Source of the DNA: Bacteroidales bacterium
GTDB taxonomy: Bacteria; Bacteroidota; Bacteroidia; Bacteroidales; VadinHA17
Length of the DNA: 62,884 nt
Direction: 5' to 3'
Assembly (NCBI GenBank): GCA_025454795.1
Contig: JALONT010000017.1
Coordinates: forward strand, 1-62,884
The stretch's first letter is position 1. The number at the start of each line of letters is the position of its first letter. The notes beneath the pieces are model-generated. The model made no database searches. It worked only from the letters and a program-made list of their open reading frames with translations, and was not told the DNA's origin. Positions 1 to 62,884 of the stretch are shown here, in pieces. A program made the translations under genes and the position numbers.

Positions 1-348
1 GTCATCATCAATTAAATAGGTCGAGTAATACCAGGGATGATAAACCTCCATATCATGGTCAATAGTCATTTTCTGTTTCCATGATGAATTGGTGATATCG
101 CCAAGTGTTATCCTCATGTTAAGGGAAGCGGGAAGAGGAAATACCTCCACCTGGTCTGAAATATAATCCTCCTTTGACGGAGACATTGAAATCATCTGGT
201 TTGGCAGATGCATTTTAGGATGCGTTACATGCAGAATAAAAGGAACCGTTCCAATCGTCGGATCAACATATTTTGTAAAATCCTCCTGCACATGAGATGT
301 ACAGCCCGATAAGAGAATCAGAGTGATAAATAATAATTTACGTTTCAT
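1..348 (-). CDS. GH92-family alpha-mannosidase-like lipoprotein, N-terminal part (runs off the window)
   Basis: Reading leftward from the ATG at 348 there are 116 open codons with no stop before the window edge, so only the N-terminus is present. The protein begins with a lipoprotein signal (MKRKLLFITLILLSGC), then YVDPTIGTVPF, close to the (D)YVnPfIGT opening that is characteristic of glycoside hydrolase family 92. GH92 enzymes are calcium-dependent exo-acting alpha-mannosidases in periplasm or at the cell surface. The rest of the visible region (residues 50-116) is beta-rich and less typical of the family, so the exact family is likely but not certain. It lies next to a second GH92-like scrap on the same strand. 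Confidence 0.6.
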   Translation of the reverse strand, partial: MKRKLLFITLILLSGCTSHVQEDFTKYVDPTIGTVPFILHVTHPKMHLPNQMISMSPSKEDYISDQVEVFPLPASLNMRITLGDITNSSWKQKMTIDHDMEVYHPWYYSTYLIDDD

Positions 349-1165
349 TTTGAGTTAAACTTAAAATTATAAATATTTGCTCTCAGTAAATGACAAAAAA
401 ACAATTACACATTGATTGTTAATATCTTATGATTTTATTGTTAATAAATGCACGTTCTTTTATTAGTATAAAACCTTGATATTCAGTATTTTGGAATAGA
501 AGTACCAATACAAATTCCGACAATGAAAATCAAGGTTGAAAACAAAGTTACACTATTATCTGATACGTTGAAAGAGTTTGTATCCCAAATACCATCGCCG
601 ACATAAAAATCATGTTTTGATTTATGAACCTGCTAATAATATTCACTGTAATATTGATAGTCTTCGTTAAAGTTGATCATTCGCTCGCAGGTCCGGTATA
701 ACCCTGAATAAAACGATCTATTCAGGGATTCAGTTCCACCTGTCACCTCAATATGGTTAATCACCATGTCCCAGACTTCCTTACTCATGATAACAATTTT
801 TTAATTTTACATATAACAATCTTGTAAAAAGTGTCTACAAAGGTCTGACATATCTGCAATAGGCTGTGAAACTTATAATTTGTCAATTATTTATCATCCC
901 ACAAGCTATATAACCATCGTAGTAATATTCAGGCGATTCTTTTTCTTTCCATTATGGATGTCTGTACAAAAAAAATATCTGTTAATTAAATATTAATGAG
1001 TATCTTAATTACTCAATACTAACATTATTTTTAATGCATTAAAAAAAGAAAAAACATCATTATTTTTGACAGCAGCTAAATTCATAAGCTGATTCTAACT
1101 TAGATCTGTTTATATTATTATGAAGGATAACTTTTACCAGTGTTAACAATTTAAAACTATGAGTT
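349..1165. other. Gene-poor AT-rich gap with a GH92 scrap
   Basis: About 800 bases separate the divergent GH92-like and GH71/99-like genes. The only recognisable content is a GH92-like fragment on the minus strand at 633-788. The part adjoining 1166 is very AT-rich and probably holds the leader of the GH71/99-like gene, but I see no clear TAnnTTTG box at a useful distance. Confidence 0.5.
633..788 (-). pseudogene. Remnant of a second GH92-family gene (internal fragment)
   Basis: A 51-codon open stretch contains EVTGGTESLNRSFYSGLYRT followed by CERMINFNED. This matches the conserved interior segment of GH92 proteins (FYxALYrxyeRMvNitEDGkYys), which normally lies several hundred residues from the N-terminus. 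Here it follows an ATG by 28 codons and stops straight after, so it cannot be a working enzyme. It lies upstream of, and in the same direction as, the GH92-like N-terminus at 348, so it must come from another gene copy. Family recognition is by motif only. Confidence 0.55.
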
Positions 1166-2458
1166 ATGAGTATTAAGAAAACTTTATTAGTGCATTCTTT
1201 AATAATGATCAGTCTGGTTTTATCTTCACAGACCAGGCATGCTTCAGAAAGCAGGTTTAAAAGTTATAAAGGACTTGTGATGGCAGGATACCAGGGCTGG
1301 TTTCGTTTGCCCGAAGATGGAATAATGTATCCCGATGAAAATAAAGTTGCAATTGACATGTGGCCGGATGTGAGTGAATATAAAAAAACTTATCCCACCG
1401 GCTTAAAATTGGCCGATGGAAGTACAGCCTGCTTCTTCAATTCGGCCGACGAAAGCACAATCGACATTCATTTTAAATGGATGAAGGAATATGGTTTGGA
1501 TGGTGTATTCATGCAACGTTTTTTTAATGCTGCCAAACCCAACAATAGAAAAGGACATTCAACCGATGTATTGAAATATGCTTTTGCAGCCGCCTCAAAA
1601 TATGAGCGCGCTATCGCTGTTATGTACGACCTATCTGGTTTAAACGCTAACGTTAGCCCCCGTATCTATCCATTTCAGGGCGAAGATGTTTCTGTATTGA
1701 TTGATGACTGGAAGTTTATTGTTGATTCTCTGAAATTAACCAATCAAAAAGGTACAAAAACCTATCTTCAACACAACGGGAAACCTTTAGTATGCATTTG
1801 GGGAGTTGGTAATCCTGATCGTGGGTACGATATCCGGAAAATTGGATTGGAGCGCTTTATGGATTTTTTAAAGAATGATCCGGAGTATGGAGGTTGTAGC
1901 ATTATGCTTGGAGTTCCTACCTTTTGGCGCGACTTAAATGCGGATTGCATCCATGACCCGTATTTGCACGAATTGATTAAACAGGCTGATATAGTTCTCC
2001 CCTGGATGGTTCAACGTTTTACTCCACTTCTTCACCATGATATGGATAGATACCGTGACATCATTTTAGACGATATCAAATGGTGCAAGGAATATAATAT
2101 CGATTATGTACCCATTGTTACACCTGGTTTTAGTTGGCATAACCTGAGTCGGATAAAATATCCTGACGATATTAAACCACTTGGATCAATTCCACGCCAA
2201 GGAGGTCGTTTTTACTGGCAACAAATATCAACAGCTATTCTGGCTGGCGCCGATATGTTGTATGTGGCTATGTTCGATGAAGTAAACGAAGGGACTGCAA
2301 TTTTTAAGGTAAGCAATAATCCTCCGGTAAGTACCGTGGCTAAATTTGTTGATTTAGATGGAAAACCTTCTGACCATTATTTATGGTTGACAGGGCAGGG
2401 TGCGAAAATGTTGCGAAAAGAAATTCCTGTAACTTTTAATATGCCAGAAAGAAAATAG
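1166..2458 (+). CDS. GH71/99-like glycoside hydrolase, exported
   Basis: This 430-residue protein has a signal peptide (about residues 1-26, ending SSQTRHAS) followed directly by the domain annotated in Bacteroidota as glycoside hydrolase family 71/99-like: YKGLVMAGYQGWF near residue 34, the DMWPDVSEY block, HFKWMKEYGLDGVFMQRFF near 102, and a C-terminal MFDEVNEGTAIFK block. GH71 covers alpha-1,3-glucanases and GH99 endo-alpha-mannosidases and mannanases; this subgroup has no settled specificity. There is no C-terminal sorting domain, so it is probably periplasmic. The same domain recurs inside the 950-residue T9SS protein at 18376-21228. A GH92-like mannosidase nearby fits an alpha-mannan-like substrate, which is an inference. 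Confidence 0.75.
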   Translation: MSIKKTLLVHSLIMISLVLSSQTRHASESRFKSYKGLVMAGYQGWFRLPEDGIMYPDENKVAIDMWPDVSEYKKTYPTGLKLADGSTACFFNSADESTIDIHFKWMKEYGLDGVFMQRFFNAAKPNNRKGHSTDVLKYAFAAASKYERAIAVMYDLSGLNANVSPRIYPFQGEDVSVLIDDWKFIVDSLKLTNQKGTKTYLQHNGKPLVCIWGVGNPDRGYDIRKIGLERFMDFLKNDPEYGGCSIMLGVPTFWRDLNADCIHDPYLHELIKQADIVLPWMVQRFTPLLHHDMDRYRDIILDDIKWCKEYNIDYVPIVTPGFSWHNLSRIKYPDDIKPLGSIPRQGGRFYWQQISTAILAGADMLYVAMFDEVNEGTAIFKVSNNPPVSTVAKFVDLDGKPSDHYLWLTGQGAKMLRKEIPVTFNMPERK

Positions 2459-2613
2459 TAATATTTATTAATCCGAAACGGATGAAATCAAAAACAAGAT
2501 AAACTGCTTACTGCTTCGCTCAAGTATAAAAAGACTTATACGACTGTAAAGTTTAATATATCAGAGTATTAGTGCTTTTTAGCAACAATATAAATAATTT
2601 TAAAAATAATAAC

Positions 2614-4102
2614 ATGATGAAAAACCTTGTAAAAATTTCATTACTTATGCTGAGAATCTTTGTCGGCTGGCATTTCCTGTATGAAGGTTTGATAAAATTA
2701 GTACAAGGGGACTGGTCATCTGAGGCGTACCTGAAGGGATCTATTGGATTTCTATCCGGATTTTATCACTGGATGGCATCAGATCCCGGAGTAGTGCAGG
2801 TTATAGATTTTCCGGATATCTTCTGTTTCAGGGATAATTCTTTTGGCACTGTATTATTTTGCATATCCGCCTTTTGGAAGTGCCTATTCCGGGTTAAACT
2901 TAGACGGGCATTACTGGATCATTAATAATCAGCTGATAGAAATCATTGCTCTGTCTATCATATTAAAATTCCCTTTGAGGGAATTTGGTCTTTTAAAATT
3001 CATTCCTTTCAAATTTGCAAATAAGGTTGATAAACCTGAAATGCCGGAAGAAGTTACAAGTAATCCGGAGGAAGTTTCAGTTAATATGACGAGACGAAGA
3101 GAATTATTAAAGGGATTGGCAGCCCTGCCTTTATTTGGAGGGATGTTGATTGGAGCTGTTGCAAGAGCAAAGTCTATGAATCCTGATGCATTATCAGGAT
3201 CTACCATCGCTTTGAAAAAAATAGACCTCACTGATCTTAAAGGTGAATTGCCAAGGGGGAAAATAGCTGATCTTGAAATCGGCCGCCTGATCATGGGAAA
3301 TAACCTGGTTACAGGAGTTGCTCATGCCCGGGACTTGCATTATGCCAGGCAGCTTGTCAGGCAGTACAATACTGAAGAAAAATTATTTGAAACTTTTTCC
3401 ATTGCTGATCAGGCCGGGATTAACATGACAACTATGGGATTGGGTTCTTTCCGTTGTTTTGATAGATACAAAAAAATTACCGGTAGCAAGATGATGACAA
3501 ATTTCCAGATCAATGTTGACCTGAAAGGTAATGACAGATTATCTTTCTTTAAACAGGCCATGGATTACGGAGCCACAATGATGTATGTTCACGGCTCAAG
3601 CGGTGATTCCTTAACAGAGAATGGCCAGTTGGACCTGATCCGGGAAGCAGTTGAATATGTTCAAAGCCAGGGATACCCGGCAGGAATTGGAGGACATTCC
3701 ATACAGGTTGTAATTGCATGTGAAAAAGCGGGTATAAAACCTGACTATTACTTTAAGTCCATGCACCAGGATAATTACTGGTCGGCACATCCACGGGAAT
3801 TTCGTCAGGAATTCGAAGTCGCAGGAAAATCGCCAGATCACAATCATTCTCATGACAACATTTGGGATATTTTCCCGGAGCAGACCGTGGAGGTGATCAG
3901 TAAAGTTAATGTGCCTGTAATTGGATTTAAGGTACTTGCTGCAGGTGCAATCACTCCTGAGGATGGATTCCGTTATGCATTCGAGAGTGGAGCTGATTTT
4001 ATCTGTGTCGGGATGTTTGACTACCAGGTTGTGGAAGATGTAAATTTAGTGACTGAAATACTGAATAGTGACCTTAACAGGTCCCGTCCCTGGTATTCCT
4101 GA
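2614..4102 (+). pseudogene. DoxX-like membrane domain fused to a Tat-type TIM-barrel protein, broken by an internal deletion
   Basis: The start chosen is the ATG at 2614 (MMKNLVKISLLMLRIFVGWHF); a GTG at 2572 is in frame but lacks support. The first frame gives the first half of a DoxX-like membrane protein up to VVQVIDF near 2810 and then stops at 2925. The second half of that domain (RISSVSGIILLALYYFAYPPFG) is in another frame from about 2813, so roughly 20 residues of a membrane helix are missing and the frame changes. The second frame continues through a twin-arginine-like motif (TRRRELLKGLAALPLFGG) and about 310 further residues that look like a TIM barrel of unknown activity, to 4102. 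The gene is probably inactive unless the downstream part is translated on its own or this is an assembly error. Confidence 0.65.
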
Positions 4103-4261
4103 GATAACTATAATACTCATATTAAGTACTATTAATTAATGTTACGCAGATAATATTTAGTACTTAAAAAAGTAATTTAAAAATGATATAAAGTGATGCA
4201 AAATGCTTAACATTTAGAATGTTAAATAAAAAATACGAAGTAAAAAAACATCACTTTCAGG

Positions 4262-4462
4262 ATGAAAAATACAAATAAAAAATTAAACAATCAAGTAAAA
4301 ATCGTTAAGGCCTCATGTACAGGTAGTAACATTACAAAGTACTCAGTCCTCAATACAGTAGCCAAATACATGAACCGTCAAAACATCATTCAGTTCATCA
4401 GCAAAACGTTTCCCAGGTTACGGCACAACGCTGCTAAGTTTGTGGTATCAACCAGATTTTGA
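4262..4462 (+). pseudogene. Transposase N-terminal remnant
   Basis: This 66-codon frame contains SNITKYSVLNTVAKYMNRQN and then a TFPRLRHNAAKF block. It aligns by eye with a second decayed copy at about 26866-27100 (SNITKFAGQNTIAM, then STFPAL and HNITKFGFSRILM), so both derive from one transposase family. The reading frame ends at the point where the transposase body should continue. The next 200 bases hold another scrap ending YEHHFYKADREELDRLIEAA (about 4480-4544) and a short frame with a good Shine-Dalgarno (4566 onward), neither of which I recognise. I did not find terminal inverted repeats. Confidence 0.5.
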
Positions 4463-4675
4463 TCAAATAGAATTGAAAATGTATGAGCATCATTTTTATA
4501 AAGCCGACCGGGAAGAGCTTGACAGGCTTATTGAAGCGGCATAAAAACAAAGAAAGGAGGCAGATATGAGAACACACACGAGAGTGTATGGGCGAGGTAG
4601 GTTCCGTTAGCTCAAAAAATCAATTTGGATTTTTAAGTAAAATATAAATACAAACTTTCTAATAAATTTAAATAA

Positions 4676-5776
4676 ATGAAAAGACGCGATTTCAGCAAAA
4701 TGGCAGGCTTGGGTGTTTTAGCAATGCACTCCTTTCCCACAATCACCACTGCCATGTTATCTAAAAATGAACCTATTGGATCCTCAAAAGTTCCAATAGG
4801 AGTTTGCAATCATTCCCTAAGGGGAATGAATCTGAAAGCAAAACAGTTGGTTGAATATGCCATTGAACATAAGCTGGATTCTGTCCTGGTTAATGATTTT
4901 TTCACTTCGTTTGAGAGCCTTGAAAGTGAATACATTACAGAGGTTAGTAATTTAGCAAGGGCCCATGATATTAGCATTTATATCGGTGCTTTTAGTATAA
5001 GTAAAACAGCCTTAATGTATCGTGAAGGGTATGAAAGCGCTGAAGCAAGGTTGCTTGCGGCTATTCGTTTGGCTACCGCTGTTGGCTCTCCAATTGTTGC
5101 CACCCGTATCGGTTATCTTAGTGAACGTTACAGGGAAGGTGGCATGGAGGTTCATATTAAAGAAGTGATCAGAGTTCAGAAAGCCGTGCGTGGACCTGCA
5201 CTGGATGCCGGCATAAAGTTTGCCATTGAGAATCATGAGGAGCTGAGAACGGAGGAGTTACTTCGTATAATTTATGAAACAGGTACCGATATTTGCGGGG
5301 CTTTGCTGGATCCGGCCAATGCAGTTGGGGTAATGGAAGATCCGATACGCGCATTGCATGGTGAGCTCGGAAAGCATATTCTTTGTACGAGTGCACGGGA
5401 TTATATGGTGTATGAAACGGAGGAAGGGGCAACAATGCAATGTACCACGATTGGCAACGGATTGATGGATTATAAATATTACACAAATTTTTTAGCTGAA
5501 AATTGTCCCGGCGTGCCGATTCACGTGGAAACAGTGGGAAGCAGAAAAAAATCAATTCCTTTTCTGCAACCTGAATTCTGGAAAGGATTTCCCGATCTTC
5601 CTGCTACTGCAATTGTCGATTTTCTGAAACTGATCAGGCTTGGCCATCCTTTGAAGATATCGGAAGCTCCCGCGGGAACAGATAAGAAAAAATTTGAAAT
5701 AGAGCAACAGCAATCTGAGTTACAAAAGAGCGTGGATTATCTTCGCCGGGAATGTGGTGCCGGCTTGAAGAGTTGA
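4676..5776 (+). CDS. Xylose-isomerase-like TIM-barrel protein, Tat-exported sugar isomerase/epimerase family
   Basis: The protein has 366 residues and starts with a twin-arginine-type signal (MKRRDFSKMAGLGVLAMHS). The rest is an AP-endonuclease-2/xylose-isomerase-like TIM barrel: VPIGVCNHSLRG in strand 1, AIENHEEL (likely metal-ligand Glu) near residue 182 and ALLDPANAVG (likely metal-ligand Asp) near 210. Members of this family isomerise or epimerise sugars, and related proteins occur in 3-keto-sugar pathways with Gfo/Idh/MocA oxidoreductases and DUF1080 hydrolases, both present at 16.1-18.2 kb. The exact substrate cannot be read from the sequence. It is followed closely by the wrecked DUF5916 gene. 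Confidence 0.75.
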   Translation: MKRRDFSKMAGLGVLAMHSFPTITTAMLSKNEPIGSSKVPIGVCNHSLRGMNLKAKQLVEYAIEHKLDSVLVNDFFTSFESLESEYITEVSNLARAHDISIYIGAFSISKTALMYREGYESAEARLLAAIRLATAVGSPIVATRIGYLSERYREGGMEVHIKEVIRVQKAVRGPALDAGIKFAIENHEELRTEELLRIIYETGTDICGALLDPANAVGVMEDPIRALHGELGKHILCTSARDYMVYETEEGATMQCTTIGNGLMDYKYYTNFLAENCPGVPIHVETVGSRKKSIPFLQPEFWKGFPDLPATAIVDFLKLIRLGHPLKISEAPAGTDKKKFEIEQQQSELQKSVDYLRRECGAGLKS

Positions 5777-5880
5777 CAAATATTGAAGAGAACAGGCTAT
5801 TATGGACTATTTCGGAAGGAGATAATAACGGAAACTCTTTGATGGAACAGAACTCTCTTTTTCAAAAAAAGACACACAAC

Positions 5881-6612
5881 ATGGCTCGATATTTATATAC
5901 CCTGAAGATAATCCTCCTTCCCCTGATTTTTATGTCATTGCATTTGCAGGCTATGGATTCACCTTCCGGCATGGTTGTCCCAAAGATGGAGGGGACACTC
6001 CGTTTTGACGGCATGCCTGATGACGCAGTCTGGCAGAATATTCCTTCCTTTCAGATGGTTACTCACAGTCCCGTTTTCGGGCTGGAACCCACGGAAAAAA
6101 CAGATATCAAAGTAACGTATGATCAAGATTACATTTATATTGGTGCGTCCTTTTATGCAAAGGATGCTTCCCTGATCCGTCTTACGGGAGATGAATACCT
6201 GAAGCTTGTCTGGGCGCAAAACTATGCAACAGGACTGGATAACGATCCTTTTTCCATCAAGAATGTACAGTATTTTATAAACTGGGAGCGGCGTAAAAAC
6301 GTTGGATTTTACTATGATTTCATGCTCACCGGAAGAGAACCGCAATACCAACCCGGTATTGGACACCGTTCAAGGGACAATTATTACTATGGCGGGGCTA
6401 CAATCAACTATTCATGGATGATGGGGGAAGATTCGCCGATCATCAACCATGGTCCCTGCTTCAGGGTATCAAATTTCATCAGTCAGACCAGAGGTTTATT
6501 CGAAAGTGTCAACAGCGAAATCTTTTATGAAATGAACCTAAAGAATTCCTGGTTTTTGTCAGCAGGTTTAAGCAATAATTATGAGCATATATTTGATTTA
6601 CAAAATCTTTAA
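5881..6612 (+). pseudogene. DUF5916/CBM9-like outer-membrane protein, internally deleted and cut short at an IS5 remnant
   Basis: The start chosen is the ATG at 5881, which begins a clear signal peptide (MARYLYTLKIILLPLIF). Residues 30-100 form the CBM9-like domain typical of DUF5916 proteins (LRFDGMPDDAVWQNIPSF, DIKVTYDQDYIYIGASFYA). At about residue 101 the sequence jumps to a piece from much further along the DUF5916 part (RLTGDEYLKLVWAQNY, GIGHRSRDNYYYGGATINYSW). Family members are usually more than 700 residues, so several hundred residues are missing. The frame stops at 6612, where sequence of IS5-transposase type takes over. Confidence 0.65.
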
Positions 6613-7124
6613 CGAAACTCTTGATGCAGCCGGGGTTTTTGCCAATGAAGGCAAGATGGTGGATGCCAGGTGGACAAAGAAAAACAACGCAACCTTCTAT
6701 GGATTTAAAAATCATGTAAAAGCTGATACCAAGACAAAACTGATTGAGGAATATATAGTTACTGATGCTTCTGTGCATGATTGTCTTCGGCGCTACTTCG
6801 TGGTCACAAGCTATGGAACAGTTGCTGACAGAGAAAGACGAGGGACAACCGCTTTATGCTGAAAGTGCTTATACAGGGGAAGATCAGGAAATGGTTTACA
6901 AAAAGAAAAAAGTCATCAACAGAATAAATGAGAAAGGCTACCGAAACAATCCCTTGACCGAAGAACAAAAGGCCAACAATAAAGAGAAATCCAGGACAAG
7001 AGCAAGGGCCGAACAAGTGTTCGGCTTTTTAGAGAACAGCATGCAAGACTCTATTGTCCGTACTATCGGTATTGTAATAGATACAGCAAAAATAGGGGGT
7101 GAAATTAGGTTTTTCGAAAACTGA
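6581..7124 (+). mobile_element. IS5-family transposase remnant, 5'-truncated and frameshifted
   Basis: The first frame encodes AGVFANEGKMVDARWTKKNN, FYGFKNHVKADTKTKLIEEY and VTDASVHD, all typical of IS5-family DDE transposases. The reading then moves near 6785-6800 to another frame encoding QAMEQLLTEKDEGQPLYAES, AYTGEDQE, INEKGYRNNPLTEEQK and SRTRARAEQVFGFLENSM. The N-terminal third is absent. The KMVDA/RWTKKNN join also lacks the segment that normally lies between, and the C-terminus is degenerate. It lies across the end of the DUF5916 fragment, so insertion plus later deletion is the probable history. Boundaries are approximate because no inverted repeats were identified. Confidence 0.75.
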
Positions 7125-7208
7125 AATATATATTTGGGTTGAATAATGCCATCGAGAAAAGTATTTTTTCGAGGTGCTCTTAAGTATATTTTAAACTGGA
7201 TTTTTATT

Positions 7209-8372
7209 ATGAAGAGTACAAATTATGTGTTTCATTCTGAAGAACGGTTGTCTCATTTTGCTCGTTATTTATTCATTTTTTATATTGCGTTTCTCGGAAT
7301 CAGTTGTAACTCGTTAAATACAAAAGATTCGACTGAGTTAATATTGCTACAGGTGAGACACAAGGCCAGTCCATATAACAATGTATCTGATGTCCTGAGA
7401 AAGATGCCAAATAAGTTCTTCGATACAATTGATGGAGATAAGCTTGTGGAATGGATAGACAGCGGTTTCAAAGCAAATCCCCCGGTACCAGGCGAAAATC
7501 TCAAACGAGAACTATTATTTACTGCTATGGATGTGGCTACCATTGTTGGCGAAAAATCAGTGAGAAACCGAGGCATTGAAGATCCCCGTCTTTTAAAAAC
7601 ATACGACCTGAACTATTCTCCACTGGTCAAACTCAGAATTGAAAGTGAAAGAAAAATTTTAAAAGAACTTAAGAACCGGGTATCAACCAGAGATCTAGTT
7701 GTCTATAAAATGTACAATGAAGGTGTAATCATTTGTGCAACAGGCATCTGTTTCGGAGTTGATATTGTACTGCATCCTGAGAATAATGATCTGGCTGGTG
7801 ATTTCGCAAAAATACTGGATGGATTATTTATTACTCACAGCGATGGAGACCATTTTAATCCCAACAGCACTTTGAATGCAGAATTGAGCAAAATCAACAA
7901 ACCTGTTATTTTACCTGTAGACAATTTATCGGTACCTTTGAGTGGCATTCTTACTTCCGGAAACCTGGGAAGCATTGAATGGATTGCTTTTCGTGGTGGT
8001 CACATCAATCTGAGATTCAGTTCTTTTTACTTTTTCCGATCCGGAGAATGGAAAATACTTCACTCGGGAGATAATACAGCATGGATGGATTTTGCCAGGT
8101 CTGAATATGCAAAAGATCTTGATTTATTTCTGTTAAAACCAGAATCTATTTACCATGAAAATGGAAAACGTAAAGGAGGAATACAGGATGCAATGGAGGC
8201 TGCACTGCGTCAGATTAATGCACGGGTAATAATTCCTCATCATCTTTTAGAACTTGGACATGGTATGGGAGCATATGGACATGACATGGGATTCAGACTC
8301 TACCAACAGGTGCCTGAAGGTGTAAATGTACAAATGTTAAACTGGGGCGAGACTTTGACCATACGAAAGTAA
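7209..8372 (+). CDS. Metallo-beta-lactamase-fold lipoprotein (UlaG-like)
   Basis: The ATG at 7209 is preferred over one at 7146 because it gives a signal ending FLGISC, an SPII lipoprotein cleavage site. The C-terminal 230 residues are metallo-beta-lactamase-like: LFITHSDGDHFNP (HxDxDH variant of HxHxDH), a GGH motif, ILHSGDNTAWMD and ARVIIPHHLLELGHG. Such proteins hydrolyse phosphoesters, lactones or other esters, and UlaG acts on a sugar-lactone phosphate. A lactonase role would fit the oxidative sugar genes nearby, but this is inference. The replacement of the second metal His by Asp suggests altered metal binding. It directly follows the IS5 remnant. Confidence 0.65.
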   Translation: MKSTNYVFHSEERLSHFARYLFIFYIAFLGISCNSLNTKDSTELILLQVRHKASPYNNVSDVLRKMPNKFFDTIDGDKLVEWIDSGFKANPPVPGENLKRELLFTAMDVATIVGEKSVRNRGIEDPRLLKTYDLNYSPLVKLRIESERKILKELKNRVSTRDLVVYKMYNEGVIICATGICFGVDIVLHPENNDLAGDFAKILDGLFITHSDGDHFNPNSTLNAELSKINKPVILPVDNLSVPLSGILTSGNLGSIEWIAFRGGHINLRFSSFYFFRSGEWKILHSGDNTAWMDFARSEYAKDLDLFLLKPESIYHENGKRKGGIQDAMEAALRQINARVIIPHHLLELGHGMGAYGHDMGFRLYQQVPEGVNVQMLNWGETLTIRK

Positions 8373-8429
8373 TTTTCAGGAAAGTAGTTTTCAGAAGTTC
8401 TGTTTCTTCATCCATATCATGAAAAAATG

Positions 8430-8516
8430 GAACAGCTTATTGGCAAAAGTTCCTGACATGCTTGTGCCGAGGCTGTTTACTCCAATAATCGCGACGTTAA
8501 TACGATCGTTCGACCC
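8430..8516 (-). pseudogene. Gfo/Idh/MocA oxidoreductase remnant (NAD-binding start only)
   Basis: Read on the minus strand from 8516, the sequence gives GSNDRINVAIIGVNSLGTSM and then SGTFANKL. This is the beginning of the Rossmann fold in Tat-exported Gfo/Idh/MocA proteins; the intact gene at 16905-18245 has GSNDRIRMGIMGTNGRGRQM at the same place. Upstream no start or Tat signal remains and a stop follows within about 20 codons. The overlapping plus-strand frame (8419-8637) is therefore a chance frame. Confidence 0.55.
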
Positions 8517-8669
8517 GCTTCCTCTGCAACAATACCTGAACTATTTCGATGATGTAATAATAAACACAGGGAATATCCAGCCAATAAATCATTCTACAAA
8601 ACAATGGCAAGGTAAAGATCCAGAATCTACCAGGTGAATATAAAAATCTAAGATTTTACTAAGTACATG

Positions 8670-8978
8670 CTAAGTACATGACAAAAATTTAGAACATTGG
8701 TTAAATTTATCTATATCGTTGCTAAAAAGCAAGTCGTCAATGTAATTCAGTCCATATTTAAACAGGCTCTTTGCCCTCCTTCCATGTTTTTTGATTTTGA
8801 CGGGTTTGAGAGTATCAAGATATATTCCTGTCTTATAGACCCAGGCAAATGCAATTAAAACCAGCGACAACAACTTACTTACCCGTTCAATAACAGACAG
8901 ACGAGTATCCTCAATATTAAATCCTCTTGTTTTCAGCACCTTAGATGACTTATGGAAAGCTTTGAATAATGCTTTCAA
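8670..8978 (-). mobile_element. IS4-family transposase C-terminal remnant
   Basis: The frame encodes VLKTRGFNIEDTRLSVIERV, LLSLVLIAFAWVYKTGIYL, IKKHGRRAKSLFKYGLNYI and a final FKFLSCT-like end (SKFLSCT). These are typical of the C-terminus of an IS4-type transposase common in Bacteroidales. The upstream catalytic core is missing. An 11-base tandem duplication (ctaagtacatg at 8659-8669 and 8670-8680) overlaps the stop codon and may be a trace of insertion. The truncated front edge abuts an oppositely oriented transposase tail. Confidence 0.7.
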
Positions 8979-9243
8979 ATGGATTAAACAGCATCTTCAT
9001 ATTAAGGCGTTTTACGGAACAAGTCCGAATGCAGTTTATTGTCAGATTTGGATTGCAATCTGCACATACTTGCTAATTGCAATTGCCAAAAAGAAGCTGG
9101 ACCTGGCAATCAGTCTTTATACTTTCGCTCAAACAAAGGGTCTTACTCTTTTTGAGAAGACACCTGTCAAAGAACTTTTTAATAGTAAATTTAACTTTAA
9201 CAATTTGTCCGATGAGAGCCAGTTGTCATTCTGGCATCCTTAA
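8962..9243 (+). mobile_element. IS4-like transposase C-terminal remnant of another element
   Basis: The frame carries FKWIKQHLHIKAFYGTSPNA, QIWIAICTYLLIAIAKKKL and a GLTLFEKTPVKELF tail. This is the end of an IS4-like transposase group in Bacteroidota (ALFFKWIKQHL...FYGTSENAVKTQIW). Only the last 90 or so residues exist. It overlaps by a few bases, head to head, with the opposing transposase tail at 8670-8978, so two different elements have recombined or inserted into each other. No inverted repeats were identified. Confidence 0.65.
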
Positions 9244-9401
9244 CCGGACAGCAGTGATAATTTACAACTAACCAGATTGTTCTGAAATAGTCTGACTAAT
9301 TTGAGATATTGTTCAGGGCGATTGTTAGGTTTTTTCTTGAATTTGTATTAGTTTTATCACAATTGAATAAGAAAAATTGACAGCAATAGAAAAATCTTAT
9401 T

Positions 9402-10379
9402 ATGCAACTGAAAAACCTCCTGAATATATTTGGAATCTGCCTTGCAATAACCTTACCCTCCTGTGCACCAGATTCCAATTACCCCTCTGCAAGAATATCT
9501 AATAAAAATATAACCATGCATCTTTATCTCCCGGATACTGTAATTGGTTCATACAGGGCTACACGGTTTGACTGGTCAGGGATAGTATACAGTCTGGAAT
9601 ATGAGGGTCATCAGTATTATGGAGAATGGAAATCGACACACGATCCACTTGTTCATGAAGATATACAGGGGCCTGTTGAATCTTTCGGAGGTGCGGGACT
9701 TGGTTACAGCGAAGCTTCACCGGGAGGGCAATTCATCCGAATAGGTGTTGGAATACTCGAAAAACCCGATGAACAGAATTTTGTCTGGAATAAAACATAC
9801 AAGATACTGAACCATGGTAGCTGGAAGGTAAACAAAGGCAGGGATTGGATTGAATTCAGGCACTATCTGACAGGCACAACAGGATGGGCATATATTTATA
9901 CTAAGCGGATCGAACTTCTTGATGATAAGCCCGGTTTCAGAATATTGCATAAACTTACAAATACCGGACAGAAAACAATTGAAACTGAAGTTTTTAATCA
10001 TAATTTCTTCGTCATCGACAGTACAATAACAGGTCCTGATTTTGAGATATCATTTCCTTTTAATGTAACGACTGAAAGCGATCTTCTGGATATTGCAAGA
10101 GTCGAAGGAAACAAGATCATTTTCACAAAGGAAATCACTCAAGGTACAATATGGTTATTATTGAAGGGTTATGGAAGCGATATCTCGGACCACCGTGCTG
10201 AAATTATCAACAAGAAGACCGGTGCTGGTGTAAGGTTTTCTGTTAACAAACGTTTATCGAGGCTTGTATTCTGGGCAACAACACCAACCCTTTGTCCTGA
10301 AAATTTTGTCGAGCTTAATATTACCCCGGGTCAATCAGATGAATGGATCTCCGAGTATGAGTTATTTATAAAACATTAA
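9402..10379 (+). CDS. Galactose-mutarotase-like lipoprotein
   Basis: The 325-residue protein has an SPII signal ending ITLPSC near residue 21. The body is an all-beta protein resembling the aldose-1-epimerase/galactose-mutarotase-like superfamily: MHLYLPDTVIGSYRATRFDW near residue 40, VESFGGAGLGYSEA near 92, and EVFNHNFFVID near 200. Such lipoproteins bind or mutarotate sugars in the periplasm and are common beside glycan-degradation genes. Catalytic residues of true mutarotases cannot be confirmed by eye, so a binding role is equally possible. It stands alone between IS remnants and the beta-helix cluster. Confidence 0.65.
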   Translation: MQLKNLLNIFGICLAITLPSCAPDSNYPSARISNKNITMHLYLPDTVIGSYRATRFDWSGIVYSLEYEGHQYYGEWKSTHDPLVHEDIQGPVESFGGAGLGYSEASPGGQFIRIGVGILEKPDEQNFVWNKTYKILNHGSWKVNKGRDWIEFRHYLTGTTGWAYIYTKRIELLDDKPGFRILHKLTNTGQKTIETEVFNHNFFVIDSTITGPDFEISFPFNVTTESDLLDIARVEGNKIIFTKEITQGTIWLLLKGYGSDISDHRAEIINKKTGAGVRFSVNKRLSRLVFWATTPTLCPENFVELNITPGQSDEWISEYELFIKH

Positions 10380-10413
10380 TCATAATTATTTATAATAATC
10401 AGGAGGAGGAACT

Positions 10414-10515
10414 ATGAATAACAATAAGAATAAACCGTTCGTGGTGAAATGGGGCCATACATATAGGCAGGATCCCGGTCAATACCTGAACCAAAATCAG
10501 ATTGATAGAAATTAA
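10414..10515 (+). CDS. Small hypothetical frame with very strong Shine-Dalgarno
   Basis: An ATG at 10414 follows the sequence aggaggagga at 10401-10410, a strong ribosome-binding site by any standard, and opens a 33-codon frame ([20 protein letters not shown]...). It lies 35 bases after the mutarotase-like gene on the same strand. I recognise no family. It may be the surviving start of a longer deleted gene, which is in keeping with the other broken genes here, or a genuine small protein. The 270 bases beyond it hold nothing I can identify. Confidence 0.3.
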
Positions 10516-10782
10516 AAATATTTAATAGTCTTTTAGTTTTCATGATAGTTTGATTAAAATTGATTTCAACCAAATTCGCACTATTGTTCTTTAAAGTTTT
10601 AGATACTGGTATATTTTATATAAGTTAATAATTGCAGAACTAATCTTAGAGAGCAAATATAAAATCTAATCATAGGCACCTTTTAAAAGAAATCAAGGAA
10701 AATTTTTCCATCAACCGACCTGAAATGTAACTAGATCAATGATTTTAGCTCAAAAAGGTAATTTCTTAAAAAATGTGAACAT

Positions 10783-12318
10783 CTATTTAATTAGTATGAA
10801 TCTTTTGGTTTCTGCGAAGTTGCCCGTTTGAATTTTGTAGAAATATGATCCACTTTGTAGGGTGCTACCATCAAATAACAGCTCATATTCACCTTGAACT
10901 TTCTTTTCATTAATGAGAGTAGCAATTTCCCTGCCTGAATAATCATACACTTTTAAGCAAACATTACTTTGTCTGGGAACTGTGTAATAAATAGTTGAAG
11001 TTTCCTGAAAAGGATTGGGAAAGTTTTGGGATAAAAAAAAAGACTCCGGAGGTTCTGCAATTGCAGTGTTTACTGTTGAGACACCGCAGTATTCTTGCTG
11101 ACACCATTTTTCAAGTGTCTCTGAACAGTTAAAGTCAACCGCAGTCAGTATATTTGAGGCATTTCCTTTTTTCAATACGGCAGGGCTCCGATCATTTGGA
11201 TTAAAAACTACTATATTACAATCGGTTGCCTGGTTTGTATTTACGTCTGCCTGACCGTTGTCATAACAAACAACCCATCCGGTAATTCCCCTGACCGGAC
11301 TTGTTGAACTTCCCTCTGTCCCCACACCGCCAGCATAACTCGAAAGATCACCACTTTTGTTTAGTCCATGGTTTCCATAGCAAATTATATCGAGTACATT
11401 ATTCTCAATAATACTGTTGGGCTGCTTATTTCTGAATCGCACTCCACTTTCTGCATTATCATAGCAACGGGCCTGAATAAAATTGCCCCGAATAGAGCCT
11501 CCTTCACCGGATGTACTCGAGATGTTAAAGCTGAAACCAGAAGCATTATTTTCATAGGATTCACAGTCAAAAAATTTATTATTCTCTATGGCTTCTCCCA
11601 GGTCTACAGGATTTCCGGAGCCATCTATGCGGCAAAACATTCCAAATCCGGGTCCTTCATTTCTTCTTGCAATACACCGGTAGAATTCTGAATAGCGGCA
11701 TTTGGGAGTCCACCCATCACTTCCACAATCTTCGGCAATACAGTCATACCATTTGTTATGATCGCCTTTATCGGTCAATGCATTTCCACCTTTTGAGTGA
11801 GAGCCTATGAGGTTCCGGAGTTCATTGTTGTTACTTCCCGGGCCGATAGTGAAATTATCATCCGTTACTTCAGTTATATGCATATCATGAAATTTGCAAT
11901 TCGTCACACTGACAAAATTTATCAATCGCATGCTGTATGGATATTTATCTGAACTCCCGTAATAAGTTCCACCGGACATATCAATATTTGTTGCTCCTCC
12001 ACTTTTTTCTGTAATTGCTGTTCGACGTCTTGCATCAATTGGAGGATCAACCCAACCGACTTCATCGAGTTCTGCATCGCCAGCCATAGTCAGGGTTCCA
12101 TTAAGTATCCAGGTAAAATTGGAAGGTAAATATATGGTGTGTCTGAAAACAAAATCACCATTTAATCGTAGAGTGTCTCCATCCTGCAAGTCATCCAGAG
12201 CTGCCTGAATTGTTGGTGTATCATCTGTACTTCCTGATGGAACAATGTCAATGGCAAGAACACTGCTGACTGTGAGCAGGAGTGTAAGGATAATAATTGT
12301 GTAGAATTTAAGATTCAT
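10783..12318 (-). CDS. T9SS-secreted right-handed beta-helix protein, paralogue 1
   Basis: The protein has 511 residues: signal peptide 1-22, a parallel beta-helix/pectate-lyase-like fold from about 24 to 400 (DIVPSGSTDDTPTIQAALDD at the cap, then repeated NN, GN and CYDN turns), and a type A T9SS sorting domain from about 430 (SQNFPNPFQETSTIYYTVP, ending KRFILIK). The core DHNKWYDCIAEDCGSDGWTP with CRYSEFYRCIARRN is shared nearly unchanged with paralogues 2 and 3. A conserved Cys-rich stretch (LEKWCQQEYC) precedes the sorting domain. A polysaccharide lyase or hydrolase role on the cell surface is plausible, but I cannot assign a CAZy family. It is the last gene of the three-gene minus-strand run. 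Confidence 0.75.
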   Translation of the reverse strand: MNLKFYTIIILTLLLTVSSVLAIDIVPSGSTDDTPTIQAALDDLQDGDTLRLNGDFVFRHTIYLPSNFTWILNGTLTMAGDAELDEVGWVDPPIDARRRTAITEKSGGATNIDMSGGTYYGSSDKYPYSMRLINFVSVTNCKFHDMHITEVTDDNFTIGPGSNNNELRNLIGSHSKGGNALTDKGDHNKWYDCIAEDCGSDGWTPKCRYSEFYRCIARRNEGPGFGMFCRIDGSGNPVDLGEAIENNKFFDCESYENNASGFSFNISSTSGEGGSIRGNFIQARCYDNAESGVRFRNKQPNSIIENNVLDIICYGNHGLNKSGDLSSYAGGVGTEGSSTSPVRGITGWVVCYDNGQADVNTNQATDCNIVVFNPNDRSPAVLKKGNASNILTAVDFNCSETLEKWCQQEYCGVSTVNTAIAEPPESFFLSQNFPNPFQETSTIYYTVPRQSNVCLKVYDYSGREIATLINEKKVQGEYELLFDGSTLQSGSYFYKIQTGNFAETKRFILIK

Positions 12319-12524
12319 TGGTCTCAGTTTAAGGATTTAAAAATCAGATCAATATTAAAAATGGAAAATAATCATGCAGTACAGATATTTGTGTATCCGC
12401 CTTATTCTAATCAGTATACATTTATGGCAGCTTTTCATCCGTACAAAATTTAATTTTAAACGGCCGGATGGAACCTCCATATTTTTGTTCATGCGTGTTT
12501 GAGTATGCTGCAATCATGGAGGTT

Positions 12525-14054
12525 TCATTTAATATGAATTATTTTCTTCGTTTCAGCGTGCCTCCCGGCAATAATGCGGTAATACAATGTACCACCGGGA
12601 AGGCGACTTCCACTAAGGGCTGTCATATACTGCCCCTGTTGTTTGTATTCATCTACCATAGTGCATTGCTCTTTACCGGAAGAATCATAGACTTTAATGG
12701 AAACATGACTTTCCGTCGGAACTGTGTAAGCAATCCGGATTCTTTCAGAAAAGGGGTTCGGAAAGTTGTTTGACAAAGGACAGGATGGTTTGGCTTCAGA
12801 CGGGGAGACCTCCGTAGTGGCATTACTGCAGTATGCTTGTTGGCACCACTGCTCCAACACATCTGAACAGTTAAAGTTTACTACCGTAAGTATATTCGAT
12901 GCACTTCCTTTCTTCAGAACAGCAGGAGTCTTGTTGGATGGGTTGTAAACGGTTATATTACAACCTGTTGCGTTATTTGTATTCACATCCCATTCCTTAT
13001 TGTCATAACAGATTACCCAGCCGTTTATTCCCCGGACCGGGCTTTCAGAACTTCCCTCGGTACTCACACCACCTCCGTAAGACGAAGAACTTCCGTCGGT
13101 CTTTTGTCCAAGGTTTCCATAGGCCACAATATTAACTACATTATTTTCTATCAGGCTGTTGGGTCTTTTATTCCTGAAGAACACACCCTGCATCTTGTTA
13201 TTATAACAGATGGCTTGAATGTAGTTATCCTTTACCAATGCTCCTTCTCCGCAGGTGCTTGAGATATCAAAGTCGAATCCGCCCCGGTTGTTATCATAGG
13301 CTTCACATTCGTAGAATTTATTTCCCACGATGGTATCACCGAGATCAACCGGGACACCTGATCCGTCAATGCGGGCATACATTCCAAAACCGGGGGCCCC
13401 ATTTCTTCTTCCAATACACCGGTAAAATTCAGAATAGCGGCATTTGGGGGTCCATCCGTCACTATCACAATCCTCGGCGATGCAGTCATACCATTTGTTG
13501 TGATCGCCTTTATCCGTCAGTGCATTTCCGTGAGCGCGGGAACCCACAAGGTTCCGGCATTCATTGTTGTTGCTGCCCGGCCCCAGGGTGAAACCATCAT
13601 CGGACCCTTCAATGACCAGGAAATCATGAAAATAGGAATGGGTAACCGAAACAAAATTAATAAACCGGATTGAAGAGGATCCGTTTTTTACATTATATCC
13701 GTAGTAGGTACCTCCCGACATTTCAATGTTCGTTGCACCACCTGGTTTTTCTGTAATCCCGGTGGGTCGCCTGGCATCAATTCCTGTTGCTACCCACCCT
13801 ACCCGGTCAAGAGTAACATTCTCACCCAGGGCCAGGGATCCGTTCAGTATCCAGGTAAAATCTGAAGGCAGATAGATGGTCTTCAAGATAACAAAGGTAC
13901 CATTTAATCTGATTGTGTCTCCGGCGTGCAGGTTATCCAAAGCTTGCTGTATTATCCCTGCGTCGTCGCTGGTTCCGGTTGGAACGATATCAACAGCCGA
14001 TATGCGACCGGTTGAGAGCAAAAGAAAAAAAGCAATTATGATCTGGAATTTCAT
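12525..14054 (-). CDS. T9SS-secreted right-handed beta-helix protein, paralogue 2
   Basis: This 509-residue protein is a close relative of its downstream neighbour: signal peptide 1-20, DIVPTGTSDDAGIIQQALDN cap, the shared DHNKWYDCIAEDCDSDGWTP core, LEQWCQQAYC and a T9SS sorting domain (NNFPNPFSERIRIAYTVP, ending KKIIHIK). The gap to paralogue 3 upstream is only 36 bases, suggesting cotranscription; the gap to paralogue 1 downstream is 206 bases and may hold its own promoter. Compared with paralogue 1, a CYNNKMQGVFFRNK loop and a few helix turns differ, so substrates may differ too. Confidence 0.75.
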   Translation of the reverse strand: MKFQIIIAFFLLLSTGRISAVDIVPTGTSDDAGIIQQALDNLHAGDTIRLNGTFVILKTIYLPSDFTWILNGSLALGENVTLDRVGWVATGIDARRPTGITEKPGGATNIEMSGGTYYGYNVKNGSSSIRFINFVSVTHSYFHDFLVIEGSDDGFTLGPGSNNNECRNLVGSRAHGNALTDKGDHNKWYDCIAEDCDSDGWTPKCRYSEFYRCIGRRNGAPGFGMYARIDGSGVPVDLGDTIVGNKFYECEAYDNNRGGFDFDISSTCGEGALVKDNYIQAICYNNKMQGVFFRNKRPNSLIENNVVNIVAYGNLGQKTDGSSSSYGGGVSTEGSSESPVRGINGWVICYDNKEWDVNTNNATGCNITVYNPSNKTPAVLKKGSASNILTVVNFNCSDVLEQWCQQAYCSNATTEVSPSEAKPSCPLSNNFPNPFSERIRIAYTVPTESHVSIKVYDSSGKEQCTMVDEYKQQGQYMTALSGSRLPGGTLYYRIIAGRHAETKKIIHIK

Positions 14055-14090
14055 ATTTTATAGAAATTAAATATTTGCAGGCAGGTGTTA

Positions 14091-15959
14091 TTATTTAAGC
14101 AGGACAAATTTTTCAGTCATTACAAAACCTTCAGTATTTATAATGCAATAATATTTTCCGCTTTGCAACTTATCAGCGTTGAATACTAATGTATAGGTGC
14201 CTGTTTGCTTCCTTTCATTCACAAGTACTCCAACTAATCTACCACACATATCGTAAATGCTTAATTTAACCTGACCGGCACTGGGGACTGTATACTGAAT
14301 TTGTGTGTTTGATTGAAAGGGGTTGGGAAAAATCCTTGGCAATAAATCCATGCCAGCTTTTGTAACTGTCATATAAGTAACGCTATCCGCCCCGGTTACA
14401 GTTGATATCTCGTTTGAATAGCCTGAAAATCCTCCCACATTAAAAGCCTGAACACGGTAAGTATAATCTGTCAGTTCCGTTAAACCCGCATCGCTGAATG
14501 AGGTGGCATTTGCTTGCATGGTGGCGACTACATAAAAGAGTCCCGATGATTTTCGCTCAATGATAAAACCATCCTCATTCTCAGCATTGTCTGTCCAACT
14601 AAGGTCAATCTGGCTGTAAGAAGCTACATTTGCGGTAAGTCCGGAGGGAGCATCAGGCAGGGTTGGTGTTGCAGCTCCACAGTATTTATACTGACACCAT
14701 TTCTCCAATGGATCCGTACAGCTAAAACCTACAACTGTTGCGGTATTGTTACCACTGCTTTTATCATCCAGTATAGGGCTTCTTTCTCCTTCAGGATGAT
14801 AAACTTTTATATTGCAATTTGTTCCTCCCCGTGTATTCACATCAATTCTATTATCGAAACAAACAACAGATCCGGTTATATTTTCAATTAGATTATGTGA
14901 AGTACTATTGTCATTTTCCATGCCCAATCCTCCCGCCCAACTATTTGGGTTTCCGGATCCGGTTAAGCCTTTGTTACCATAGCAAACAATATCCACAAAA
15001 TTGTCTTTTATGATACCTTCTTCTGCATCATCTTTATTTCTGAATACCACACCACTTTCCTGGTTGCCGTAACAAACTGCTTTTACGTAATTATCCTTTA
15101 TGATGGCTCCCGGACAATTAGAAGAGATATTAAAACTAAAGCCGGAGCTTTTCTTACTTCCGTATGCTACACAGTCAATAAACTTATTGCCGACAATATA
15201 AGCTCCTACATCTCTGTTGTTGGCATAACCTTCTTCGCGGGCATACATTCCAAAGCCCGGGCCGGCATTATTTGAAGCAATACACCTGATGAATGTGCTG
15301 TAGCGGCATTTGGGGGTCCATCCGTCACTGCCTCCCTGGTCCGAGACACAATCGATCCAGGTATTGTGATGCCCGACATCTGTCAAGGCATTGCCACCGT
15401 CTTTTTCTTCTTTTCCCCCGGCATGCCTTCCGATAACTCTTTCAACAACATTATGATGACTGGCGGCACCAAGAGTGAAACAGTCGTCTGAGGCATCTTC
15501 CACGGTAAAATCGTGGAAATAACAATTCTCTGCCCAGACCATATTTACCTGCCGCACCCTGGGCAGTCCATTCGGTCTGCCATTGAAATCACCATTCCCA
15601 TAAATGACTCCCCCTGACATATCAATATTCTTTGCACCTTCCCGTGTTGCAATAGCCGTTATCCGGCTGTTGTCGAAATCGGGGTATTGTAAACCATAAT
15701 CATCAAGTTTATCTGAAGAATACTTTGCCAAAGTCAATGTGCCGTTAAGTATCCAGGTAAAATCGGACCCCAGATATATGGTTCTGCTGTGTATAAAATC
15801 ACCATTTAAACGAAGGGTATCTCCAGCTTTTATTCCATCCAGAGCATTTTGAATGAGATCAGTATCATCACCTCCAGAAGGAGTAATTATAATTTCTTTT
15901 GAATATAAATTATAATAACATGACAATGAGAAGATCAGCAAAAATAATTGTCTGTGCAT
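14091..15959 (-). CDS. T9SS-secreted right-handed beta-helix protein with FnIII domain, paralogue 3
   Basis: This is the longest paralogue at 622 residues. It has a signal peptide 1-20, the same beta-helix fold (IITPSGGDDTDLIQNALDG cap; GSDGWTPKCRYSTFIRCIAS core), the LEKWCQYKYC motif near 425, then a fibronectin type III domain about 438-525 (PSGLTANVASYSQIDLSWTD, YTYRVQAFNVGG) and a T9SS sorting domain (RIFPNPFQSNTQIQYTVP, ending EKFVLLK). It is the first gene of the minus-strand run. The FnIII insert is the only major architectural difference from paralogues 1 and 2. The enzymatic activity is unknown. Confidence 0.75.
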   Translation of the reverse strand: MHRQLFLLIFSLSCYYNLYSKEIIITPSGGDDTDLIQNALDGIKAGDTLRLNGDFIHSRTIYLGSDFTWILNGTLTLAKYSSDKLDDYGLQYPDFDNSRITAIATREGAKNIDMSGGVIYGNGDFNGRPNGLPRVRQVNMVWAENCYFHDFTVEDASDDCFTLGAASHHNVVERVIGRHAGGKEEKDGGNALTDVGHHNTWIDCVSDQGGSDGWTPKCRYSTFIRCIASNNAGPGFGMYAREEGYANNRDVGAYIVGNKFIDCVAYGSKKSSGFSFNISSNCPGAIIKDNYVKAVCYGNQESGVVFRNKDDAEEGIIKDNFVDIVCYGNKGLTGSGNPNSWAGGLGMENDNSTSHNLIENITGSVVCFDNRIDVNTRGGTNCNIKVYHPEGERSPILDDKSSGNNTATVVGFSCTDPLEKWCQYKYCGAATPTLPDAPSGLTANVASYSQIDLSWTDNAENEDGFIIERKSSGLFYVVATMQANATSFSDAGLTELTDYTYRVQAFNVGGFSGYSNEISTVTGADSVTYMTVTKAGMDLLPRIFPNPFQSNTQIQYTVPSAGQVKLSIYDMCGRLVGVLVNERKQTGTYTLVFNADKLQSGKYYCIINTEGFVMTEKFVLLK

Positions 15960-16151
15960 GTAGTTTCTTTTACTATAAATAAGGGGCGATAAACATCTGC
16001 TTACCCAGGAAAAATAGTTCTAACTGAAATCTAAGCACTTTGAGAAATATTTATTCCCGGCTCTGTTTGAATCAATACAATTGCAAATTTCATTCTTATA
16101 AACTCGTGAGAATGATATGAAAAACCCTGGTGGAAATTAATCCGGTTTTCT

Positions 16152-16886
16152 TTACCATTCCCGGATTTTTATATCTCTGAATGAGGCGTCATTCCCGTGG
16201 CCCTGCAGCAGTATATGACCCTCATCCAATTCCCCGAAATTCTTCAGGTCCTTGTATTTACTCAGACTTACAAGTTCCCTGAATCCGAGGCATTTTCTGT
16301 CAAACTCAAGAATTTTTACATCATTGAGCCAGTGTTCCACGCGGTTGCCATCCACCACGATCCTTATTTTATTCCATTCACCGGGAGAATGTATTGAAAT
16401 GTCTTCCGGAGGAGGGATCATATCATAAAGTGCAGCCATTTTATGGTTGCCATCTCTTCCCTCGTATGCATCGGGGTGCCTTTCATTATCTAGAAGCTGG
16501 TACTCCAGCCCCAGGAAATTCCCTTCATTCCCCGGAAAGGAATCCGTAACGAAGTACTTGATCCCGGAGTTGGCACCTTCAGTTAATCTTACCTCCAGTT
16601 CAAGTTCAAAGTTGCCATAGCACTCTTTTGTTATAATGTCGTGACCTCCCGGCTGATCTTCCGTCTTACCCAGCACGGTCAGAACATTACCTTCAACGAC
16701 CCACCCATGTTCCGGGAACTGCTCTGATTTGGTGTCTCTCCATTTATCTTTATTGGATCCGTCAAAAAGAATTATCCATTTTTTTTCTTCTGCCGTTGCA
16801 GTATTTTGTTGATTATCTTTTCTATTGATACATTGCACAGCCACGAAGGCAATACCAAACAGGAACAATAATTTCATATTCATCAC
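16152..16886 (-). CDS. DUF1080 / 3-keto-disaccharide hydrolase-type lipoprotein
   Basis: The 244-residue protein has a lipoprotein signal (FVAVQC near residue 19) and a single DUF1080 concanavalin-like domain: WIILFDGSNKDKWRD near 33, HDIITKECYGNFELELEVRL near 83, ANSGIKYFV, and GNHKMAALYDMIPPPED near 145, ending with FRDIKIREW. Known DUF1080 proteins in Bacteroidota cleave or lyse 3-keto-glycosides after a Gfo/Idh/MocA enzyme has oxidised C3. Exactly such an oxidoreductase lies 18 bases upstream in the same direction, so the two are very likely one operon and one pathway. Confidence 0.8.
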   Translation of the reverse strand: MMNMKLLFLFGIAFVAVQCINRKDNQQNTATAEEKKWIILFDGSNKDKWRDTKSEQFPEHGWVVEGNVLTVLGKTEDQPGGHDIITKECYGNFELELEVRLTEGANSGIKYFVTDSFPGNEGNFLGLEYQLLDNERHPDAYEGRDGNHKMAALYDMIPPPEDISIHSPGEWNKIRIVVDGNRVEHWLNDVKILEFDRKCLGFRELVSLSKYKDLKNFGELDEGHILLQGHGNDASFRDIKIREW

Positions 16887-16904
16887 TTTACATTTTATTG
16901 CTCA

Positions 16905-18245
16905 TTAAAACTTCGGTTCCCAGCCGGGTTCATATTCACGCCCCCAGAGCTTTTCCGCCTCTTTGTCACCCTGAATGTGTCCATTCTCAGGATTAATGGT
17001 AAGGCTCCGTCCAACTCTTTGAGCGATATTCCCCAATTGTACCCAGGTGGTACTCTTGTGCCCGGTTTCCACAGTAGCGTTTGGCTTTCCCCCGATGCGT
17101 ATACAGGTAAGGAAGTTATCTATGTGCACATTGTCAAGACTAGCAGACGGGCTTGAGGTATCTCTTCCATCTATCAGGATGTCAGATTTCACCTCCTTTA
17201 TAATATTATCATCCATATCGTAGATGGTATAGCCATCGTGACCTGTATGCAGGCTGCCTTTTTCACCGTAGAAGATCACTCCCCGGCCAAGGCCTTCCAC
17301 CTTGTTCCCATTACAGCTTCGGCCTTCCCATACGACGGATGCTCCCTCTTTGCATTCAAAAGTTATGATCTGAGTATCGAAAGCTTCCCAGTCATCCTTA
17401 TAGTGATATCTTCCCCCCACAGAATTAACTTTGGTCGGGAAGTCAATACCCAATCCCCATCTGGCAAGATCGACCTCATGGGTTCCGTTATTTAAGGATT
17501 CACCTGTTCCCCAATGCCAGAACCAGTGCCAGTTATAATGGATAAGGTTGTCTTTGTAAGGTCGACGGGGAGCAGGTCCTTGCCAGAGATCATAATCCAG
17601 GTTTGCAGGAACAGGAACGACTTTTCCAACTCCGATAGACTTTCTGTTATTCGTATACCAGGTTTTCGCCATATAGGCCTTTCCAATAACTCCATTTTTT
17701 AATTCATCAATACCTTCTATAATCAACTTCCATGAGCGTCGTTGTGCTCCCATTTGTAATATCCTGTCGTATTTCCTTACTGCTTTAATTGCCATTTCAC
17801 CCTCTGCAGGGTTATGACTAAGAGGCTTCTCAACATAAACATGCTTACCTGCCACACAACTCATGATGGTAGCCGGAACATGCCAGTGATCAGGTGGTGC
17901 AAGATAGACAGCGTCAATATCTTTAACTTCGAGCATTTTCCTTATATCTTTTTCACTTTTTGGGGCTTTACCAGTGGCCTGTTGAACGGCATCAAGTCCT
18001 TTTTTAAGTGCTTTATCTTCCACATCACAGATGTACAGCACTTCAGTATTATTTTGAAGAGCAAAATTGGCCGCCATCTGTCTCCCTCTTCCATTTGTTC
18101 CCATTATACCCATCCTGATTCTGTCATTTGATCCAATTATCCTTGAATAACTTGCTGCGGAGAATCCAGATACAATACCGCCAATGGCTAATGCTGAGGA
18201 ACCCGCAGTTACCTTTTTTATAAAACTTCTTCGTGAGTTTTCCAT
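16905..18245 (-). CDS. Gfo/Idh/MocA oxidoreductase, Tat-exported
   Basis: The protein has 446 residues with a twin-arginine-type signal (NSRRSFIKKVTAGSSALAIG). The NAD(P)-binding Rossmann part follows (DRIRMGIMGTNGRGRQM near 42; EVLYICDVEDKALKKG), then the EKP motif (AGKHVYVEKPLSHNPAEGE near 132) and an alpha/beta substrate domain with NGTHEVDLARWGLG, where the His and Asp are likely catalytic. Export with bound cofactor is usual for this group (glucose-fructose oxidoreductase-like, GH109-like). With the adjacent DUF1080 gene it probably forms an oxidative glycoside-cleavage pair. A scrap of a second member lies at 8430-8516. Confidence 0.85.
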   Translation of the reverse strand: MENSRRSFIKKVTAGSSALAIGGIVSGFSAASYSRIIGSNDRIRMGIMGTNGRGRQMAANFALQNNTEVLYICDVEDKALKKGLDAVQQATGKAPKSEKDIRKMLEVKDIDAVYLAPPDHWHVPATIMSCVAGKHVYVEKPLSHNPAEGEMAIKAVRKYDRILQMGAQRRSWKLIIEGIDELKNGVIGKAYMAKTWYTNNRKSIGVGKVVPVPANLDYDLWQGPAPRRPYKDNLIHYNWHWFWHWGTGESLNNGTHEVDLARWGLGIDFPTKVNSVGGRYHYKDDWEAFDTQIITFECKEGASVVWEGRSCNGNKVEGLGRGVIFYGEKGSLHTGHDGYTIYDMDDNIIKEVKSDILIDGRDTSSPSASLDNVHIDNFLTCIRIGGKPNATVETGHKSTTWVQLGNIAQRVGRSLTINPENGHIQGDKEAEKLWGREYEPGWEPKF

Positions 18246-18375
18246 ATCAGTTTTTTATATTTAATGCAAGTATAGAATTTTAGGGCTTAATATTGGGTTA
18301 ACAAGTAGAATTCAAAAATTAATAATAGATTAACAACAGATGATCAATTGCTTGTTTCCCTTCGCTACATCTTAT

Positions 18376-21228
18376 TCAGTTTATAATAAATCTACCATAA
18401 AAACTTTCGCCTTTAATTTCCCGTATTTTGTATAGATATATGCCTGCTTTGTATTGTGAAAGATCAATTTGAAAATCACACATATTTTGACATTTCGTTT
18501 GAGAATATACTTGTCTTCCTGAAATATCTGAAATATCAATGGATTCAATTAATAGTTCCCCTGGTTCAATGTACAGGATATCACTGACCGGATTTGGATA
18601 AACCCGTAAACCATTATAGGGTAATTGAGTTCCTTCAATCCCTACTGTACAATCACTTTTTTTCCTTACCACAAATTCCTGGTTCTTTAATTCACAACCG
18701 CTGGCAGCATCAACATACGATACATAAAATTTAGTATAAAAACCAAACACTTCTGAATTGAGGGTATCTGCAAACCGGATGTTTCTGCCGGTGGCTTCGA
18801 AATTAAAATCGCCAGACCATGACCAGGTCCAGGAATCTTCAGCGGGTTCAGCAACGATATCCAGCGATTTTCCCGGACAGCCGAGTATTACTTTCCCCTC
18901 TGCCTTTACCAATGCCCTTCCGTCAATGGAATAGTATAAGGTAACCGGAACCGGAGGGACTTGTTCAATTTTTACGGTTACAATTTCAGTGGGACATAAT
19001 TTATCCGCCCATCTTATCCAGATATTATAGTCTCCCGGTGCAAGACCTGGAATATTGTATCTCCATGTTCCTTCAACTGTAGTCAAATTATAATTGTTCC
19101 CTCCGTCAATACTGATCTGGACAGGCCCTAAATATGGGCAATCACCGATCAATGTCAGAATTTCTCCGCTCGAATATCCACAACCTGATTTCTTTCTTTC
19201 AACCATCGCGTCCGGTCTTGCATCAAAGATTGTATATGATCCCAGGTCCGTTGGCATGCTTCCATCCGATCTTCTCATCCAGACATCGTAAACACCACTG
19301 CTAAGTTCACCTGCTTCAATTACAGCGGAACCCACCGGTGTGGAATAGGGGTATGTATTACCTCCGTCAATACTGAATTCAAGTATTGAATCTGTATGGA
19401 TCAAGGGATAGAGAAACGTTAGTTTTCCGGGAGTGCTGCCACATTTTGTGGATTGAGACTCAACCATGTAATGATCTATTCCATCGGGAGGAGTATTAAG
19501 ATATATTCTGTTCTCACTGTCCCCTCGTACTACCTGTGTGGTCAGTTTCGCACAACGCAGGTACCAGTCACTTGGCAGGTCATAGCCATCTGCATTCAAT
19601 GTCAGCCAGTAACCTTGCGCCGGGGAATCATCAAGTGTTTCAGAGAGCTTATACATGGCTGTAGCCTCATCCACTTCATCGAACATGGCGATATATATCA
19701 TTTTTGCATTAGCACTCGCGGTTCTTGTTGACTGGGTCCAATAAAATTTTCCCCCATCCCTTGGAATCTGGTTCTTTTGGTACTCTCCTGCTCTTTTTGA
19801 ATTATACCACGAAAATCCCGGCCAGATGACAGGCATAAAATCAATATTGCGCTGGTCGCACCAGTCCTGCCCGGGCAGTATATGTTTCTTAATAAAGTCA
19901 CTATGGCTGCTTAGGCTGTTATAGCGACCCACCGACCAGGGACTGATCACATCGGCCCTGCTCAGTGCCGCCTCCCATGAGCTATTCGTGTGAAAATCCT
20001 GATTTGTACCCAGCATCACTGTGGCTCTGTACTTCTCATCCGGGCAATTTTTAAAAAAATCCATAACCTTTTCAAGCTGAGCGACCGATAGGTTTTCCCG
20101 GTGAGCGAAGCCCCAAAGTGCAACAAGTGGTTTACCTCTGTGCCATAAATAATTCGGGCTCTCCGTAATTTTCAGATCATCCACAAGGTGCTTCCAGTCT
20201 TCTATCAACCTGTCAATATCTATTACGTGGTCTCTCCACGTCATGTCATACATATTTACAAAGGTACGGCCAAACCGTTCACACCCCAGCATCACATTTA
20301 CTGTAACCGTATCGCGAAGAGCCAACAGATCCAGTTGTTCAACGATGTCCGGATAAAAACGTTGGAGGAACACACCGTCCAGGTCATAGTCACGCAGCCA
20401 TTTCATATGCCGCATCACGGTTTTGCGGTTGTAGGCCGAATATACTCTTACAGGACGACCATCACTAAAGGTAAGTCCGGTAAGATACTTCTCTTCCGGC
20501 TCATATTCTCTCATGTCCGGATAAATCTCAACTTTAACGGACTCTGCATCCTGCATGGTACCCCAGTGACGCCAACTGCCCCATGCTGAGCCATCATCCG
20601 GGTGAGCAAACCATCCCTGGTAACCAAACATCACCTTCCCGTCAAGCGTGCTGAAATCCAGTGCTTTAATATCTAAAGGATCATTACGGAGAATCGTATC
20701 CTTTGTGATTGTAAACCTCAGATCATCCAGCCTGGCGGTAATAGGTCCGGAAAGACCCTGGTATATCCTGAAGAAGTTAATGGCATTCAGGTCGGGTGAT
20801 CCTGTTTTATTCGCAGCTGATAGCTGTAATTGAACATAATTCCAGCCATTCGTGAGTCCCTGGGATGAAACCTGCCATGAATACTCATCCGCATCCGGGC
20901 CTCCCGAGGAGGTCAACTCCACCTGGCCATCGCCGGTTAACAAACTTACATCTGAAACATAAAGCCAAAAATTGAACCATCCGCTTTCGTCAATGCCGGC
21001 ATCGGTCTGTGAAAACTTCTTTTTGAACCAGTCCGTTCCACTACCCGTAAAACCAATAGATGCTACCCCCTCCTTTTTTTCAGATGTATTTATCGAAATG
21101 GTATTGGATCCCTGCCAGAGATTATTGACATCACAACGCTGCAAAACAGTCTGTGCATTCGATTTTTTTTCAATAAATATAAATAACAGCAGCAGAGCAA
21201 TTACTATTAGTTTGATTAGTGCATTCAT
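18376..21228 (-). CDS. Large T9SS-secreted GH71/99-like hydrolase with N-terminal carbohydrate-binding-like domain
   Basis: The ATG at 21228 is preferred to an in-frame TTG at 21264 because it begins a normal signal peptide (MNALIKLIVIALLLLFIFIE). The 950-residue protein has a jelly-roll-like binding domain (about 30-180; WFNFWLYVSDVSLL, ITARLDDLRF) and a GH71/99-like catalytic domain (about 195-590; DGKVMFGYQGWFAHPDDGS, HMKWLRDYDLDGVFLQRFY, MFDEVDEATAMYK). Two similar beta-sandwich repeats follow (LEFSIDGGNTYPYS and VQISIDGGNNYNLT), then a PKD-like module and a T9SS sorting domain (LRVYPNPVSDILYIE to FYGRFIIN). It shares its catalytic domain with the smaller protein at 1166-2458 and is expected on the cell surface. 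Confidence 0.8.
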   Translation of the reverse strand: MNALIKLIVIALLLLFIFIEKKSNAQTVLQRCDVNNLWQGSNTISINTSEKKEGVASIGFTGSGTDWFKKKFSQTDAGIDESGWFNFWLYVSDVSLLTGDGQVELTSSGGPDADEYSWQVSSQGLTNGWNYVQLQLSAANKTGSPDLNAINFFRIYQGLSGPITARLDDLRFTITKDTILRNDPLDIKALDFSTLDGKVMFGYQGWFAHPDDGSAWGSWRHWGTMQDAESVKVEIYPDMREYEPEEKYLTGLTFSDGRPVRVYSAYNRKTVMRHMKWLRDYDLDGVFLQRFYPDIVEQLDLLALRDTVTVNVMLGCERFGRTFVNMYDMTWRDHVIDIDRLIEDWKHLVDDLKITESPNYLWHRGKPLVALWGFAHRENLSVAQLEKVMDFFKNCPDEKYRATVMLGTNQDFHTNSSWEAALSRADVISPWSVGRYNSLSSHSDFIKKHILPGQDWCDQRNIDFMPVIWPGFSWYNSKRAGEYQKNQIPRDGGKFYWTQSTRTASANAKMIYIAMFDEVDEATAMYKLSETLDDSPAQGYWLTLNADGYDLPSDWYLRCAKLTTQVVRGDSENRIYLNTPPDGIDHYMVESQSTKCGSTPGKLTFLYPLIHTDSILEFSIDGGNTYPYSTPVGSAVIEAGELSSGVYDVWMRRSDGSMPTDLGSYTIFDARPDAMVERKKSGCGYSSGEILTLIGDCPYLGPVQISIDGGNNYNLTTVEGTWRYNIPGLAPGDYNIWIRWADKLCPTEIVTVKIEQVPPVPVTLYYSIDGRALVKAEGKVILGCPGKSLDIVAEPAEDSWTWSWSGDFNFEATGRNIRFADTLNSEVFGFYTKFYVSYVDAASGCELKNQEFVVRKKSDCTVGIEGTQLPYNGLRVYPNPVSDILYIEPGELLIESIDISDISGRQVYSQTKCQNMCDFQIDLSQYKAGIYLYKIREIKGESFYGRFIIN

Positions 21229-21858
21229 AGTAAAGATAAATATGAAAATATTTCGGATACTCAAGAAAAATAATACTAAAATTAATTAATTAATTAAGAT
21301 TAACAATTAGTTAATTGATTTTACTTGAAGGTTATCTCTTTATAATTAACCTTATTTTTTTCCTGAATATTCATCAAATGTCTAAATATTTAAAATCTAA
21401 ATAACAAATAACTGACAAGAACATCAGCAGATCAAAATTTATAAATGATTCCATATATTAATTGAAAAATTCACTGTTAATCCTTTATTAATCCAAATCA
21501 TAGAGATATGTAACCATCTATATGCTGATAAAGAGTACATTATGAATTACTTAACGAAAAGAGAAATCTACCGTTTATATAGTATTTTCAAACAATCAGT
21601 GTTCATTGTTTAAACGATAATATCCCATAACTGACTGTTTAACAAGCACGAAGGATAGTATAGTATAGTTGTTTGGATATCTGTTCAATATTATTATAAT
21701 GGACCCTGTTAACTCTTTATTAATTCCTTAAATGATAAATTAATTCTTTAAATGATAAATTAGTAATAAATTCGTTCCATTAATAAATTGTATTATCTTT
21801 ATGTCTAAATATAACAATTTAATTTGTGCACTATTCGTTTAACTTTAACTTTTTTATT
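21229..21858. other. AT-rich divergent intergenic region with a 20-base tandem repeat
   Basis: About 630 bases separate two divergent T9SS genes and so must hold both promoters. A tandem 20-base repeat (taattccttaaatgataaat, then the same with one change) lies at 21721-21740 and 21741-21760. A near-consensus box TATCTTTA lies at about 21794-21801, upstream of the plus-strand gene. No open frame of interest was seen. Confidence 0.5.
21721..21760. repeat. 20-base tandem duplication
   Basis: Two head-to-tail copies match at 19 of 20 positions. They lie about 100 bases upstream of the start at 21859, where a regulator could bind twice, or they may be simple replication slippage. Confidence 0.7.
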
Positions 21859-23328
21859 ATGAAAAAAACTATTACTACTTTGATGACCTTTGGCCTGTTG
21901 ATGTTATCAACGGGAGTCATGGCACAGCAGTACGATGTACCCGGGACTTATGCTACCATACAGGCAGCATTCACAGCCATAAACGCTGACATTACCACAG
22001 ATCCCACAATTACTGCAGTAACCATTAATGTTGCGGAAGGAACGGTGGTGGAGCTTGCAGCTACCGAAGGTGTAATTCACCCTTCCGTTATGGTAACCAT
22101 CAAGGGTGCCGGAGCCGATAAGACGTTTATTGAATCTTTCCGGGCAGACAGAATCGTTCCCGGTGAAGCTGACGCCCTTGGCACACATTTCATCAATCTT
22201 ACCAACGTCGCCTCGGATAATGTTGAATACACTATTCAGGACCTCACCCTCAGGTATTTTGGGAGGGGGGATAATGAAAATGGCGGTGTGTTTGCATCAA
22301 GTACAACCAAAGCTTGGAACAATAAGATTACGATAACCAACGTTGTATTCGACAGAGTCGGGGCAAAACAGGGTGCTGTCTTGCACGGTGCAAATGGCAC
22401 ACATGAACTCATGATGGACAATTGCCTGATTATAGGTTGTGTGACCTACGGCGGTTCTGCATTCGGCGGGCCGATCACTGTGGATAACGGTGGAGTGATA
22501 ACGATCACTAACTGTACCTTCATAAATAATATCATGAATCCCTGGGATCACAGGTCAGCCGCTAATCCTATTGATGTGGGAGCAGGCCGTGGAGGAGTGA
22601 TCAAACTCAAGGACGGCGTGAATTCGGGTGTATACTCACCCCTCATTTTTACAATGGAGAACTGCGCATTCGTCAATAATCTGGTTGATAATAATGCTAC
22701 CACTGTATTTCCAGCTGTAAGTGACTCGATTCATCCTGTAATGAATATCAGCGTGACCGATACTGCTCTTTGTGAGCTTACCATTGTGGATAATATCTTC
22801 ATTGGGAACAGACGTGCAGGATATGAATTAACTGACGTAGACGTAGTGATTAACGTCCCATGGGAGAAGGTGATGTTGACTGCTGACGGAAACATAATGA
22901 ACAGCATGGTTTCGGCGGGAGGATATATGGATATTATCATTGATGGATTCATTGCCAACAGGGATTTTACCTATACGCATCCATTGATCCAATTTAACAT
23001 GGACGGGGATCTTCCAGCGCTGATTCCGGATGCAGAGGGAATTGGCCATGTGGAATACGCAGGTACTGGAGTGAGTGTAGATAAACTTCATGCAATAGAT
23101 GTTGCCCTTTATCCCAATCCTTCAAACGGCCTGTTTAATTTAAGGCTTCCCGACCGCATGAAGAACTCAACCTATGAGGTATACAGTATAACAGGCAGAC
23201 TTGTAAGGTCGGGAGTATTTTATAACAGGCAGGCAACTCTCGATTTGACAAACACCTCAAAAGGCATGTATCTTTTAAGAATCAAGAATGGTTCAGAGAC
23301 GAATACGAGGCGCATAATTGTAAAATAG
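21859..23328 (+). CDS. T9SS-secreted beta-helix protein (DUF4957/DUF5123-like)
   Basis: The start used is the ATG at 21859 (MKKTITTLMTFGLLMLSTGV), which begins a signal peptide cut after MAQ; the frame is open to 21826 but without a better start. The 489-residue protein opens YDVPGTYATIQAAFTAIN, a cap typical of secreted beta-helix proteins. It runs through short repeats with ITNCTFINN and TMENCAFVNN turns, and ends with a T9SS sorting domain (ALYPNPSNGLFNLRLP to RRIIVK). It is not closely related to the three paralogues at 10.8-16.0 kb. A surface glycan-binding or lyase role is possible but unproven. A rho-independent terminator follows. Confidence 0.75.
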   Translation: MKKTITTLMTFGLLMLSTGVMAQQYDVPGTYATIQAAFTAINADITTDPTITAVTINVAEGTVVELAATEGVIHPSVMVTIKGAGADKTFIESFRADRIVPGEADALGTHFINLTNVASDNVEYTIQDLTLRYFGRGDNENGGVFASSTTKAWNNKITITNVVFDRVGAKQGAVLHGANGTHELMMDNCLIIGCVTYGGSAFGGPITVDNGGVITITNCTFINNIMNPWDHRSAANPIDVGAGRGGVIKLKDGVNSGVYSPLIFTMENCAFVNNLVDNNATTVFPAVSDSIHPVMNISVTDTALCELTIVDNIFIGNRRAGYELTDVDVVINVPWEKVMLTADGNIMNSMVSAGGYMDIIIDGFIANRDFTYTHPLIQFNMDGDLPALIPDAEGIGHVEYAGTGVSVDKLHAIDVALYPNPSNGLFNLRLPDRMKNSTYEVYSITGRLVRSGVFYNRQATLDLTNTSKGMYLLRIKNGSETNTRRIIVK

Positions 23329-23353
23329 GTGACAAAACAGCTTTAAAGATAAG

Positions 23354-23385
23354 AAACCAACTCTGCCTTCGAGTTGGTTTTTTTT
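23354..23385 (+). terminator. Rho-independent terminator after the beta-helix gene
   Basis: The stem aaaccaactc / gagttggttt is a perfect 10-base pairing with a 7-base loop, followed by a run of eight T. It lies 26 bases past the stop at 23328. Confidence 0.85.
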
Positions 23386-23403
23386 GAGCAGGTCTGCACA
23401 TAA

Positions 23404-23499
23404 CTAAAAGACAATAAAGTAATAGACCGTGAATATGGTACACTTGAAGCTGTAAAGGATAATTTTCCCAAGTATGTTTTATCACTTGACAAGTGTTTT
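23404..23499 (+). pseudogene. AAA ATPase (DUF4143 type) C-terminal remnant
   Basis: The sequence encodes LKDNKVIDREYGTLEAVKDN followed by FPKYVLSLDK, which resembles the last strand and helix of the AAA/DUF4143 ATPases widespread in Bacteroidota (typically vidREfgaLeaIkDnyPKYVlSlD). Upstream there is no ATPase body, only the terminator of the preceding gene, so it is an orphan tail. Confidence 0.5.
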
Positions 23500-23567
23500 G
23501 ATAGTATCCTGAAAATCACGGTTAACCACCACAAGAAAAACAGAAGTATCTTTTTCAGGTACGGAAA

Positions 23568-23771
23568 CTACGGCTCCATAAAACCGGCGGCCACATCAAT
23601 CCATTTCTCAACCACATTTGGGTCATTGTCCATTTCATACCCCCATAAGCTGCATTTGTTTTCCCGCCAGGAAACAATCCACCGTAATTCCATCTTTTTC
23701 GAAGAATATCTCAGATTTTCAGTTATCACCTCAGCATGCTCGCTGGCGATGCGATCGGCTTCTTCATCCAT
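23568..23771 (-). CDS. Small hypothetical protein
   Basis: This 67-residue frame starts at an ATG preceded by gtaggag and has balanced protein-like composition (Glu, Lys, Trp rich; MELRWIVSWRENKCSLWGYE in the middle). I recognise no family. It lies beside an ATPase scrap in a decayed stretch and may itself be a remnant. It ends just before the divergent scrap and is on the same strand as the downstream-ending kelch regulator. Confidence 0.3.
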   Translation of the reverse strand: MDEEADRIASEHAEVITENLRYSSKKMELRWIVSWRENKCSLWGYEMDNDPNVVEKWIDVAAGFMEP

Positions 23772-23874
23772 CTCCTACAAAGTATCTATCGCGGTAAACT
23801 ATACTATAAACCAATTTGCCAGCAGTGAATTGCCAGACAGGACTTATTCATTCAGGCAATTATCATGGTATAGA

Positions 23875-26505
23875 CTAATCTTTCCTGTTTTCAGGATGGT
23901 TTATTATATCTGCGAATGACCGATCGAATGGTTCATCATATAATTTAAAATAGTCCTTTGTGAATTTGTTATACACTCCTTTCGCGTGATTATGTTTGCC
24001 AAGAACCGTCAGGTTTTTGCATTTTAAACTAATAGCCTGTTCATCCATCGGGTCAAAAATTAAAATTGCATCTGCCAACTGGATCATGAACTCAGTATCT
24101 GAATCAAATATATCCTGATCTATCAAATGTGAAAGTTTATCTATTATCATATCTGAACATTCCAGTTTAAAATTATCAAGCCATTCATAATTATCGTTAC
24201 CAAGCAATGATCCCGTTTTTAAAATGCAAAGAAATTGCAGAAGACCTTCCTTTGATATCAATTTTTCTTGATTAATGCTTTTAATACAAAACCAATAATC
24301 ATTGTATACAACTGAATCATTAAATTCAATTCTCCAGTAACTAGTTTTGCGGGTAATTTTACAACTATCAATTTCCGTAAGCAGATTTTTCAACTTCGCA
24401 ATATTCACAGCACGGTTGTTTTTTGCAGTTTTCGCATCCATTGAGAACCAGAGCAATTCCGTAAGCATCGCTACTGATATCCCTTTATCCTTAATTGAGA
24501 AAAGAAAGATAAGCAGAAAAAGTTCTTTCAGCAGTGGTGAAAATTTTTTGGTAATATCATCTCCATGTTTGTTAATAATCTGAAATCCTCCGAAAAAAAG
24601 AATTGAATTTGGTTTTTTATTCGGCTTATCCGGGTGCAGGCTGTTTTGAGAAAGCATATCCTTCTCTGGTTTATCGTTCTCCTTGCCTGCTTTGGGAATT
24701 CTGGGAGGGCTCTCTTTCTTTCTTATATTCTTTAACAGGATGATAGCTATGGCAATAACAATAAGAAAATATAAAACACCAGGAACTATTTTCCCAAAAA
24801 TACTCCAGTCTTCATCAGTCTCTATGTCAGTAGAAAAAGGTGGTGAAGATATTTTATTAATCGTAATTTTTGTCTCGTTTTTGTCAGGGTTGGCTAAAGA
24901 AGTCATAGCAAAAAGTTTCTGGCTGCTTTGTGAGTAATATAAATCGCAATAAGAAAACTCATTGTCGAATAAATAGGGGAACTTATTTCCAAGTTTAATT
25001 AATTTTGGATCTGCCAGGGTTCCTCTTAGTAATTGTAAATATGTTTCATACTCAAAAATTGTTGTTGACAGAACATAATATGACTGATCTTTTTCATTTA
25101 TTATCATTGAATGTGCAAAATCTATGTTCTCCAAGGGTGCCTGAAAGTCATATATCTTGATAAATTTGTTTTCTTTTAAAGAAAAAGCCAGCAAGTCTGT
25201 GTAATGCTCTGGATTTATAATCTGATCGCCCGCTTTACTTCCAAATCCTCCGATAATATATAAAGTATCTGCATAATTCCCTATTGCTGCATGAATCCGC
25301 GGATGGAAAATATCTCCATGGGTCTGAATGGTATTCCATTGATTGTTTTTGAAATCGAATTGCTGAACAAGGTTATAATACTTGTGTTGACTATATCCAC
25401 CAAAAATATATAGAACGCTGTCAATAGCAGAGTAGTATGAATTGTGAAACCAGAATCGTTCTAAAATGTTTGTGCCCTGATAGATTTTTTCCCATTTTAG
25501 TTCTGAGAAGTTGAAATAATGTATTGTGTTAGTCCTTAAACTATAACAGATCAATCTATTTGTGATTGTATCGTAAAATACCCGGCTCCCCCTCATAAGG
25601 TCTGTAAACCTGGTGCTGTAATTCAAAGTTGTTATTGATGAATCATTTAGGACCGAGAAAATTTTCAACTGTTCATCACCTGCCATATAGACTCTTTCAT
25701 TACCCGGATCATAGCATACTGCAGCGAGTCCGTTCAGGTAAGTATCAAAACACCATTCCCAATAATAATACCTGGCTTTTATCCAGCCCGGATTATGAAC
25801 AATCCCTTTTTTGTTTGAGAGAATGTCTTTTACCTCATTACCGGTCATTTCATTGAGTGGAAAATAATGTCTGCATTTGCCTTTTTGATAAATCCTTATG
25901 TCTTTAATATTCATTCTCGGAACATCGGTTGTTTTTATTTGTTTGAAATCATTCCTGCCAAAAAATATTTTTATTTCCCCTGAAAAATCAACATTATGAT
26001 CTAGAATAACGGTATCGGGAGTGGAAAATTGAAGGGTATTATTCTTTTTACTATACTTGAGTCGGAGCTCAATCCACTTTTCATAGATGACCGGATTATT
26101 GTCAGGTATTGAAATAATCTTATGCGAAGGACCATAAACAACATGCAGACTGTGTGATTTCGGCCCATCGAAGATTATGTCAATAAGTCGATCATTTATA
26201 TCAGTGATACGTGCGATATAGCCAAAATTTACAATCAGACTATCACGTATTTGTATGCTGAACGATAACTCAAATTCATCATGAAATGAATAATAACCTT
26301 CCGGATTAAGAACAAGCATCGTACGCTGATCTTTTGAAAATGGTTGTCCGGCGAATTCCAAACCATATTGCTGCCCGAAAGAAGAGAAAGGAATAAATGA
26401 GCAAAAAGATAACAGTATAATAAATAAACTTCTTAAAAACCAGGATGTCGTAATTACCTGATATTTAGCAGTATAGATATTCATTAATACAAACTGACCA
26501 TTCAT
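23875..26505 (-). CDS. Membrane one-component regulator: LamG-like plus kelch-like sensor, one TM span, winged-helix/BTAD-like output
   Basis: The 876-residue protein opens with a signal/anchor (about 18-44; RSLFIILLSFCSFIPFSSFG). A LamG/concanavalin-like domain follows (about 48-225), then a kelch/galactose-oxidase-like beta propeller (about 245-560; VLYIFGGYSQHKYYN, HAAIGNYADTLYIIGGFGS). There is one membrane helix near 580 (IVPGVLYFLIVIAIAIILL). The cytoplasmic tail (about 640-876) starts SILFFGGFQIINKHGDDITK, continues LLKELFLLIFLFSIKDKGIS and LTELLWFSMDAKTAKNNRAV, as in OmpR/SARP-type winged helices, and ends in a helical BTAD-like part. It lies divergent from the SusC/SusD operon, so it is probably its activator, responding to an extracytoplasmic ligand. 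Confidence 0.7.
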   Translation of the reverse strand: MNGQFVLMNIYTAKYQVITTSWFLRSLFIILLSFCSFIPFSSFGQQYGLEFAGQPFSKDQRTMLVLNPEGYYSFHDEFELSFSIQIRDSLIVNFGYIARITDINDRLIDIIFDGPKSHSLHVVYGPSHKIISIPDNNPVIYEKWIELRLKYSKKNNTLQFSTPDTVILDHNVDFSGEIKIFFGRNDFKQIKTTDVPRMNIKDIRIYQKGKCRHYFPLNEMTGNEVKDILSNKKGIVHNPGWIKARYYYWEWCFDTYLNGLAAVCYDPGNERVYMAGDEQLKIFSVLNDSSITTLNYSTRFTDLMRGSRVFYDTITNRLICYSLRTNTIHYFNFSELKWEKIYQGTNILERFWFHNSYYSAIDSVLYIFGGYSQHKYYNLVQQFDFKNNQWNTIQTHGDIFHPRIHAAIGNYADTLYIIGGFGSKAGDQIINPEHYTDLLAFSLKENKFIKIYDFQAPLENIDFAHSMIINEKDQSYYVLSTTIFEYETYLQLLRGTLADPKLIKLGNKFPYLFDNEFSYCDLYYSQSSQKLFAMTSLANPDKNETKITINKISSPPFSTDIETDEDWSIFGKIVPGVLYFLIVIAIAIILLKNIRKKESPPRIPKAGKENDKPEKDMLSQNSLHPDKPNKKPNSILFFGGFQIINKHGDDITKKFSPLLKELFLLIFLFSIKDKGISVAMLTELLWFSMDAKTAKNNRAVNIAKLKNLLTEIDSCKITRKTSYWRIEFNDSVVYNDYWFCIKSINQEKLISKEGLLQFLCILKTGSLLGNDNYEWLDNFKLECSDMIIDKLSHLIDQDIFDSDTEFMIQLADAILIFDPMDEQAISLKCKNLTVLGKHNHAKGVYNKFTKDYFKLYDEPFDRSFADIINHPENRKD

Positions 26506-26671
26506 GTTTTGATGTAGTTTTTACCAGTTCTCATAATTGTAAACCAGGTTATTTACTTTTTGCCACTTAACTATGAAGTGTTATACTATCTCGTTTTTAA
26601 TTCCTGAATACAACTCTCCCCGCTTGAGAAAATATTTTCAGATTCCATCTGGTTTACTGGATATCTCATGG

Positions 26672-26693
26672 CCACAAAAATACAACTTTGTGG
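26672..26693 (-). promoter_or_regulatory. Inverted repeat overlapping a -7 box of the kelch regulator gene
   Basis: The arms ccacaaa and tttgtgg form a perfect 7-base inverted repeat around an 8-base spacer. On the minus strand this contains TATTTTTG (26675-26682), a full match to TAnnTTTG, about 170 bases upstream of the start at 26505. No TTTG is seen at -33. The overlap would suit autoregulation, which is inference. Confidence 0.4.
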
Positions 26694-26865
26694 TAATAAG
26701 TACATACCCTATATTGTAAAATAAGAATTAGAAAGAGGGATGTAATTTTTTTATATATAAGTTGTTACCAAAATTAAACAGATAAAAAACATCACTACTT
26801 TAAGATCAAAAATAGATATAAAAAATTGAATAACCCAACAATCTTGTTATGTCCCCATTTACAGG

Positions 26866-27100
26866 ATTAGTAACATCACCAAATTTGCAGGTCAGAATAC
26901 AATAGCTATGAAGCGACAGGGCATTATAAGATCTATTATTTCAACTTTTCCAGCATTGTGACACAATATAACGAAGTTTGGTTTCAGCCGGATTTTAATG
27001 ACAATCACATTGGCCTCAATTAGCGGTTAAGCAGGATTTGCAGGATTGCTGTTTTTAGTGAGAACGGTTTTTTAAGAACATTACTTAAAATAATAGTTTG
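26866..27100 (+). pseudogene. Decayed transposase N-terminal remnant, second copy
   Basis: The frame from 26866 reads ISNITKFAGQNTIAM, RQGIIRSIISTFPAL, then a stop at 26959-26961, HNITKFGFSRILMTITLAS, a stop at 27028-27030, and continues in another frame as RLSRICRIAVFSENGFLRTL. It aligns with the remnant at 4262-4462, so both derive from one transposase family. Two stops and a frame change show it is long dead. Confidence 0.6.
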
Positions 27101-27581
27101 TTATAATTTTATAATATATTGATAATGAGCATTTTGGTAATCCATAGAAATTCTGTGCATGTTATTAATGAATAACACTTTGCGTTCCATTTAAATTTAA
27201 AGAACTATTAACCTTGGAACACGATCTTTATGTTAATCTTTTATGATATCAACTTTAAATAAAATATTATTCATTTGGAAAATTACTCCTTAAATGGCAC
27301 ATATATAGGAAGTTAACCATTATAGACTTAAGGTTATTACAAAATATCTTTACAATTCCGGATTTTGTTAATCTTTTATTAACTTTTTATTTATCCGGAA
27401 ATCCATAAATTTATTCTAATTTTACATTTAAAGGTCTTTCTATTAAAAAATGATGGTTTAAGAAGAAAACTTACACCAGGTATTGACTGGTACTGAATTA
27501 AGTTTCCTACATATCATAATAATGGTAAGACCTAAAATTATAAAATAAAAAGTAAAAATTAATGCTATAATACCTTTTCCA

Positions 27582-30500
27582 ATGAAAAAGATTTATATGG
27601 TCTTACCGTTGTTTTTATTGTTTTTTTCCCATTTTATCTCTGCCCAGGAAAAGATTCTTAATGTTCAGGGCAAGGTAATCGACGATCGGGGAGAACTATT
27701 AATTGGTGTTAATGTATTTATTGAAGGCACAACCACAGGTATAATTACTGATATTAACGGCAGGTATTCAATCAATGTAAAACCCGGCGATCGGTTAACA
27801 TTTACATATGTGGGCTGCAAGTCCCAGACTGTTACCATTATTGATCAAACCACAATAAATATTACGATGGAATCCTCTGTTGTGAGTCTCGAGGATGTAG
27901 TAGTAGTTGGGTATGGCAAACAAAAAAAGGAAAGTGTTGTAGGTGCCATTGTACAGGCAAGTGGTGAAGATATCATACGATCAACCACTGGCAGTGCAGA
28001 CCTGGCTAATTCTTTGTCCGGAATGCTTTCTGGAGTTACTACTCAACAGAGAACCGGAAAACCCGGAGAATTCAATACACAAATATTGATACGTGCCCAA
28101 AACACCTGGAACAGTACTGCACCTCTGGTTCTTGTTGATGGCGTAGAACGGGATTTTAATGAAAGTAATCCGCATGAGATTGAAAGAATTTCAGTATTAA
28201 AGGACGCATCAGCAACGGCAGTCTTCGGAGTGAAAGGGGGTAATGGAGTTATTCTGATTACTACAAAAAGAGGGACAGAAGGGAAGTCTCAACTGTCGTT
28301 TGATGTAGAATCCACCCTTGGATTTCTCTCAAGGTTGCCTGAGACGGCCAATACCTATGAAGGGATAAAGAACAGGAACTATGCGATCCTAAACGAATTA
28401 GCATTAAATAATTCTTTATGGGGGCGTTATGTTCCAAGTGGGATCCTGGAATATTACAGAACCCAGGAATACCCTCAATACTATCAGGATTTTGACTGGC
28501 GGGCGAGAATGCTGAAAGATTTTTCAAAATCCTACAAATTTAATCTGGATGCTTCCGGAGGAACAAAGTTTGTTAAATATTTCACCTCAGTTGGTTATCA
28601 GTACGAAGGCTCACTTGCAAATACGGAAGATGTTGGACAGGGTTACAATCCTGAATTCAGATATGACAGGTTTAATTTCAGAACAAATCTTGATTTTAAC
28701 CTGACTAAATCCACTGTATTTTCAGTACAGCTCAGTGGTTACCTTGGTATTCAAAAACAACCTCCTGGTACACAGGATATCTATGTAGGATTCTTTGAAA
28801 AGCCCGGAGACGATCCAATATTTCAATACGAAGATGGCACGTATGGAGGGTCAATTAATCCATATTCCACGTATATGGGCGCTCATTCTTTTATTGATAT
28901 GAATCTCAATGGACAGGAAACGGATAAACGATCACAATTGAACAACGACTTTGTGTTGCAGCAGGACCTCAGCATTTTAACCAAGGGATTATCAGCCAAG
29001 GCCATGCTGTCATATGACAATAGTTTCTATACAAGTGGTCCGGATATAAACGTCGACAGACCACTCCAGAAATATATTGATCCTGCATATCTGAATGCAG
29101 GCCCGGACGCTGATATTGAGGATTTTACCACCTATCTATATCCCACGGACTACCAGCCCGCAACTAACTTTGACTATTACGAACGTGCAACGACTTATAG
29201 TACAGAGGATGTTTCAAATCAAAATAGTATCCTCAGGCAGTTATATTACCAGTTCTCCCTGAATTATGACAGGACCTTCGGCAATCACAGTATAGGGGCC
29301 TTGGCTTTGATGAGCAGGCAGGAAACAACCAGGGGCAGCAATTTTACCCGTTACCGGGAGGACTGGGTCGGAAGGATCAACTATGATTATAAAAAGATTT
29401 ATTTATTCGAGACTAATGCAGCCTATAACGGATCAGAGAAATTTGCCGGCAGGAAACAGGTTAAATCCGGCATGGCTGACAAAAGCTACCGTTTTGGTTT
29501 TTTCCCCTCCATGGCTGCCGGGATTTTGATCTCCAACATGAACTTTTTTAAGGAAAATGTGTCTTTTATGAATACATTGAAATTGAGATATTCCTATGGT
29601 ATCGTAGGGGTTGATGATGCACCCCCGCCTTGGCAATACATCAGCGACTATAAAATACTGTCCTGGACGCAATCATTTGGAAGACCCGGTGGTGAAGTGC
29701 ATTCAATCTATCCCTGGAGAATAGAGGGAGCGATTTCAAATCCCAATTTGCACTGGGAAGAAGTGAAAAAGCAAAATATCGCTCTGGAAGCGGGTGTTTT
29801 AAATAACCTGGTTTCCATAACTGCAGATTATTTCTGGGATCATCGTTATGATATCTTCATCGCTGCAGAAGACAGGATCATTCCGTTTTACTATGGAGCA
29901 ACCCAGCCACCTTCCGGCAATCTTGGAGAAACCAAATCCAAAGGATACGAGCTGGAACTGAATATGTCGAAAAAATTCGGGAATGGATTAAACTTATATG
30001 GAGGCCTGTCCTATACCCATGTCGAAGACATTGTGCTTAAAAGGGAAGAACCTGATTTACTTAAGGATTATCAGAAAGCTGTCGGATATCCCATTGATCA
30101 AACCAGAAGGATTAACAACACAGGAGTTATTCAGAGTTGGGATGAACTCTACACAGGTGTCTTAAACTTTGAGGAATCATTCTTGCGAAGGACGCTGCCC
30201 GGAGATTTCCGTCATCTTGATTTCAATGCAGATGGAATCATTGATTATTTTGATAGCGCTCCGGTTGGATTTCCTAACAGGCCTCATAATACGTATTCTT
30301 TCCGTTTGGGAGGAAAGTATAAAGGAATTGAAGTCTTTGCTTTATTTTATGGAGTATTTAATGTTTCAAGAAATGAAAACCTGATAGACCTGATCAATTC
30401 TGCTCCCCTGATCTATGTCGAAAGACTTGGTTACGCATTTTCACCCGAATTGGGAATCACAAAAGAGGCTTCTTTTCACCAGTTGAGATGGGATTGGCAA

Positions 30501-30761
30501 TTAAATAATTCCAACGAATATGTAGGCAATGGTTTTATTATTGATGCTTCTTATATGAGGTTAAAGAATCTTGAAATAGCCTATTCCCTGAGCCCGGAAG
30601 TTACCCAGAAACTGAAAGTCTCGCAGTGGAGAGTCTATGTTAAAGGATCGAACCTCCTTTACTGGTCGAAGCAATGGCAGGATCAGGAAATTGGCAACTT
30701 TCAAAGACAAAGTTTTCCCCTTGGAGGCAGCATTCAAATTGGAAGTAGAATTACATTCTAA
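27582..30761 (+). CDS. SusC/RagA-type TonB-dependent outer-membrane transporter 1
   Basis: The 1059-residue protein has a signal peptide (MKKIYMVLPLFLLFFSHFIS), a carboxypeptidase-regulatory-like domain at about 25-100 (VQGKVIDDRGELLIGVNVFI), a TonB-box/plug start LEDVVVVGYGKQKKESVVGA near 103, the plug signature VLKDASATAVFGVKGGNGVI near 205, and a beta barrel ending GSIQIGSRITF with a terminal Phe. SusC proteins form the outer-membrane pore beneath a SusD lid for glycan uptake. It is the first gene of a five-gene run with short gaps (20, 14, 41 and 38 bases). No SusD directly follows. Confidence 0.9.
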   Translation: MKKIYMVLPLFLLFFSHFISAQEKILNVQGKVIDDRGELLIGVNVFIEGTTTGIITDINGRYSINVKPGDRLTFTYVGCKSQTVTIIDQTTINITMESSVVSLEDVVVVGYGKQKKESVVGAIVQASGEDIIRSTTGSADLANSLSGMLSGVTTQQRTGKPGEFNTQILIRAQNTWNSTAPLVLVDGVERDFNESNPHEIERISVLKDASATAVFGVKGGNGVILITTKRGTEGKSQLSFDVESTLGFLSRLPETANTYEGIKNRNYAILNELALNNSLWGRYVPSGILEYYRTQEYPQYYQDFDWRARMLKDFSKSYKFNLDASGGTKFVKYFTSVGYQYEGSLANTEDVGQGYNPEFRYDRFNFRTNLDFNLTKSTVFSVQLSGYLGIQKQPPGTQDIYVGFFEKPGDDPIFQYEDGTYGGSINPYSTYMGAHSFIDMNLNGQETDKRSQLNNDFVLQQDLSILTKGLSAKAMLSYDNSFYTSGPDINVDRPLQKYIDPAYLNAGPDADIEDFTTYLYPTDYQPATNFDYYERATTYSTEDVSNQNSILRQLYYQFSLNYDRTFGNHSIGALALMSRQETTRGSNFTRYREDWVGRINYDYKKIYLFETNAAYNGSEKFAGRKQVKSGMADKSYRFGFFPSMAAGILISNMNFFKENVSFMNTLKLRYSYGIVGVDDAPPPWQYISDYKILSWTQSFGRPGGEVHSIYPWRIEGAISNPNLHWEEVKKQNIALEAGVLNNLVSITADYFWDHRYDIFIAAEDRIIPFYYGATQPPSGNLGETKSKGYELELNMSKKFGNGLNLYGGLSYTHVEDIVLKREEPDLLKDYQKAVGYPIDQTRRINNTGVIQSWDELYTGVLNFEESFLRRTLPGDFRHLDFNADGIIDYFDSAPVGFPNRPHNTYSFRLGGKYKGIEVFALFYGVFNVSRNENLIDLINSAPLIYVERLGYAFSPELGITKEASFHQLRWDWQLNNSNEYVGNGFIIDASYMRLKNLEIAYSLSPEVTQKLKVSQWRVYVKGSNLLYWSKQWQDQEIGNFQRQSFPLGGSIQIGSRITF

Positions 30762-30782
30762 ATCAGTTATAAGCCCAATAAA

Positions 30783-33700
30783 ATGACAAAAATGCTTAAA
30801 ATCTTAATTTTCTCTTTTACCCTGTTAGTACCATATACCATTGTCGCACAGGATAATTCAAAGATAACAATTAATGCCAGACTTACTGACAGTGAGGGAA
30901 TGCCTATTGGTTATGCAGAGATCAGGGCTAATGGTTCTAAGTCCGCACTTTCTGACGCGACTGGAAATTTTTCGATTAAGGTTCTTCCAGGTGTTCCTCT
31001 GATTATCGAAGCTGCTGATTATGAATCACTATTTATTACAGATCCTGAGAAGAAGCAGGATCAAACCATCTCCATGGTAAAGCTTCCTTACCAGATGAAA
31101 GGAAAAGACCTGGTAAATGTACCTTTCGGTACACTTAATAAGCAAAAGATCTCGGGGACAGTTTCAACGCTTGATCCTTCAGAGATACTGGACTATGATG
31201 CCAGACAAAGTACTGCCGAAGCAATCAGGGGAAGGATTCCCGGTGTGCTGGGTACTAATAATATCCATGCAATCGGTGATGCCCTCTTCGTTGTCGATGG
31301 TATCCCCACTTCTGAAATAGGTCTGGTAAACCTTAATGAAGTAGAACAGATTACAGTATTGCGTGATGCGGCATCCAAAATGCTATATGGAGTCCAGGCT
31401 GACAAAGGGATCATTCTGATCACCACAAAGAAAGGAAAACCTTTTGATAATCGGCTGAATTTTCGTGTTGAGACCGGAACCAGCCAACCCGTAAGATACC
31501 CGGATTATTTGACTGCTGCCGACTATAAGACTTATTATAATGAAGCACTCGCGAACGATTCACTTTATGGGATTATTTCAGTAGAAGAATTTAAAAAGAA
31601 CTACAACAGGTCGGGTGTAATTGACAGTACCCGTTCAGGGATTGACCCCATAAAATTTCCGGATGAAAACTATTACAATTCCAAATATTTCAGGAATCTC
31701 ACCAGTCATTTCGCTCTCTTTGGTGAAGCATCCGGAGGTAACGAGAACGTAAACTATTATTCAAGTTTCAGTTGGAGGCAAAATAATGGATTATTATTCC
31801 TTGGAAATGGAGCAGATGAAAGACATAATGTTTTCAATATACGTGGAAAGGTCAATTACAAGGTGAATGATTTCATACGAATGGACATGTCAGCCATGGT
31901 AAATTATGATCTGGATAAAGAGCCAAATTATGTAGGACCAGATTTCTGGGATCTGGCAGCAACATATCACCCTGATTACTTTCCATTGCTTATCCCTTCC
32001 TCCAGGGTAACAGATCCCCCCTTACTGGATGCAGCAATAATGGTTGACGGAGATAATTTATTGGGTGGGACCAACCAGTACAGATCAAATATTTATGGGG
32101 ATTTGTTCCTCGGTGGCATAAGAAGCAACCTAAACAGAACCCTTCAGGTTAAGCCAGGTCTGGAAATTGATCTTGGAGGAATTACCGAAGGATTAAGCGC
32201 CAGGATCACCCTGGCAGTAGATTTGAACAATAACATCGAAACTTTTCAGGATAACTCCTTTGCCATATATGAAACATCTTTCCCAAGAGATACACTGGGA
32301 CAGGAAAGCCTCGTCATTACTAAACTCGGACTTAACGAAAAGGAGGATAACAAAACCGTAGGAGATGCCTCTATGTACAGCAGGTATACTTACTCTGGAG
32401 TACTTAATTATGACCGGATCTTCGGGGATCACCAGGTAAGTGCACTGGCAATGGGATATTATGGTTTCTATAATATAACAGGCGAATATTTTCCGCAGAA
32501 GCATTTACATTTTGGAGTACGTGGAAACTATATGTATAAAAATAAATATATTGCTGAATTTACGGGTGTCTATGCAGGATCTTCCAGATTCAGTCCTGAA
32601 GCAAAATATGCATTTTCACCGGGCCTGTCCATAGGCTGGATCATGAGCGAGGAAGGTTTTCTCTCCGGAAGTTCATTCCTCAATTTCCTGAAATTAAGAG
32701 CCTCCTGGGGCATAATCAACACGGATCAAATGCTTACCCAGTACTACCTCTATAAGACAACAATAAATACAAGCACTACACTTAACTATGGCAACGGATC
32801 ATCTTCAAACAGGAGCCTCAGGATATCAAAACTGGGAAACAGCGACCTGACCTTTCCGAAAAGACAGGAATTAACTTTCGGCTTCGATGCTGTTTTAGCA
32901 GAGATCCTGCACCTGGAGTCGAGCTACTACATCAGTTCATCGATTGACAATATTGTTCAGCGGGATGATTATTATCCGGATATTGTTGGGAGTGTTTACA
33001 GATATGAGAATTATAACAGTTACCAGACCAGCGGACTTGATATTGGACTGAAGATTAAAAATAAAATGGGAGATTTCGGATACAATATCGGAGCTACACT
33101 GGTTACAGTTTCTGAAAAAGTTTTACAAATCGATGAATTGCCATACGAGGATGAGTACCTTAGAATGAAAGGAAAGCCTATGGATGCCATGTATGGACTG
33201 GTTTTCGATCGCTTTTATACAGAAGCAGATTTTGATTCCGATGGAAACCTGACCGAAGGATTACCGGTACCTGTTTTTGGAAGGGTCACTCCGGGAGACT
33301 TAAAATATATTGACCTTAATGAGGATTTGCTGATCAATGAAAATGACAGGAAAAATATCGGCGGTGTTATCCCTGATCAACAATTAGCCCTGGAAGTGCA
33401 TTTGAAGTATAAAGGATTTGAATTTTTTGCTCTCGGTTCACTTGAGTTAGGTGCAAACAGCTATGCAAGTGGCAATTATTACTGGGTAGACGGGAATGAT
33501 AAATATTCAAATGTCGTTACCGGCAGATGGACTCCCGGAAGCAATCAAAATGCCACATATCCCAGGCTGACAAGCCAGACCAGTTCCAATAATTTCAGAA
33601 ATTCTTCATTCTGGCTCTATAGTAAAGATGCATTCACCTTGCATGCAATGCAGATATCTTATAATATAAACACCCAAAAATTTACCTGGATTGATCGGGC

Positions 33701-33827
33701 ACAAATCTACGTCAGGGGCAATAATTTGATTACCATTTCTAAAGAAAAGGAGAAATTGCTGTTGAATACGGAAAGTGCTCCTCAAATGAGGGGTATTATT
33801 TCATTTGGTTTGAATGCTTCATTCTAG
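30783..33827 (+). CDS. SusC/RagA-type TonB-dependent outer-membrane transporter 2, divergent type
   Basis: This 1014-residue protein has a signal peptide ending IVAQ, a carboxypeptidase-regulatory-like domain (about 24-95; INARLTDSEGMPIGYAEIRA) and a plug domain (TAEAIRGRIPGVLG, VLRDAASKMLYGVQADKGII near 195). A barrel follows, ending GIISFGLNASF. In place of the usual VVVVGYG box, the plug is preceded by KDLVNVPFGTLNKQKISGTV, a variant seen in some SusC-like proteins. It starts 21 bases after the first SusC gene and ends 14 bases before a SusD gene, so it is probably the partner of SusD 1. Confidence 0.85.
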   Translation: MTKMLKILIFSFTLLVPYTIVAQDNSKITINARLTDSEGMPIGYAEIRANGSKSALSDATGNFSIKVLPGVPLIIEAADYESLFITDPEKKQDQTISMVKLPYQMKGKDLVNVPFGTLNKQKISGTVSTLDPSEILDYDARQSTAEAIRGRIPGVLGTNNIHAIGDALFVVDGIPTSEIGLVNLNEVEQITVLRDAASKMLYGVQADKGIILITTKKGKPFDNRLNFRVETGTSQPVRYPDYLTAADYKTYYNEALANDSLYGIISVEEFKKNYNRSGVIDSTRSGIDPIKFPDENYYNSKYFRNLTSHFALFGEASGGNENVNYYSSFSWRQNNGLLFLGNGADERHNVFNIRGKVNYKVNDFIRMDMSAMVNYDLDKEPNYVGPDFWDLAATYHPDYFPLLIPSSRVTDPPLLDAAIMVDGDNLLGGTNQYRSNIYGDLFLGGIRSNLNRTLQVKPGLEIDLGGITEGLSARITLAVDLNNNIETFQDNSFAIYETSFPRDTLGQESLVITKLGLNEKEDNKTVGDASMYSRYTYSGVLNYDRIFGDHQVSALAMGYYGFYNITGEYFPQKHLHFGVRGNYMYKNKYIAEFTGVYAGSSRFSPEAKYAFSPGLSIGWIMSEEGFLSGSSFLNFLKLRASWGIINTDQMLTQYYLYKTTINTSTTLNYGNGSSSNRSLRISKLGNSDLTFPKRQELTFGFDAVLAEILHLESSYYISSSIDNIVQRDDYYPDIVGSVYRYENYNSYQTSGLDIGLKIKNKMGDFGYNIGATLVTVSEKVLQIDELPYEDEYLRMKGKPMDAMYGLVFDRFYTEADFDSDGNLTEGLPVPVFGRVTPGDLKYIDLNEDLLINENDRKNIGGVIPDQQLALEVHLKYKGFEFFALGSLELGANSYASGNYYWVDGNDKYSNVVTGRWTPGSNQNATYPRLTSQTSSNNFRNSSFWLYSKDAFTLHAMQISYNINTQKFTWIDRAQIYVRGNNLITISKEKEKLLLNTESAPQMRGIISFGLNASF

Positions 33828-33841
33828 AAAATAATTTTGCA

Positions 33842-35524
33842 ATGAAAAATGATATTCTTTTAATAGCGATAGTTTTATCAGGATTGGTACTCAATTCCTG
33901 TGAAAAATTATTGGAACCGGCTTATGATAACAGTCTTTCTGATGATTTCGTCTGGAATAACCCAATTTATGCGGAAGGAGTATTACTCAGAGCATATACA
34001 AATATGCCCGGTTTATACAATTTCACTTCTGACATGGCAACCGACGATGCGGTAAGCAATGAAAAGGGAAGTGGTGCGAACAGGCTTTCTGATGGTCAGT
34101 GGTCATCACAGTACAACCCGATATCAAACTGGTCAGTCGCCTACTCAAGCCTTTTTTCTCTAAATTATTTTCTTGAAAATATGCACCGCGTTAAGTGGTC
34201 CTATAGAAGTACAGTTACTGATACATTGCATGCCCGGCGACTGAAAGGTGAGGCCTTCGGACTAAGGGCATGGTATCAGTTCCAATTGCTTCAGGGCCAC
34301 AGCGGGTTTGCCGACGGCGAACTGCTGGGATTTCCAATCGTTACAAAGGTCCTGAAAGGAGAAGATTTTAAAATCCCCAGGGGGAGCTATCAGGCCTGTG
34401 TAAATGCTATTTTATCCGATTGCGACAGTGCAATTAACTTACTGCCGGCTGTATATGAAAACATAAAAGATGTCGAAGTGGATAACGCTATGGGAATTAA
34501 ATACATCAATCGAATTAACGGACGTACAGTTCATGCATTAAAATCTCGTGTTTTGCTCTACGCAGCAAGTCCTGCTCACAACCCGGGGAATGATCTTTCA
34601 AAATGGGAAAAGGCCATGAAAGTTAGTTATGATCTGATCAATTCCTTGGGAGGTGTAGCCAAGCTGCCACCCAAAGGTATCGATTTTTATAAACGATATA
34701 CAGCGTCAACCTTATCGAAAGAACCCGAACTGATATGGTATTCAACCTTATCAACATCTTCATCTATGGAGGCAGATAATTTCCCTCCTTCGCATTTCGG
34801 GGATGGCAGACTTAACCCATCCCAGGAACTTGTTGATGCATTCCCTGCAACTGATGGATATCCTATTAAACTGTCCGCAGTATATAATTCTCTGTTACCT
34901 TATCAAAAAAGGGATGCACGGTTGGAAGCTTATATAATCTATAATGGCAGCAGTTTCAAAGGCAAACAGATCTACACACATACCGGAAATCCTATAGATG
35001 GGATCAATGCCCAGGAAACCTCCACGCGAACCGGGTATTACCTGAGGAAGTTTATGAATGAATCGGTATTGCTGGATCCCTTATCGGCATCATTACACTC
35101 TTACACATATATACGTGTAACAGAGGTATATCTGAACTTTGCTGAAGCAGCCAATGAGTTTGGAGGACCTACATATACTTATAATGGTATTTCTGCCTTA
35201 ACCGTGATGCAGGCTTTACGTAATAGAGCCAAAATAACCAACCATTCATATATAAATGGATTGGATCAGGCTGGACTTCGGGAGGCCATCCAAAATGAAA
35301 GGAGAATTGAGTTATGTTTTGAAGGGCACAGGTTCTGGGATATAAGAAGATGGAACCTGGTGAATGAAATGACACATCCTGTAAGTGGAATTTTCATGAA
35401 CCCTGATTTAACATACAAAATCCAGGAAGTCGCTCAACGGGCGTACATGCCACATATGATTTACGGCCCGATACCCTACAATGAAATACTTAAGATGGGT
35501 ATCAAACAAAATGATGGCTGGTAA
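33842..35524 (+). CDS. SusD/RagB-type outer-membrane lipoprotein 1
   Basis: The 560-residue protein has an SPII signal (LVLNSC near residue 20), the N-terminal SusD-like domain (SLSDDFVWNNPIYAEGVLLR), the TPR-containing core (LKGEAFGLRAWYQFQLLQGH near 132) and the C-terminal RagB/SusD motif (IQNERRIELCFEGHRFWDIR near 485). SusD proteins cap SusC and bind the glycan. It is immediately downstream of SusC 2 and followed after 41 bases by a small accessory lipoprotein. Confidence 0.9.
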   Translation: MKNDILLIAIVLSGLVLNSCEKLLEPAYDNSLSDDFVWNNPIYAEGVLLRAYTNMPGLYNFTSDMATDDAVSNEKGSGANRLSDGQWSSQYNPISNWSVAYSSLFSLNYFLENMHRVKWSYRSTVTDTLHARRLKGEAFGLRAWYQFQLLQGHSGFADGELLGFPIVTKVLKGEDFKIPRGSYQACVNAILSDCDSAINLLPAVYENIKDVEVDNAMGIKYINRINGRTVHALKSRVLLYAASPAHNPGNDLSKWEKAMKVSYDLINSLGGVAKLPPKGIDFYKRYTASTLSKEPELIWYSTLSTSSSMEADNFPPSHFGDGRLNPSQELVDAFPATDGYPIKLSAVYNSLLPYQKRDARLEAYIIYNGSSFKGKQIYTHTGNPIDGINAQETSTRTGYYLRKFMNESVLLDPLSASLHSYTYIRVTEVYLNFAEAANEFGGPTYTYNGISALTVMQALRNRAKITNHSYINGLDQAGLREAIQNERRIELCFEGHRFWDIRRWNLVNEMTHPVSGIFMNPDLTYKIQEVAQRAYMPHMIYGPIPYNEILKMGIKQNDGW

Positions 35525-35565
35525 ACCAATTAAAGCTTTGATTGAGATATATTAATATAATGATC

Positions 35566-36639
35566 ATGAAAAATCTTACAAAATTCTGTCTCATAATTAC
35601 CCTGCTACTCAGTGGTTGTGATAAATTCGATCCATTGATTTCAAGCAGGGATAATTCCTTCTCTGACTTTGATTATACGGCTGTATATTTCCCCTTGCAA
35701 TATCCCACCAGGACAATTGACCTGTCAACTGATGCCCGGATCGACAATTCAGTCGACCTGGAGCACAGGTTTCATATAGGAATTTCCATGGGTGGTGTCT
35801 ACAAAAATACGAAGGAGAGAAAAGTTCGTTTTGAATATGATCCCAGTCTGCTGCCGGATAATCTACGTGCGTTATCAAGCAGAGGGAAAACAATTGATTC
35901 AATCATTCTCTTACCTTCGGCATATTATGAACTGATCTCATCCAGCGGTTCGTTCGTTACCATCCCGGAGCAGCAATTCACAGGACTTATCGAGGTGCAG
36001 CTAAATGATGCTTTTTTTGAGGATTCCCTCTCTTTGTTGAATACCTATGTGATTCCGCTAAAGATCACTGAAGCTATGGATATCGATTCTATCTTAAAAG
36101 GCCTGCCTGTGGTCCCTGATCCTGTAAAGACTAGCAGCATACACTGGGATGCCAATGTTCCCCCCCGTGACTTCACCCTTTTTATGGTTAAATTCATTAA
36201 TGCCTACCATGGAGATTATCTGATAAGGGGGGTCGATTATAAACTTGACAACATTGGCAACAGGATGGATGCAACTGTATACAGGGACAGGTATATAGAA
36301 AAAAATAAGATTGTTAAACTTATAAGCGGAAGTTTAACGGAAGTAATAACAAACCATACGGGAAGCCGGATATCTGATGACGGTAAATATAGATTATTGC
36401 TTGATGTCGACAAATCTGGATCGGTCAGTGTCGAATCAATGCCTGGTGCGCTATTTGTAGCCAGCGGATCAGGCACTTTCCTGACTAGAGATAAGAGTAC
36501 CGAGGTATGGGGAGGAGAATCAAGAAGAACTTTTCAATTGCATTACAATTATCTGAATGGCACAGAAAATCACGAGGTTTTTGATACTATTGTATTTCGG
36601 CACACAGGAACAGTGCTGGAATGGTTCACACCATTTTGA
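35566..36639 (+). CDS. DUF1735-like (BT_3987-type) surface lipoprotein
   Basis: The start used is the ATG at 35566 (MKNLTKFCLIITLLLSGC), which yields a clean SPII lipoprotein; an ATG at 35560 is equally possible. The N-terminal half (FDYTAVYFPLQYPTRTIDLS, HRFHIGISMGGVYKNTKERK) resembles the DUF1735/BT_3987-like domain found on surface glycan-binding proteins, and the C-terminal half is beta-rich (GDYLIRGVDYKL, SVESMPGALFVASGSGTF). Its place between two SusD genes suggests a surface glycan-binding (SGBP) role in the same uptake complex. The 357-residue length fits that class. Confidence 0.7.
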   Translation: MKNLTKFCLIITLLLSGCDKFDPLISSRDNSFSDFDYTAVYFPLQYPTRTIDLSTDARIDNSVDLEHRFHIGISMGGVYKNTKERKVRFEYDPSLLPDNLRALSSRGKTIDSIILLPSAYYELISSSGSFVTIPEQQFTGLIEVQLNDAFFEDSLSLLNTYVIPLKITEAMDIDSILKGLPVVPDPVKTSSIHWDANVPPRDFTLFMVKFINAYHGDYLIRGVDYKLDNIGNRMDATVYRDRYIEKNKIVKLISGSLTEVITNHTGSRISDDGKYRLLLDVDKSGSVSVESMPGALFVASGSGTFLTRDKSTEVWGGESRRTFQLHYNYLNGTENHEVFDTIVFRHTGTVLEWFTPF

Positions 36640-36677
36640 GAATAGTAATCCTAACTTTCTATTAATATATAAATGAA

Positions 36678-38540
36678 ATGGGAATAAAGAGATACACAAT
36701 ACAGGCAACAATTATAGCAATGCTTATAGTTTCTGCCTGCGAAGATTACCTGGAAAGAACTCCGGAGGCCGGAGCCACCATTCAGGATGTATTTACTACA
36801 TATAATGATTTTCAGGGCTTTATCGATCCGCTTTACGATGATGTCCTGGATTTTAACCGGGATCATAATGCATTAAGTATGAATTGGGGAGGTGAATGTT
36901 TATACACATGGGACAGGCATGCGACGTTCAGAGCTAATAACGGAGATTACCGCTTCCTGGTCGATATAGGATTAAATACCTTGTATTCCCATTATTATAG
37001 CTCGACAATGAATGGTTTGGGTACTGTGAGGATTGGAATGTGGCAGAAAGCCTGGCCCAACATCCGTGTCTGTAATGTTGCACTGCAGAATCTCAAGTAT
37101 CTTTCAGATGCCACAGAAGAGGAAAAGGAACTTATTAAAGCACAGGCACTCTTTTTCCGGGCATATTTTCATTGGGAGATCATTCGTGCATTTGGTCCGA
37201 TGGCTTATATTGACACGGTATTGACAGGAGCAACAACTGAAGAATTAAGGAAACCGAGATATTTCGAATACAAAGGGGTAGAAGGATGGCAGGCTACTGC
37301 AGAAAAGATTGTGAAGGACTTTGAAACTGCTGCAGAATTATTACCAGTTGATTGGGATTTAACGGGACCTGGTCAGCTCGTTCCCGGAACAAACGTTGGA
37401 AGGGCGACCAGGGGTGCCGCATTGGGATTTGCTGCAAAAGTACTGTTATACGCCGGAAGTCCGCTGATGTCTGATTATTCAGGGAAAGGTCCCATTGTAG
37501 ACTTAGAATACATGGAACGTGCAGCTGATGCGGCATGGGAGGTGCTGGCAATGGATATTGACCAGGGAGGCAGTAGCTATCAGCTGACACCCTGGAAAGA
37601 TTATCTGAGCCAGTTTCAAAGAAAGGATGGGTCCTCCCCTTATACGCTGGAGACCGTATTCTACAAACCTGTCTCTTATGAAAATGATGAGTACCAGGAC
37701 AATAGGGCACTGATTGATCAAAGATTATTCGATAACAGGCTCGCCCGCACCTACACACCCGATGTTACGACATTTGGAGGCGCGGGCCAGACTGCTCCGC
37801 ATAATGAAGGTGTAACTCAAAACTATGTGGACCTGTTTGAAATGGCAGACGGGACCAGGTATCAGCAGGCATACGATAATGACAATACAAGAAGATGGGA
37901 GAACAGGGATCCGAGGTTCAGAAAATCGATCTATGTAGACAGGGATACGGCCGGTATTTCACCAAATACAATACTTTACATGTATGACGCTGGAAAGACA
38001 AAAGGGGATCGTTCTCTGTGCCCTACTTCCTACGTGGTTCACAAATACTGGCCCAGGGGCATTAATAAGATGGATGGTCAATATAATGGATTTCGCTTGG
38101 CAACACCATTGATAAGACTTGCGGACGTATACCTGATGTATGCTGAAGCAGTAAATGAGGTCTACGGACCCTCAGGTTCATCCCCGGAATCCAACGGATT
38201 AACGGCTATAGATGCAGTCAACCATGTACGTGCAAGAGCAGGTATGCCTCCTGTTACCGCCAATCCAACCGGTTATAGTGATTTCAGGGAACTGATCCAA
38301 AACGAACGTGCCGTAGAACTATGCTTTGAGGGTCATTACTGGTTTGACACCAGGCGGTGGTACACAGCCCACACGATGTCGAAAGCTTTACAGGACCTGA
38401 ATTTTGACAAGGATCACACAAACTTTGAAAGAGTAACCGCTTGGACACGTGTATTTGTTAAACCCAACCATTACTGGTTGCCATTGCCTCAAGATATGAC
38501 CTTAATATACCCGGAAATGTATCAGAATCCGGGATGGTAA
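36678..38540 (+). CDS. SusD/RagB-type outer-membrane lipoprotein 2
   Basis: This 620-residue protein has an SPII signal (LIVSAC near residue 21), an N-terminal SusD-like part (YLERTPEAGATIQDVFTTYN), the core motif LIKAQALFFRAYFHWEIIRA near 150 and the C-terminal RagB motif (IQNERAVELCFEGHYWFDTR near 540). It differs strongly from SusD 1 and is the last gene of the run. In gene order its natural partner would be SusC 1, which would make the inner three genes (SusC 2, SusD 1, DUF1735-like) a nested unit. Confidence 0.9.
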   Translation: MGIKRYTIQATIIAMLIVSACEDYLERTPEAGATIQDVFTTYNDFQGFIDPLYDDVLDFNRDHNALSMNWGGECLYTWDRHATFRANNGDYRFLVDIGLNTLYSHYYSSTMNGLGTVRIGMWQKAWPNIRVCNVALQNLKYLSDATEEEKELIKAQALFFRAYFHWEIIRAFGPMAYIDTVLTGATTEELRKPRYFEYKGVEGWQATAEKIVKDFETAAELLPVDWDLTGPGQLVPGTNVGRATRGAALGFAAKVLLYAGSPLMSDYSGKGPIVDLEYMERAADAAWEVLAMDIDQGGSSYQLTPWKDYLSQFQRKDGSSPYTLETVFYKPVSYENDEYQDNRALIDQRLFDNRLARTYTPDVTTFGGAGQTAPHNEGVTQNYVDLFEMADGTRYQQAYDNDNTRRWENRDPRFRKSIYVDRDTAGISPNTILYMYDAGKTKGDRSLCPTSYVVHKYWPRGINKMDGQYNGFRLATPLIRLADVYLMYAEAVNEVYGPSGSSPESNGLTAIDAVNHVRARAGMPPVTANPTGYSDFRELIQNERAVELCFEGHYWFDTRRWYTAHTMSKALQDLNFDKDHTNFERVTAWTRVFVKPNHYWLPLPQDMTLIYPEMYQNPGW

Positions 38541-38599
38541 TTCACTTTCTTTTAATTAAAGCTTGTAAAGCCCAATGAATAAGTGAATTTCCATCAACA

Positions 38600-38995
38600 T
38601 CAGAACCATGACTGAACCAGCATCTTATCTCCATGCTTGAACTGGCTCAGCATATAACTTGTATTATCAATATCTGATTCTATCTGGTACACCCAGTCTC
38701 CCCACACTCCACCCCTGTTGATATATACCCTGCGTATGTATAATCTATCTCCCTGCTGGAACCTGCAGATTTTTGAATAGGCTGATATCTTACCATATGT
38801 ACCCTCCAGGGTAGTCTTTATCCAAATAAGATGCGGATCAGCCAATTTATCCGGCTGAGTATAACTGTACCCGATAAAATTACCAACATACTTACGTGTA
38901 ATAAACATTTCGTCTTCCTGTTGCGTCGATGGCTTTGTCAACGTACATGACATTATAAAAAAACAGATAATCGAAAATGTGGTAATCCTTTTCAT
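38600..38995 (-). CDS. Hypothetical lipoprotein
   Basis: The ATG at 38995 is preferred to an upstream frame start because it begins a clean lipoprotein signal (MKRITTFSIICFFIMSC). The mature part is about 115 residues, beta-rich, with RKYVGNFIGYSYTQPDKLAD and GGVWGDWVYQIESDIDNTSY. I recognise no family. It is convergent with the SusC/SusD run and lies at the border of the accessory region. Confidence 0.65.
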   Translation of the reverse strand: MKRITTFSIICFFIMSCTLTKPSTQQEDEMFITRKYVGNFIGYSYTQPDKLADPHLIWIKTTLEGTYGKISAYSKICRFQQGDRLYIRRVYINRGGVWGDWVYQIESDIDNTSYMLSQFKHGDKMLVQSWF

Positions 38996-39104
38996 TAAAC
39001 TATATCTGGATTGATGATTAAGAAAACAGATAATACCCGGGTTTGTTAAAGTTACAAAATACAATTGTTTTAAGCAAAGAAGTATCCATCAACTTATCAT
39101 TGAC

Positions 39105-39194
39105 ATTAGTGCTGCATAAGGGTATAATATTATAATGATCGGTACTCCGGGATCAGGAAAAGCCAGGTTAACAAAACGTATTCCTGCTATTTGA
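39105..39194 (+). pseudogene. ComM/YifB-type Mg-chelatase-like ATPase remnant
   Basis: The frame reads DISAA, a stop, GYNIIMIGTPGSGKARLTKR, then IPAI and another stop. The middle is the Walker A region of the ComM/YifB ATPase family (typically aAaGgHNilMiGpPGsGKTMLakRiPtIlPpl). No other part of the gene was found nearby. The last Thr of the GKT motif is replaced by Ala, so even this segment is decayed. Confidence 0.6.
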
Positions 39195-39255
39195 ATTACT
39201 ATTATTATATAACCGGTTTTCTATAATAAGTATGACTTGTATTAATATTCTCACG

Positions 39256-39263
39256 TAACTTTG
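39256..39263 (+). promoter_or_regulatory. -7 box of the PLD-family gene
   Basis: The sequence TAACTTTG fully matches TAnnTTTG and lies 38 bases upstream of the start at 39301. A TTG at 39237-39239 is 16 bases upstream, closer than the usual 19, so the upstream element is uncertain. Confidence 0.45.
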
Positions 39264-39300
39264 CAGGAAAGGTAAAAGCTGCTCAAAAGTACACATAAAC

Positions 39301-39816
39301 ATGATCATAAATTTTATAACTAACGAACAATTATATAAGCATGCTATCGAGCCTGTTGCAGGTGCAACCTCCTTTGTGTGGATAGGTACGGCCGATATAA
39401 AAGATTTGCATGTGCACCACAAAGGAACTGTTCAATCTTTTTTAGCTGTACTTGATAGTTTAGCAAAAAAGAAAGTAGCCATTCGTCTTTTACACGCAAA
39501 AGAACCTGGTGTTAACTTCAGAAGAAGTTTTGACAAATACCCTTTGTTATGGAAAAATATGGAGCGACAGCTATGCCCAAGAGTTCATTTCAAGCACATT
39601 ATTATTGATGGTAAATTTGCTTATGCAGGTTCTGCAAATCTTACCGGAGCAGGTTTGGGTATAAAAAGTGCAAATACCCGCAACTTTGAATCAGGCTTTA
39701 TTACAACTGATCCAAAATTTGTTGAGGTCATTATGAACCAGTTTGATGAAGTCTGGCAGGGCAAATACTGTAAAAATTGCAAGCGAAAAGACTTTTGTCA
39801 AGACCCTATTTTATAA
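39301..39816 (+). CDS. Phospholipase D-family protein with a single HKD motif
   Basis: The 171-residue protein has one HKD motif (HFKHIIIDGKFAYAGSANLT near residue 98; His, Lys and Asp all present), so it would act as a homodimer like other short PLD-family phosphodiesterases. There is no signal peptide. The C-terminus carries a Cys cluster (YCKNCKRKDFC) that may bind metal, which is unusual for PLD endonucleases. The substrate could be nucleic acid or phospholipid; the small cytoplasmic form points to nucleic acid, as inference. It is a single gene with its own promoter box. Confidence 0.75.
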   Translation: MIINFITNEQLYKHAIEPVAGATSFVWIGTADIKDLHVHHKGTVQSFLAVLDSLAKKKVAIRLLHAKEPGVNFRRSFDKYPLLWKNMERQLCPRVHFKHIIIDGKFAYAGSANLTGAGLGIKSANTRNFESGFITTDPKFVEVIMNQFDEVWQGKYCKNCKRKDFCQDPIL

Positions 39817-39938
39817 TTATACATGTCCGGTTAATTTGACCCTGCCTGAATTTAGTGATATGGAGATTGGGCCGAATGATTATCCTTTTAATATTTATTA
39901 ATTGCCAATAAAAGATTTTTTTATCCCATGGAATATCT

Positions 39939-39969
39939 TAATTTTGTAAGATAATTGAACAATTGTTCA
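39939..39969 (+). promoter_or_regulatory. Promoter box and perfect palindromic operator of the ArsR-type gene
   Basis: TAATTTTG (39939-39946) fully matches the -7 box. Ten bases later lies the perfect 14-base palindrome tgaacaattgttca (39956-39969), of the TGAA-N6-TTCA type that ArsR/SmtB repressors use. This puts the operator over the expected transcription start, six bases before the ATG at 39975, a repressing position. Confidence 0.65.
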
Positions 39970-39974
39970 TATAA

Positions 39975-40340
39975 ATGATAAAGAGAAATTCAGATAACTT
40001 TGAAATATCCTGTGTGGAGAAGGACAAGGTTAAATCGGTGAAAAACAAAATGAAAACCGAAAAGTTCTTTCATTATCTGGCTGAGACATTTAAAGCTATG
40101 AGCGATCCTACAAGAACAAAAATTATATATTCTTTATGCCAGGAAAAAGAATTATGTGTGCGCGATATTGCAACTATTATCGGAACGACAAATTCTGCTA
40201 TTTCTCACCAGCTTAGGACATTACGAAATATGAAGCTGGTAAAATATAATAAAGTAGGTAAAGTAACTTTTTATTCACTGGATGATATCCATATTAATAA
40301 TCTTTTTGCAGAAGGACTAAGGCATGTAGAAGAAGAATAA
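39975..40340 (+). CDS. ArsR/SmtB-family winged-helix regulator
   Basis: The 121-residue protein has the family core at about 31-118: FKAMSDPTRTKIIYSLCQEK, ELCVRDIATII, the recognition helix TTNSAISHQLRTLRNMKLV and a wing KYNKVGKVTFYSLDD. ELCVRD corresponds to the alpha-3 metal site (ELCVCD) but keeps only one of its two Cys. Further Cys are at residues 13 and 55, so a Cys-based metal or redox site is possible. It precedes feoA by 54 bases on the same strand, with a matching operator before each gene, and probably controls itself and iron uptake. Confidence 0.85.
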   Translation: MIKRNSDNFEISCVEKDKVKSVKNKMKTEKFFHYLAETFKAMSDPTRTKIIYSLCQEKELCVRDIATIIGTTNSAISHQLRTLRNMKLVKYNKVGKVTFYSLDDIHINNLFAEGLRHVEEE

Positions 40341-40358
40341 TTTTTTTGATACTACAAT

Positions 40359-40372
40359 TGAATATGTGTTCA
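40359..40372 (+). promoter_or_regulatory. Likely second ArsR-type operator, in front of feoA
   Basis: The sequence tgaatatgtgttca keeps the TGAA-N6-TTCA arms of the operator at 39956-39969 with imperfect centre symmetry. A near-consensus box TACAATTG (40353-40360) overlaps it and the feoA start is at 40395. Confidence 0.5.
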
Positions 40373-40394
40373 CATATCGTCATTAATAATAAGA

Positions 40395-40640
40395 ATGATT
40401 AATAAGAAAGATAGAATGAGTTTAATTGATATTAAAGATGGCCGGTCAGGAATTATTATTTCGGTTCTTGGCGGAAGAATACTGACGAAAAGACTGGCTG
40501 ATCTGGGACTTACAACAGGAACGGAGATAAAGGTTATAGGAAGGACTCTGTTCTCGGGTCCGGTACAGATTGAAGTTTGTGGTTCCAGGTTAGTTATAGG
40601 TCGGGGACTTGCATCAAAAATAACCGTCGAATTAAAATGA
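40395..40640 (+). CDS. feoA: Ferrous iron transport protein A
   Basis: This 81-residue protein is a single FeoA (SH3-like) domain: GRSGIIISVLGGRILTKRLA near residue 13, DLGLTTGTEIKVIGRTLFSG near 35, and VEVCGSRLVIGRGLA-type end (EVCGSRLVIGRGLASKITVE). FeoA supports FeoB function in Fe(II) import. Its TGA stop overlaps the feoB ATG by four bases (ATGA), so the two are translationally coupled. Confidence 0.9.
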   Translation: MINKKDRMSLIDIKDGRSGIIISVLGGRILTKRLADLGLTTGTEIKVIGRTLFSGPVQIEVCGSRLVIGRGLASKITVELK

Positions 40641-42568
40641 CAGATGAGAAAAAGATTAATATTGTTTTGGCAGGCCAGGGAAACGCTGGAAAATCTTCTG
40701 TATTTAACTATTTTACAGGACTTCATCAGCATATTGGCAACTGGGCAGGGAAAACAATTGAAAAGCTTGAAGGCACACTTTTTTATAAAGGTTATACCAT
40801 TGATGTACTGGATCTGCCGGGAATCTATTCATTGACTACATATTCAGTCGAGGAAAAAATATCACGTGAATATATTATTAGTCAGAAACCTGATTTTGTA
40901 ATAAATATCATCGATTCAACAAATCTGGAAAGGAATCTGATATTCACTCTCCAGCTTCTGGAACTTGAATGTCCTATTATTCTGGTTCTGAATATGATCG
41001 ACCTTGCAAAAAAAAAGGGGATCACGATAGATTCATATAAATTCCAGGATATTATCAGTGCCCCTGTGATCCGGACAGTTGCTTCCCGTGGTTTTGGTTT
41101 GACAGATATTGTCGACAAAGCAATAGAACGTAAAGGGATAAAAAATGATTACACAGCTCCAAAATATGGAAAGGAAATAGAAAAATGCATTTCTGAATTG
41201 TCAATAAGACTAAAGGATATTGATCTTCCCTATCCTGAAAGATGGACTGCGATAAAGCTCCTTGAAAAAGACAGTGAGATAATTAAGATCGTCCGTGAAA
41301 AAAAACCTGAAGTGCTGGAAAGAGCAAAACAGTTAAGTGTTACACTGGAAGAGATACATGGACACGATTCTTCTATTGTCATTGCCGATGAAAGAAGCCA
41401 TCTTGCCTCTCAGATAACGAGAGAAATAGTGAATTTACTTCCTCACCGGAAAATATCCATGAACGACCGACTGGATGTTGTTACAACTCATAAAATAACC
41501 GGTTACCTGGTAATGATATTGATCCTTGGAGGAATGTTTCTGACAGTGTTCAGCTTTGGGAATTGGTTTTCCGGCAGGATGGAAATGATATTCAAAGACT
41601 GGCACGGCTGGTGGAGCACAAACGTGGGCGTATCATTCCTGGCTGCTCTCGGATGGGCAGCAATAGAGAGCGTCCTTGCTCTTGTCCAGATTGCTTTTCC
41701 CTATATTTTGCCATTCTACATAATCCTGTACATCCTGGAGGACTGGGGTTATATAGCCCGTATTTCCTTTTTAATGGACAAGGTAATGCACAAAATGGGA
41801 ATCCATGGCAAAGGAAGTATTTCCTTCATCATCAGTTTTGGCTGTAATGTGCCGGGGTGCCTCTCCTGCAGGATAATGGAAACAAAACGGGAAAGATTCA
41901 TTACCGCAGTCCTGGTAACGCTAGTTCCTTGTTCAGCTGTTAGCGTGATTATTTTCGGACTTGTAGGAAAATATGTTGGTCTGTTGTGGACTCTTGGATT
42001 ATATGTTTTTGCAATGGTTCTCATATTATTTTTAGGCAGGATCTCAGCTAAATTAATACCCGGAGAACCAGTCGAACTGATAATGCCTATGCCTGATTAT
42101 AAAACCCCTCATATAAGAACAATATTAAGGCAGACATGGCAAGCCCTGAAAGAATTTATCTTTATCGCTGCTCCTGTTGTAATTATATCAGGAGTAATAA
42201 TTCAGGCGATCAATCTTGCGGGCTGGATGCAGGCTATATCCTTATTTTTAAGCCCCCTTACCGTCCAATGGCTGGGATTGCCTGCAATTACAGGAATCCT
42301 TCTTATTTTCGGTATTCTTCGCAAAGAACTGATACTTGTCATGCTGGCGGCATACCTGGGAACGGCAAACTTCTCCGATGCACTGACATCACAACAAATG
42401 ATCACATTGGCTGTAGTAAGTATGTTCTATATACCATGCGTTGCTACAATATCCATTCTCTGGAAAGATTACGGATGGAAGAAGGCGATAGCTATATGCA
42501 TCATTGAAATCGGATTTGCCATTCTGCTGGCAGGTCTTGTTAAAAGATTATTGGATTTTGTTTTTTAA
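40637..42568 (+). CDS. feoB: Ferrous iron transporter B
   Basis: The start is the ATG at 40637, overlapping the feoA stop; an upstream in-frame extension to 40577 lies inside feoA. The 644-residue protein has the GTPase G1 GQGNAGKSS (13-21), G2 region IGNWAGKTIEK (FeoB usually has GNWPGVTVE), G3 DLPG and G4 NMID. A membrane domain follows with gate motifs FGCNVPGCLSCRIMETKRE and LVTLVPCSAVSVIIFG. It imports Fe(II) across the inner membrane. The Ala/Lys changes in G2 and extra Cys in the gate motif are variants worth noting; overall identity is clear. Confidence 0.9.
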   Translation: MTDEKKINIVLAGQGNAGKSSVFNYFTGLHQHIGNWAGKTIEKLEGTLFYKGYTIDVLDLPGIYSLTTYSVEEKISREYIISQKPDFVINIIDSTNLERNLIFTLQLLELECPIILVLNMIDLAKKKGITIDSYKFQDIISAPVIRTVASRGFGLTDIVDKAIERKGIKNDYTAPKYGKEIEKCISELSIRLKDIDLPYPERWTAIKLLEKDSEIIKIVREKKPEVLERAKQLSVTLEEIHGHDSSIVIADERSHLASQITREIVNLLPHRKISMNDRLDVVTTHKITGYLVMILILGGMFLTVFSFGNWFSGRMEMIFKDWHGWWSTNVGVSFLAALGWAAIESVLALVQIAFPYILPFYIILYILEDWGYIARISFLMDKVMHKMGIHGKGSISFIISFGCNVPGCLSCRIMETKRERFITAVLVTLVPCSAVSVIIFGLVGKYVGLLWTLGLYVFAMVLILFLGRISAKLIPGEPVELIMPMPDYKTPHIRTILRQTWQALKEFIFIAAPVVIISGVIIQAINLAGWMQAISLFLSPLTVQWLGLPAITGILLIFGILRKELILVMLAAYLGTANFSDALTSQQMITLAVVSMFYIPCVATISILWKDYGWKKAIAICIIEIGFAILLAGLVKRLLDFVF

Positions 42569-42888
42569 TAAAACCAAAATAAGGGTCAACATTATTCAGG
42601 CATTGACTCTTGCCGGGCAATACATGAACATCGTAAAATTATGCTCTCTGTACTCAGGAGTGCTTTCTCTCAGCCCGGATCCCGACTCAAACTCCCTCGA
42701 TTTCCCCTAAACCAGGCTATCCGTTAACTCAAATCAACCATTTGTGGATTAGGTGTTTCCCGGTATCAGATAATGGAATAATTTCGGGATAAAGAATGAA
42801 TAACAGACCTTCCGGAAAAAAGGTCATATAATTTAATAGACAGTAAAAACTTTTTAAAATTAACAATTATCACTTAATTATTTGAGCC
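42569..42888. other. Intergenic gap, nothing recognised
   Basis: The 320 bases between feoB and the next gene contain no convincing frame or consensus promoter. An AT-rich stretch before 42888 is presumably the leader of the next gene. Confidence 0.5.
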
Positions 42889-43374
42889 ATGAAAAAAATG
42901 ATTTTATTAACAGTACTTGTTGCAATGATCAGTACTGTTTCATTCGGGAACAAAGTTGTTGCAAAAGGTCAGTCCTTTTCAGCACTCGGAGACTACAAGA
43001 TTGAGATAACCGACAATCCGGTCCTTATGAAAGGTGAAGATTGCCAGGCTTATAAGATCAGTTATGCAAACTCCCCGATGGAGGTTACAGTTGTGGTCTG
43101 CAAGGACCGTAAGTGTAAAAGATTTGTCGTTCTGTCTGATAAGTTATCTGTACAGTATGTCTGCAACACACAATATTTTGGCGTTGAAAGGCTTGATAAA
43201 TCCTATGAGCAGTATGGATATAAAACATCAGATTCAGCTCTTAATAAAGCTGAATATTTCCATCAGAAGGTTTTGGGGCCCGGACATCAGAATGAAATTG
43301 AGGCAGCTCAGCTTATTGCTTCTAATTTCCCGTTCCTTCTCGTCACAGAAACCAGCATGACTGCAGGCAGATAA
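42889..43374 (+). CDS. Hypothetical exported protein
   Basis: The 161-residue protein has a signal peptide (MKKMILLTVLVAMISTVSFG). The mature part has four Cys (GEDCQAYKISY, VVVCKDRKCKRFVV, VQYVCNTQY) that could form disulphides or bind a cofactor. I recognise no family. It is followed by a strong terminator and is convergent with the two-component pair. Position after feoAB is not evidence of an iron role because a 320-base gap separates them. Confidence 0.65.
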   Translation: MKKMILLTVLVAMISTVSFGNKVVAKGQSFSALGDYKIEITDNPVLMKGEDCQAYKISYANSPMEVTVVVCKDRKCKRFVVLSDKLSVQYVCNTQYFGVERLDKSYEQYGYKTSDSALNKAEYFHQKVLGPGHQNEIEAAQLIASNFPFLLVTETSMTAGR

Positions 43375-43412
43375 CACAGTCATGCAGACCGGCTTAATAT
43401 CAGGTTTAGTTA

Positions 43413-43440
43413 AAAAGGGGCTTCTTTGCCCCTTTTATTA
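43413..43440. terminator. Rho-independent terminator between convergent genes
   Basis: The stem aaaaggggc / gcccctttt is a perfect 9-base pairing with a 6-base loop, followed by tta on the plus strand and flanked by A on the other. It lies between the exported protein gene and the LytTR regulator and may serve both. Confidence 0.75.
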
Positions 43441-43453
43441 TTTGCCCCTACTC

Positions 43454-44218
43454 CTAACCTTTGAATCTCGACATATGGATAAGGAACAGGTCTTTCCTGT
43501 TTCGTGAAACAGGAATCTGTGCGCCATCCTGCATTAGAATATATCCTCCCTCCTTCCGGATATATTTATGCACAAATTTAAGGTTGATAAGGAATGAGTT
43601 GTGGGAACGAAAAAAGTTACGGTCGCCCAGAAGATCCTGGAACTCCTTAAGATGTTTTGAAACAAGTATTTTGCGGTTTCCTGTAAGATAAAACCATGAA
43701 TAACTCCTGTCAGCTTCAATCCTGATAATATCCTTTGGATTCAGGTACTCCATGCCATCGGAAGTTGGTATTGCAAGGCGCGATGGTGTTGCTGTTTTCA
43801 GGTTCTCCATCAGGATTCTGAAGTTCTCACCAGCATTGATGGGAGGATTTGCACGTTTCTGTACAACCTTGTTCACAGCCTCAATGAATTCATTGATATT
43901 AATGGGTTTCAGGATGTAATCAACAGCGCTGAATTTGATAGCCTTGATGGCATAATGGTTGAATGCTGTTATGAAAATGACATCAAAATCTTTCTCGGGG
44001 AATTGGGTGAGCAGGTCGAAACCTGTACCGTTAGGCATTTCAACATCCAGAAAAATCAGTCCGGGTTTAATATCCTGTATCTTTTGTACTCCATCTGCCA
44101 CATCATTAGCTTTACCTGCAACTTCCAGGTCAGGACAATATTCACCGATTATTGAGGAGATAAAGTCGACTGCATTGGCTTCATCGTCAATGATTACTGT
44201 TTTCAGCTTTTTATTCAT
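43454..44218 (-). CDS. LytTR-family response regulator
   Basis: The 254-residue protein has a receiver domain at about 5-125 (TVIIDDEANAVDFISSIIGE; phospho-acceptor Asp in GLIFLDVEMPNGTGFDLL) and a LytTR DNA-binding domain at about 145-250 (LNPKDIIRIEADRSYSWFYL, FRSHNSFLINLKFVHKYIRK). It overlaps by four bases with the upstream sensor kinase gene, so the pair is co-translated. The targets are unknown, but the nearby exported deaminase and hypothetical proteins are candidates by position only. Confidence 0.9.
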   Translation of the reverse strand: MNKKLKTVIIDDEANAVDFISSIIGEYCPDLEVAGKANDVADGVQKIQDIKPGLIFLDVEMPNGTGFDLLTQFPEKDFDVIFITAFNHYAIKAIKFSAVDYILKPININEFIEAVNKVVQKRANPPINAGENFRILMENLKTATPSRLAIPTSDGMEYLNPKDIIRIEADRSYSWFYLTGNRKILVSKHLKEFQDLLGDRNFFRSHNSFLINLKFVHKYIRKEGGYILMQDGAQIPVSRNRKDLFLIHMSRFKG

Positions 44219-46164
44219 GTCAGTATAGGAATATGAATTTCCACCCTTGTACCTTCAGGTTCTCCCTTTTCGTTTTTCAGATCGGTGTAAAGAGTCTTCA
44301 GACTGGTACCATACAGAGCATTTACAAGGTCCAGACGCGAAGTGACTATCTGCGTTCCAAGTGAGTTATGGTTCTTTTCACTCTTCATCCTGTTTTTTTC
44401 CTGTGCTGCTTCCCTGCCGATTCCATTATCCTCAATAGTACATGTCAGATGATCGTCTACGAACTTAAGTTCAATTTTCACCTCTCCCTTACCTTCAAGA
44501 GGCATCAGTCCATGACATATGGAATTCTCTACATAGGGTTGGATAAGCATTGTCGGAACTTTAAATAAGAGCGGATCTATTTCTTCATCAACCTTTATTG
44601 TATAATTGAATTTATCTTTAAACCTCAGGCATTCCAGTTCAAGGTATAAATTCAGCGCATCAAGCTCATCGCGGAGAGGGACAGATGTATGCCGGGAGTT
44701 TTCAAGTACTTTCCGCATAAGACTTGAGAACTTGGTTAAATAGTTATTTGTTGCCAGCTTATCGTGCTGGTACATATAATATTGTATAGAGTTGAGGGTA
44801 TTAAAAATGAAATGCGGGTTCATTTGCTGTCGCAGGTTAGCCTGTGTAACTTCTGAAATCTGATGTTTCATCTCACTGATACGGCGTTGGCCATCCAGCT
44901 TTGCGCTCCTTAACAGAAGAATGGCGATAGTTATCGTCAGGATGATCAATCCTGCAAAACCGATGTTAAGAATTCGGTTATTCTTTAGTCTCAGGGAAAG
45001 CAGAGCCATCTCTTTATTATGTGTATCAGCTTCATATCTGATCCTTGCATCAGCAAGACCCTGATTACTACTCCTTAACAGTAGTGAATCACTGAATCTC
45101 TTATAAAGCACATAAGAATTAAATGCTCTGGCAGTATCTTTCGCGTTAAGATATAGTTGACTCATATCTTCATATACCCACGATAAGCCATACCAGTCAT
45201 TGACAAGATTTGCCTGGTCTATTGATTTAGCATAGAAATACAGGGCTTTACTGTTCTCCCCAAGGTCCCTGTGAATCGTTCCCAGATTGCCATATGAATT
45301 ACCTGATATTCCATATTGCCGGCCAGGAAGACTATAGGCAAGTGATTTTTTGTAATAGAAGATGGAAGAATCATACATCTTCACTGTATAGTAATTCCAG
45401 CCTAAGTTTGCCGATGCAAACGCTGTATATAAAGTATCTTTCATTATCAGAGATATCTCAATACATTCTCTCAGAATTGAATCAGCTTCGCTGAAATGCC
45501 TGTCTTTGTCAGTATATGAAGTACCAAGCCGCAATAATCCAAGTACAATATTTAGTGAATCTTTTTCAGTCATTGCAGCCTCAATCATCAGACTATAATT
45601 TGTCCTTGATCCTTGTAGATCCTTTACTGTAGTGAAAACATTTGCCATTCCCATATAGGCAATGGGGATTATGCCTTTCAATCCCCTTTCCTTTGCCAGA
45701 TAAATGCTTCTATTATAGTAATCAATGCTCTCCTTATAGAATCCTGTCAGATGGTTGTACTTACCCATGAATAAAAGTGCCCTGGCAAGAACATCAACCT
45801 CATTAAGATCCTTAGCTTTTTGCATGCATATGTTACCTTGTTTCTCAGAAGCTGAGTAATCGCCGGTGGCAAACGAATATTCTGCCTGAAGGAGGTCAAA
45901 AAGCGGTGGAGACTCTGCTTTCTGTCTTTCAAAAATATTCTGGGCAGTATCTATATAAGCTTTGGCTATACTGATGTCTTTACCCTTTTCATTCAAATGT
46001 TTAAATCCTGATTTAATAAGACTGTTGACCCTTGCAGTATCCTGGCTTGCTGTTATTGAATTGATATTATTCCGAATCGCTGATATATGCCGGCTGGTAT
46101 CATGGCATGAATATATCCCCGGTAAAAGACTGATAAATAATAATATTACTTTTGATTTCTTCAT
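44215..46164 (-). CDS. LytS-type sensor histidine kinase with TPR sensor
   Basis: The 649-residue protein has a signal that ends GIYSCHD (possible SPII site), a TPR-rich extracytoplasmic sensor (about 30-400; YNRSIYLAKERGLKG, SYGNLGTIHRDLGENSKALY), one membrane helix near 408 (ILNIGFAGLIILTITIAILL), and a His-kinase domain of the LytS type (QMNPHFIFNTLNSIQYYMYQ near 450). The ATP-binding domain ends it (PTMLIQPYVENSICHG, CTIEDNGIGREAA). It lies directly upstream of its LytTR partner and has a consensus promoter. Confidence 0.9.
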   Translation of the reverse strand: MKKSKVILLFISLLPGIYSCHDTSRHISAIRNNINSITASQDTARVNSLIKSGFKHLNEKGKDISIAKAYIDTAQNIFERQKAESPPLFDLLQAEYSFATGDYSASEKQGNICMQKAKDLNEVDVLARALLFMGKYNHLTGFYKESIDYYNRSIYLAKERGLKGIIPIAYMGMANVFTTVKDLQGSRTNYSLMIEAAMTEKDSLNIVLGLLRLGTSYTDKDRHFSEADSILRECIEISLIMKDTLYTAFASANLGWNYYTVKMYDSSIFYYKKSLAYSLPGRQYGISGNSYGNLGTIHRDLGENSKALYFYAKSIDQANLVNDWYGLSWVYEDMSQLYLNAKDTARAFNSYVLYKRFSDSLLLRSSNQGLADARIRYEADTHNKEMALLSLRLKNNRILNIGFAGLIILTITIAILLLRSAKLDGQRRISEMKHQISEVTQANLRQQMNPHFIFNTLNSIQYYMYQHDKLATNNYLTKFSSLMRKVLENSRHTSVPLRDELDALNLYLELECLRFKDKFNYTIKVDEEIDPLLFKVPTMLIQPYVENSICHGLMPLEGKGEVKIELKFVDDHLTCTIEDNGIGREAAQEKNRMKSEKNHNSLGTQIVTSRLDLVNALYGTSLKTLYTDLKNEKGEPEGTRVEIHIPILT

Positions 46165-46192
46165 CTTAAAACCCTCTGCTCCATTACATATA

Positions 46193-46222
46193 CAAAATTA
46201 AAGAATATGGAATTTCCTTCAA
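46193..46222 (-). promoter_or_regulatory. Consensus promoter of the LytS/LytTR operon
   Basis: On the minus strand TTG (46220-46222) and TAATTTTG (46193-46200) are separated by exactly 19 bases, a full match to the Bacteroidota primary-sigma promoter. The expected start gives a leader of about 20 bases before 46164. Confidence 0.65.
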
Positions 46223-46369
46223 TCCGGCAATGCTTTAATTAATACTAAGATCAGGTCAGTTAACGGGTTTAAAGGTAAACAATAGTGGAATAAAAATAAA
46301 TTTCATCCAACGGATTGCATATCTGAATTTACAAATGGACATCCCTGATTGTTTTTTAGCAATCTAATA

Positions 46370-47095
46370 CTAATGCGGGCCCCTGTTGTCGAGCAGATAG
46401 GAATAAAAAAGAAGGTGAGACAGCTTTTGCATTATCGGGGAACAGTCACCTATTTCCACTCTGTTCTTAAGAGCCAGTTCCTGCCATGAAGGGGGAAGGC
46501 AATTCACCCTTGTCACCATCCCGTCTTCAGGACCAGGCGTACAATACTTTGTATCAGCACCAGCAGTACTGATCCTTATGAAGCACATAGGACATGGTTC
46601 AGATGAGGAAAAGACAGTGAGTCCCGGTTTATAAACATAAAGATTCATATATTTTTTTGCCTTGTGACTCTCTTCAAAGTTTGTCATCAAAGTCATTTCG
46701 GCATGCAGGTCGGATCGTTTTTTCTGAATCTGTGTATTGTGCCCGTATGCAATTATATTGCCATCCTGGTCAACCAGGACCGAACCTATTCCGTACCCAC
46801 CCTGCACAACACTCTTAAGAGCCTGAATATTAGCAGCTTTGGCATACTCATCATCTTCGTACTCTTTTTCAGGGACAAAAGTAATGAGAAAAGATTCTAT
46901 TTTTTTGAGCATAACTTTCAAAGGATCATCAGCCTTGATTCCGCAGGGCAGATCTACAAGTTTCCTGATAAGATCCTCCCGGCTATGAGTAAAAAAATAT
47001 GCCGGATCAACCTGTGTAAGAGGTGAATTATTCTGCTGTGAGAAAGATACACAGACCAGTATGATCAGACATACAAACAAGAATACTTTTTTCAT
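46370..47095 (-). CDS. Exported cytidine/deoxycytidylate-deaminase-like protein
   Basis: This 241-residue protein has a signal peptide (MKKVFLFVCLIILVCVSFSQ) and a CDA-fold zinc site: GSVLVDQDGNIIAYGHNTQI near 109, the catalytic HAEMTLMTNFEE near 131, and SSEPCPMCFIRIS near 166. Deaminases of this fold act in the cytoplasm on cytidine, dCMP, tRNA adenosine or guanine, so an exported one is uncommon and the substrate is unclear. A TATTTTTG promoter box lies upstream. It is monocistronic. Confidence 0.75.
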   Translation of the reverse strand: MKKVFLFVCLIILVCVSFSQQNNSPLTQVDPAYFFTHSREDLIRKLVDLPCGIKADDPLKVMLKKIESFLITFVPEKEYEDDEYAKAANIQALKSVVQGGYGIGSVLVDQDGNIIAYGHNTQIQKKRSDLHAEMTLMTNFEESHKAKKYMNLYVYKPGLTVFSSSEPCPMCFIRISTAGADTKYCTPGPEDGMVTRVNCLPPSWQELALKNRVEIGDCSPIMQKLSHLLFYSYLLDNRGPH

Positions 47096-47118
47096 ACCTC
47101 TATACTTTTGAATAACCC

Positions 47119-47126
47119 CAAAAATA
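47119..47126 (-). promoter_or_regulatory. -7 box of the exported deaminase gene
   Basis: On the minus strand this is TATTTTTG, a full match to TAnnTTTG, 24 bases before the start at 47095. The -33 region 19 bases upstream has CTTT rather than TTTG. Confidence 0.45.
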
Positions 47127-47229
47127 TATTAACCAATACTATAAAGTTAAGAATAATCCGGCAATAGCAAATCCTGATTAAGAAAAAATCGTGTCTGTCA
47201 GTGATTCTATCGCATACTTACCTGCTTAA

Positions 47230-47898
47230 TCATTTTAAAGTACTTATGTAACGTACAATTGTTGCAAGATTTTCAGGACGGCTGAATCTCAACCGGTTTT
47301 CCCTCATATATGCTTTTATTATACCTTCCTTCCCCGGAAAAAGCTTTAGAAACTGTTTTTCAGTTTCAAAACTGTACATTTCATTGTCTCTCCGGATCCA
47401 GAAAAGGGGGGTGGAACTCACAATATAATCAGAAGGCAGTTTCAGATTATACTGACCCGAAGAGAGTGTAATACTACTAAGACTGGTGGATGCTGATACC
47501 TGTGAAGTTCCACCGTAACCTGCCGGTTTTCCAGCCGGTAACAGATTTCCCTTGTGCTGGATAAAAAGAGAAACAGGATCCGAAACCAGCACTTCATAGA
47601 ATACTTTACCTGCAGGAATAAACCTGGATCCATTCAAAAAAACAGTATCTACCAATTCAGGATTTACCAGATCATAATATTTTTCATCTCTTATAAAAAC
47701 CATCTTCTCAGTTACCATATTATAATTCATTAAAATGGTCTGCACCTGTCCTTTCTTCATTTTCACAATACCTTTGCTGAATTCACCAAAAAGGTACTGA
47801 GGCATTGAGCCATCCTGATTTGATTGTCCGGAAAGGTGTCCGGAAATACCTGTAATAATGACAGTTATCAAAACAATGGCAATAATTCTTTTCATCAT
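47230..47898 (-). CDS. Hypothetical exported protein
   Basis: The 222-residue protein has a signal peptide (MMKRIIAIVLITVIITGISG) cut before QSNQDG. It contains ATTEKMVFIRD-like blocks (NYNMVTEKMVFIRDEKYYDL) and a tail KEGIIKAYMRENRLRFSRPE, a pattern seen in small exported Bacteroidota proteins of unknown function. I recognise no domain. It is followed by the exported deaminase gene in the same direction after a gap of 134 bases, so the two are probably separate transcripts. Confidence 0.6.
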   Translation of the reverse strand: MMKRIIAIVLITVIITGISGHLSGQSNQDGSMPQYLFGEFSKGIVKMKKGQVQTILMNYNMVTEKMVFIRDEKYYDLVNPELVDTVFLNGSRFIPAGKVFYEVLVSDPVSLFIQHKGNLLPAGKPAGYGGTSQVSASTSLSSITLSSGQYNLKLPSDYIVSSTPLFWIRRDNEMYSFETEKQFLKLFPGKEGIIKAYMRENRLRFSRPENLATIVRYISTLK

Positions 47899-48247
47899 TT
47901 AATAATTTATACTCTTACTTTTATTGTACATATTTATTCAGGATTTTCCATCTTATCATCCTCTTCCCAATATGCTGCAAAGAAGGGTATTAAAAAGCAA
48001 TATTTTCCACCAGAATCAGAAAAAAGATTTAAAAGTTATCTCAATTACCCGTTAGTTTTTCACATTTTTAAGCTAATATTATAACTTAAAGTTAATGATT
48101 CTGGTTTATTTTTTCTTAATAATTACCTAAATGTTGCAGATATCTGTTCATTGGCATTTTAACTTTAACAAATGGCTTGACTTGTCTGTTGCTAATTAAT
48201 ACCTTTGATAAAATGATTGTCATTATTATTAACCAAATTTTAAAGTC
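47899..48247. other. Divergent intergenic region with one recognised promoter
   Basis: The 349 bases between divergent genes hold a good promoter for the plus-strand gene (48177-48207). On the other side I see no consensus box for the exported protein gene. Confidence 0.5.
48177..48207 (+). promoter_or_regulatory. Promoter of the small membrane protein / FAD oxidoreductase genes
   Basis: TTG at 48177-48179 and TACCTTTG at 48200-48207 are 20 bases apart, close to the consensus. The leader to 48248 would be about 35 bases. Confidence 0.6.
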
Positions 48248-48451
48248 ATGAAAACACTCAACGTGATCGGTTGGACATCTGCAGGTATCGGTGCAATAAT
48301 TATTCTCCTGGGTGTAATTTCGGGTCTGATGGGAAATAGTATACTTCCGTCTATCAACCATGTTGTTAATTACTTCCATATTGCCAACAGCTTCTTACTT
48401 CTTGCTGTAGCCCTCTTCATAGTTGTGAACAGGTGTGAATGCAAAAAGTAA
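48248..48451 (+). CDS. Small two-helix membrane protein
   Basis: The 67-residue protein has two hydrophobic helices (VIGWTSAGIGAIIILLGVIS near 5 and FHIANSFLLLAVALFIVVNR near 43) and a short CECKK tail. I recognise no family. It is 20 bases upstream of the FAD oxidoreductase gene on the same strand and shares its promoter. Confidence 0.65.
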   Translation: MKTLNVIGWTSAGIGAIIILLGVISGLMGNSILPSINHVVNYFHIANSFLLLAVALFIVVNRCECKK

Positions 48452-48471
48452 CATTTTGAAAGAATTGATTA

Positions 48472-49587
48472 ATGGATTCTGAAATAACTGTCATTGGCGC
48501 CGGAGTTATAGGATTGGCTATTGCCGAAAAAATTTCACAGGAGCACAACAATATTTTCCTTATTGAGAAGAATCCGACATTCGGACAGGAGACAAGCAGC
48601 AGGAACAGCGAGGTTATTCATGCCGGAATTTATTATCCGAGGGGTAGCCTGAAATCAAGATTATGTGTAGAAGGGAAGTATCTTTTATACGATTACTGCA
48701 ATAAATTTGATATCCCAAGTAATAAATGCGGTAAGCTCATTGTTGCAACTTCCGAAGAAGAGATTCCTGTGATTGAAGGGATCAGGGAAACCGCGGCCGG
48801 GAACGGGGTAGACCTGAGTATGATGGAAAGAGATCAGATTGCTGAGATGGAGCCTGAGGTCTTTGCATTGAAAGCCTTATGGTCGCCAACGACTGGTATT
48901 GTTGACTCCCATTCACTTATGAAAAGGTTTGAAACTAATATCCTGAATAATGGCGGACAGATCGTTTACAGCAGCGAAGTAACAGGTATTAAAAAACTTG
49001 AAAAAGGTTATGAAGTATCCATTTTAAATCCGGACAAAACAAAGTACAGTTTCACAACCGGAACCTTAATTAACTCCGCAGGTCTTACTTCAGACAGGAT
49101 TGCGGAAATGGCAGGATTAATAGACGGTAACCTGAAGATCTTGTTCTGCAAGGGAGAATATTTCAGGATAAATCCTCCGAAAAACCGGTTAATAAACAGG
49201 CTTATTTATCCTGTCCCTCATCATAATATGGAGGGAATCGGAATTCATGTAACCATTGATATGACCGGAGGTGTCAAACTTGGACCCGATGTAACTTACC
49301 TTGATTCAAATGATTATGACTATAGAGTTAATCCATCAAAACAGGAAGCATTCTGGATGACGGCGAGGAAATTCCTCCCGTTCCTGGAATTTGACGATTT
49401 AGCCCCTGAGATGGCAGGTATAAGGCCTAAAATACAGAAACCGGATGATCCTATCCGTGATTTCTACATAATGGAAGAAAGTAAGCGTGGATATAAGGGA
49501 TTCATTAACCTGATAGGAATGGAATCTCCAGGGTTGACATCCTGCCTGGCAATAGCAAATTATGTATCAAAACTTATCAGAGACTGA
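48472..49587 (+). CDS. lhgO: FAD-dependent oxidoreductase, L-2-hydroxyglutarate oxidase-like
   Basis: The 371-residue protein has the dinucleotide-binding ITVIGAGVIGLAIAEKISQE at the N-terminus and the DAO-family block SSRNSEVIHAGIYYPRGSLK near 43. A middle region carries LIYPVPHHNMEGIGIHVTID near 241 and the C-terminus has NLIGMESPGLTSCLAIANYV. These are typical of the LhgO/YgaF group that oxidises L-2-hydroxyglutarate, with electrons going to the quinone pool. The symbol is by similarity; related DAO oxidases cannot be fully excluded. Confidence 0.8.
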   Translation: MDSEITVIGAGVIGLAIAEKISQEHNNIFLIEKNPTFGQETSSRNSEVIHAGIYYPRGSLKSRLCVEGKYLLYDYCNKFDIPSNKCGKLIVATSEEEIPVIEGIRETAAGNGVDLSMMERDQIAEMEPEVFALKALWSPTTGIVDSHSLMKRFETNILNNGGQIVYSSEVTGIKKLEKGYEVSILNPDKTKYSFTTGTLINSAGLTSDRIAEMAGLIDGNLKILFCKGEYFRINPPKNRLINRLIYPVPHHNMEGIGIHVTIDMTGGVKLGPDVTYLDSNDYDYRVNPSKQEAFWMTARKFLPFLEFDDLAPEMAGIRPKIQKPDDPIRDFYIMEESKRGYKGFINLIGMESPGLTSCLAIANYVSKLIRD

Positions 49588-49646
49588 CAGGAATTATGTA
49601 ACTTTTATCTCCCGTTAACTCCCGGTATAATCAAAAAGTGGATGAC

Positions 49647-50489
49647 ATGAAATCACACAAGTTATCTGCCTCTATTTTTTCAGTTCTGTTCCTTATATTT
49701 ATTCCTGCCAGGCTGGGTGCTCAGAATAGCACCTCAGAAACTGGATTTATCCCTGAGGTTGGACAGAAGGGCAAGGATGTAATCTGGGTACCCACTCCTG
49801 CTGAGCTTGTCGAACTGATGTTAACTATGGCAGATGTCACTGAAAATGATTATGTAATAGATCTCGGTTCGGGTGACGGCAGGACAGTTATTGCAGCAGC
49901 AAAAAAAGGGGCATTTGCACTGGGTATTGAATATAATCCGGATATGGTAATCCTTTCAGAGAGAAACGCTGAACGAGATGGTGTAAGTGACAGAACGGAG
50001 TTTATTAAAGCCGATTTTTTTGAATACGATCTGTCGAAAGCCACTGTTATTACTCTGTTTCTGCTTCCGGAGATAAACCTGAAATTAAGACCACGGCTTC
50101 TTGAACTTAAACCCGGAACCCGCATTGTTTCAAATACTTTCACCATGGGTGAATGGGAATCTGATTATGAGGCTACCAGTGATGTGAACTGGAACAGCTA
50201 TAATACTGCTCTTATGTGGATAGTCCCGGCAAAAATAGATGGCAGATGGATGCTCGGAACGGATGAACTTAATATAATACAGGAATTCCAGATGTTTTAT
50301 GGAAAATACATGTGTAATGGGAAGTATATTTCCATTACAAGCGGAAGGCTTGGAGGAAACGAGATCACATTCAGGATCGGAGAATCATTATATACCGGGA
50401 GTGTGGATGGAACAATGATGTCAGGCGTTGCCATCACAGGTAACAAAAAAGAAAACTGGAGTGCAGAGAAAATCGATACAATAAATTAA
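49647..50489 (+). CDS. Exported SAM-dependent methyltransferase-like protein
   Basis: The ATG at 49647 is used rather than a GTG at 49638. The protein has 280 residues: a signal peptide (MKSHKLSASIFSVLFLIFIP, cut after GAQ), a class I methyltransferase core with motif I VIDLGSGDGRTVIAAAKKGA near 71 and GIEYNPDM, then a beta-rich C-terminal part from about 190. Family members with signal peptides occur in several phyla but have no clear role, and SAM is not expected in the periplasm. It is convergent with uvrB, the stop codons lying 8 bases apart. Confidence 0.7.
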   Translation: MKSHKLSASIFSVLFLIFIPARLGAQNSTSETGFIPEVGQKGKDVIWVPTPAELVELMLTMADVTENDYVIDLGSGDGRTVIAAAKKGAFALGIEYNPDMVILSERNAERDGVSDRTEFIKADFFEYDLSKATVITLFLLPEINLKLRPRLLELKPGTRIVSNTFTMGEWESDYEATSDVNWNSYNTALMWIVPAKIDGRWMLGTDELNIIQEFQMFYGKYMCNGKYISITSGRLGGNEITFRIGESLYTGSVDGTMMSGVAITGNKKENWSAEKIDTIN

Positions 50490-50497
50490 AGTAATCC

Positions 50498-52519
50498 TTA
50501 ATCTCCTGATTTGTTTTTCAGAAGTTTCTGAAGATCTGCCACCTCATCCCTGAACCTGGCAGCTTCGATGAAATCAAGCTCAGACGCAGCTTTTTCCATA
50601 TTTTTTCTTGATTTCTCTATCGCCTTTTCAAGGGCTTCCCGGTTCATATATCTCACAACAGGATCTGCAGCTATATCCGGCCGTTCTGGTTCGATATAGG
50701 CTTTCACTGATACACCTTTCCTGCTCAATCCGGTCAGCACTGATCCCATTTTTCTGACGATCTGCGCCGGTGTAATACCCATTTCTTCATTATACTTAAG
50801 CTGTTTCACCCTTCTCCTGTTTGTCTCATCAATTGTCATCTGCATGCTTCCTGTAATCCTATCGGCATACATTATTACCTTTCCGTTCAGGTTGCGGGCA
50901 GCTCTGCCTGCAGTCTGTGTCAGTGATCTGGAAGACCTGAGGAAGCCTTCCTTGTCGGCATCAAGAATAGCAACAAGGGATACCTCCGGAAGATCCAGAC
51001 CCTCTCTAAGGAGATTGACACCTACAAGAACATCAAAAGCACCTTCCCTCAAGCCCTCCATAATTTCTATGCGTTCGATGGTGTCAATGTCTGAATGGAT
51101 ATAACGACAACGAATATCAAATCTTAAGAGGTAAGCTGTCAGTTCTTCAGCCATTCTTTTTGTGATTGTGGTTACCAGGGTTCTTTCTCCTGCCAAAGCC
51201 CGTACTCGTATTTCATCCATCAGATTATCGATCTGGTTCAGACTTGGCCGTACTTCGATCGGCGGATCAAGAAGACCTGTAGGTCTGATGACCTGGTCAA
51301 CAAATACTCCTTCGCTCTTTTCAAGCTCATAATCAGCCGGGGTAGCACTTACAAATATTATCTGACCTGTCATGGATTCAAATTCCTCGATCCTCATTGG
51401 TCTGTTATCAAGTGCTGCTGGCAGACGGAATCCATATTCCACCAGAGTCTGTTTCCGGGAATGATCTCCGCCGTGCATTCCTCTGATCTGCGGTATACTA
51501 GCATGACTCTCATCAATAACTGTAATGAAATCATCCGGGAAATAATCGAGAAGACAGAAGGGTCTTGTACCAGATTCACGTCCGTCAAAATAACGGGAAT
51601 AGTTCTCAATACCGCTGCAATAGCCAAGCTCTTTTATCATCTCCAGATCATATGAGACCCTCTGCTCAAGCCTCTTTGCCTCTTCCTTTTTACCGATATC
51701 ATTAAAATGAGTCACCTGCCTGGCAAGATCATTCTGTATCTGACTGATAGCCTGATTAATTCTTTCACGGGTAGTGACGAAGATGTTCGCCGGGTAGATG
51801 ATATATTCATTCAGATCTTCAAGTCTGCTTCCGCTGAGAGGATCAAATGTATAAATCTCTTCAACCTGGTCACCGAAAAAGATAATTCTGACTGCGATGT
51901 CGGCATAGGCCGGGAAGATGTCAATGGTATCGCCGCGAACCCTGAATGTTCCATGCCTGAATTCAAGCTCATTGCGTGAATAAAGACTATCGACAAGTTT
52001 TCTAAGGAAGTGGTTTCTGGCTATATTCTGTCCTCTGATGACATGAACGGTATTTGAATGAAAATCATCCGGGTTTCCGATTCCGTAAAGACATGAAACT
52101 GATGAGACTACTATCACATCTTTTCGTCCCGAGAGCAATGATGAAGTTGCACTGAGCCTCAGTTTCTCAATATCTTCATTAATTGACAGGTCTTTCTCGA
52201 TATATATATCAGAGACCGGTAAATAAGCCTCAGGCTGATAATAATCGTAATACGAGACAAAATATTCGACCCTGTTTTCAGGGAAAAACTGACGGAACTC
52301 ACCGTAAAGCTGTGCAGCGAGAGTCTTGTTGTGGCTGAGAACCAGCATAGGCCTGTTTACCTGTTCAACAACATTGGCAATGGTGAATGTTTTGCCGGAC
52401 CCTGTTACACCAAGGAGTGTCTGGTAAGGTACTCCATTATTCAGACCTTCAACCAGCTGCCTGATAGCTTCCGGCTGGTCGCCTGTCGGAATAAAATCTG
52501 AAACAAGTTTAAAATCCAT
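50498..52519 (-). CDS. uvrB: UvrABC excinuclease subunit B
   Basis: The 673-residue protein matches UvrB throughout: Walker A LLGVTGSGKTFTIANV near 36, the beta-hairpin YYDYYQPEAYLPVSDIYIEK near 91, the DESHAS helicase motif near 340, GRAARN motif VI near 545 and the UVR motif at the C-terminus (AASELDFIEAARFRDEVADL). It verifies damage and loads UvrC in nucleotide excision repair. Length is normal. Confidence 0.97.
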   Translation of the reverse strand: MDFKLVSDFIPTGDQPEAIRQLVEGLNNGVPYQTLLGVTGSGKTFTIANVVEQVNRPMLVLSHNKTLAAQLYGEFRQFFPENRVEYFVSYYDYYQPEAYLPVSDIYIEKDLSINEDIEKLRLSATSSLLSGRKDVIVVSSVSCLYGIGNPDDFHSNTVHVIRGQNIARNHFLRKLVDSLYSRNELEFRHGTFRVRGDTIDIFPAYADIAVRIIFFGDQVEEIYTFDPLSGSRLEDLNEYIIYPANIFVTTRERINQAISQIQNDLARQVTHFNDIGKKEEAKRLEQRVSYDLEMIKELGYCSGIENYSRYFDGRESGTRPFCLLDYFPDDFITVIDESHASIPQIRGMHGGDHSRKQTLVEYGFRLPAALDNRPMRIEEFESMTGQIIFVSATPADYELEKSEGVFVDQVIRPTGLLDPPIEVRPSLNQIDNLMDEIRVRALAGERTLVTTITKRMAEELTAYLLRFDIRCRYIHSDIDTIERIEIMEGLREGAFDVLVGVNLLREGLDLPEVSLVAILDADKEGFLRSSRSLTQTAGRAARNLNGKVIMYADRITGSMQMTIDETNRRRVKQLKYNEEMGITPAQIVRKMGSVLTGLSRKGVSVKAYIEPERPDIAADPVVRYMNREALEKAIEKSRKNMEKAASELDFIEAARFRDEVADLQKLLKNKSGD

Positions 52520-52603
52520 ATTGAAATCAAGTCTCCAAATTTCATTAAAAAATCAGTCCGGTAGAACAATTTAAACAAAAGAAGATTTGATTAATAACAA
52601 ATT

Positions 52604-52740
52604 AACCACCCCGGCCCCACTTTTGTGGGGCCACCCCTCCTTTGAAAAGGAGGGGAAAGTATTGTTTTATAATAATTTAATTTTCTCCTCCTTCCTGGAG
52701 GAGGAGTACCCTGACCAAATGGTCAGGGGGAGGTGGTGTT
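52604..52740. repeat. Intergenic palindromic element with four hairpins
   Basis: The element is bounded by aaccacc and ggtggt in inverted order. Inside are four hairpins: ggccccac/gtggggcc (52613-52632), ccccctcc-type ccccctccttt arm as cccctccttt/aaaggagggg (52634-52655), ctcctcc/ggaggag (52685-52703) and ccctgacc/ggtcaggg (52709-52728). It lies between uvrB and the sigma-factor gene. The same outer ends recur at 60502-60539, so it belongs to a dispersed family. Confidence 0.75.
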
Positions 52741-52781
52741 CTATATATACACCCCTTGTATCACAACACTTTAATTATGAT

Positions 52782-53642
52782 TTAACCCAAATAACCTTTC
52801 AGAAGTCTGCTTCGCGATGTATGTCTCAGTCGCCTTATGGCCTTTTCCTTTATCTGACGGACTCTTTCACGGGTAAGACCGAATTTTTCTCCTATCTCTT
52901 CAAGCGTCATTTCCTGACATCCGATACCGAAAAAGAAACGGATGATGTCTCTTTCTCTTTCAGTAAGTGTTGCAAGTGCCCTGTAGATTTCCCTTGACAG
53001 GGATTCGTCCATCAGAAGCTTATCGGCAACAGGTGAGTCCAGGTTTGTAAGTACGTCAAGCAGGCTATTGTCTTCTCCTTCAATAAAAGGAGCATCGACT
53101 GACACGTGTCTTCCTGATACTTTAAGAGTATCTGTTACCTTTTCCTTAGGGAGTTCCAGAACCTCCGCAAGTTCTTCAGGAGAAGGAGTACGTTCATTCT
53201 CCTGCTCAAATTTTGAGAAAGCTTTGTTTATCTTGTTGAGCGAGCCAACCTGGTTAAGAGGTAACCTGACTATCCTTGATTGTTCAGCAAGTGCCTGGAG
53301 GATTGACTGCCTTATCCACCATACAGCGTATGAAATAAATTTGAAACCTCTCGTTTCATCAAATTTCTCTGCAGCTTTAATAAGCCCGAGGTTTCCTTCA
53401 TTAATAAGATCTGGAAGGCTGAGCCCCTGGTTCTGATACTGTTTTGCAACAGAAACAACGAACCGTAAGTTTGCTTTGGTGAGTTTTTCAAGAGCAGTTC
53501 TGTCCCCTTTCTTTATCCGTTGAGCCAGTTCGACTTCTTCTTCCACCGATATCAACTCTTCTTTACCAATCTCCTGCAAATATTTGTCGAGTGAAGCACT
53601 CTCCCTGTTTGTTATGGATTTGGTAATCTTTAGCTGTCTCAT
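52782..53642 (-). CDS. rpoD: RNA polymerase primary sigma factor
   Basis: The 286-residue protein has the compact layout of the Bacteroidota primary sigma factor: region 1.2 ([20 protein letters not shown]), region 2 ([40 protein letters not shown]), region 3 ([20 protein letters not shown]) and region 4 ([20 protein letters not shown]). The short length (no long region 1.1) is normal for the phylum. It has a textbook promoter of its own type. Confidence 0.95.
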
Positions 53643-53662
53643 TCCGCCTTAAAAAATTTTCG

Positions 53663-53693
53663 CAAAGATAGCGCATTTATATGTAATAACAAA
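53663..53693 (-). promoter_or_regulatory. Consensus promoter of the primary sigma gene
   Basis: On the minus strand TTTG (53690-53693) is followed after exactly 19 bases by TATCTTTG (53663-53670), a perfect Bacteroidota -33/-7 pair. The leader to 53642 is only about 14 bases. Confidence 0.8.
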
Positions 53694-53717
53694 ATATCTC
53701 GGGTATTGTTGCATAAA

Positions 53718-53740
53718 AAGGGGTTGTTCTGCAACCCCTT
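53718..53740 (-). terminator. Rho-independent terminator after htrA
   Basis: On the minus strand the arms aaggggttg/caacccctt (9 bases, 5-base loop) are followed by TTTTTATG. It is 30 bases past the htrA stop and before the rpoD promoter. Confidence 0.85.
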
Positions 53741-53770
53741 AATATGCAATTATTTAGAATATATCAATTA

Positions 53771-55222
53771 TTAATACCCGAACTTATAATTGAAGATCCT
53801 TCCGTCGGATGTAATTCCTTCGATTGATTTTAAAGATTTTTCATTATTGTTTGTTGCCTGACGGACCTCTTCTGCACTATTCACTTTCTTACCGTTTATG
53901 CTGAGAATAATTGTTCCTCTTTTGAGTCCCATATCTTTAAATAGCCCGTCATTAAGCTCAACTATTTTTACTCCATTTTCGATATTTAATGACTTCTTAT
54001 CAGTCTGACCGATTGATTCAATTCTTGCACCGAAAACACTCCCGATACCCATGCCAGGAGTTACAACACTTGTATTTCCAGCTACATTCTTCATCGTTAC
54101 TGGAACTGTACTCTCTTTCCCGTTCCTTAAATAAGTAATCGATGCTTTATCACCAGGACGGTGTTTGCCAACCTGTTCCTGCAGTTCAGAAGCGCTGTTC
54201 ACTGATACACCATCAATTTTAATAATAATATCATTCTCTTTAAGTTTTGCATCTGCGGCTGAACTACCGTCGATGACTCTGGTAACCAGAGCTCCCTTTA
54301 CTTCACTGAGATTCTGTTTTTCCGCATCTTCTGAGGTTACATCCTGAATATTGACACCAATGATTGCACGCTGAACCTCTCCGAACTGTTTTAAATCATC
54401 GATTACTTTCTTAACTATGCTGACTGGTATTGCAAATGAGTTTCCGGAATAAGCACCACTGGGTGAATAAATTGCTGATGTTATCCCAACCAGCAGACCT
54501 TTTGTATCGACCAGTGCACCGCCGCTGTTTCCGGGATTCAAAGCTGCATCGGTCTGTATAAACGATTCTATACGGTATTCGGTGTTAAGCAGGCCGAGAC
54601 TTCTGCCTTTTGCACTTACAATACCTGCAGTGACCGTAGAAGTCAGATTAAAGGGGTTCCCTACGGCGAGCACCCATTCACCTACCCTGAGTTTTTCTGA
54701 ATCACCATATTTAAGATATGTCAGGTTTTCAGCTTTGATCTTTAACAGTGCAATATCGGTACTCGGATCACGACCAACAAGTTCTGCTTTGAATATCCTG
54801 TTATCATTAAGTTTAACTTCAATATTCTCAGCATCTTCAATAACATGATTATTTGTAATAATATAGCCGTCAGATGAAATAATCACTCCTGATCCGAAAC
54901 CTGCAACTTCACGCGGTTTATTGCTGAAACGATCGCCATAAAACCATTCCATAATCGGATTATCCGGCTGTGCAACCATAGTCTTGGTTTTCACATGAAC
55001 TACTGCATGTACTGTTTGTTCCGCAGCATAAGTAAAATCAACCTGTCCTTCCTGCATCTGGAAGGAAGTGAGAATTGCCCTGGCATTCTGAGTTTCAATA
55101 CCGGCACTGTCCCTGGCTATAACCGGGGCCGGCTTTTCAACAATAGAAGAATATGCAAACAGAGCTATTACTGCACCCAGCGTAGCCATTAATAATCCGC
55201 CTAATAAATATTTTCCTTTCAT
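53771..55222 (-). CDS. degP: HtrA/DegP-type periplasmic serine protease
   Basis: The 483-residue protein has an N-terminal signal anchor (LLGGLLMATLGAVIALFAYS) and the trypsin-like triad: His in GYIITNNHVIEDAENIEVKL, Asp in VGRDPSTDIALLKI and Ser in DAALNPGNSGGALVDTKGLL. Two PDZ domains follow at about 285-370 and 400-480 (VKGALVTRVIDGSSAADAKL; GTIILSINGKKVNSAEEVRQ). It degrades or refolds misfolded envelope proteins. It is transcribed alone, between its terminator and a hairpin-bearing gap shared with dapF. Confidence 0.92.
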   Translation of the reverse strand: MKGKYLLGGLLMATLGAVIALFAYSSIVEKPAPVIARDSAGIETQNARAILTSFQMQEGQVDFTYAAEQTVHAVVHVKTKTMVAQPDNPIMEWFYGDRFSNKPREVAGFGSGVIISSDGYIITNNHVIEDAENIEVKLNDNRIFKAELVGRDPSTDIALLKIKAENLTYLKYGDSEKLRVGEWVLAVGNPFNLTSTVTAGIVSAKGRSLGLLNTEYRIESFIQTDAALNPGNSGGALVDTKGLLVGITSAIYSPSGAYSGNSFAIPVSIVKKVIDDLKQFGEVQRAIIGVNIQDVTSEDAEKQNLSEVKGALVTRVIDGSSAADAKLKENDIIIKIDGVSVNSASELQEQVGKHRPGDKASITYLRNGKESTVPVTMKNVAGNTSVVTPGMGIGSVFGARIESIGQTDKKSLNIENGVKIVELNDGLFKDMGLKRGTIILSINGKKVNSAEEVRQATNNNEKSLKSIEGITSDGRIFNYKFGY

Positions 55223-55336
55223 AACCCTTAAAATTTATTGTATCCTAATTATAAAACTAATTTTAAAAATGATCGATTTAAGCCTTACCAAAAGATTCAT
55301 ATCTTTACAACCGTTTTCTGACGGAATTGTTTTGCA

Positions 55337-55363
55337 AAGATCATGCATTTTTTGTATGATCTT
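55337..55363. promoter_or_regulatory. Inverted repeat between htrA and dapF
   Basis: Arms aagatcatgc and gtatgatctt pair at 9 of 10 positions around a 7-base loop. They lie in the divergent gap of 178 bases and contain gatctttg, a one-mismatch -7 box for htrA. The element could be an envelope-stress operator, which is inference. Confidence 0.4.
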
Positions 55364-55400
55364 CATTAATTTACAATGATTTAACAACACTTTAACACTG

Positions 55401-56177
55401 ATGATTATATCTTTTAACAAATATCAGGGAGCAGGTAATGATTTCATTATCATTGACAACCGGAGCGGGATAATAAATCCCTCCGACTCAAAACTTATTA
55501 ACAAACTATGCGACCGCCGTTTTGGCATAGGTGCTGACGGACTTATTCTTATCTCAGATCATAAGCAGGCTGATTTTGAAATGAAGTACTTCAACTCCGA
55601 CGGAAAGTCCGGTACAATGTGCGGTAATGGAGGAAGATGCACGGCTCATTTTGCCCTAAAATGGAACATTGCCGGTAAAAGCCTGAAATTCATGGCTTCT
55701 GACGGGATTCATGAAGCCAGTGTGGAAAATAATATAGTTCGTCTCCAGATGGGAAATGTAAATAAATACAGCCTAATCGAAAATAACTACTTTATTAATA
55801 CCGGATCTCCGCATTATATTGTGTTTACGGATAATGCTGACAAACTTAATGTCTTTGAGGAGGGTAAGAAACTTAGGTGGTCGTCCCTGTTTGCACCGGA
55901 CGGAACTAATGTTGATTTTGTCCAGGTGCTTGACAATGGCCTGTATGTCAGGACCTTCGAAAGAGGTGTCGAAGATGAAACACTGGCATGCGGTACCGGA
56001 ATAACTGCCGCTGCCATTGCATCAGTGCTGGCAGGACATTTTGACACAAATTCTGTCAATGTCAGGGCAAGGGGAGGGAATCTTAAAGTAGAATTAAAGA
56101 TCAGAGGTAAAAAAGTTACGGACATATGGCTCACAGGTCCTGCTACTTTTGTGTTTGAGGGGGAGATAATGGCGTAA
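55401..56177 (+). CDS. dapF: Diaminopimelate epimerase
   Basis: The 258-residue protein has both catalytic Cys motifs of DapF: SGTMCGNGGRCTAHFALKW near 73 and DETLACGTGITAAAIASVLA near 196, plus the opening FNKYQGAGNDFIIIDNRSG. It converts LL- to meso-diaminopimelate in lysine and peptidoglycan synthesis. Two-base overlaps are absent; a repeat-bearing leader follows before the next gene. Confidence 0.96.
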   Translation: MIISFNKYQGAGNDFIIIDNRSGIINPSDSKLINKLCDRRFGIGADGLILISDHKQADFEMKYFNSDGKSGTMCGNGGRCTAHFALKWNIAGKSLKFMASDGIHEASVENNIVRLQMGNVNKYSLIENNYFINTGSPHYIVFTDNADKLNVFEEGKKLRWSSLFAPDGTNVDFVQVLDNGLYVRTFERGVEDETLACGTGITAAAIASVLAGHFDTNSVNVRARGGNLKVELKIRGKKVTDIWLTGPATFVFEGEIMA

Positions 56178-56211
56178 TGGCGCAGCGATACAGCGGTGTA
56201 GCGGTGTTGCC
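56178..56211. repeat. Degenerate short repeat cagcggtg type
   Basis: The stretch tggcgcagcgatacagcggtgtagcggtgttgcc contains three imperfect 8-9 base units of cagcggtg form. The same type of unit occurs at 57400-57415 on the far side of the next gene. Confidence 0.5.
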
Positions 56212-56272
56212 TTTAATCATCTGTTCAATCGTGATCAAATATGATTTTTTTAATTATAATCTCAATTTTGAA

Positions 56273-57364
56273 ATGAAAAAGATGGCTCTGATTTTTACTC
56301 TTTTCATGGTCCCTGGATTAGTTAATTCATATGCTCAGCCAGGGACTACCGAGCTGATGAATGCTATAAACAGGATAAACTCCAGCTTTGAGGAGCTAAG
56401 TCACCGGTTCGACATACTCGAGAAGAAAACAGATGATGTTCTGTGGTACAACAAGGTCGGCGATATTGCATTTATTGATAAGGTATTTATCACCGGACCT
56501 CCGCTTGCAAAAGAGAAAAATCCGACTGGCCAGGGTGCCGGAAATCCGGTGAAATTCTGGACCTATATTTTTATCCCAAAGGATGCCGATCCGGGTAAAA
56601 AATATCCTCTTCTGGTACTTCCCCACGGAGGAGTTCATGCAAATTTCACAACTTATTATACTCACATCATCAGGGAAATGGTATCTCAAGGTTATATTGT
56701 CACTACTCCTGAATACAGAGGATCAACAGGTTATGGTGCCGGAATGTACAACATAATTGATTATGGCGGTCTGGAGATCCAGGATGTGGACGCAAGCCGT
56801 CAGTACATGGTTGATAACTACTCAATTGTAGATAAGAACAGAGTCGGTATAGTCGGATGGAGTCATGGAGGATATATTGCTCTTTTCGATATTTTCGAAT
56901 ATCCGCAGAACTACAAGGTTGCATTTACAGGAGTACCTGTAAGTGATCTTATTGCCCGAATGGGTTATAAAGACCAGGAATACCGTGACATATTCTCCGG
57001 ACAGGAAGCAATAGGAAAGCCTGCTGATGAAAATGTTGCCGAATACCGGAAAAGGTCTCCGGCATGGCAGACCAGCAAATATCAGAACACTCCTTTGCTG
57101 ATACATACCAACACAATCGATGAGGATGTAAATGTTCTGGAAGTTGAACACCTTATAAAATCGCTTAAGGCGGAAGGCAAGAATAATTTCTCCTATGAGA
57201 TTTTTGAAAATATGCCCGGGGGACATTCATTCGACAGAATGGATTATATGGAAGCAAAGGAGATAAGGATGAAGATATATAACCACCTGAATAAATACCT
57301 TAATCCACCCAAACCATTTAAATCTGTAAAAGACCTTCAGAAAGCAGGTTATGGATTCAATTAA
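56273..57364 (+). CDS. Exported alpha/beta hydrolase (prolyl-oligopeptidase type)
   Basis: The ATG at 56273 gives a normal signal peptide (MKKMALIFTLFMVPGLVNSY, cut after AQ); an open frame to 56177 lies in the repeat. The 363-residue protein has the alpha/beta-hydrolase core: LLVLPHGGVHANFTTYYTHI near 116, the nucleophile elbow GIVGWSHGGYIALFDIF near 195, and the His segment FENMPGGHSFDRMDYME near 315. This S9/dienelactone-like fold cleaves peptides or esters. It is flanked by short repeats on both sides. Confidence 0.8.
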   Translation: MKKMALIFTLFMVPGLVNSYAQPGTTELMNAINRINSSFEELSHRFDILEKKTDDVLWYNKVGDIAFIDKVFITGPPLAKEKNPTGQGAGNPVKFWTYIFIPKDADPGKKYPLLVLPHGGVHANFTTYYTHIIREMVSQGYIVTTPEYRGSTGYGAGMYNIIDYGGLEIQDVDASRQYMVDNYSIVDKNRVGIVGWSHGGYIALFDIFEYPQNYKVAFTGVPVSDLIARMGYKDQEYRDIFSGQEAIGKPADENVAEYRKRSPAWQTSKYQNTPLLIHTNTIDEDVNVLEVEHLIKSLKAEGKNNFSYEIFENMPGGHSFDRMDYMEAKEIRMKIYNHLNKYLNPPKPFKSVKDLQKAGYGFN

Positions 57365-57418
57365 AGCGGTAAAGGCAAAGAGGCAAAGAGGCAAAGCAGT
57401 GCAGCGGTGCAGCAGTAC
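57365..57418. repeat. Tandem aggcaaag repeat plus cagcggtg units
   Basis: Three exact tandem copies of aggcaaag lie at 57373-57396, followed by gcagtgcagcggtgcagcagtac, related to the repeat at 56178-56211. The stretch lies between the hydrolase stop and the rlmN start. Confidence 0.6.
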
Positions 57419-57436
57419 AATGGCTTGACGGTAAAA

Positions 57437-58471
57437 ATGCAGAAAGAAAAATTATATGGAAAGACACTTAATGAACTGATAGCCGTCACAAAACGTGTCA
57501 GCCTTCCGGGATTCGCTGCGAAACAGATCGCTGACTGGCTTTATAAGAAGGATATATTTACGATCGATGAAATGACTAACCTTTCTAAAAGGATAAGGGA
57601 TACTCTTTCCGTTGATTATGAAATTGGTCTCTCTGCTCCCCTAAATATTGCTGAAAGTTCTGATGGCACAAAAAAATATCTCTATAAGGTACTGAACGAT
57701 AAATATATAGAGACAGCCTACATCCCCGACAAAGGGAGAGCTACAATTTGTGTCTCTACGCAGGCTGGTTGTAAGATGGGCTGTGTTTTCTGCATGACAG
57801 GGAAACAGGGCTTCCAGGGAAACCTTTCAGTAAATGAAATTCTTAACCAGTTCAGGAGCCTGCCTGAATTCAGCACACTTACAAACATGGTTTACATGGG
57901 GATGGGCGAACCTCTGGACAATATAACCGAACTCCTTAAAAGTCTTGAGATCCTGACAAATGACTGGGGGTACGGATGGAGCCCAACCAGGATAACAGTA
58001 AGCACGGTAGGTCTGAAGAACAGCATTAAAGAGTTCCTGGAAAAAAGCAGGTGTCACCTGGCTGTCAGCCTTCATTCTCCGTTTGATGAGGAAAGGAGAA
58101 AACTGATGCCTATCCAGAGGACAAACCCGGTAAAGGAAGTACTCGGGGTCATCAGGGATTTCGGCTTTAACAACCAGCGAAGAGTCTCCTTTGAATACAT
58201 ACTTTTCAAAGGATTGAATGATACTCCTGGTCATATAAAAGAGCTCGCCCGCATTCTTAACGGAATTAAATGCAGAATTAACATTATCCGTTTTCACAAT
58301 ATCCCCGGCGCAGAATTCCAAAGTCCTGATATGGCTGAAACCATAAGATTCAAAGAGGCTCTCAATGCCAAAGGGATACTCACTACAATAAGAGCTTCCA
58401 GAGGAGTAGATATCCAGGCAGCATGCGGTCTCCTGTCTACGATCGAACAGAATAAAATGACCAGTAGATGA
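57437..58471 (+). CDS. rlmN: Dual-specificity 23S rRNA/tRNA adenine-C2 methyltransferase
   Basis: The ATG at 57437 (MQKEKLYGKTLNELIAVTKR) gives a 344-residue protein of normal RlmN length; an upstream frame start lies in the repeat. The radical-SAM cluster motif is AGCKMGCVFCMTGKQG near 113. Other RlmN marks are NMVYMGMGEPLDN, SPTRITVSTVG, HLAVSLHSPFDEERRKLMPI and the C-terminal Cys in VDIQAACGLLS. It methylates A2503 and several tRNAs. Its stop overlaps the dacB start by four bases. Confidence 0.95.
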   Translation: MQKEKLYGKTLNELIAVTKRVSLPGFAAKQIADWLYKKDIFTIDEMTNLSKRIRDTLSVDYEIGLSAPLNIAESSDGTKKYLYKVLNDKYIETAYIPDKGRATICVSTQAGCKMGCVFCMTGKQGFQGNLSVNEILNQFRSLPEFSTLTNMVYMGMGEPLDNITELLKSLEILTNDWGYGWSPTRITVSTVGLKNSIKEFLEKSRCHLAVSLHSPFDEERRKLMPIQRTNPVKEVLGVIRDFGFNNQRRVSFEYILFKGLNDTPGHIKELARILNGIKCRINIIRFHNIPGAEFQSPDMAETIRFKEALNAKGILTTIRASRGVDIQAACGLLSTIEQNKMTSR

Positions 58472-59907
58472 GGAAAAGGATCATTACGGTCATACTTTTA
58501 TTATTTCCTCTTCTATCATTTTCCCAGGAAAAAGCTTTCACTGCATTTCTTGCCGATTCATCAATGGCATATGCTTCAGTTTCATTTTATATCACTTATC
58601 CGGACAGCAGTAGTCCGGTTTTTAGCTATAATTCAGGAAAGAGCCTCAATCCGGCTTCTGAAATGAAACTTATTACTTCCTCTGCTTCAATTGAAATGCT
58701 TGGACCAGATTACAGATTCATGACAACCGTAGGTTACACCGGGACACTGAATAAAAGGTCGGGCAGGCTTAACGGGAATATCATAATTAAGGGAGGTGGT
58801 GATCCTGCCCTGGGATCAAAGAATTTTGAAGAACACTATTCAGGATTTGCAGAAAGCTGGATCGAAGAGATAAGAAAACAGGGAATAAAAAAGGTATCCG
58901 GAAGAGTCATAACAGATGATTCTTACTATGATTATCTGCCAGTTCCTGCAAAATGGCTCTGGGAAGATGCAGGTAATTACTACGGAGCAGGTGCTTATGG
59001 GCTATCTGTATTTGACAATACTTACGAAATACATCTTAAGAGATCTCCCGACAGTTTAAGTCAGATAATAACAGGTATATATCCGAAGGAGTACAGCTTC
59101 CGGTTTTCAAACTGGCTGGGTACAGAAGGGACCCGGGACAATGCAAATATTTTTGCAGCTCCTTACAGTACGAATGGCTGGCTGGCGGGAACTGTTCTGA
59201 CAAAACAAGACACTTTTGTACTCAAGGCATCCATTGCTGATCCTCCGTTGATTATGGCGAAAGTCATAGATCAGATGCTGCGGGATTCCGGAATAGATAT
59301 TTCAGGGCAGCCAACTACGACAAGACTTCTGCAATCAACTGACAATGAGCAGGTCATCCCTGTAACCGAAACTATTTCCCCTCCACTGAAAGATATCATA
59401 GAAGTGATGAATCATGAAAGTATAAACCTTTACGCAGAGCACCTTCTGAAGGAGTTGGGAAAGGTCTTTGGAAATTCAGGCTCAACAGAAACCGGAGTTA
59501 AAGTCGTGAAACAGTTTCTATCGGAGGCCGGTATCAATACAGATGGGATTTTCATCGAGGATGGCAGCGGTCTCTCACCTTTAAATGCCGTTAACTCCAT
59601 AGACCTGGTCACTCTTCTCAGTTATATGAAAAAGAAGGGGAAATATTTCAATGAATTTCTAAACTCTCTGCCGGAATCCGGGAAGGAAGGAACATTGAAA
59701 AACTATTTCAGGGATCCATTATTCGATACAAGATTATCAGCAAAAAGCGGTTCCATGACCAGGGTAAGAAACTATGCCGGTTATATCACGTCCCTCTCCG
59801 GGAATGAACTGATTTTCTGTGTTTTAGTCAATAACTACACAGGGCCGGTACAGAATATTATTTCCCATATCGAAGAGATTCTCAGAGAGATAATAAAAAA
59901 TAAATGA
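58468..59907 (+). CDS. dacB: D-alanyl-D-alanine carboxypeptidase/endopeptidase (PBP4 family)
   Basis: The 479-residue protein has a signal peptide (MRKRIITVILLLFPLLSFSQ) and the three penicillin-binding motifs: SEMK at 64-67 (SLNPASEMKLITSSASIEML), SIN in IIEVMNHESINLYAEHLLKE, and KSG in TRLSAKSGSMTRVRNYAGYI. The large insert between SxxK and SxN is typical of PBP4. It trims peptidoglycan in the periplasm. It overlaps both neighbours by four bases, making rlmN-dacB-DUF362 an operon. Confidence 0.93.
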   Translation: MRKRIITVILLLFPLLSFSQEKAFTAFLADSSMAYASVSFYITYPDSSSPVFSYNSGKSLNPASEMKLITSSASIEMLGPDYRFMTTVGYTGTLNKRSGRLNGNIIIKGGGDPALGSKNFEEHYSGFAESWIEEIRKQGIKKVSGRVITDDSYYDYLPVPAKWLWEDAGNYYGAGAYGLSVFDNTYEIHLKRSPDSLSQIITGIYPKEYSFRFSNWLGTEGTRDNANIFAAPYSTNGWLAGTVLTKQDTFVLKASIADPPLIMAKVIDQMLRDSGIDISGQPTTTRLLQSTDNEQVIPVTETISPPLKDIIEVMNHESINLYAEHLLKELGKVFGNSGSTETGVKVVKQFLSEAGINTDGIFIEDGSGLSPLNAVNSIDLVTLLSYMKKKGKYFNEFLNSLPESGKEGTLKNYFRDPLFDTRLSAKSGSMTRVRNYAGYITSLSGNELIFCVLVNNYTGPVQNIISHIEEILREIIKNK

Positions 59908-60497
59908 ATTCAATAGTTACAGTCAGAAAGTGCAGGGAATATGAACTACATGAAATATATAACCTCATATCAGAAATTTATGAAATATGTCAGGGACCTG
60001 AAGTAGGCGGGAAAAAGGTCCTTGTAAAACCAAATATACTTACCGACAGCGACCCTGCAAAAGCCATTATTACTCATCCTGTTGTTGTGGAGGCTATGAT
60101 CAGGTTCCTTCAGTCAAAGGGAGCGGTTGTCCTGGTCGGCGATTCACCGGCAATACATACAAGAGTATTCAAGGGTGAAAAATCAGGGATATACCAGGTG
60201 TGTCAGAAAACCGGAGCAACATGGGTTGATTTCACAAAGAAACATGCTGAAATAAAATCAGGAAAGAGCAGGATAAAATTTCCAAGGAAGTTTGAACGGA
60301 GACCTGTATTCAATCATAGGAACTGTACGGGTTGCCTGGAATGCATAGAAATTTGTCCTGAAAAAGCTATCATAATGCACCACGACAAACCGAATTATGT
60401 TTTACTGACCGACAATAAATGTTCCAGGTGTTTCTGCTGCAGCGAAGTATGCCAGAGTAATGCAATAGATATCCGGAGAAAATCCTTTGGTGTATGA
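59904..60497 (+). CDS. DUF362 protein with 2x[4Fe-4S] ferredoxin domain, internally deleted
   Basis: The 197-residue protein starts as a DUF362 protein (GGKKVLVKPNILTDSDPAKA near 36; VVLVGDSPAIHT) and ends with a two-cluster ferredoxin domain (NCTGCLECIEICPEKAI near 139, KCSRCFCCSEVCQSNAI near 174). DUF362-ferredoxin proteins normally have about 370 residues; here about 180 residues are missing at the join KSRIKFPRKFERRPVFNH. The frame is kept, so a short protein may still be made. The last cluster ends CQ rather than CP. Confidence 0.7.
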   Translation: MNSIVTVRKCREYELHEIYNLISEIYEICQGPEVGGKKVLVKPNILTDSDPAKAIITHPVVVEAMIRFLQSKGAVVLVGDSPAIHTRVFKGEKSGIYQVCQKTGATWVDFTKKHAEIKSGKSRIKFPRKFERRPVFNHRNCTGCLECIEICPEKAIIMHHDKPNYVLLTDNKCSRCFCCSEVCQSNAIDIRRKSFGV

Positions 60498-60501
60498 GAC
60501 A

Positions 60502-60539
60502 AACCACCCCATGACGGTACCGTCCAGTGGGAGGTGGTT
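60502..60539. repeat. Small palindromic element with aaccacc/ggtggtt ends
   Basis: The element has inverted ends aaccacc and ggtggtt and a perfect 12-base palindrome gacggtaccgtc inside. It fills the 44-base gap between the convergent DUF362 and gyrB genes, so it may act as a two-way terminator. The outer ends match those at 52604-52740. Confidence 0.7.
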
Positions 60540-60541
60540 AT

Positions 60542-62515
<1,974 letters not shown>

Positions 62516-62631
62516 TCAAATAATAAATTTTATTAAAATCTGACAATTAAAACAATACCAAAACCATCCTTTAGGATAAGCCTAATTTTGATATATTAAA
62601 ATATTGATTTTATGCATATTAATCAATCCAA

Positions 62632-62639
62632 CAAAGATA
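62632..62639 (-). promoter_or_regulatory. -7 box of gyrB
   Basis: On the minus strand this reads TATCTTTG, a full match to TAnnTTTG, with the gyrB start 120 bases downstream. The same octamer serves rpoD. No TTTG was seen 19 bases upstream, so it could be supercoiling-responsive or assisted. Confidence 0.5.
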
Positions 62640-62748
62640 CAATTCTCAATCGGTTTTTATGTTAAAAATATCATAAAATTATGCACAATTTTTGTTAGAA
62701 TAAATAATAAATTAAGTAAGGTAATGGGTTTATTTGAATTTGTTTTAC

Positions 62749-62884
62749 AATCTCCTCCCTATCTTCATGTACTCACCCCCTTTGTCCCCCTCTCTACTTC
62801 GTACTATCCTTTATACACATCTTTTACAATTTCAAAAATAATCACTGGGCAAGGAGGAGATTCCTCATTCATCCGCCTTGCGGC
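62749..62884. repeat. Dispersed intergenic repeat with inverted ends, cut by the window edge
   Basis: A perfect 10-base inverted repeat, aatctcctcc (62749-62758) and ggaggagatt (62853-62862), encloses a C/T-rich stretch. The end ggagattcctcattcatccg resembles the gagattcctcact...tcggaatgac repeat that is scattered in many Bacteroidota genomes. The rest lies outside the window. Confidence 0.5.

Follow-up and report, generated by a model that had tools for sequence, protein, structure and literature searches.

The 62,884-nt window analysed here (contig JALONT010000017.1 of a Bacteroidales bacterium from the VadinHA17 lineage) encodes an 876-residue transmembrane protein divergent from a SusC/SusD uptake operon. 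We propose, with a probability of about three in four, that this protein is a membrane-anchored one-component activator, in which an exported sensor controls a SARP-type tail that acts on 11-bp repeats and drives the neighbouring genes. The exported LamG-like and kelch part would sense a periplasmic ligand, most likely an oligosaccharide imported by the neighbouring SusC/SusD system. The signal would pass the single transmembrane (TM) helix, probably via dimerisation or rearrangement, and the tail would bind candidate direct repeats of TTAA-centred heptamers at 11-bp spacing and, judging from homology, may recruit RNA polymerase in the manner of AfsR. As its targets we predict an operon of GFO/IDH and 3-keto-hydrolase genes, the T9SS gene at 21826 and the operon SusC-SusC-SusD-x-SusD (Table 1).

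A preliminary description of this DNA held up as an observation, as the open reading frame, the kelch repeats, the TM helix and the operon were recovered, together with a tentative LamG-like domain and, at family level, the tail domains. Its interpretation stood for the exported ectodomain, the one TM helix, the SARP-like output and the divergent operon, but not for the novelty of a one-step design or for an inverted repeat.

Table 1. Features of the regulator locus, with positions in the window
Feature	Position	Strand	Basis or remark
3-keto-disaccharide hydrolase	16152..16886	-	probably same operon as GFO/IDH/MocA gene
GFO/IDH/MocA oxidoreductase	16905..18245	-	predicted target operon
Second TTAA-N7-TTAA pair	18284..18304	-	ahead of GFO/IDH/MocA gene
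Candidate operator	18316..18336	-	~70 bp ahead of GFO/IDH/MocA gene
962-aa T9SS-tailed protein	18376..21264	-	resembles GH99-like protein at 1166
Candidate operator	21474..21494	+	~330 bp ahead of 500-aa T9SS gene
Candidate operator	21706..21726	+	~100 bp ahead of 500-aa T9SS gene
500-aa T9SS-tailed protein	21826..23328	+	predicted target
Transmembrane regulator, 876 aa	23875..26505	-	ORF, Pfam kelch, TM, family evidence
BTAD-like helical domain, residues ~736-871	23893..24300	-	hhalign, family-level BTAD matches
OmpR-type winged helix (predicted), residues ~637-725	24331..24597	-	hhalign; Foldseek (weak model); secondary structure; PhoB-family match E 0.016
Single TM helix, residues 573-591	24733..24789	-	hydropathy and family alignment
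Kelch repeats by Pfam, residues 324-472 (best stretch)	25090..25536	-	E 2.6e-19
LamG-like domain (tentative), residues ~46-245	25771..26370	-	hhalign probability 64
Signal-peptide-like segment, residues ~20-45	26371..26448	-	hydropathy and alignment
Candidate operator TTGTTAA-N4-TTATTAA-N4-TTATTTA	27365..27396	+	11-bp pitch; TTAA pair ends ~197 bp before SusC
SusC/RagA transporter	27582..30761	+	TIGR04056, 721.9 bits
SusC/RagA transporter	30783..33827	+	465.6 bits
SusD	33842..35524	+	domain search
BT_3987-like_N (DUF1735) + DUF5627 protein (the "x")	35542..36639	+	domain search
SusD	36678..38540	+	domain search

Domain architecture of the regulator

Hydropathy analysis gave the strongest peak of the protein at the TM helix (value 3.05), a signal-peptide-like peak at residue 23 (1.89) and a third, lower peak at residue 663 (1.67), within the predicted winged helix. 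The stretch C-terminal to the TM helix is rich in Lys/Arg, and we therefore orient the protein N-out/C-in, in agreement with the one membrane helix that had been described as linking the exported part to a cytoplasmic tail. Between the TM helix and the winged helix lie ~45 mostly hydrophilic residues (592-636). A hydropathy peak was found 45-78 residues ahead of the tail start in 32 of the 33 long relatives, the remaining one (L087) showing no TM peak before the tail.

The kelch-like propeller of the preliminary description was borne out. Kelch in the window regulator exceeds the Pfam curated cut-off, the family profile matched PDB kelch structures (E 1.2e-22), and 31 of the 33 long relatives matched kelch models (E up to 0.1). 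The propeller probably spans residues ~250-570. The exported LamG-like domain described earlier is retained tentatively: Pfam gave no LamG match to the window protein itself, but the N-terminal block of the family aligned with 24 LamG domains (from 30 loci, of which 24 were supplied and all of these retained) at an hhalign probability of 64 (score 33.9, 67 columns), above the controls (at most 13.4 over 20 shuffles and 12.7 for the reversed profile).

Compared by hhalign, 37 family tails matched 16 BTAD proteins (of 17; L107 was dropped) with a probability of 99.7 (E 3.1e-25, 229 columns), and controls stayed at background (reversed, 13.1; best of 30 column shuffles, 23.3; SusD, 17.9; SusC, 10.7). 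The family tails aligned end to end and have the SARP arrangement, in which a winged helix is directly followed by a BTAD. On these profile comparisons, the tail is, at family level, a divergent SARP-type unit composed of an OmpR-type winged helix and a BTAD. A Pfam search of the window regulator gave no BTAD and no Trans_reg_C match, so that the earlier claim of a winged-helix plus BTAD-like tail is supported by the family comparison but not by this search of the single protein. BTAD matches at E up to 1 occurred in 7 of the 37 family tails, the window tail not being among them, and a paralogue on C51 scored 20.8 bits against the Pfam BTAD cut-off of 22.1. The tail is filed as a divergent SARP-type output domain and not as a classical SARP because it lies below that cut-off, which we regard as a limit of detection and not as a property of biological meaning.

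Structure prediction, suggested in the preliminary description, gave a low-confidence single-sequence model for the ectodomain (pLDDT 34.8). The tail model was also weak (pLDDT 46.9), and low-confidence models can give meaningless Foldseek matches; its top three PDB matches were AfsR chains (E 0.04-0.08, probability 0.96-0.99), with no match at E 0.001. Concerning the alignments, A3 (33 rows) omits the short forms L014, L015 and L061, the split ORF L086, the second copy in L088, the fragments L016-L018 and the distant matches L090-L093, while A4 (37 rows) consists of A3 plus these three short forms and the 3' part of L086.

Relatives and their gene neighbourhoods

Sampling 294 genomes of the order gave relatives of the regulator in 16, and the related-locus search returned none in viral contigs. 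A Pseudoruminococcus contig from the genome-contig search, matching in a single 27%-identity stretch (query residues 246-336), was rejected as a relative. Across the family, ectodomains vary over a constant tail: kelch plus a LamG-like domain, another N-terminus plus Laminin_G_3 (L064, L072 and P. distasonis L103), and short forms of 470-511 aa.

As previously described, the uptake operon of the window runs divergent from the regulator in the order SusC, SusC, SusD, x, SusD, across a gap of 1,076 bp (given before as ~1.1 kb). The divergent arrangement is kept in L012, from another genome of the genus. Searches of the window for tRNAs and for Rfam families (gathering thresholds) gave no match. 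Over 40 family loci, eight of them shorter than 19 kb, SusC/SusD adjacency was moderately enriched: they lay within 8.5 kb of the family gene for 21 of 40 relatives, as against 11 of 40 regions chosen at random (P = 0.04). Other family genes adjoin GH92, GH99-like, GH125, GFO/IDH or DcuC-type genes, and some lie next to genes outside these types (Pfam search of 65 genes from 34 loci, using on each side the closest one with 150 aa or more); the earlier expectation that homologues stay next to SusC/SusD genes thus holds for part of the family. GH92 was found within 8.5 kb in 7 of the 40 loci, and the GH92 of L012 lies beyond that distance.

Candidate operators and alternative readings

The inverted repeat that the preliminary description had placed on the regulator promoter is not supported. 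The repeat at 26665-26700 is imperfect (79% complementary over 14 nt), the gap region contains nine pairs of this quality in all, and a stricter scan of the gap found none. A direct repeat, which had been missed, is the better DNA signal.

TTAA-centred repeats at 11-bp pitch, shown statistically, are candidate operators of the regulator family. The 18 regulator-divergent regions contained 21 TTAA pairs at 11 bp, present in 12 of the 18 (mean 2.7 and maximum 10 in 300 dinucleotide shuffles, none of which reached 21), with a TTAA core that had been picked after inspection of regulator-upstream regions. A further 139 intergenic regions from these loci, whose sequences were unseen when the core was picked, held 58 pairs spaced by 11 bp, compared with 3-22 for the remaining distances from 4 to 35. 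The excess sits at 11 bp and not at 9, 10, 12 or 13, and 11 co-directional regulator regions had one pair in total (counts over 36 loci, without L090-L093). Among SusC promoters no more than 8.5 kb away from a family gene, 9 of 14 carried such pairs, whereas same-genus SusC promoters without this linkage had them in 2 of 26 cases (P = 0.0003), the two groups being drawn from different species sets. The linked promoters come from 35 loci (L014 also being left out); the unlinked ones represent 26 of 30 loci, without L225 (the window's own), L237 (partial) and L215 and L226 (less than 80 bp upstream).

In the window gap by itself, the 11-bp heptamer excess is marginal (12 vs. 4.1, reached by 10 of 200 shuffles). 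A repeat pattern composed from the window sites had four sites in the whole genome (3.29 Mb), none of them farther than 6 kb from the regulator gene and each on the same strand as the gene that follows it (0 sites for the backward control); the transcription units to which they point number three, with no others elsewhere in the genome. Several family promoters (e.g., L014 and L073-L076) showed no pitch-11 heptamer repeat.

The TTAA repeats could instead reflect AT richness or promoter sequence, or they could be bound by a different regulator, for example a response regulator of the OmpR type. Phased direct repeats can also be used by OmpR-type regulators, regions with TTAA repeats are AT-rich (GC 0.29-0.31), random control loci show some 11-bp excess too (21 vs. 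5-16), and four of the five named plasmid loci have no TTAA triples. Yet the fifth, pPP5, carries two triples at GC 0.43 where 0.02 are expected, and together with the restriction of the excess to 11 bp, its absence from all 300 shuffles and the scarcity of pairs in unlinked SusC promoters, this makes such an origin rather unlikely.

The regulator might also act only on its own or unrelated genes, with the SusC operon under another system and the adjacency coincidental. SusC is abundant (13 matches in the source genome at E up to 1e-50), and SusC/SusD are already found in the random regions at the frequency given above. We nevertheless consider coincidence very improbable, in view of the same divergent arrangement in L012, the difference between linked and unlinked SusC promoters and the position of all four genome-wide sites around the regulator gene. 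Action of the SARP-type tail after proteolytic release, and not while anchored, seems unlikely as well. Residues 592-636 could be within protease reach; the spacing of TM peak and tail, kept at 45-78 residues in 32 of 33 long relatives, would also be expected of a tethered activator.

Further sequence elements were observed. In P. distasonis L103, the DNA separating the family gene from a Gfo/Idh/MocA gene contains a run of TGTGCCA/TGTGGCA-type heptamers with a pitch of 11 bp; as alternate units also form inverted repeats, this run may be a repeat of a different nature. A sigma-70 pattern scan (15 sites vs. 8.2 expected) was uninterpretable. The element TATTTTTGTGG is common to the window (-177) and L012 (-85), and an overlapping 12-mer had weak blastn support (E 0.06).

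Relation to known regulators

On balance, we favour the view that these proteins form a further, unnamed class of Bacteroidota nutrient-uptake regulators, transmembrane SARPs, with interchangeable exported sensors, a constant winged-helix plus BTAD output and tandem 11-bp, mostly TTAA-cored repeats. Three Bacteroidetes-specific regulator types have been proposed for polysaccharide loci, namely SusR-like, HTCS and ECF-sigma/anti-sigma (PMC3878776; this source, PMC10936776 and PMC10972967 are cited from excerpts throughout). The matches listed in a literature search of titles and abstract starts, with subscription journals and preprints outside its scope, included no Bacteroidota regulator that combines kelch and SARP parts or is a SARP spanning the membrane, and a word search found neither "kelch" nor "SARP" in two regulation papers (PMC3878776 and PMC10766802). 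If true, the mechanism that SARPs use at antibiotic clusters would also be wired directly across the membrane as a signal output, so that a membrane sensor would share the SARP-type output of soluble activators. An additional regulator type whose candidate operator can be identified would allow sequence-based regulon prediction, and varied sensor domains over one output would be natural material for chimeric sensors.

SARPs (AfsR, DnrI, ActII-ORF4) have a winged helix and then a BTAD, as predicted for the regulator tail, and EmbR has a similar fold. Their sites are direct repeats (PMC10936776, PMC10972967), 11 or 22 bp apart (PMC10936776), to be compared with the candidate 11-bp repeats here, and AfsR contacts RNA polymerase at sigma R4 and the beta flap (PMC10936776). 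In contrast to SARPs, a type familiar from antibiotic producers of the genus Streptomyces and found at antibiotic clusters, the unit described here forms the C-terminal part of its protein, preceded by an exported sensor and a TM helix, and lies in Bacteroidota beside nutrient-uptake genes.

SusR is described as residing in the membrane, with its sensor in the periplasm and its DNA-binding domain at the cytoplasmic C-terminus, and as acting on SusC/D operons (PMC3878776), and the regulator, whose architecture is predicted from sequence, has the same sensor-membrane-DNA-binding order. The "different, one-step design" of the preliminary description is therefore not new, since SusR has been described likewise. 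Motifs predicted for SusR-like proteins have 67 or 77 bp between repeats (PMC3878776), vs. the 11-bp pitch here. In its domains, the regulator appears to differ from SusR. The DUF6377 region of 8 proteins (of 10 matches), which we take to be of the SusR type and which stood in for SusR in this comparison, did not align with the tail profile (hhalign score 15.0), and these stretches may end inside the DNA-binding domain.

HTCS likewise unite a periplasmic glycan sensor with a DNA-binding output on a single chain (PMC3878776). The 10 families that Pfam listed for the regulator (E up to 1) did not include a histidine kinase, a receiver or an AraC domain. ECF sigma/anti-sigma pairs also control SusC/D operons across the membrane (PMC3878776). 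They consist of two proteins, whereas here a single protein carries its own putative DNA-binding domain. ToxR/CadC-type activators have an OmpR-type winged helix, one TM helix and a periplasmic sensor, the winged helix being cytoplasmic and N-terminal and the periplasmic domain C-terminal. The regulator has the reverse order, with an N-terminal sensor and a C-terminal predicted winged helix, to which a BTAD is added.

Architecture of the regulator and its output tail

The hydropathy profile of the 876-residue regulator shows a signal-peptide-like segment at about residue 23 and a single strong transmembrane helix at residues 573-591. Since LLKNIRKKESPPRIPK follows directly on the C-terminal side of this helix, the C-terminus should be cytoplasmic. 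A Pfam search of the protein with E up to 1 gave nothing but kelch-type models, the best match covering residues 324-472 (E = 2.6e-19). Comparison of the kelch region with solved kelch propellers gave E = 1.2e-22. Hydropathy, the Pfam kelch matches and a profile comparison of the tail show that the preliminary description had the anatomy right. For the N-terminal block, where it had placed a LamG-like domain, comparison of 33 long relatives (including L064 and L072, two loci whose members diverge in this block) with 24 LamG domains from four genomes gave probability 64 and score 33.9 over 67 columns, against 12.7 for the reversed control and 13.4 for the best of 20 shuffles. Tentatively, we regard the block as LamG-like.

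Searches with single tail sequences gave weak signals. With Pfam (E up to 1), 7 of 37 tails had BTAD and 5 had Trans_reg_C, the two commonest families, and the regulator itself had neither; the Pfam cut-off for BTAD was not reached. Against PDB sequences, the best match of the tail profile was a PhoB-family regulator, aligned along the winged helix (E = 0.016); its third match was a TPR protein, aligned along the helical part (E = 0.073). The decisive comparison was a profile-profile alignment of the 37 tails with 16 BTAD proteins, which the BTAD model of Pfam had picked out from genomes of a different phylum. It extended over 229 columns with a probability of 99.7, an E of 3.1e-25 and a score of 171.1, as compared to scores of 13.1 for the reversed profile, 23.3 for the best of 30 column shuffles, 17.9 for SusD and 10.7 for SusC. 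DUF6377 proteins scored 15.0 with no alignment; two DUF6377 genes directly precede SusC genes (G054:C76 and G054:C14, contigs of one genome). When a low-confidence single-sequence model of the tail (pLDDT 46.9) was compared with the PDB by Foldseek, AfsR chains were its top three matches (E 0.04-0.08, prob 0.96-0.99), and none of its 526 matches reached E 0.001; the structural models are weak. At the level of the family, the SARP-like output proposed earlier is well supported.

The one-step design, previously presented as different, is by itself no novelty, since SusR is one-step as well (PMC3878776). Within the literature searched, the apparent novelty is that a transmembrane SARP lies next to nutrient-uptake genes and that a candidate operator of 11-bp pitch can be identified for it.

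Features of the regulator neighborhood in the window
Feature	Position	Strand or remark
Regulator ORF, 876 aa	23875-26505	minus
Gap between regulator and opposite-strand operon		1,076 bp
SusC, SusC, SusD, BT_3987-like_N (DUF1735) + DUF5627 protein, SusD	across the gap	opposite to regulator
500-aa T9SS-tailed protein	other flank of regulator	
962-aa T9SS-tailed protein	other flank of regulator	similar to GH99-like protein (label sub-threshold in Pfam, 27.5 bits vs cut-off 33)
GFO/IDH/MocA oxidoreductase, 3-keto-disaccharide hydrolase	other flank of regulator	
Candidate operator TTGTTAATCTTTTATTAACT	27365	
Candidate operator CTGTTAATCCTTTATTAATC	21474	
Candidate operator CTGTTAACTCTTTATTAATT	21706	
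Candidate operator TTGTTAATCTATTATTAATT	18317	minus

A family with a constant tail and exchanged ectodomains

A search with the whole regulator had matches in four of 60 genomes, one of which is the regulator's own. In samples of 294 genomes for the order and 296 for the phylum, the tail profile A2, built from six sequences, matched at E up to 1e-8 in 16 and 9 genomes, respectively, the own genome being included in both. Four matches of the phylum sample were weak, their best E in three genomes being 5e-10 to 7e-12, and were excluded from later alignments. Up to six copies occur per genome (G277). Two family genes at L088:6553-11047 (683 and 853 aa) lie in tandem with overlapping ends. A second member of the window's genome, 36% identical to the regulator, is the terminal gene of a 4-kb contig (L011, G000:C51) and adjoins a GH99-like gene that shares 69% identity with window 1166-2458.

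A hydropathy peak starts 45-78 residues before the tail in 32 of the 33 long members (791-931 aa), the sole exception being L087, with no peak ahead of the tail. Kelch models match 31 of the 33 (Pfam, E up to 0.1), and any one NCBIfam model matches at most 4. The members at L064 and L072 and one P. distasonis protein show no kelch and carry Laminin_G_3 at about residues 396-562, behind a different N-terminal domain. Three short kelch-less members (L014, L015 and L061; 470-511 aa) have a small ectodomain only, with no Pfam match identifying it. Such a combination of a constant tail with varying outer domains would be expected of a sensor/output design.

Of 40 family loci, 21 had SusC or SusD within 8.5 kb, and of 40 regions drawn at random from the same contigs, 11 did (Fisher P = 0.04); GH92 was near seven and none, respectively (P = 0.012). 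The corresponding counts were 5 and 0 for GH99-like, 4 and 0 for GFO/IDH, 2 and 1 for 3-keto-hydrolase and 3 and 1 for sulfatase-like genes, the family-side counts being lowered by eight loci shorter than 19 kb. Among the 65 nearest neighbors, the best 25 of 104 Pfam families included six TonB-plug genes, four GH92 (N-terminal domain), three GH99, one GH125 and two DcuC; among 68 control genes, the best 25 of 110 included two plug and two SusD matches. In a genome of the same genus (G010), the regulator is divergent from a SusC-SusD-SusC-SusD-x operon, as in the window. The Persicobacter plasmid pPP5 carries a family gene with GH92, a TonB receptor, SusD and a GH71/99-like gene, pPP4 has one directly 3' of SusC-SusD, and in P. 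distasonis (L103) the family gene lies upstream of Gfo/Idh/MocA and sugar isomerase genes.

Therefore, the family is linked to glycan and nutrient catabolism; the association of homologs with SusC/SusD exceeds that of random regions and holds for about half of the family. GH92, GH125 and GH99 suggest alpha-mannosides as substrate for part of it. The short members, together with the DcuC-type carriers, suggest a further subgroup whose substrate is of a different kind. The locus of L015 also has SusC/SusD. In the window, 18 bp separate the 3-keto-disaccharide hydrolase and GFO/IDH/MocA oxidoreductase genes (16152-18245), and a comparable pair adjoins the member at L060.

Candidate operators and 11-bp repeats

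The four candidate operators of the window are close copies of one another. A 21-mer pattern derived from them, with up to 2 mismatches, had five matches in the window (two overlap; 0.02 expected). A 20-mer pattern with up to 1 mismatch had four sites in the 3.29-Mb genome, all at most 6 kb from the regulator gene and each oriented like the gene that follows it; a scan of the 3.29 Mb with the backward pattern gave none. Recovery of the four window sites is circular, because the pattern was written from them, and its absence elsewhere in the genome is the informative part. The predicted regulon of the regulator therefore comprises the genes that these sites precede, namely the SusC operon, the T9SS gene and the GFO/3-keto operon. 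The inverted repeat previously described on the regulator's own promoter was unsupported. A TATTTTTGTGG element, resembling the Bacteroidota TAnnTTTG motif, lies at 26665-26700 of the window (-177 from the regulator start) and upstream of 13978 in the family locus L012 (-85).

An 11-bp pitch was expected ahead of the test. SARP sites are direct repeats, 11 or 22 bp to the next (PMC10936776), and heptamers with 4-15-nt spacers are described (PMC10972967). Taken alone, the window's gap shows an only marginal excess, with 12 pitch-11 heptamer repeats where shuffles average 4.1 (10 of the 200 have at least 12) and no excess at pitches 10, 12, 21 and 22. Across 29 regions upstream of family genes (10.6 kb), pitch 11 occurred at 12.6 per kb versus 2.4-7.0 for the other pitches from 8 to 24; the values were 8.1 versus 3.6-6.0 in other intergenic regions of the same loci and 7.3 versus 5.4-7.3 in random loci.

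Many pitch-11 sites have a TTAA core in common. The 18 divergent regulator regions hold 21 TTAA pairs at exactly 11 bp, spread over 12 regions, versus 0-6 at other distances from 4 to 21, 10 at 22 and 9 at 23; shuffles gave a mean of 2.7 and a maximum of 10 (300 shuffles). The remaining intergenic regions of these loci, 139 in number and unseen until the core had been chosen, had 58 such pairs (other distances 3-22); random loci had 21 (other distances 5-16), and the 11 co-directional regulator regions had one. An 11-bp pair was present in 12/18 divergent regulator regions compared to 6/59 divergent control regions (P = 5e-6). For SusC promoters, the proportions were 9/14 near a family gene, a set overlapping the divergent regulator regions, and 2/26 without known link (P = 0.0003), the latter drawn from G000, G011 and G029 and differing in species composition, which the test leaves uncorrected.

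Some family promoters are without a pitch-11 repeat. Among five named plasmid loci, TTAA triples were absent from L103-L106, and pPP5 has two (0.02 expected). Between the P. distasonis family gene and the Gfo/Idh/MocA gene (L103:12930-13013), TGTGCCA/TGTGGCA-type heptamers follow one another at 11-bp pitch, with alternate units doubling as inverted repeats.
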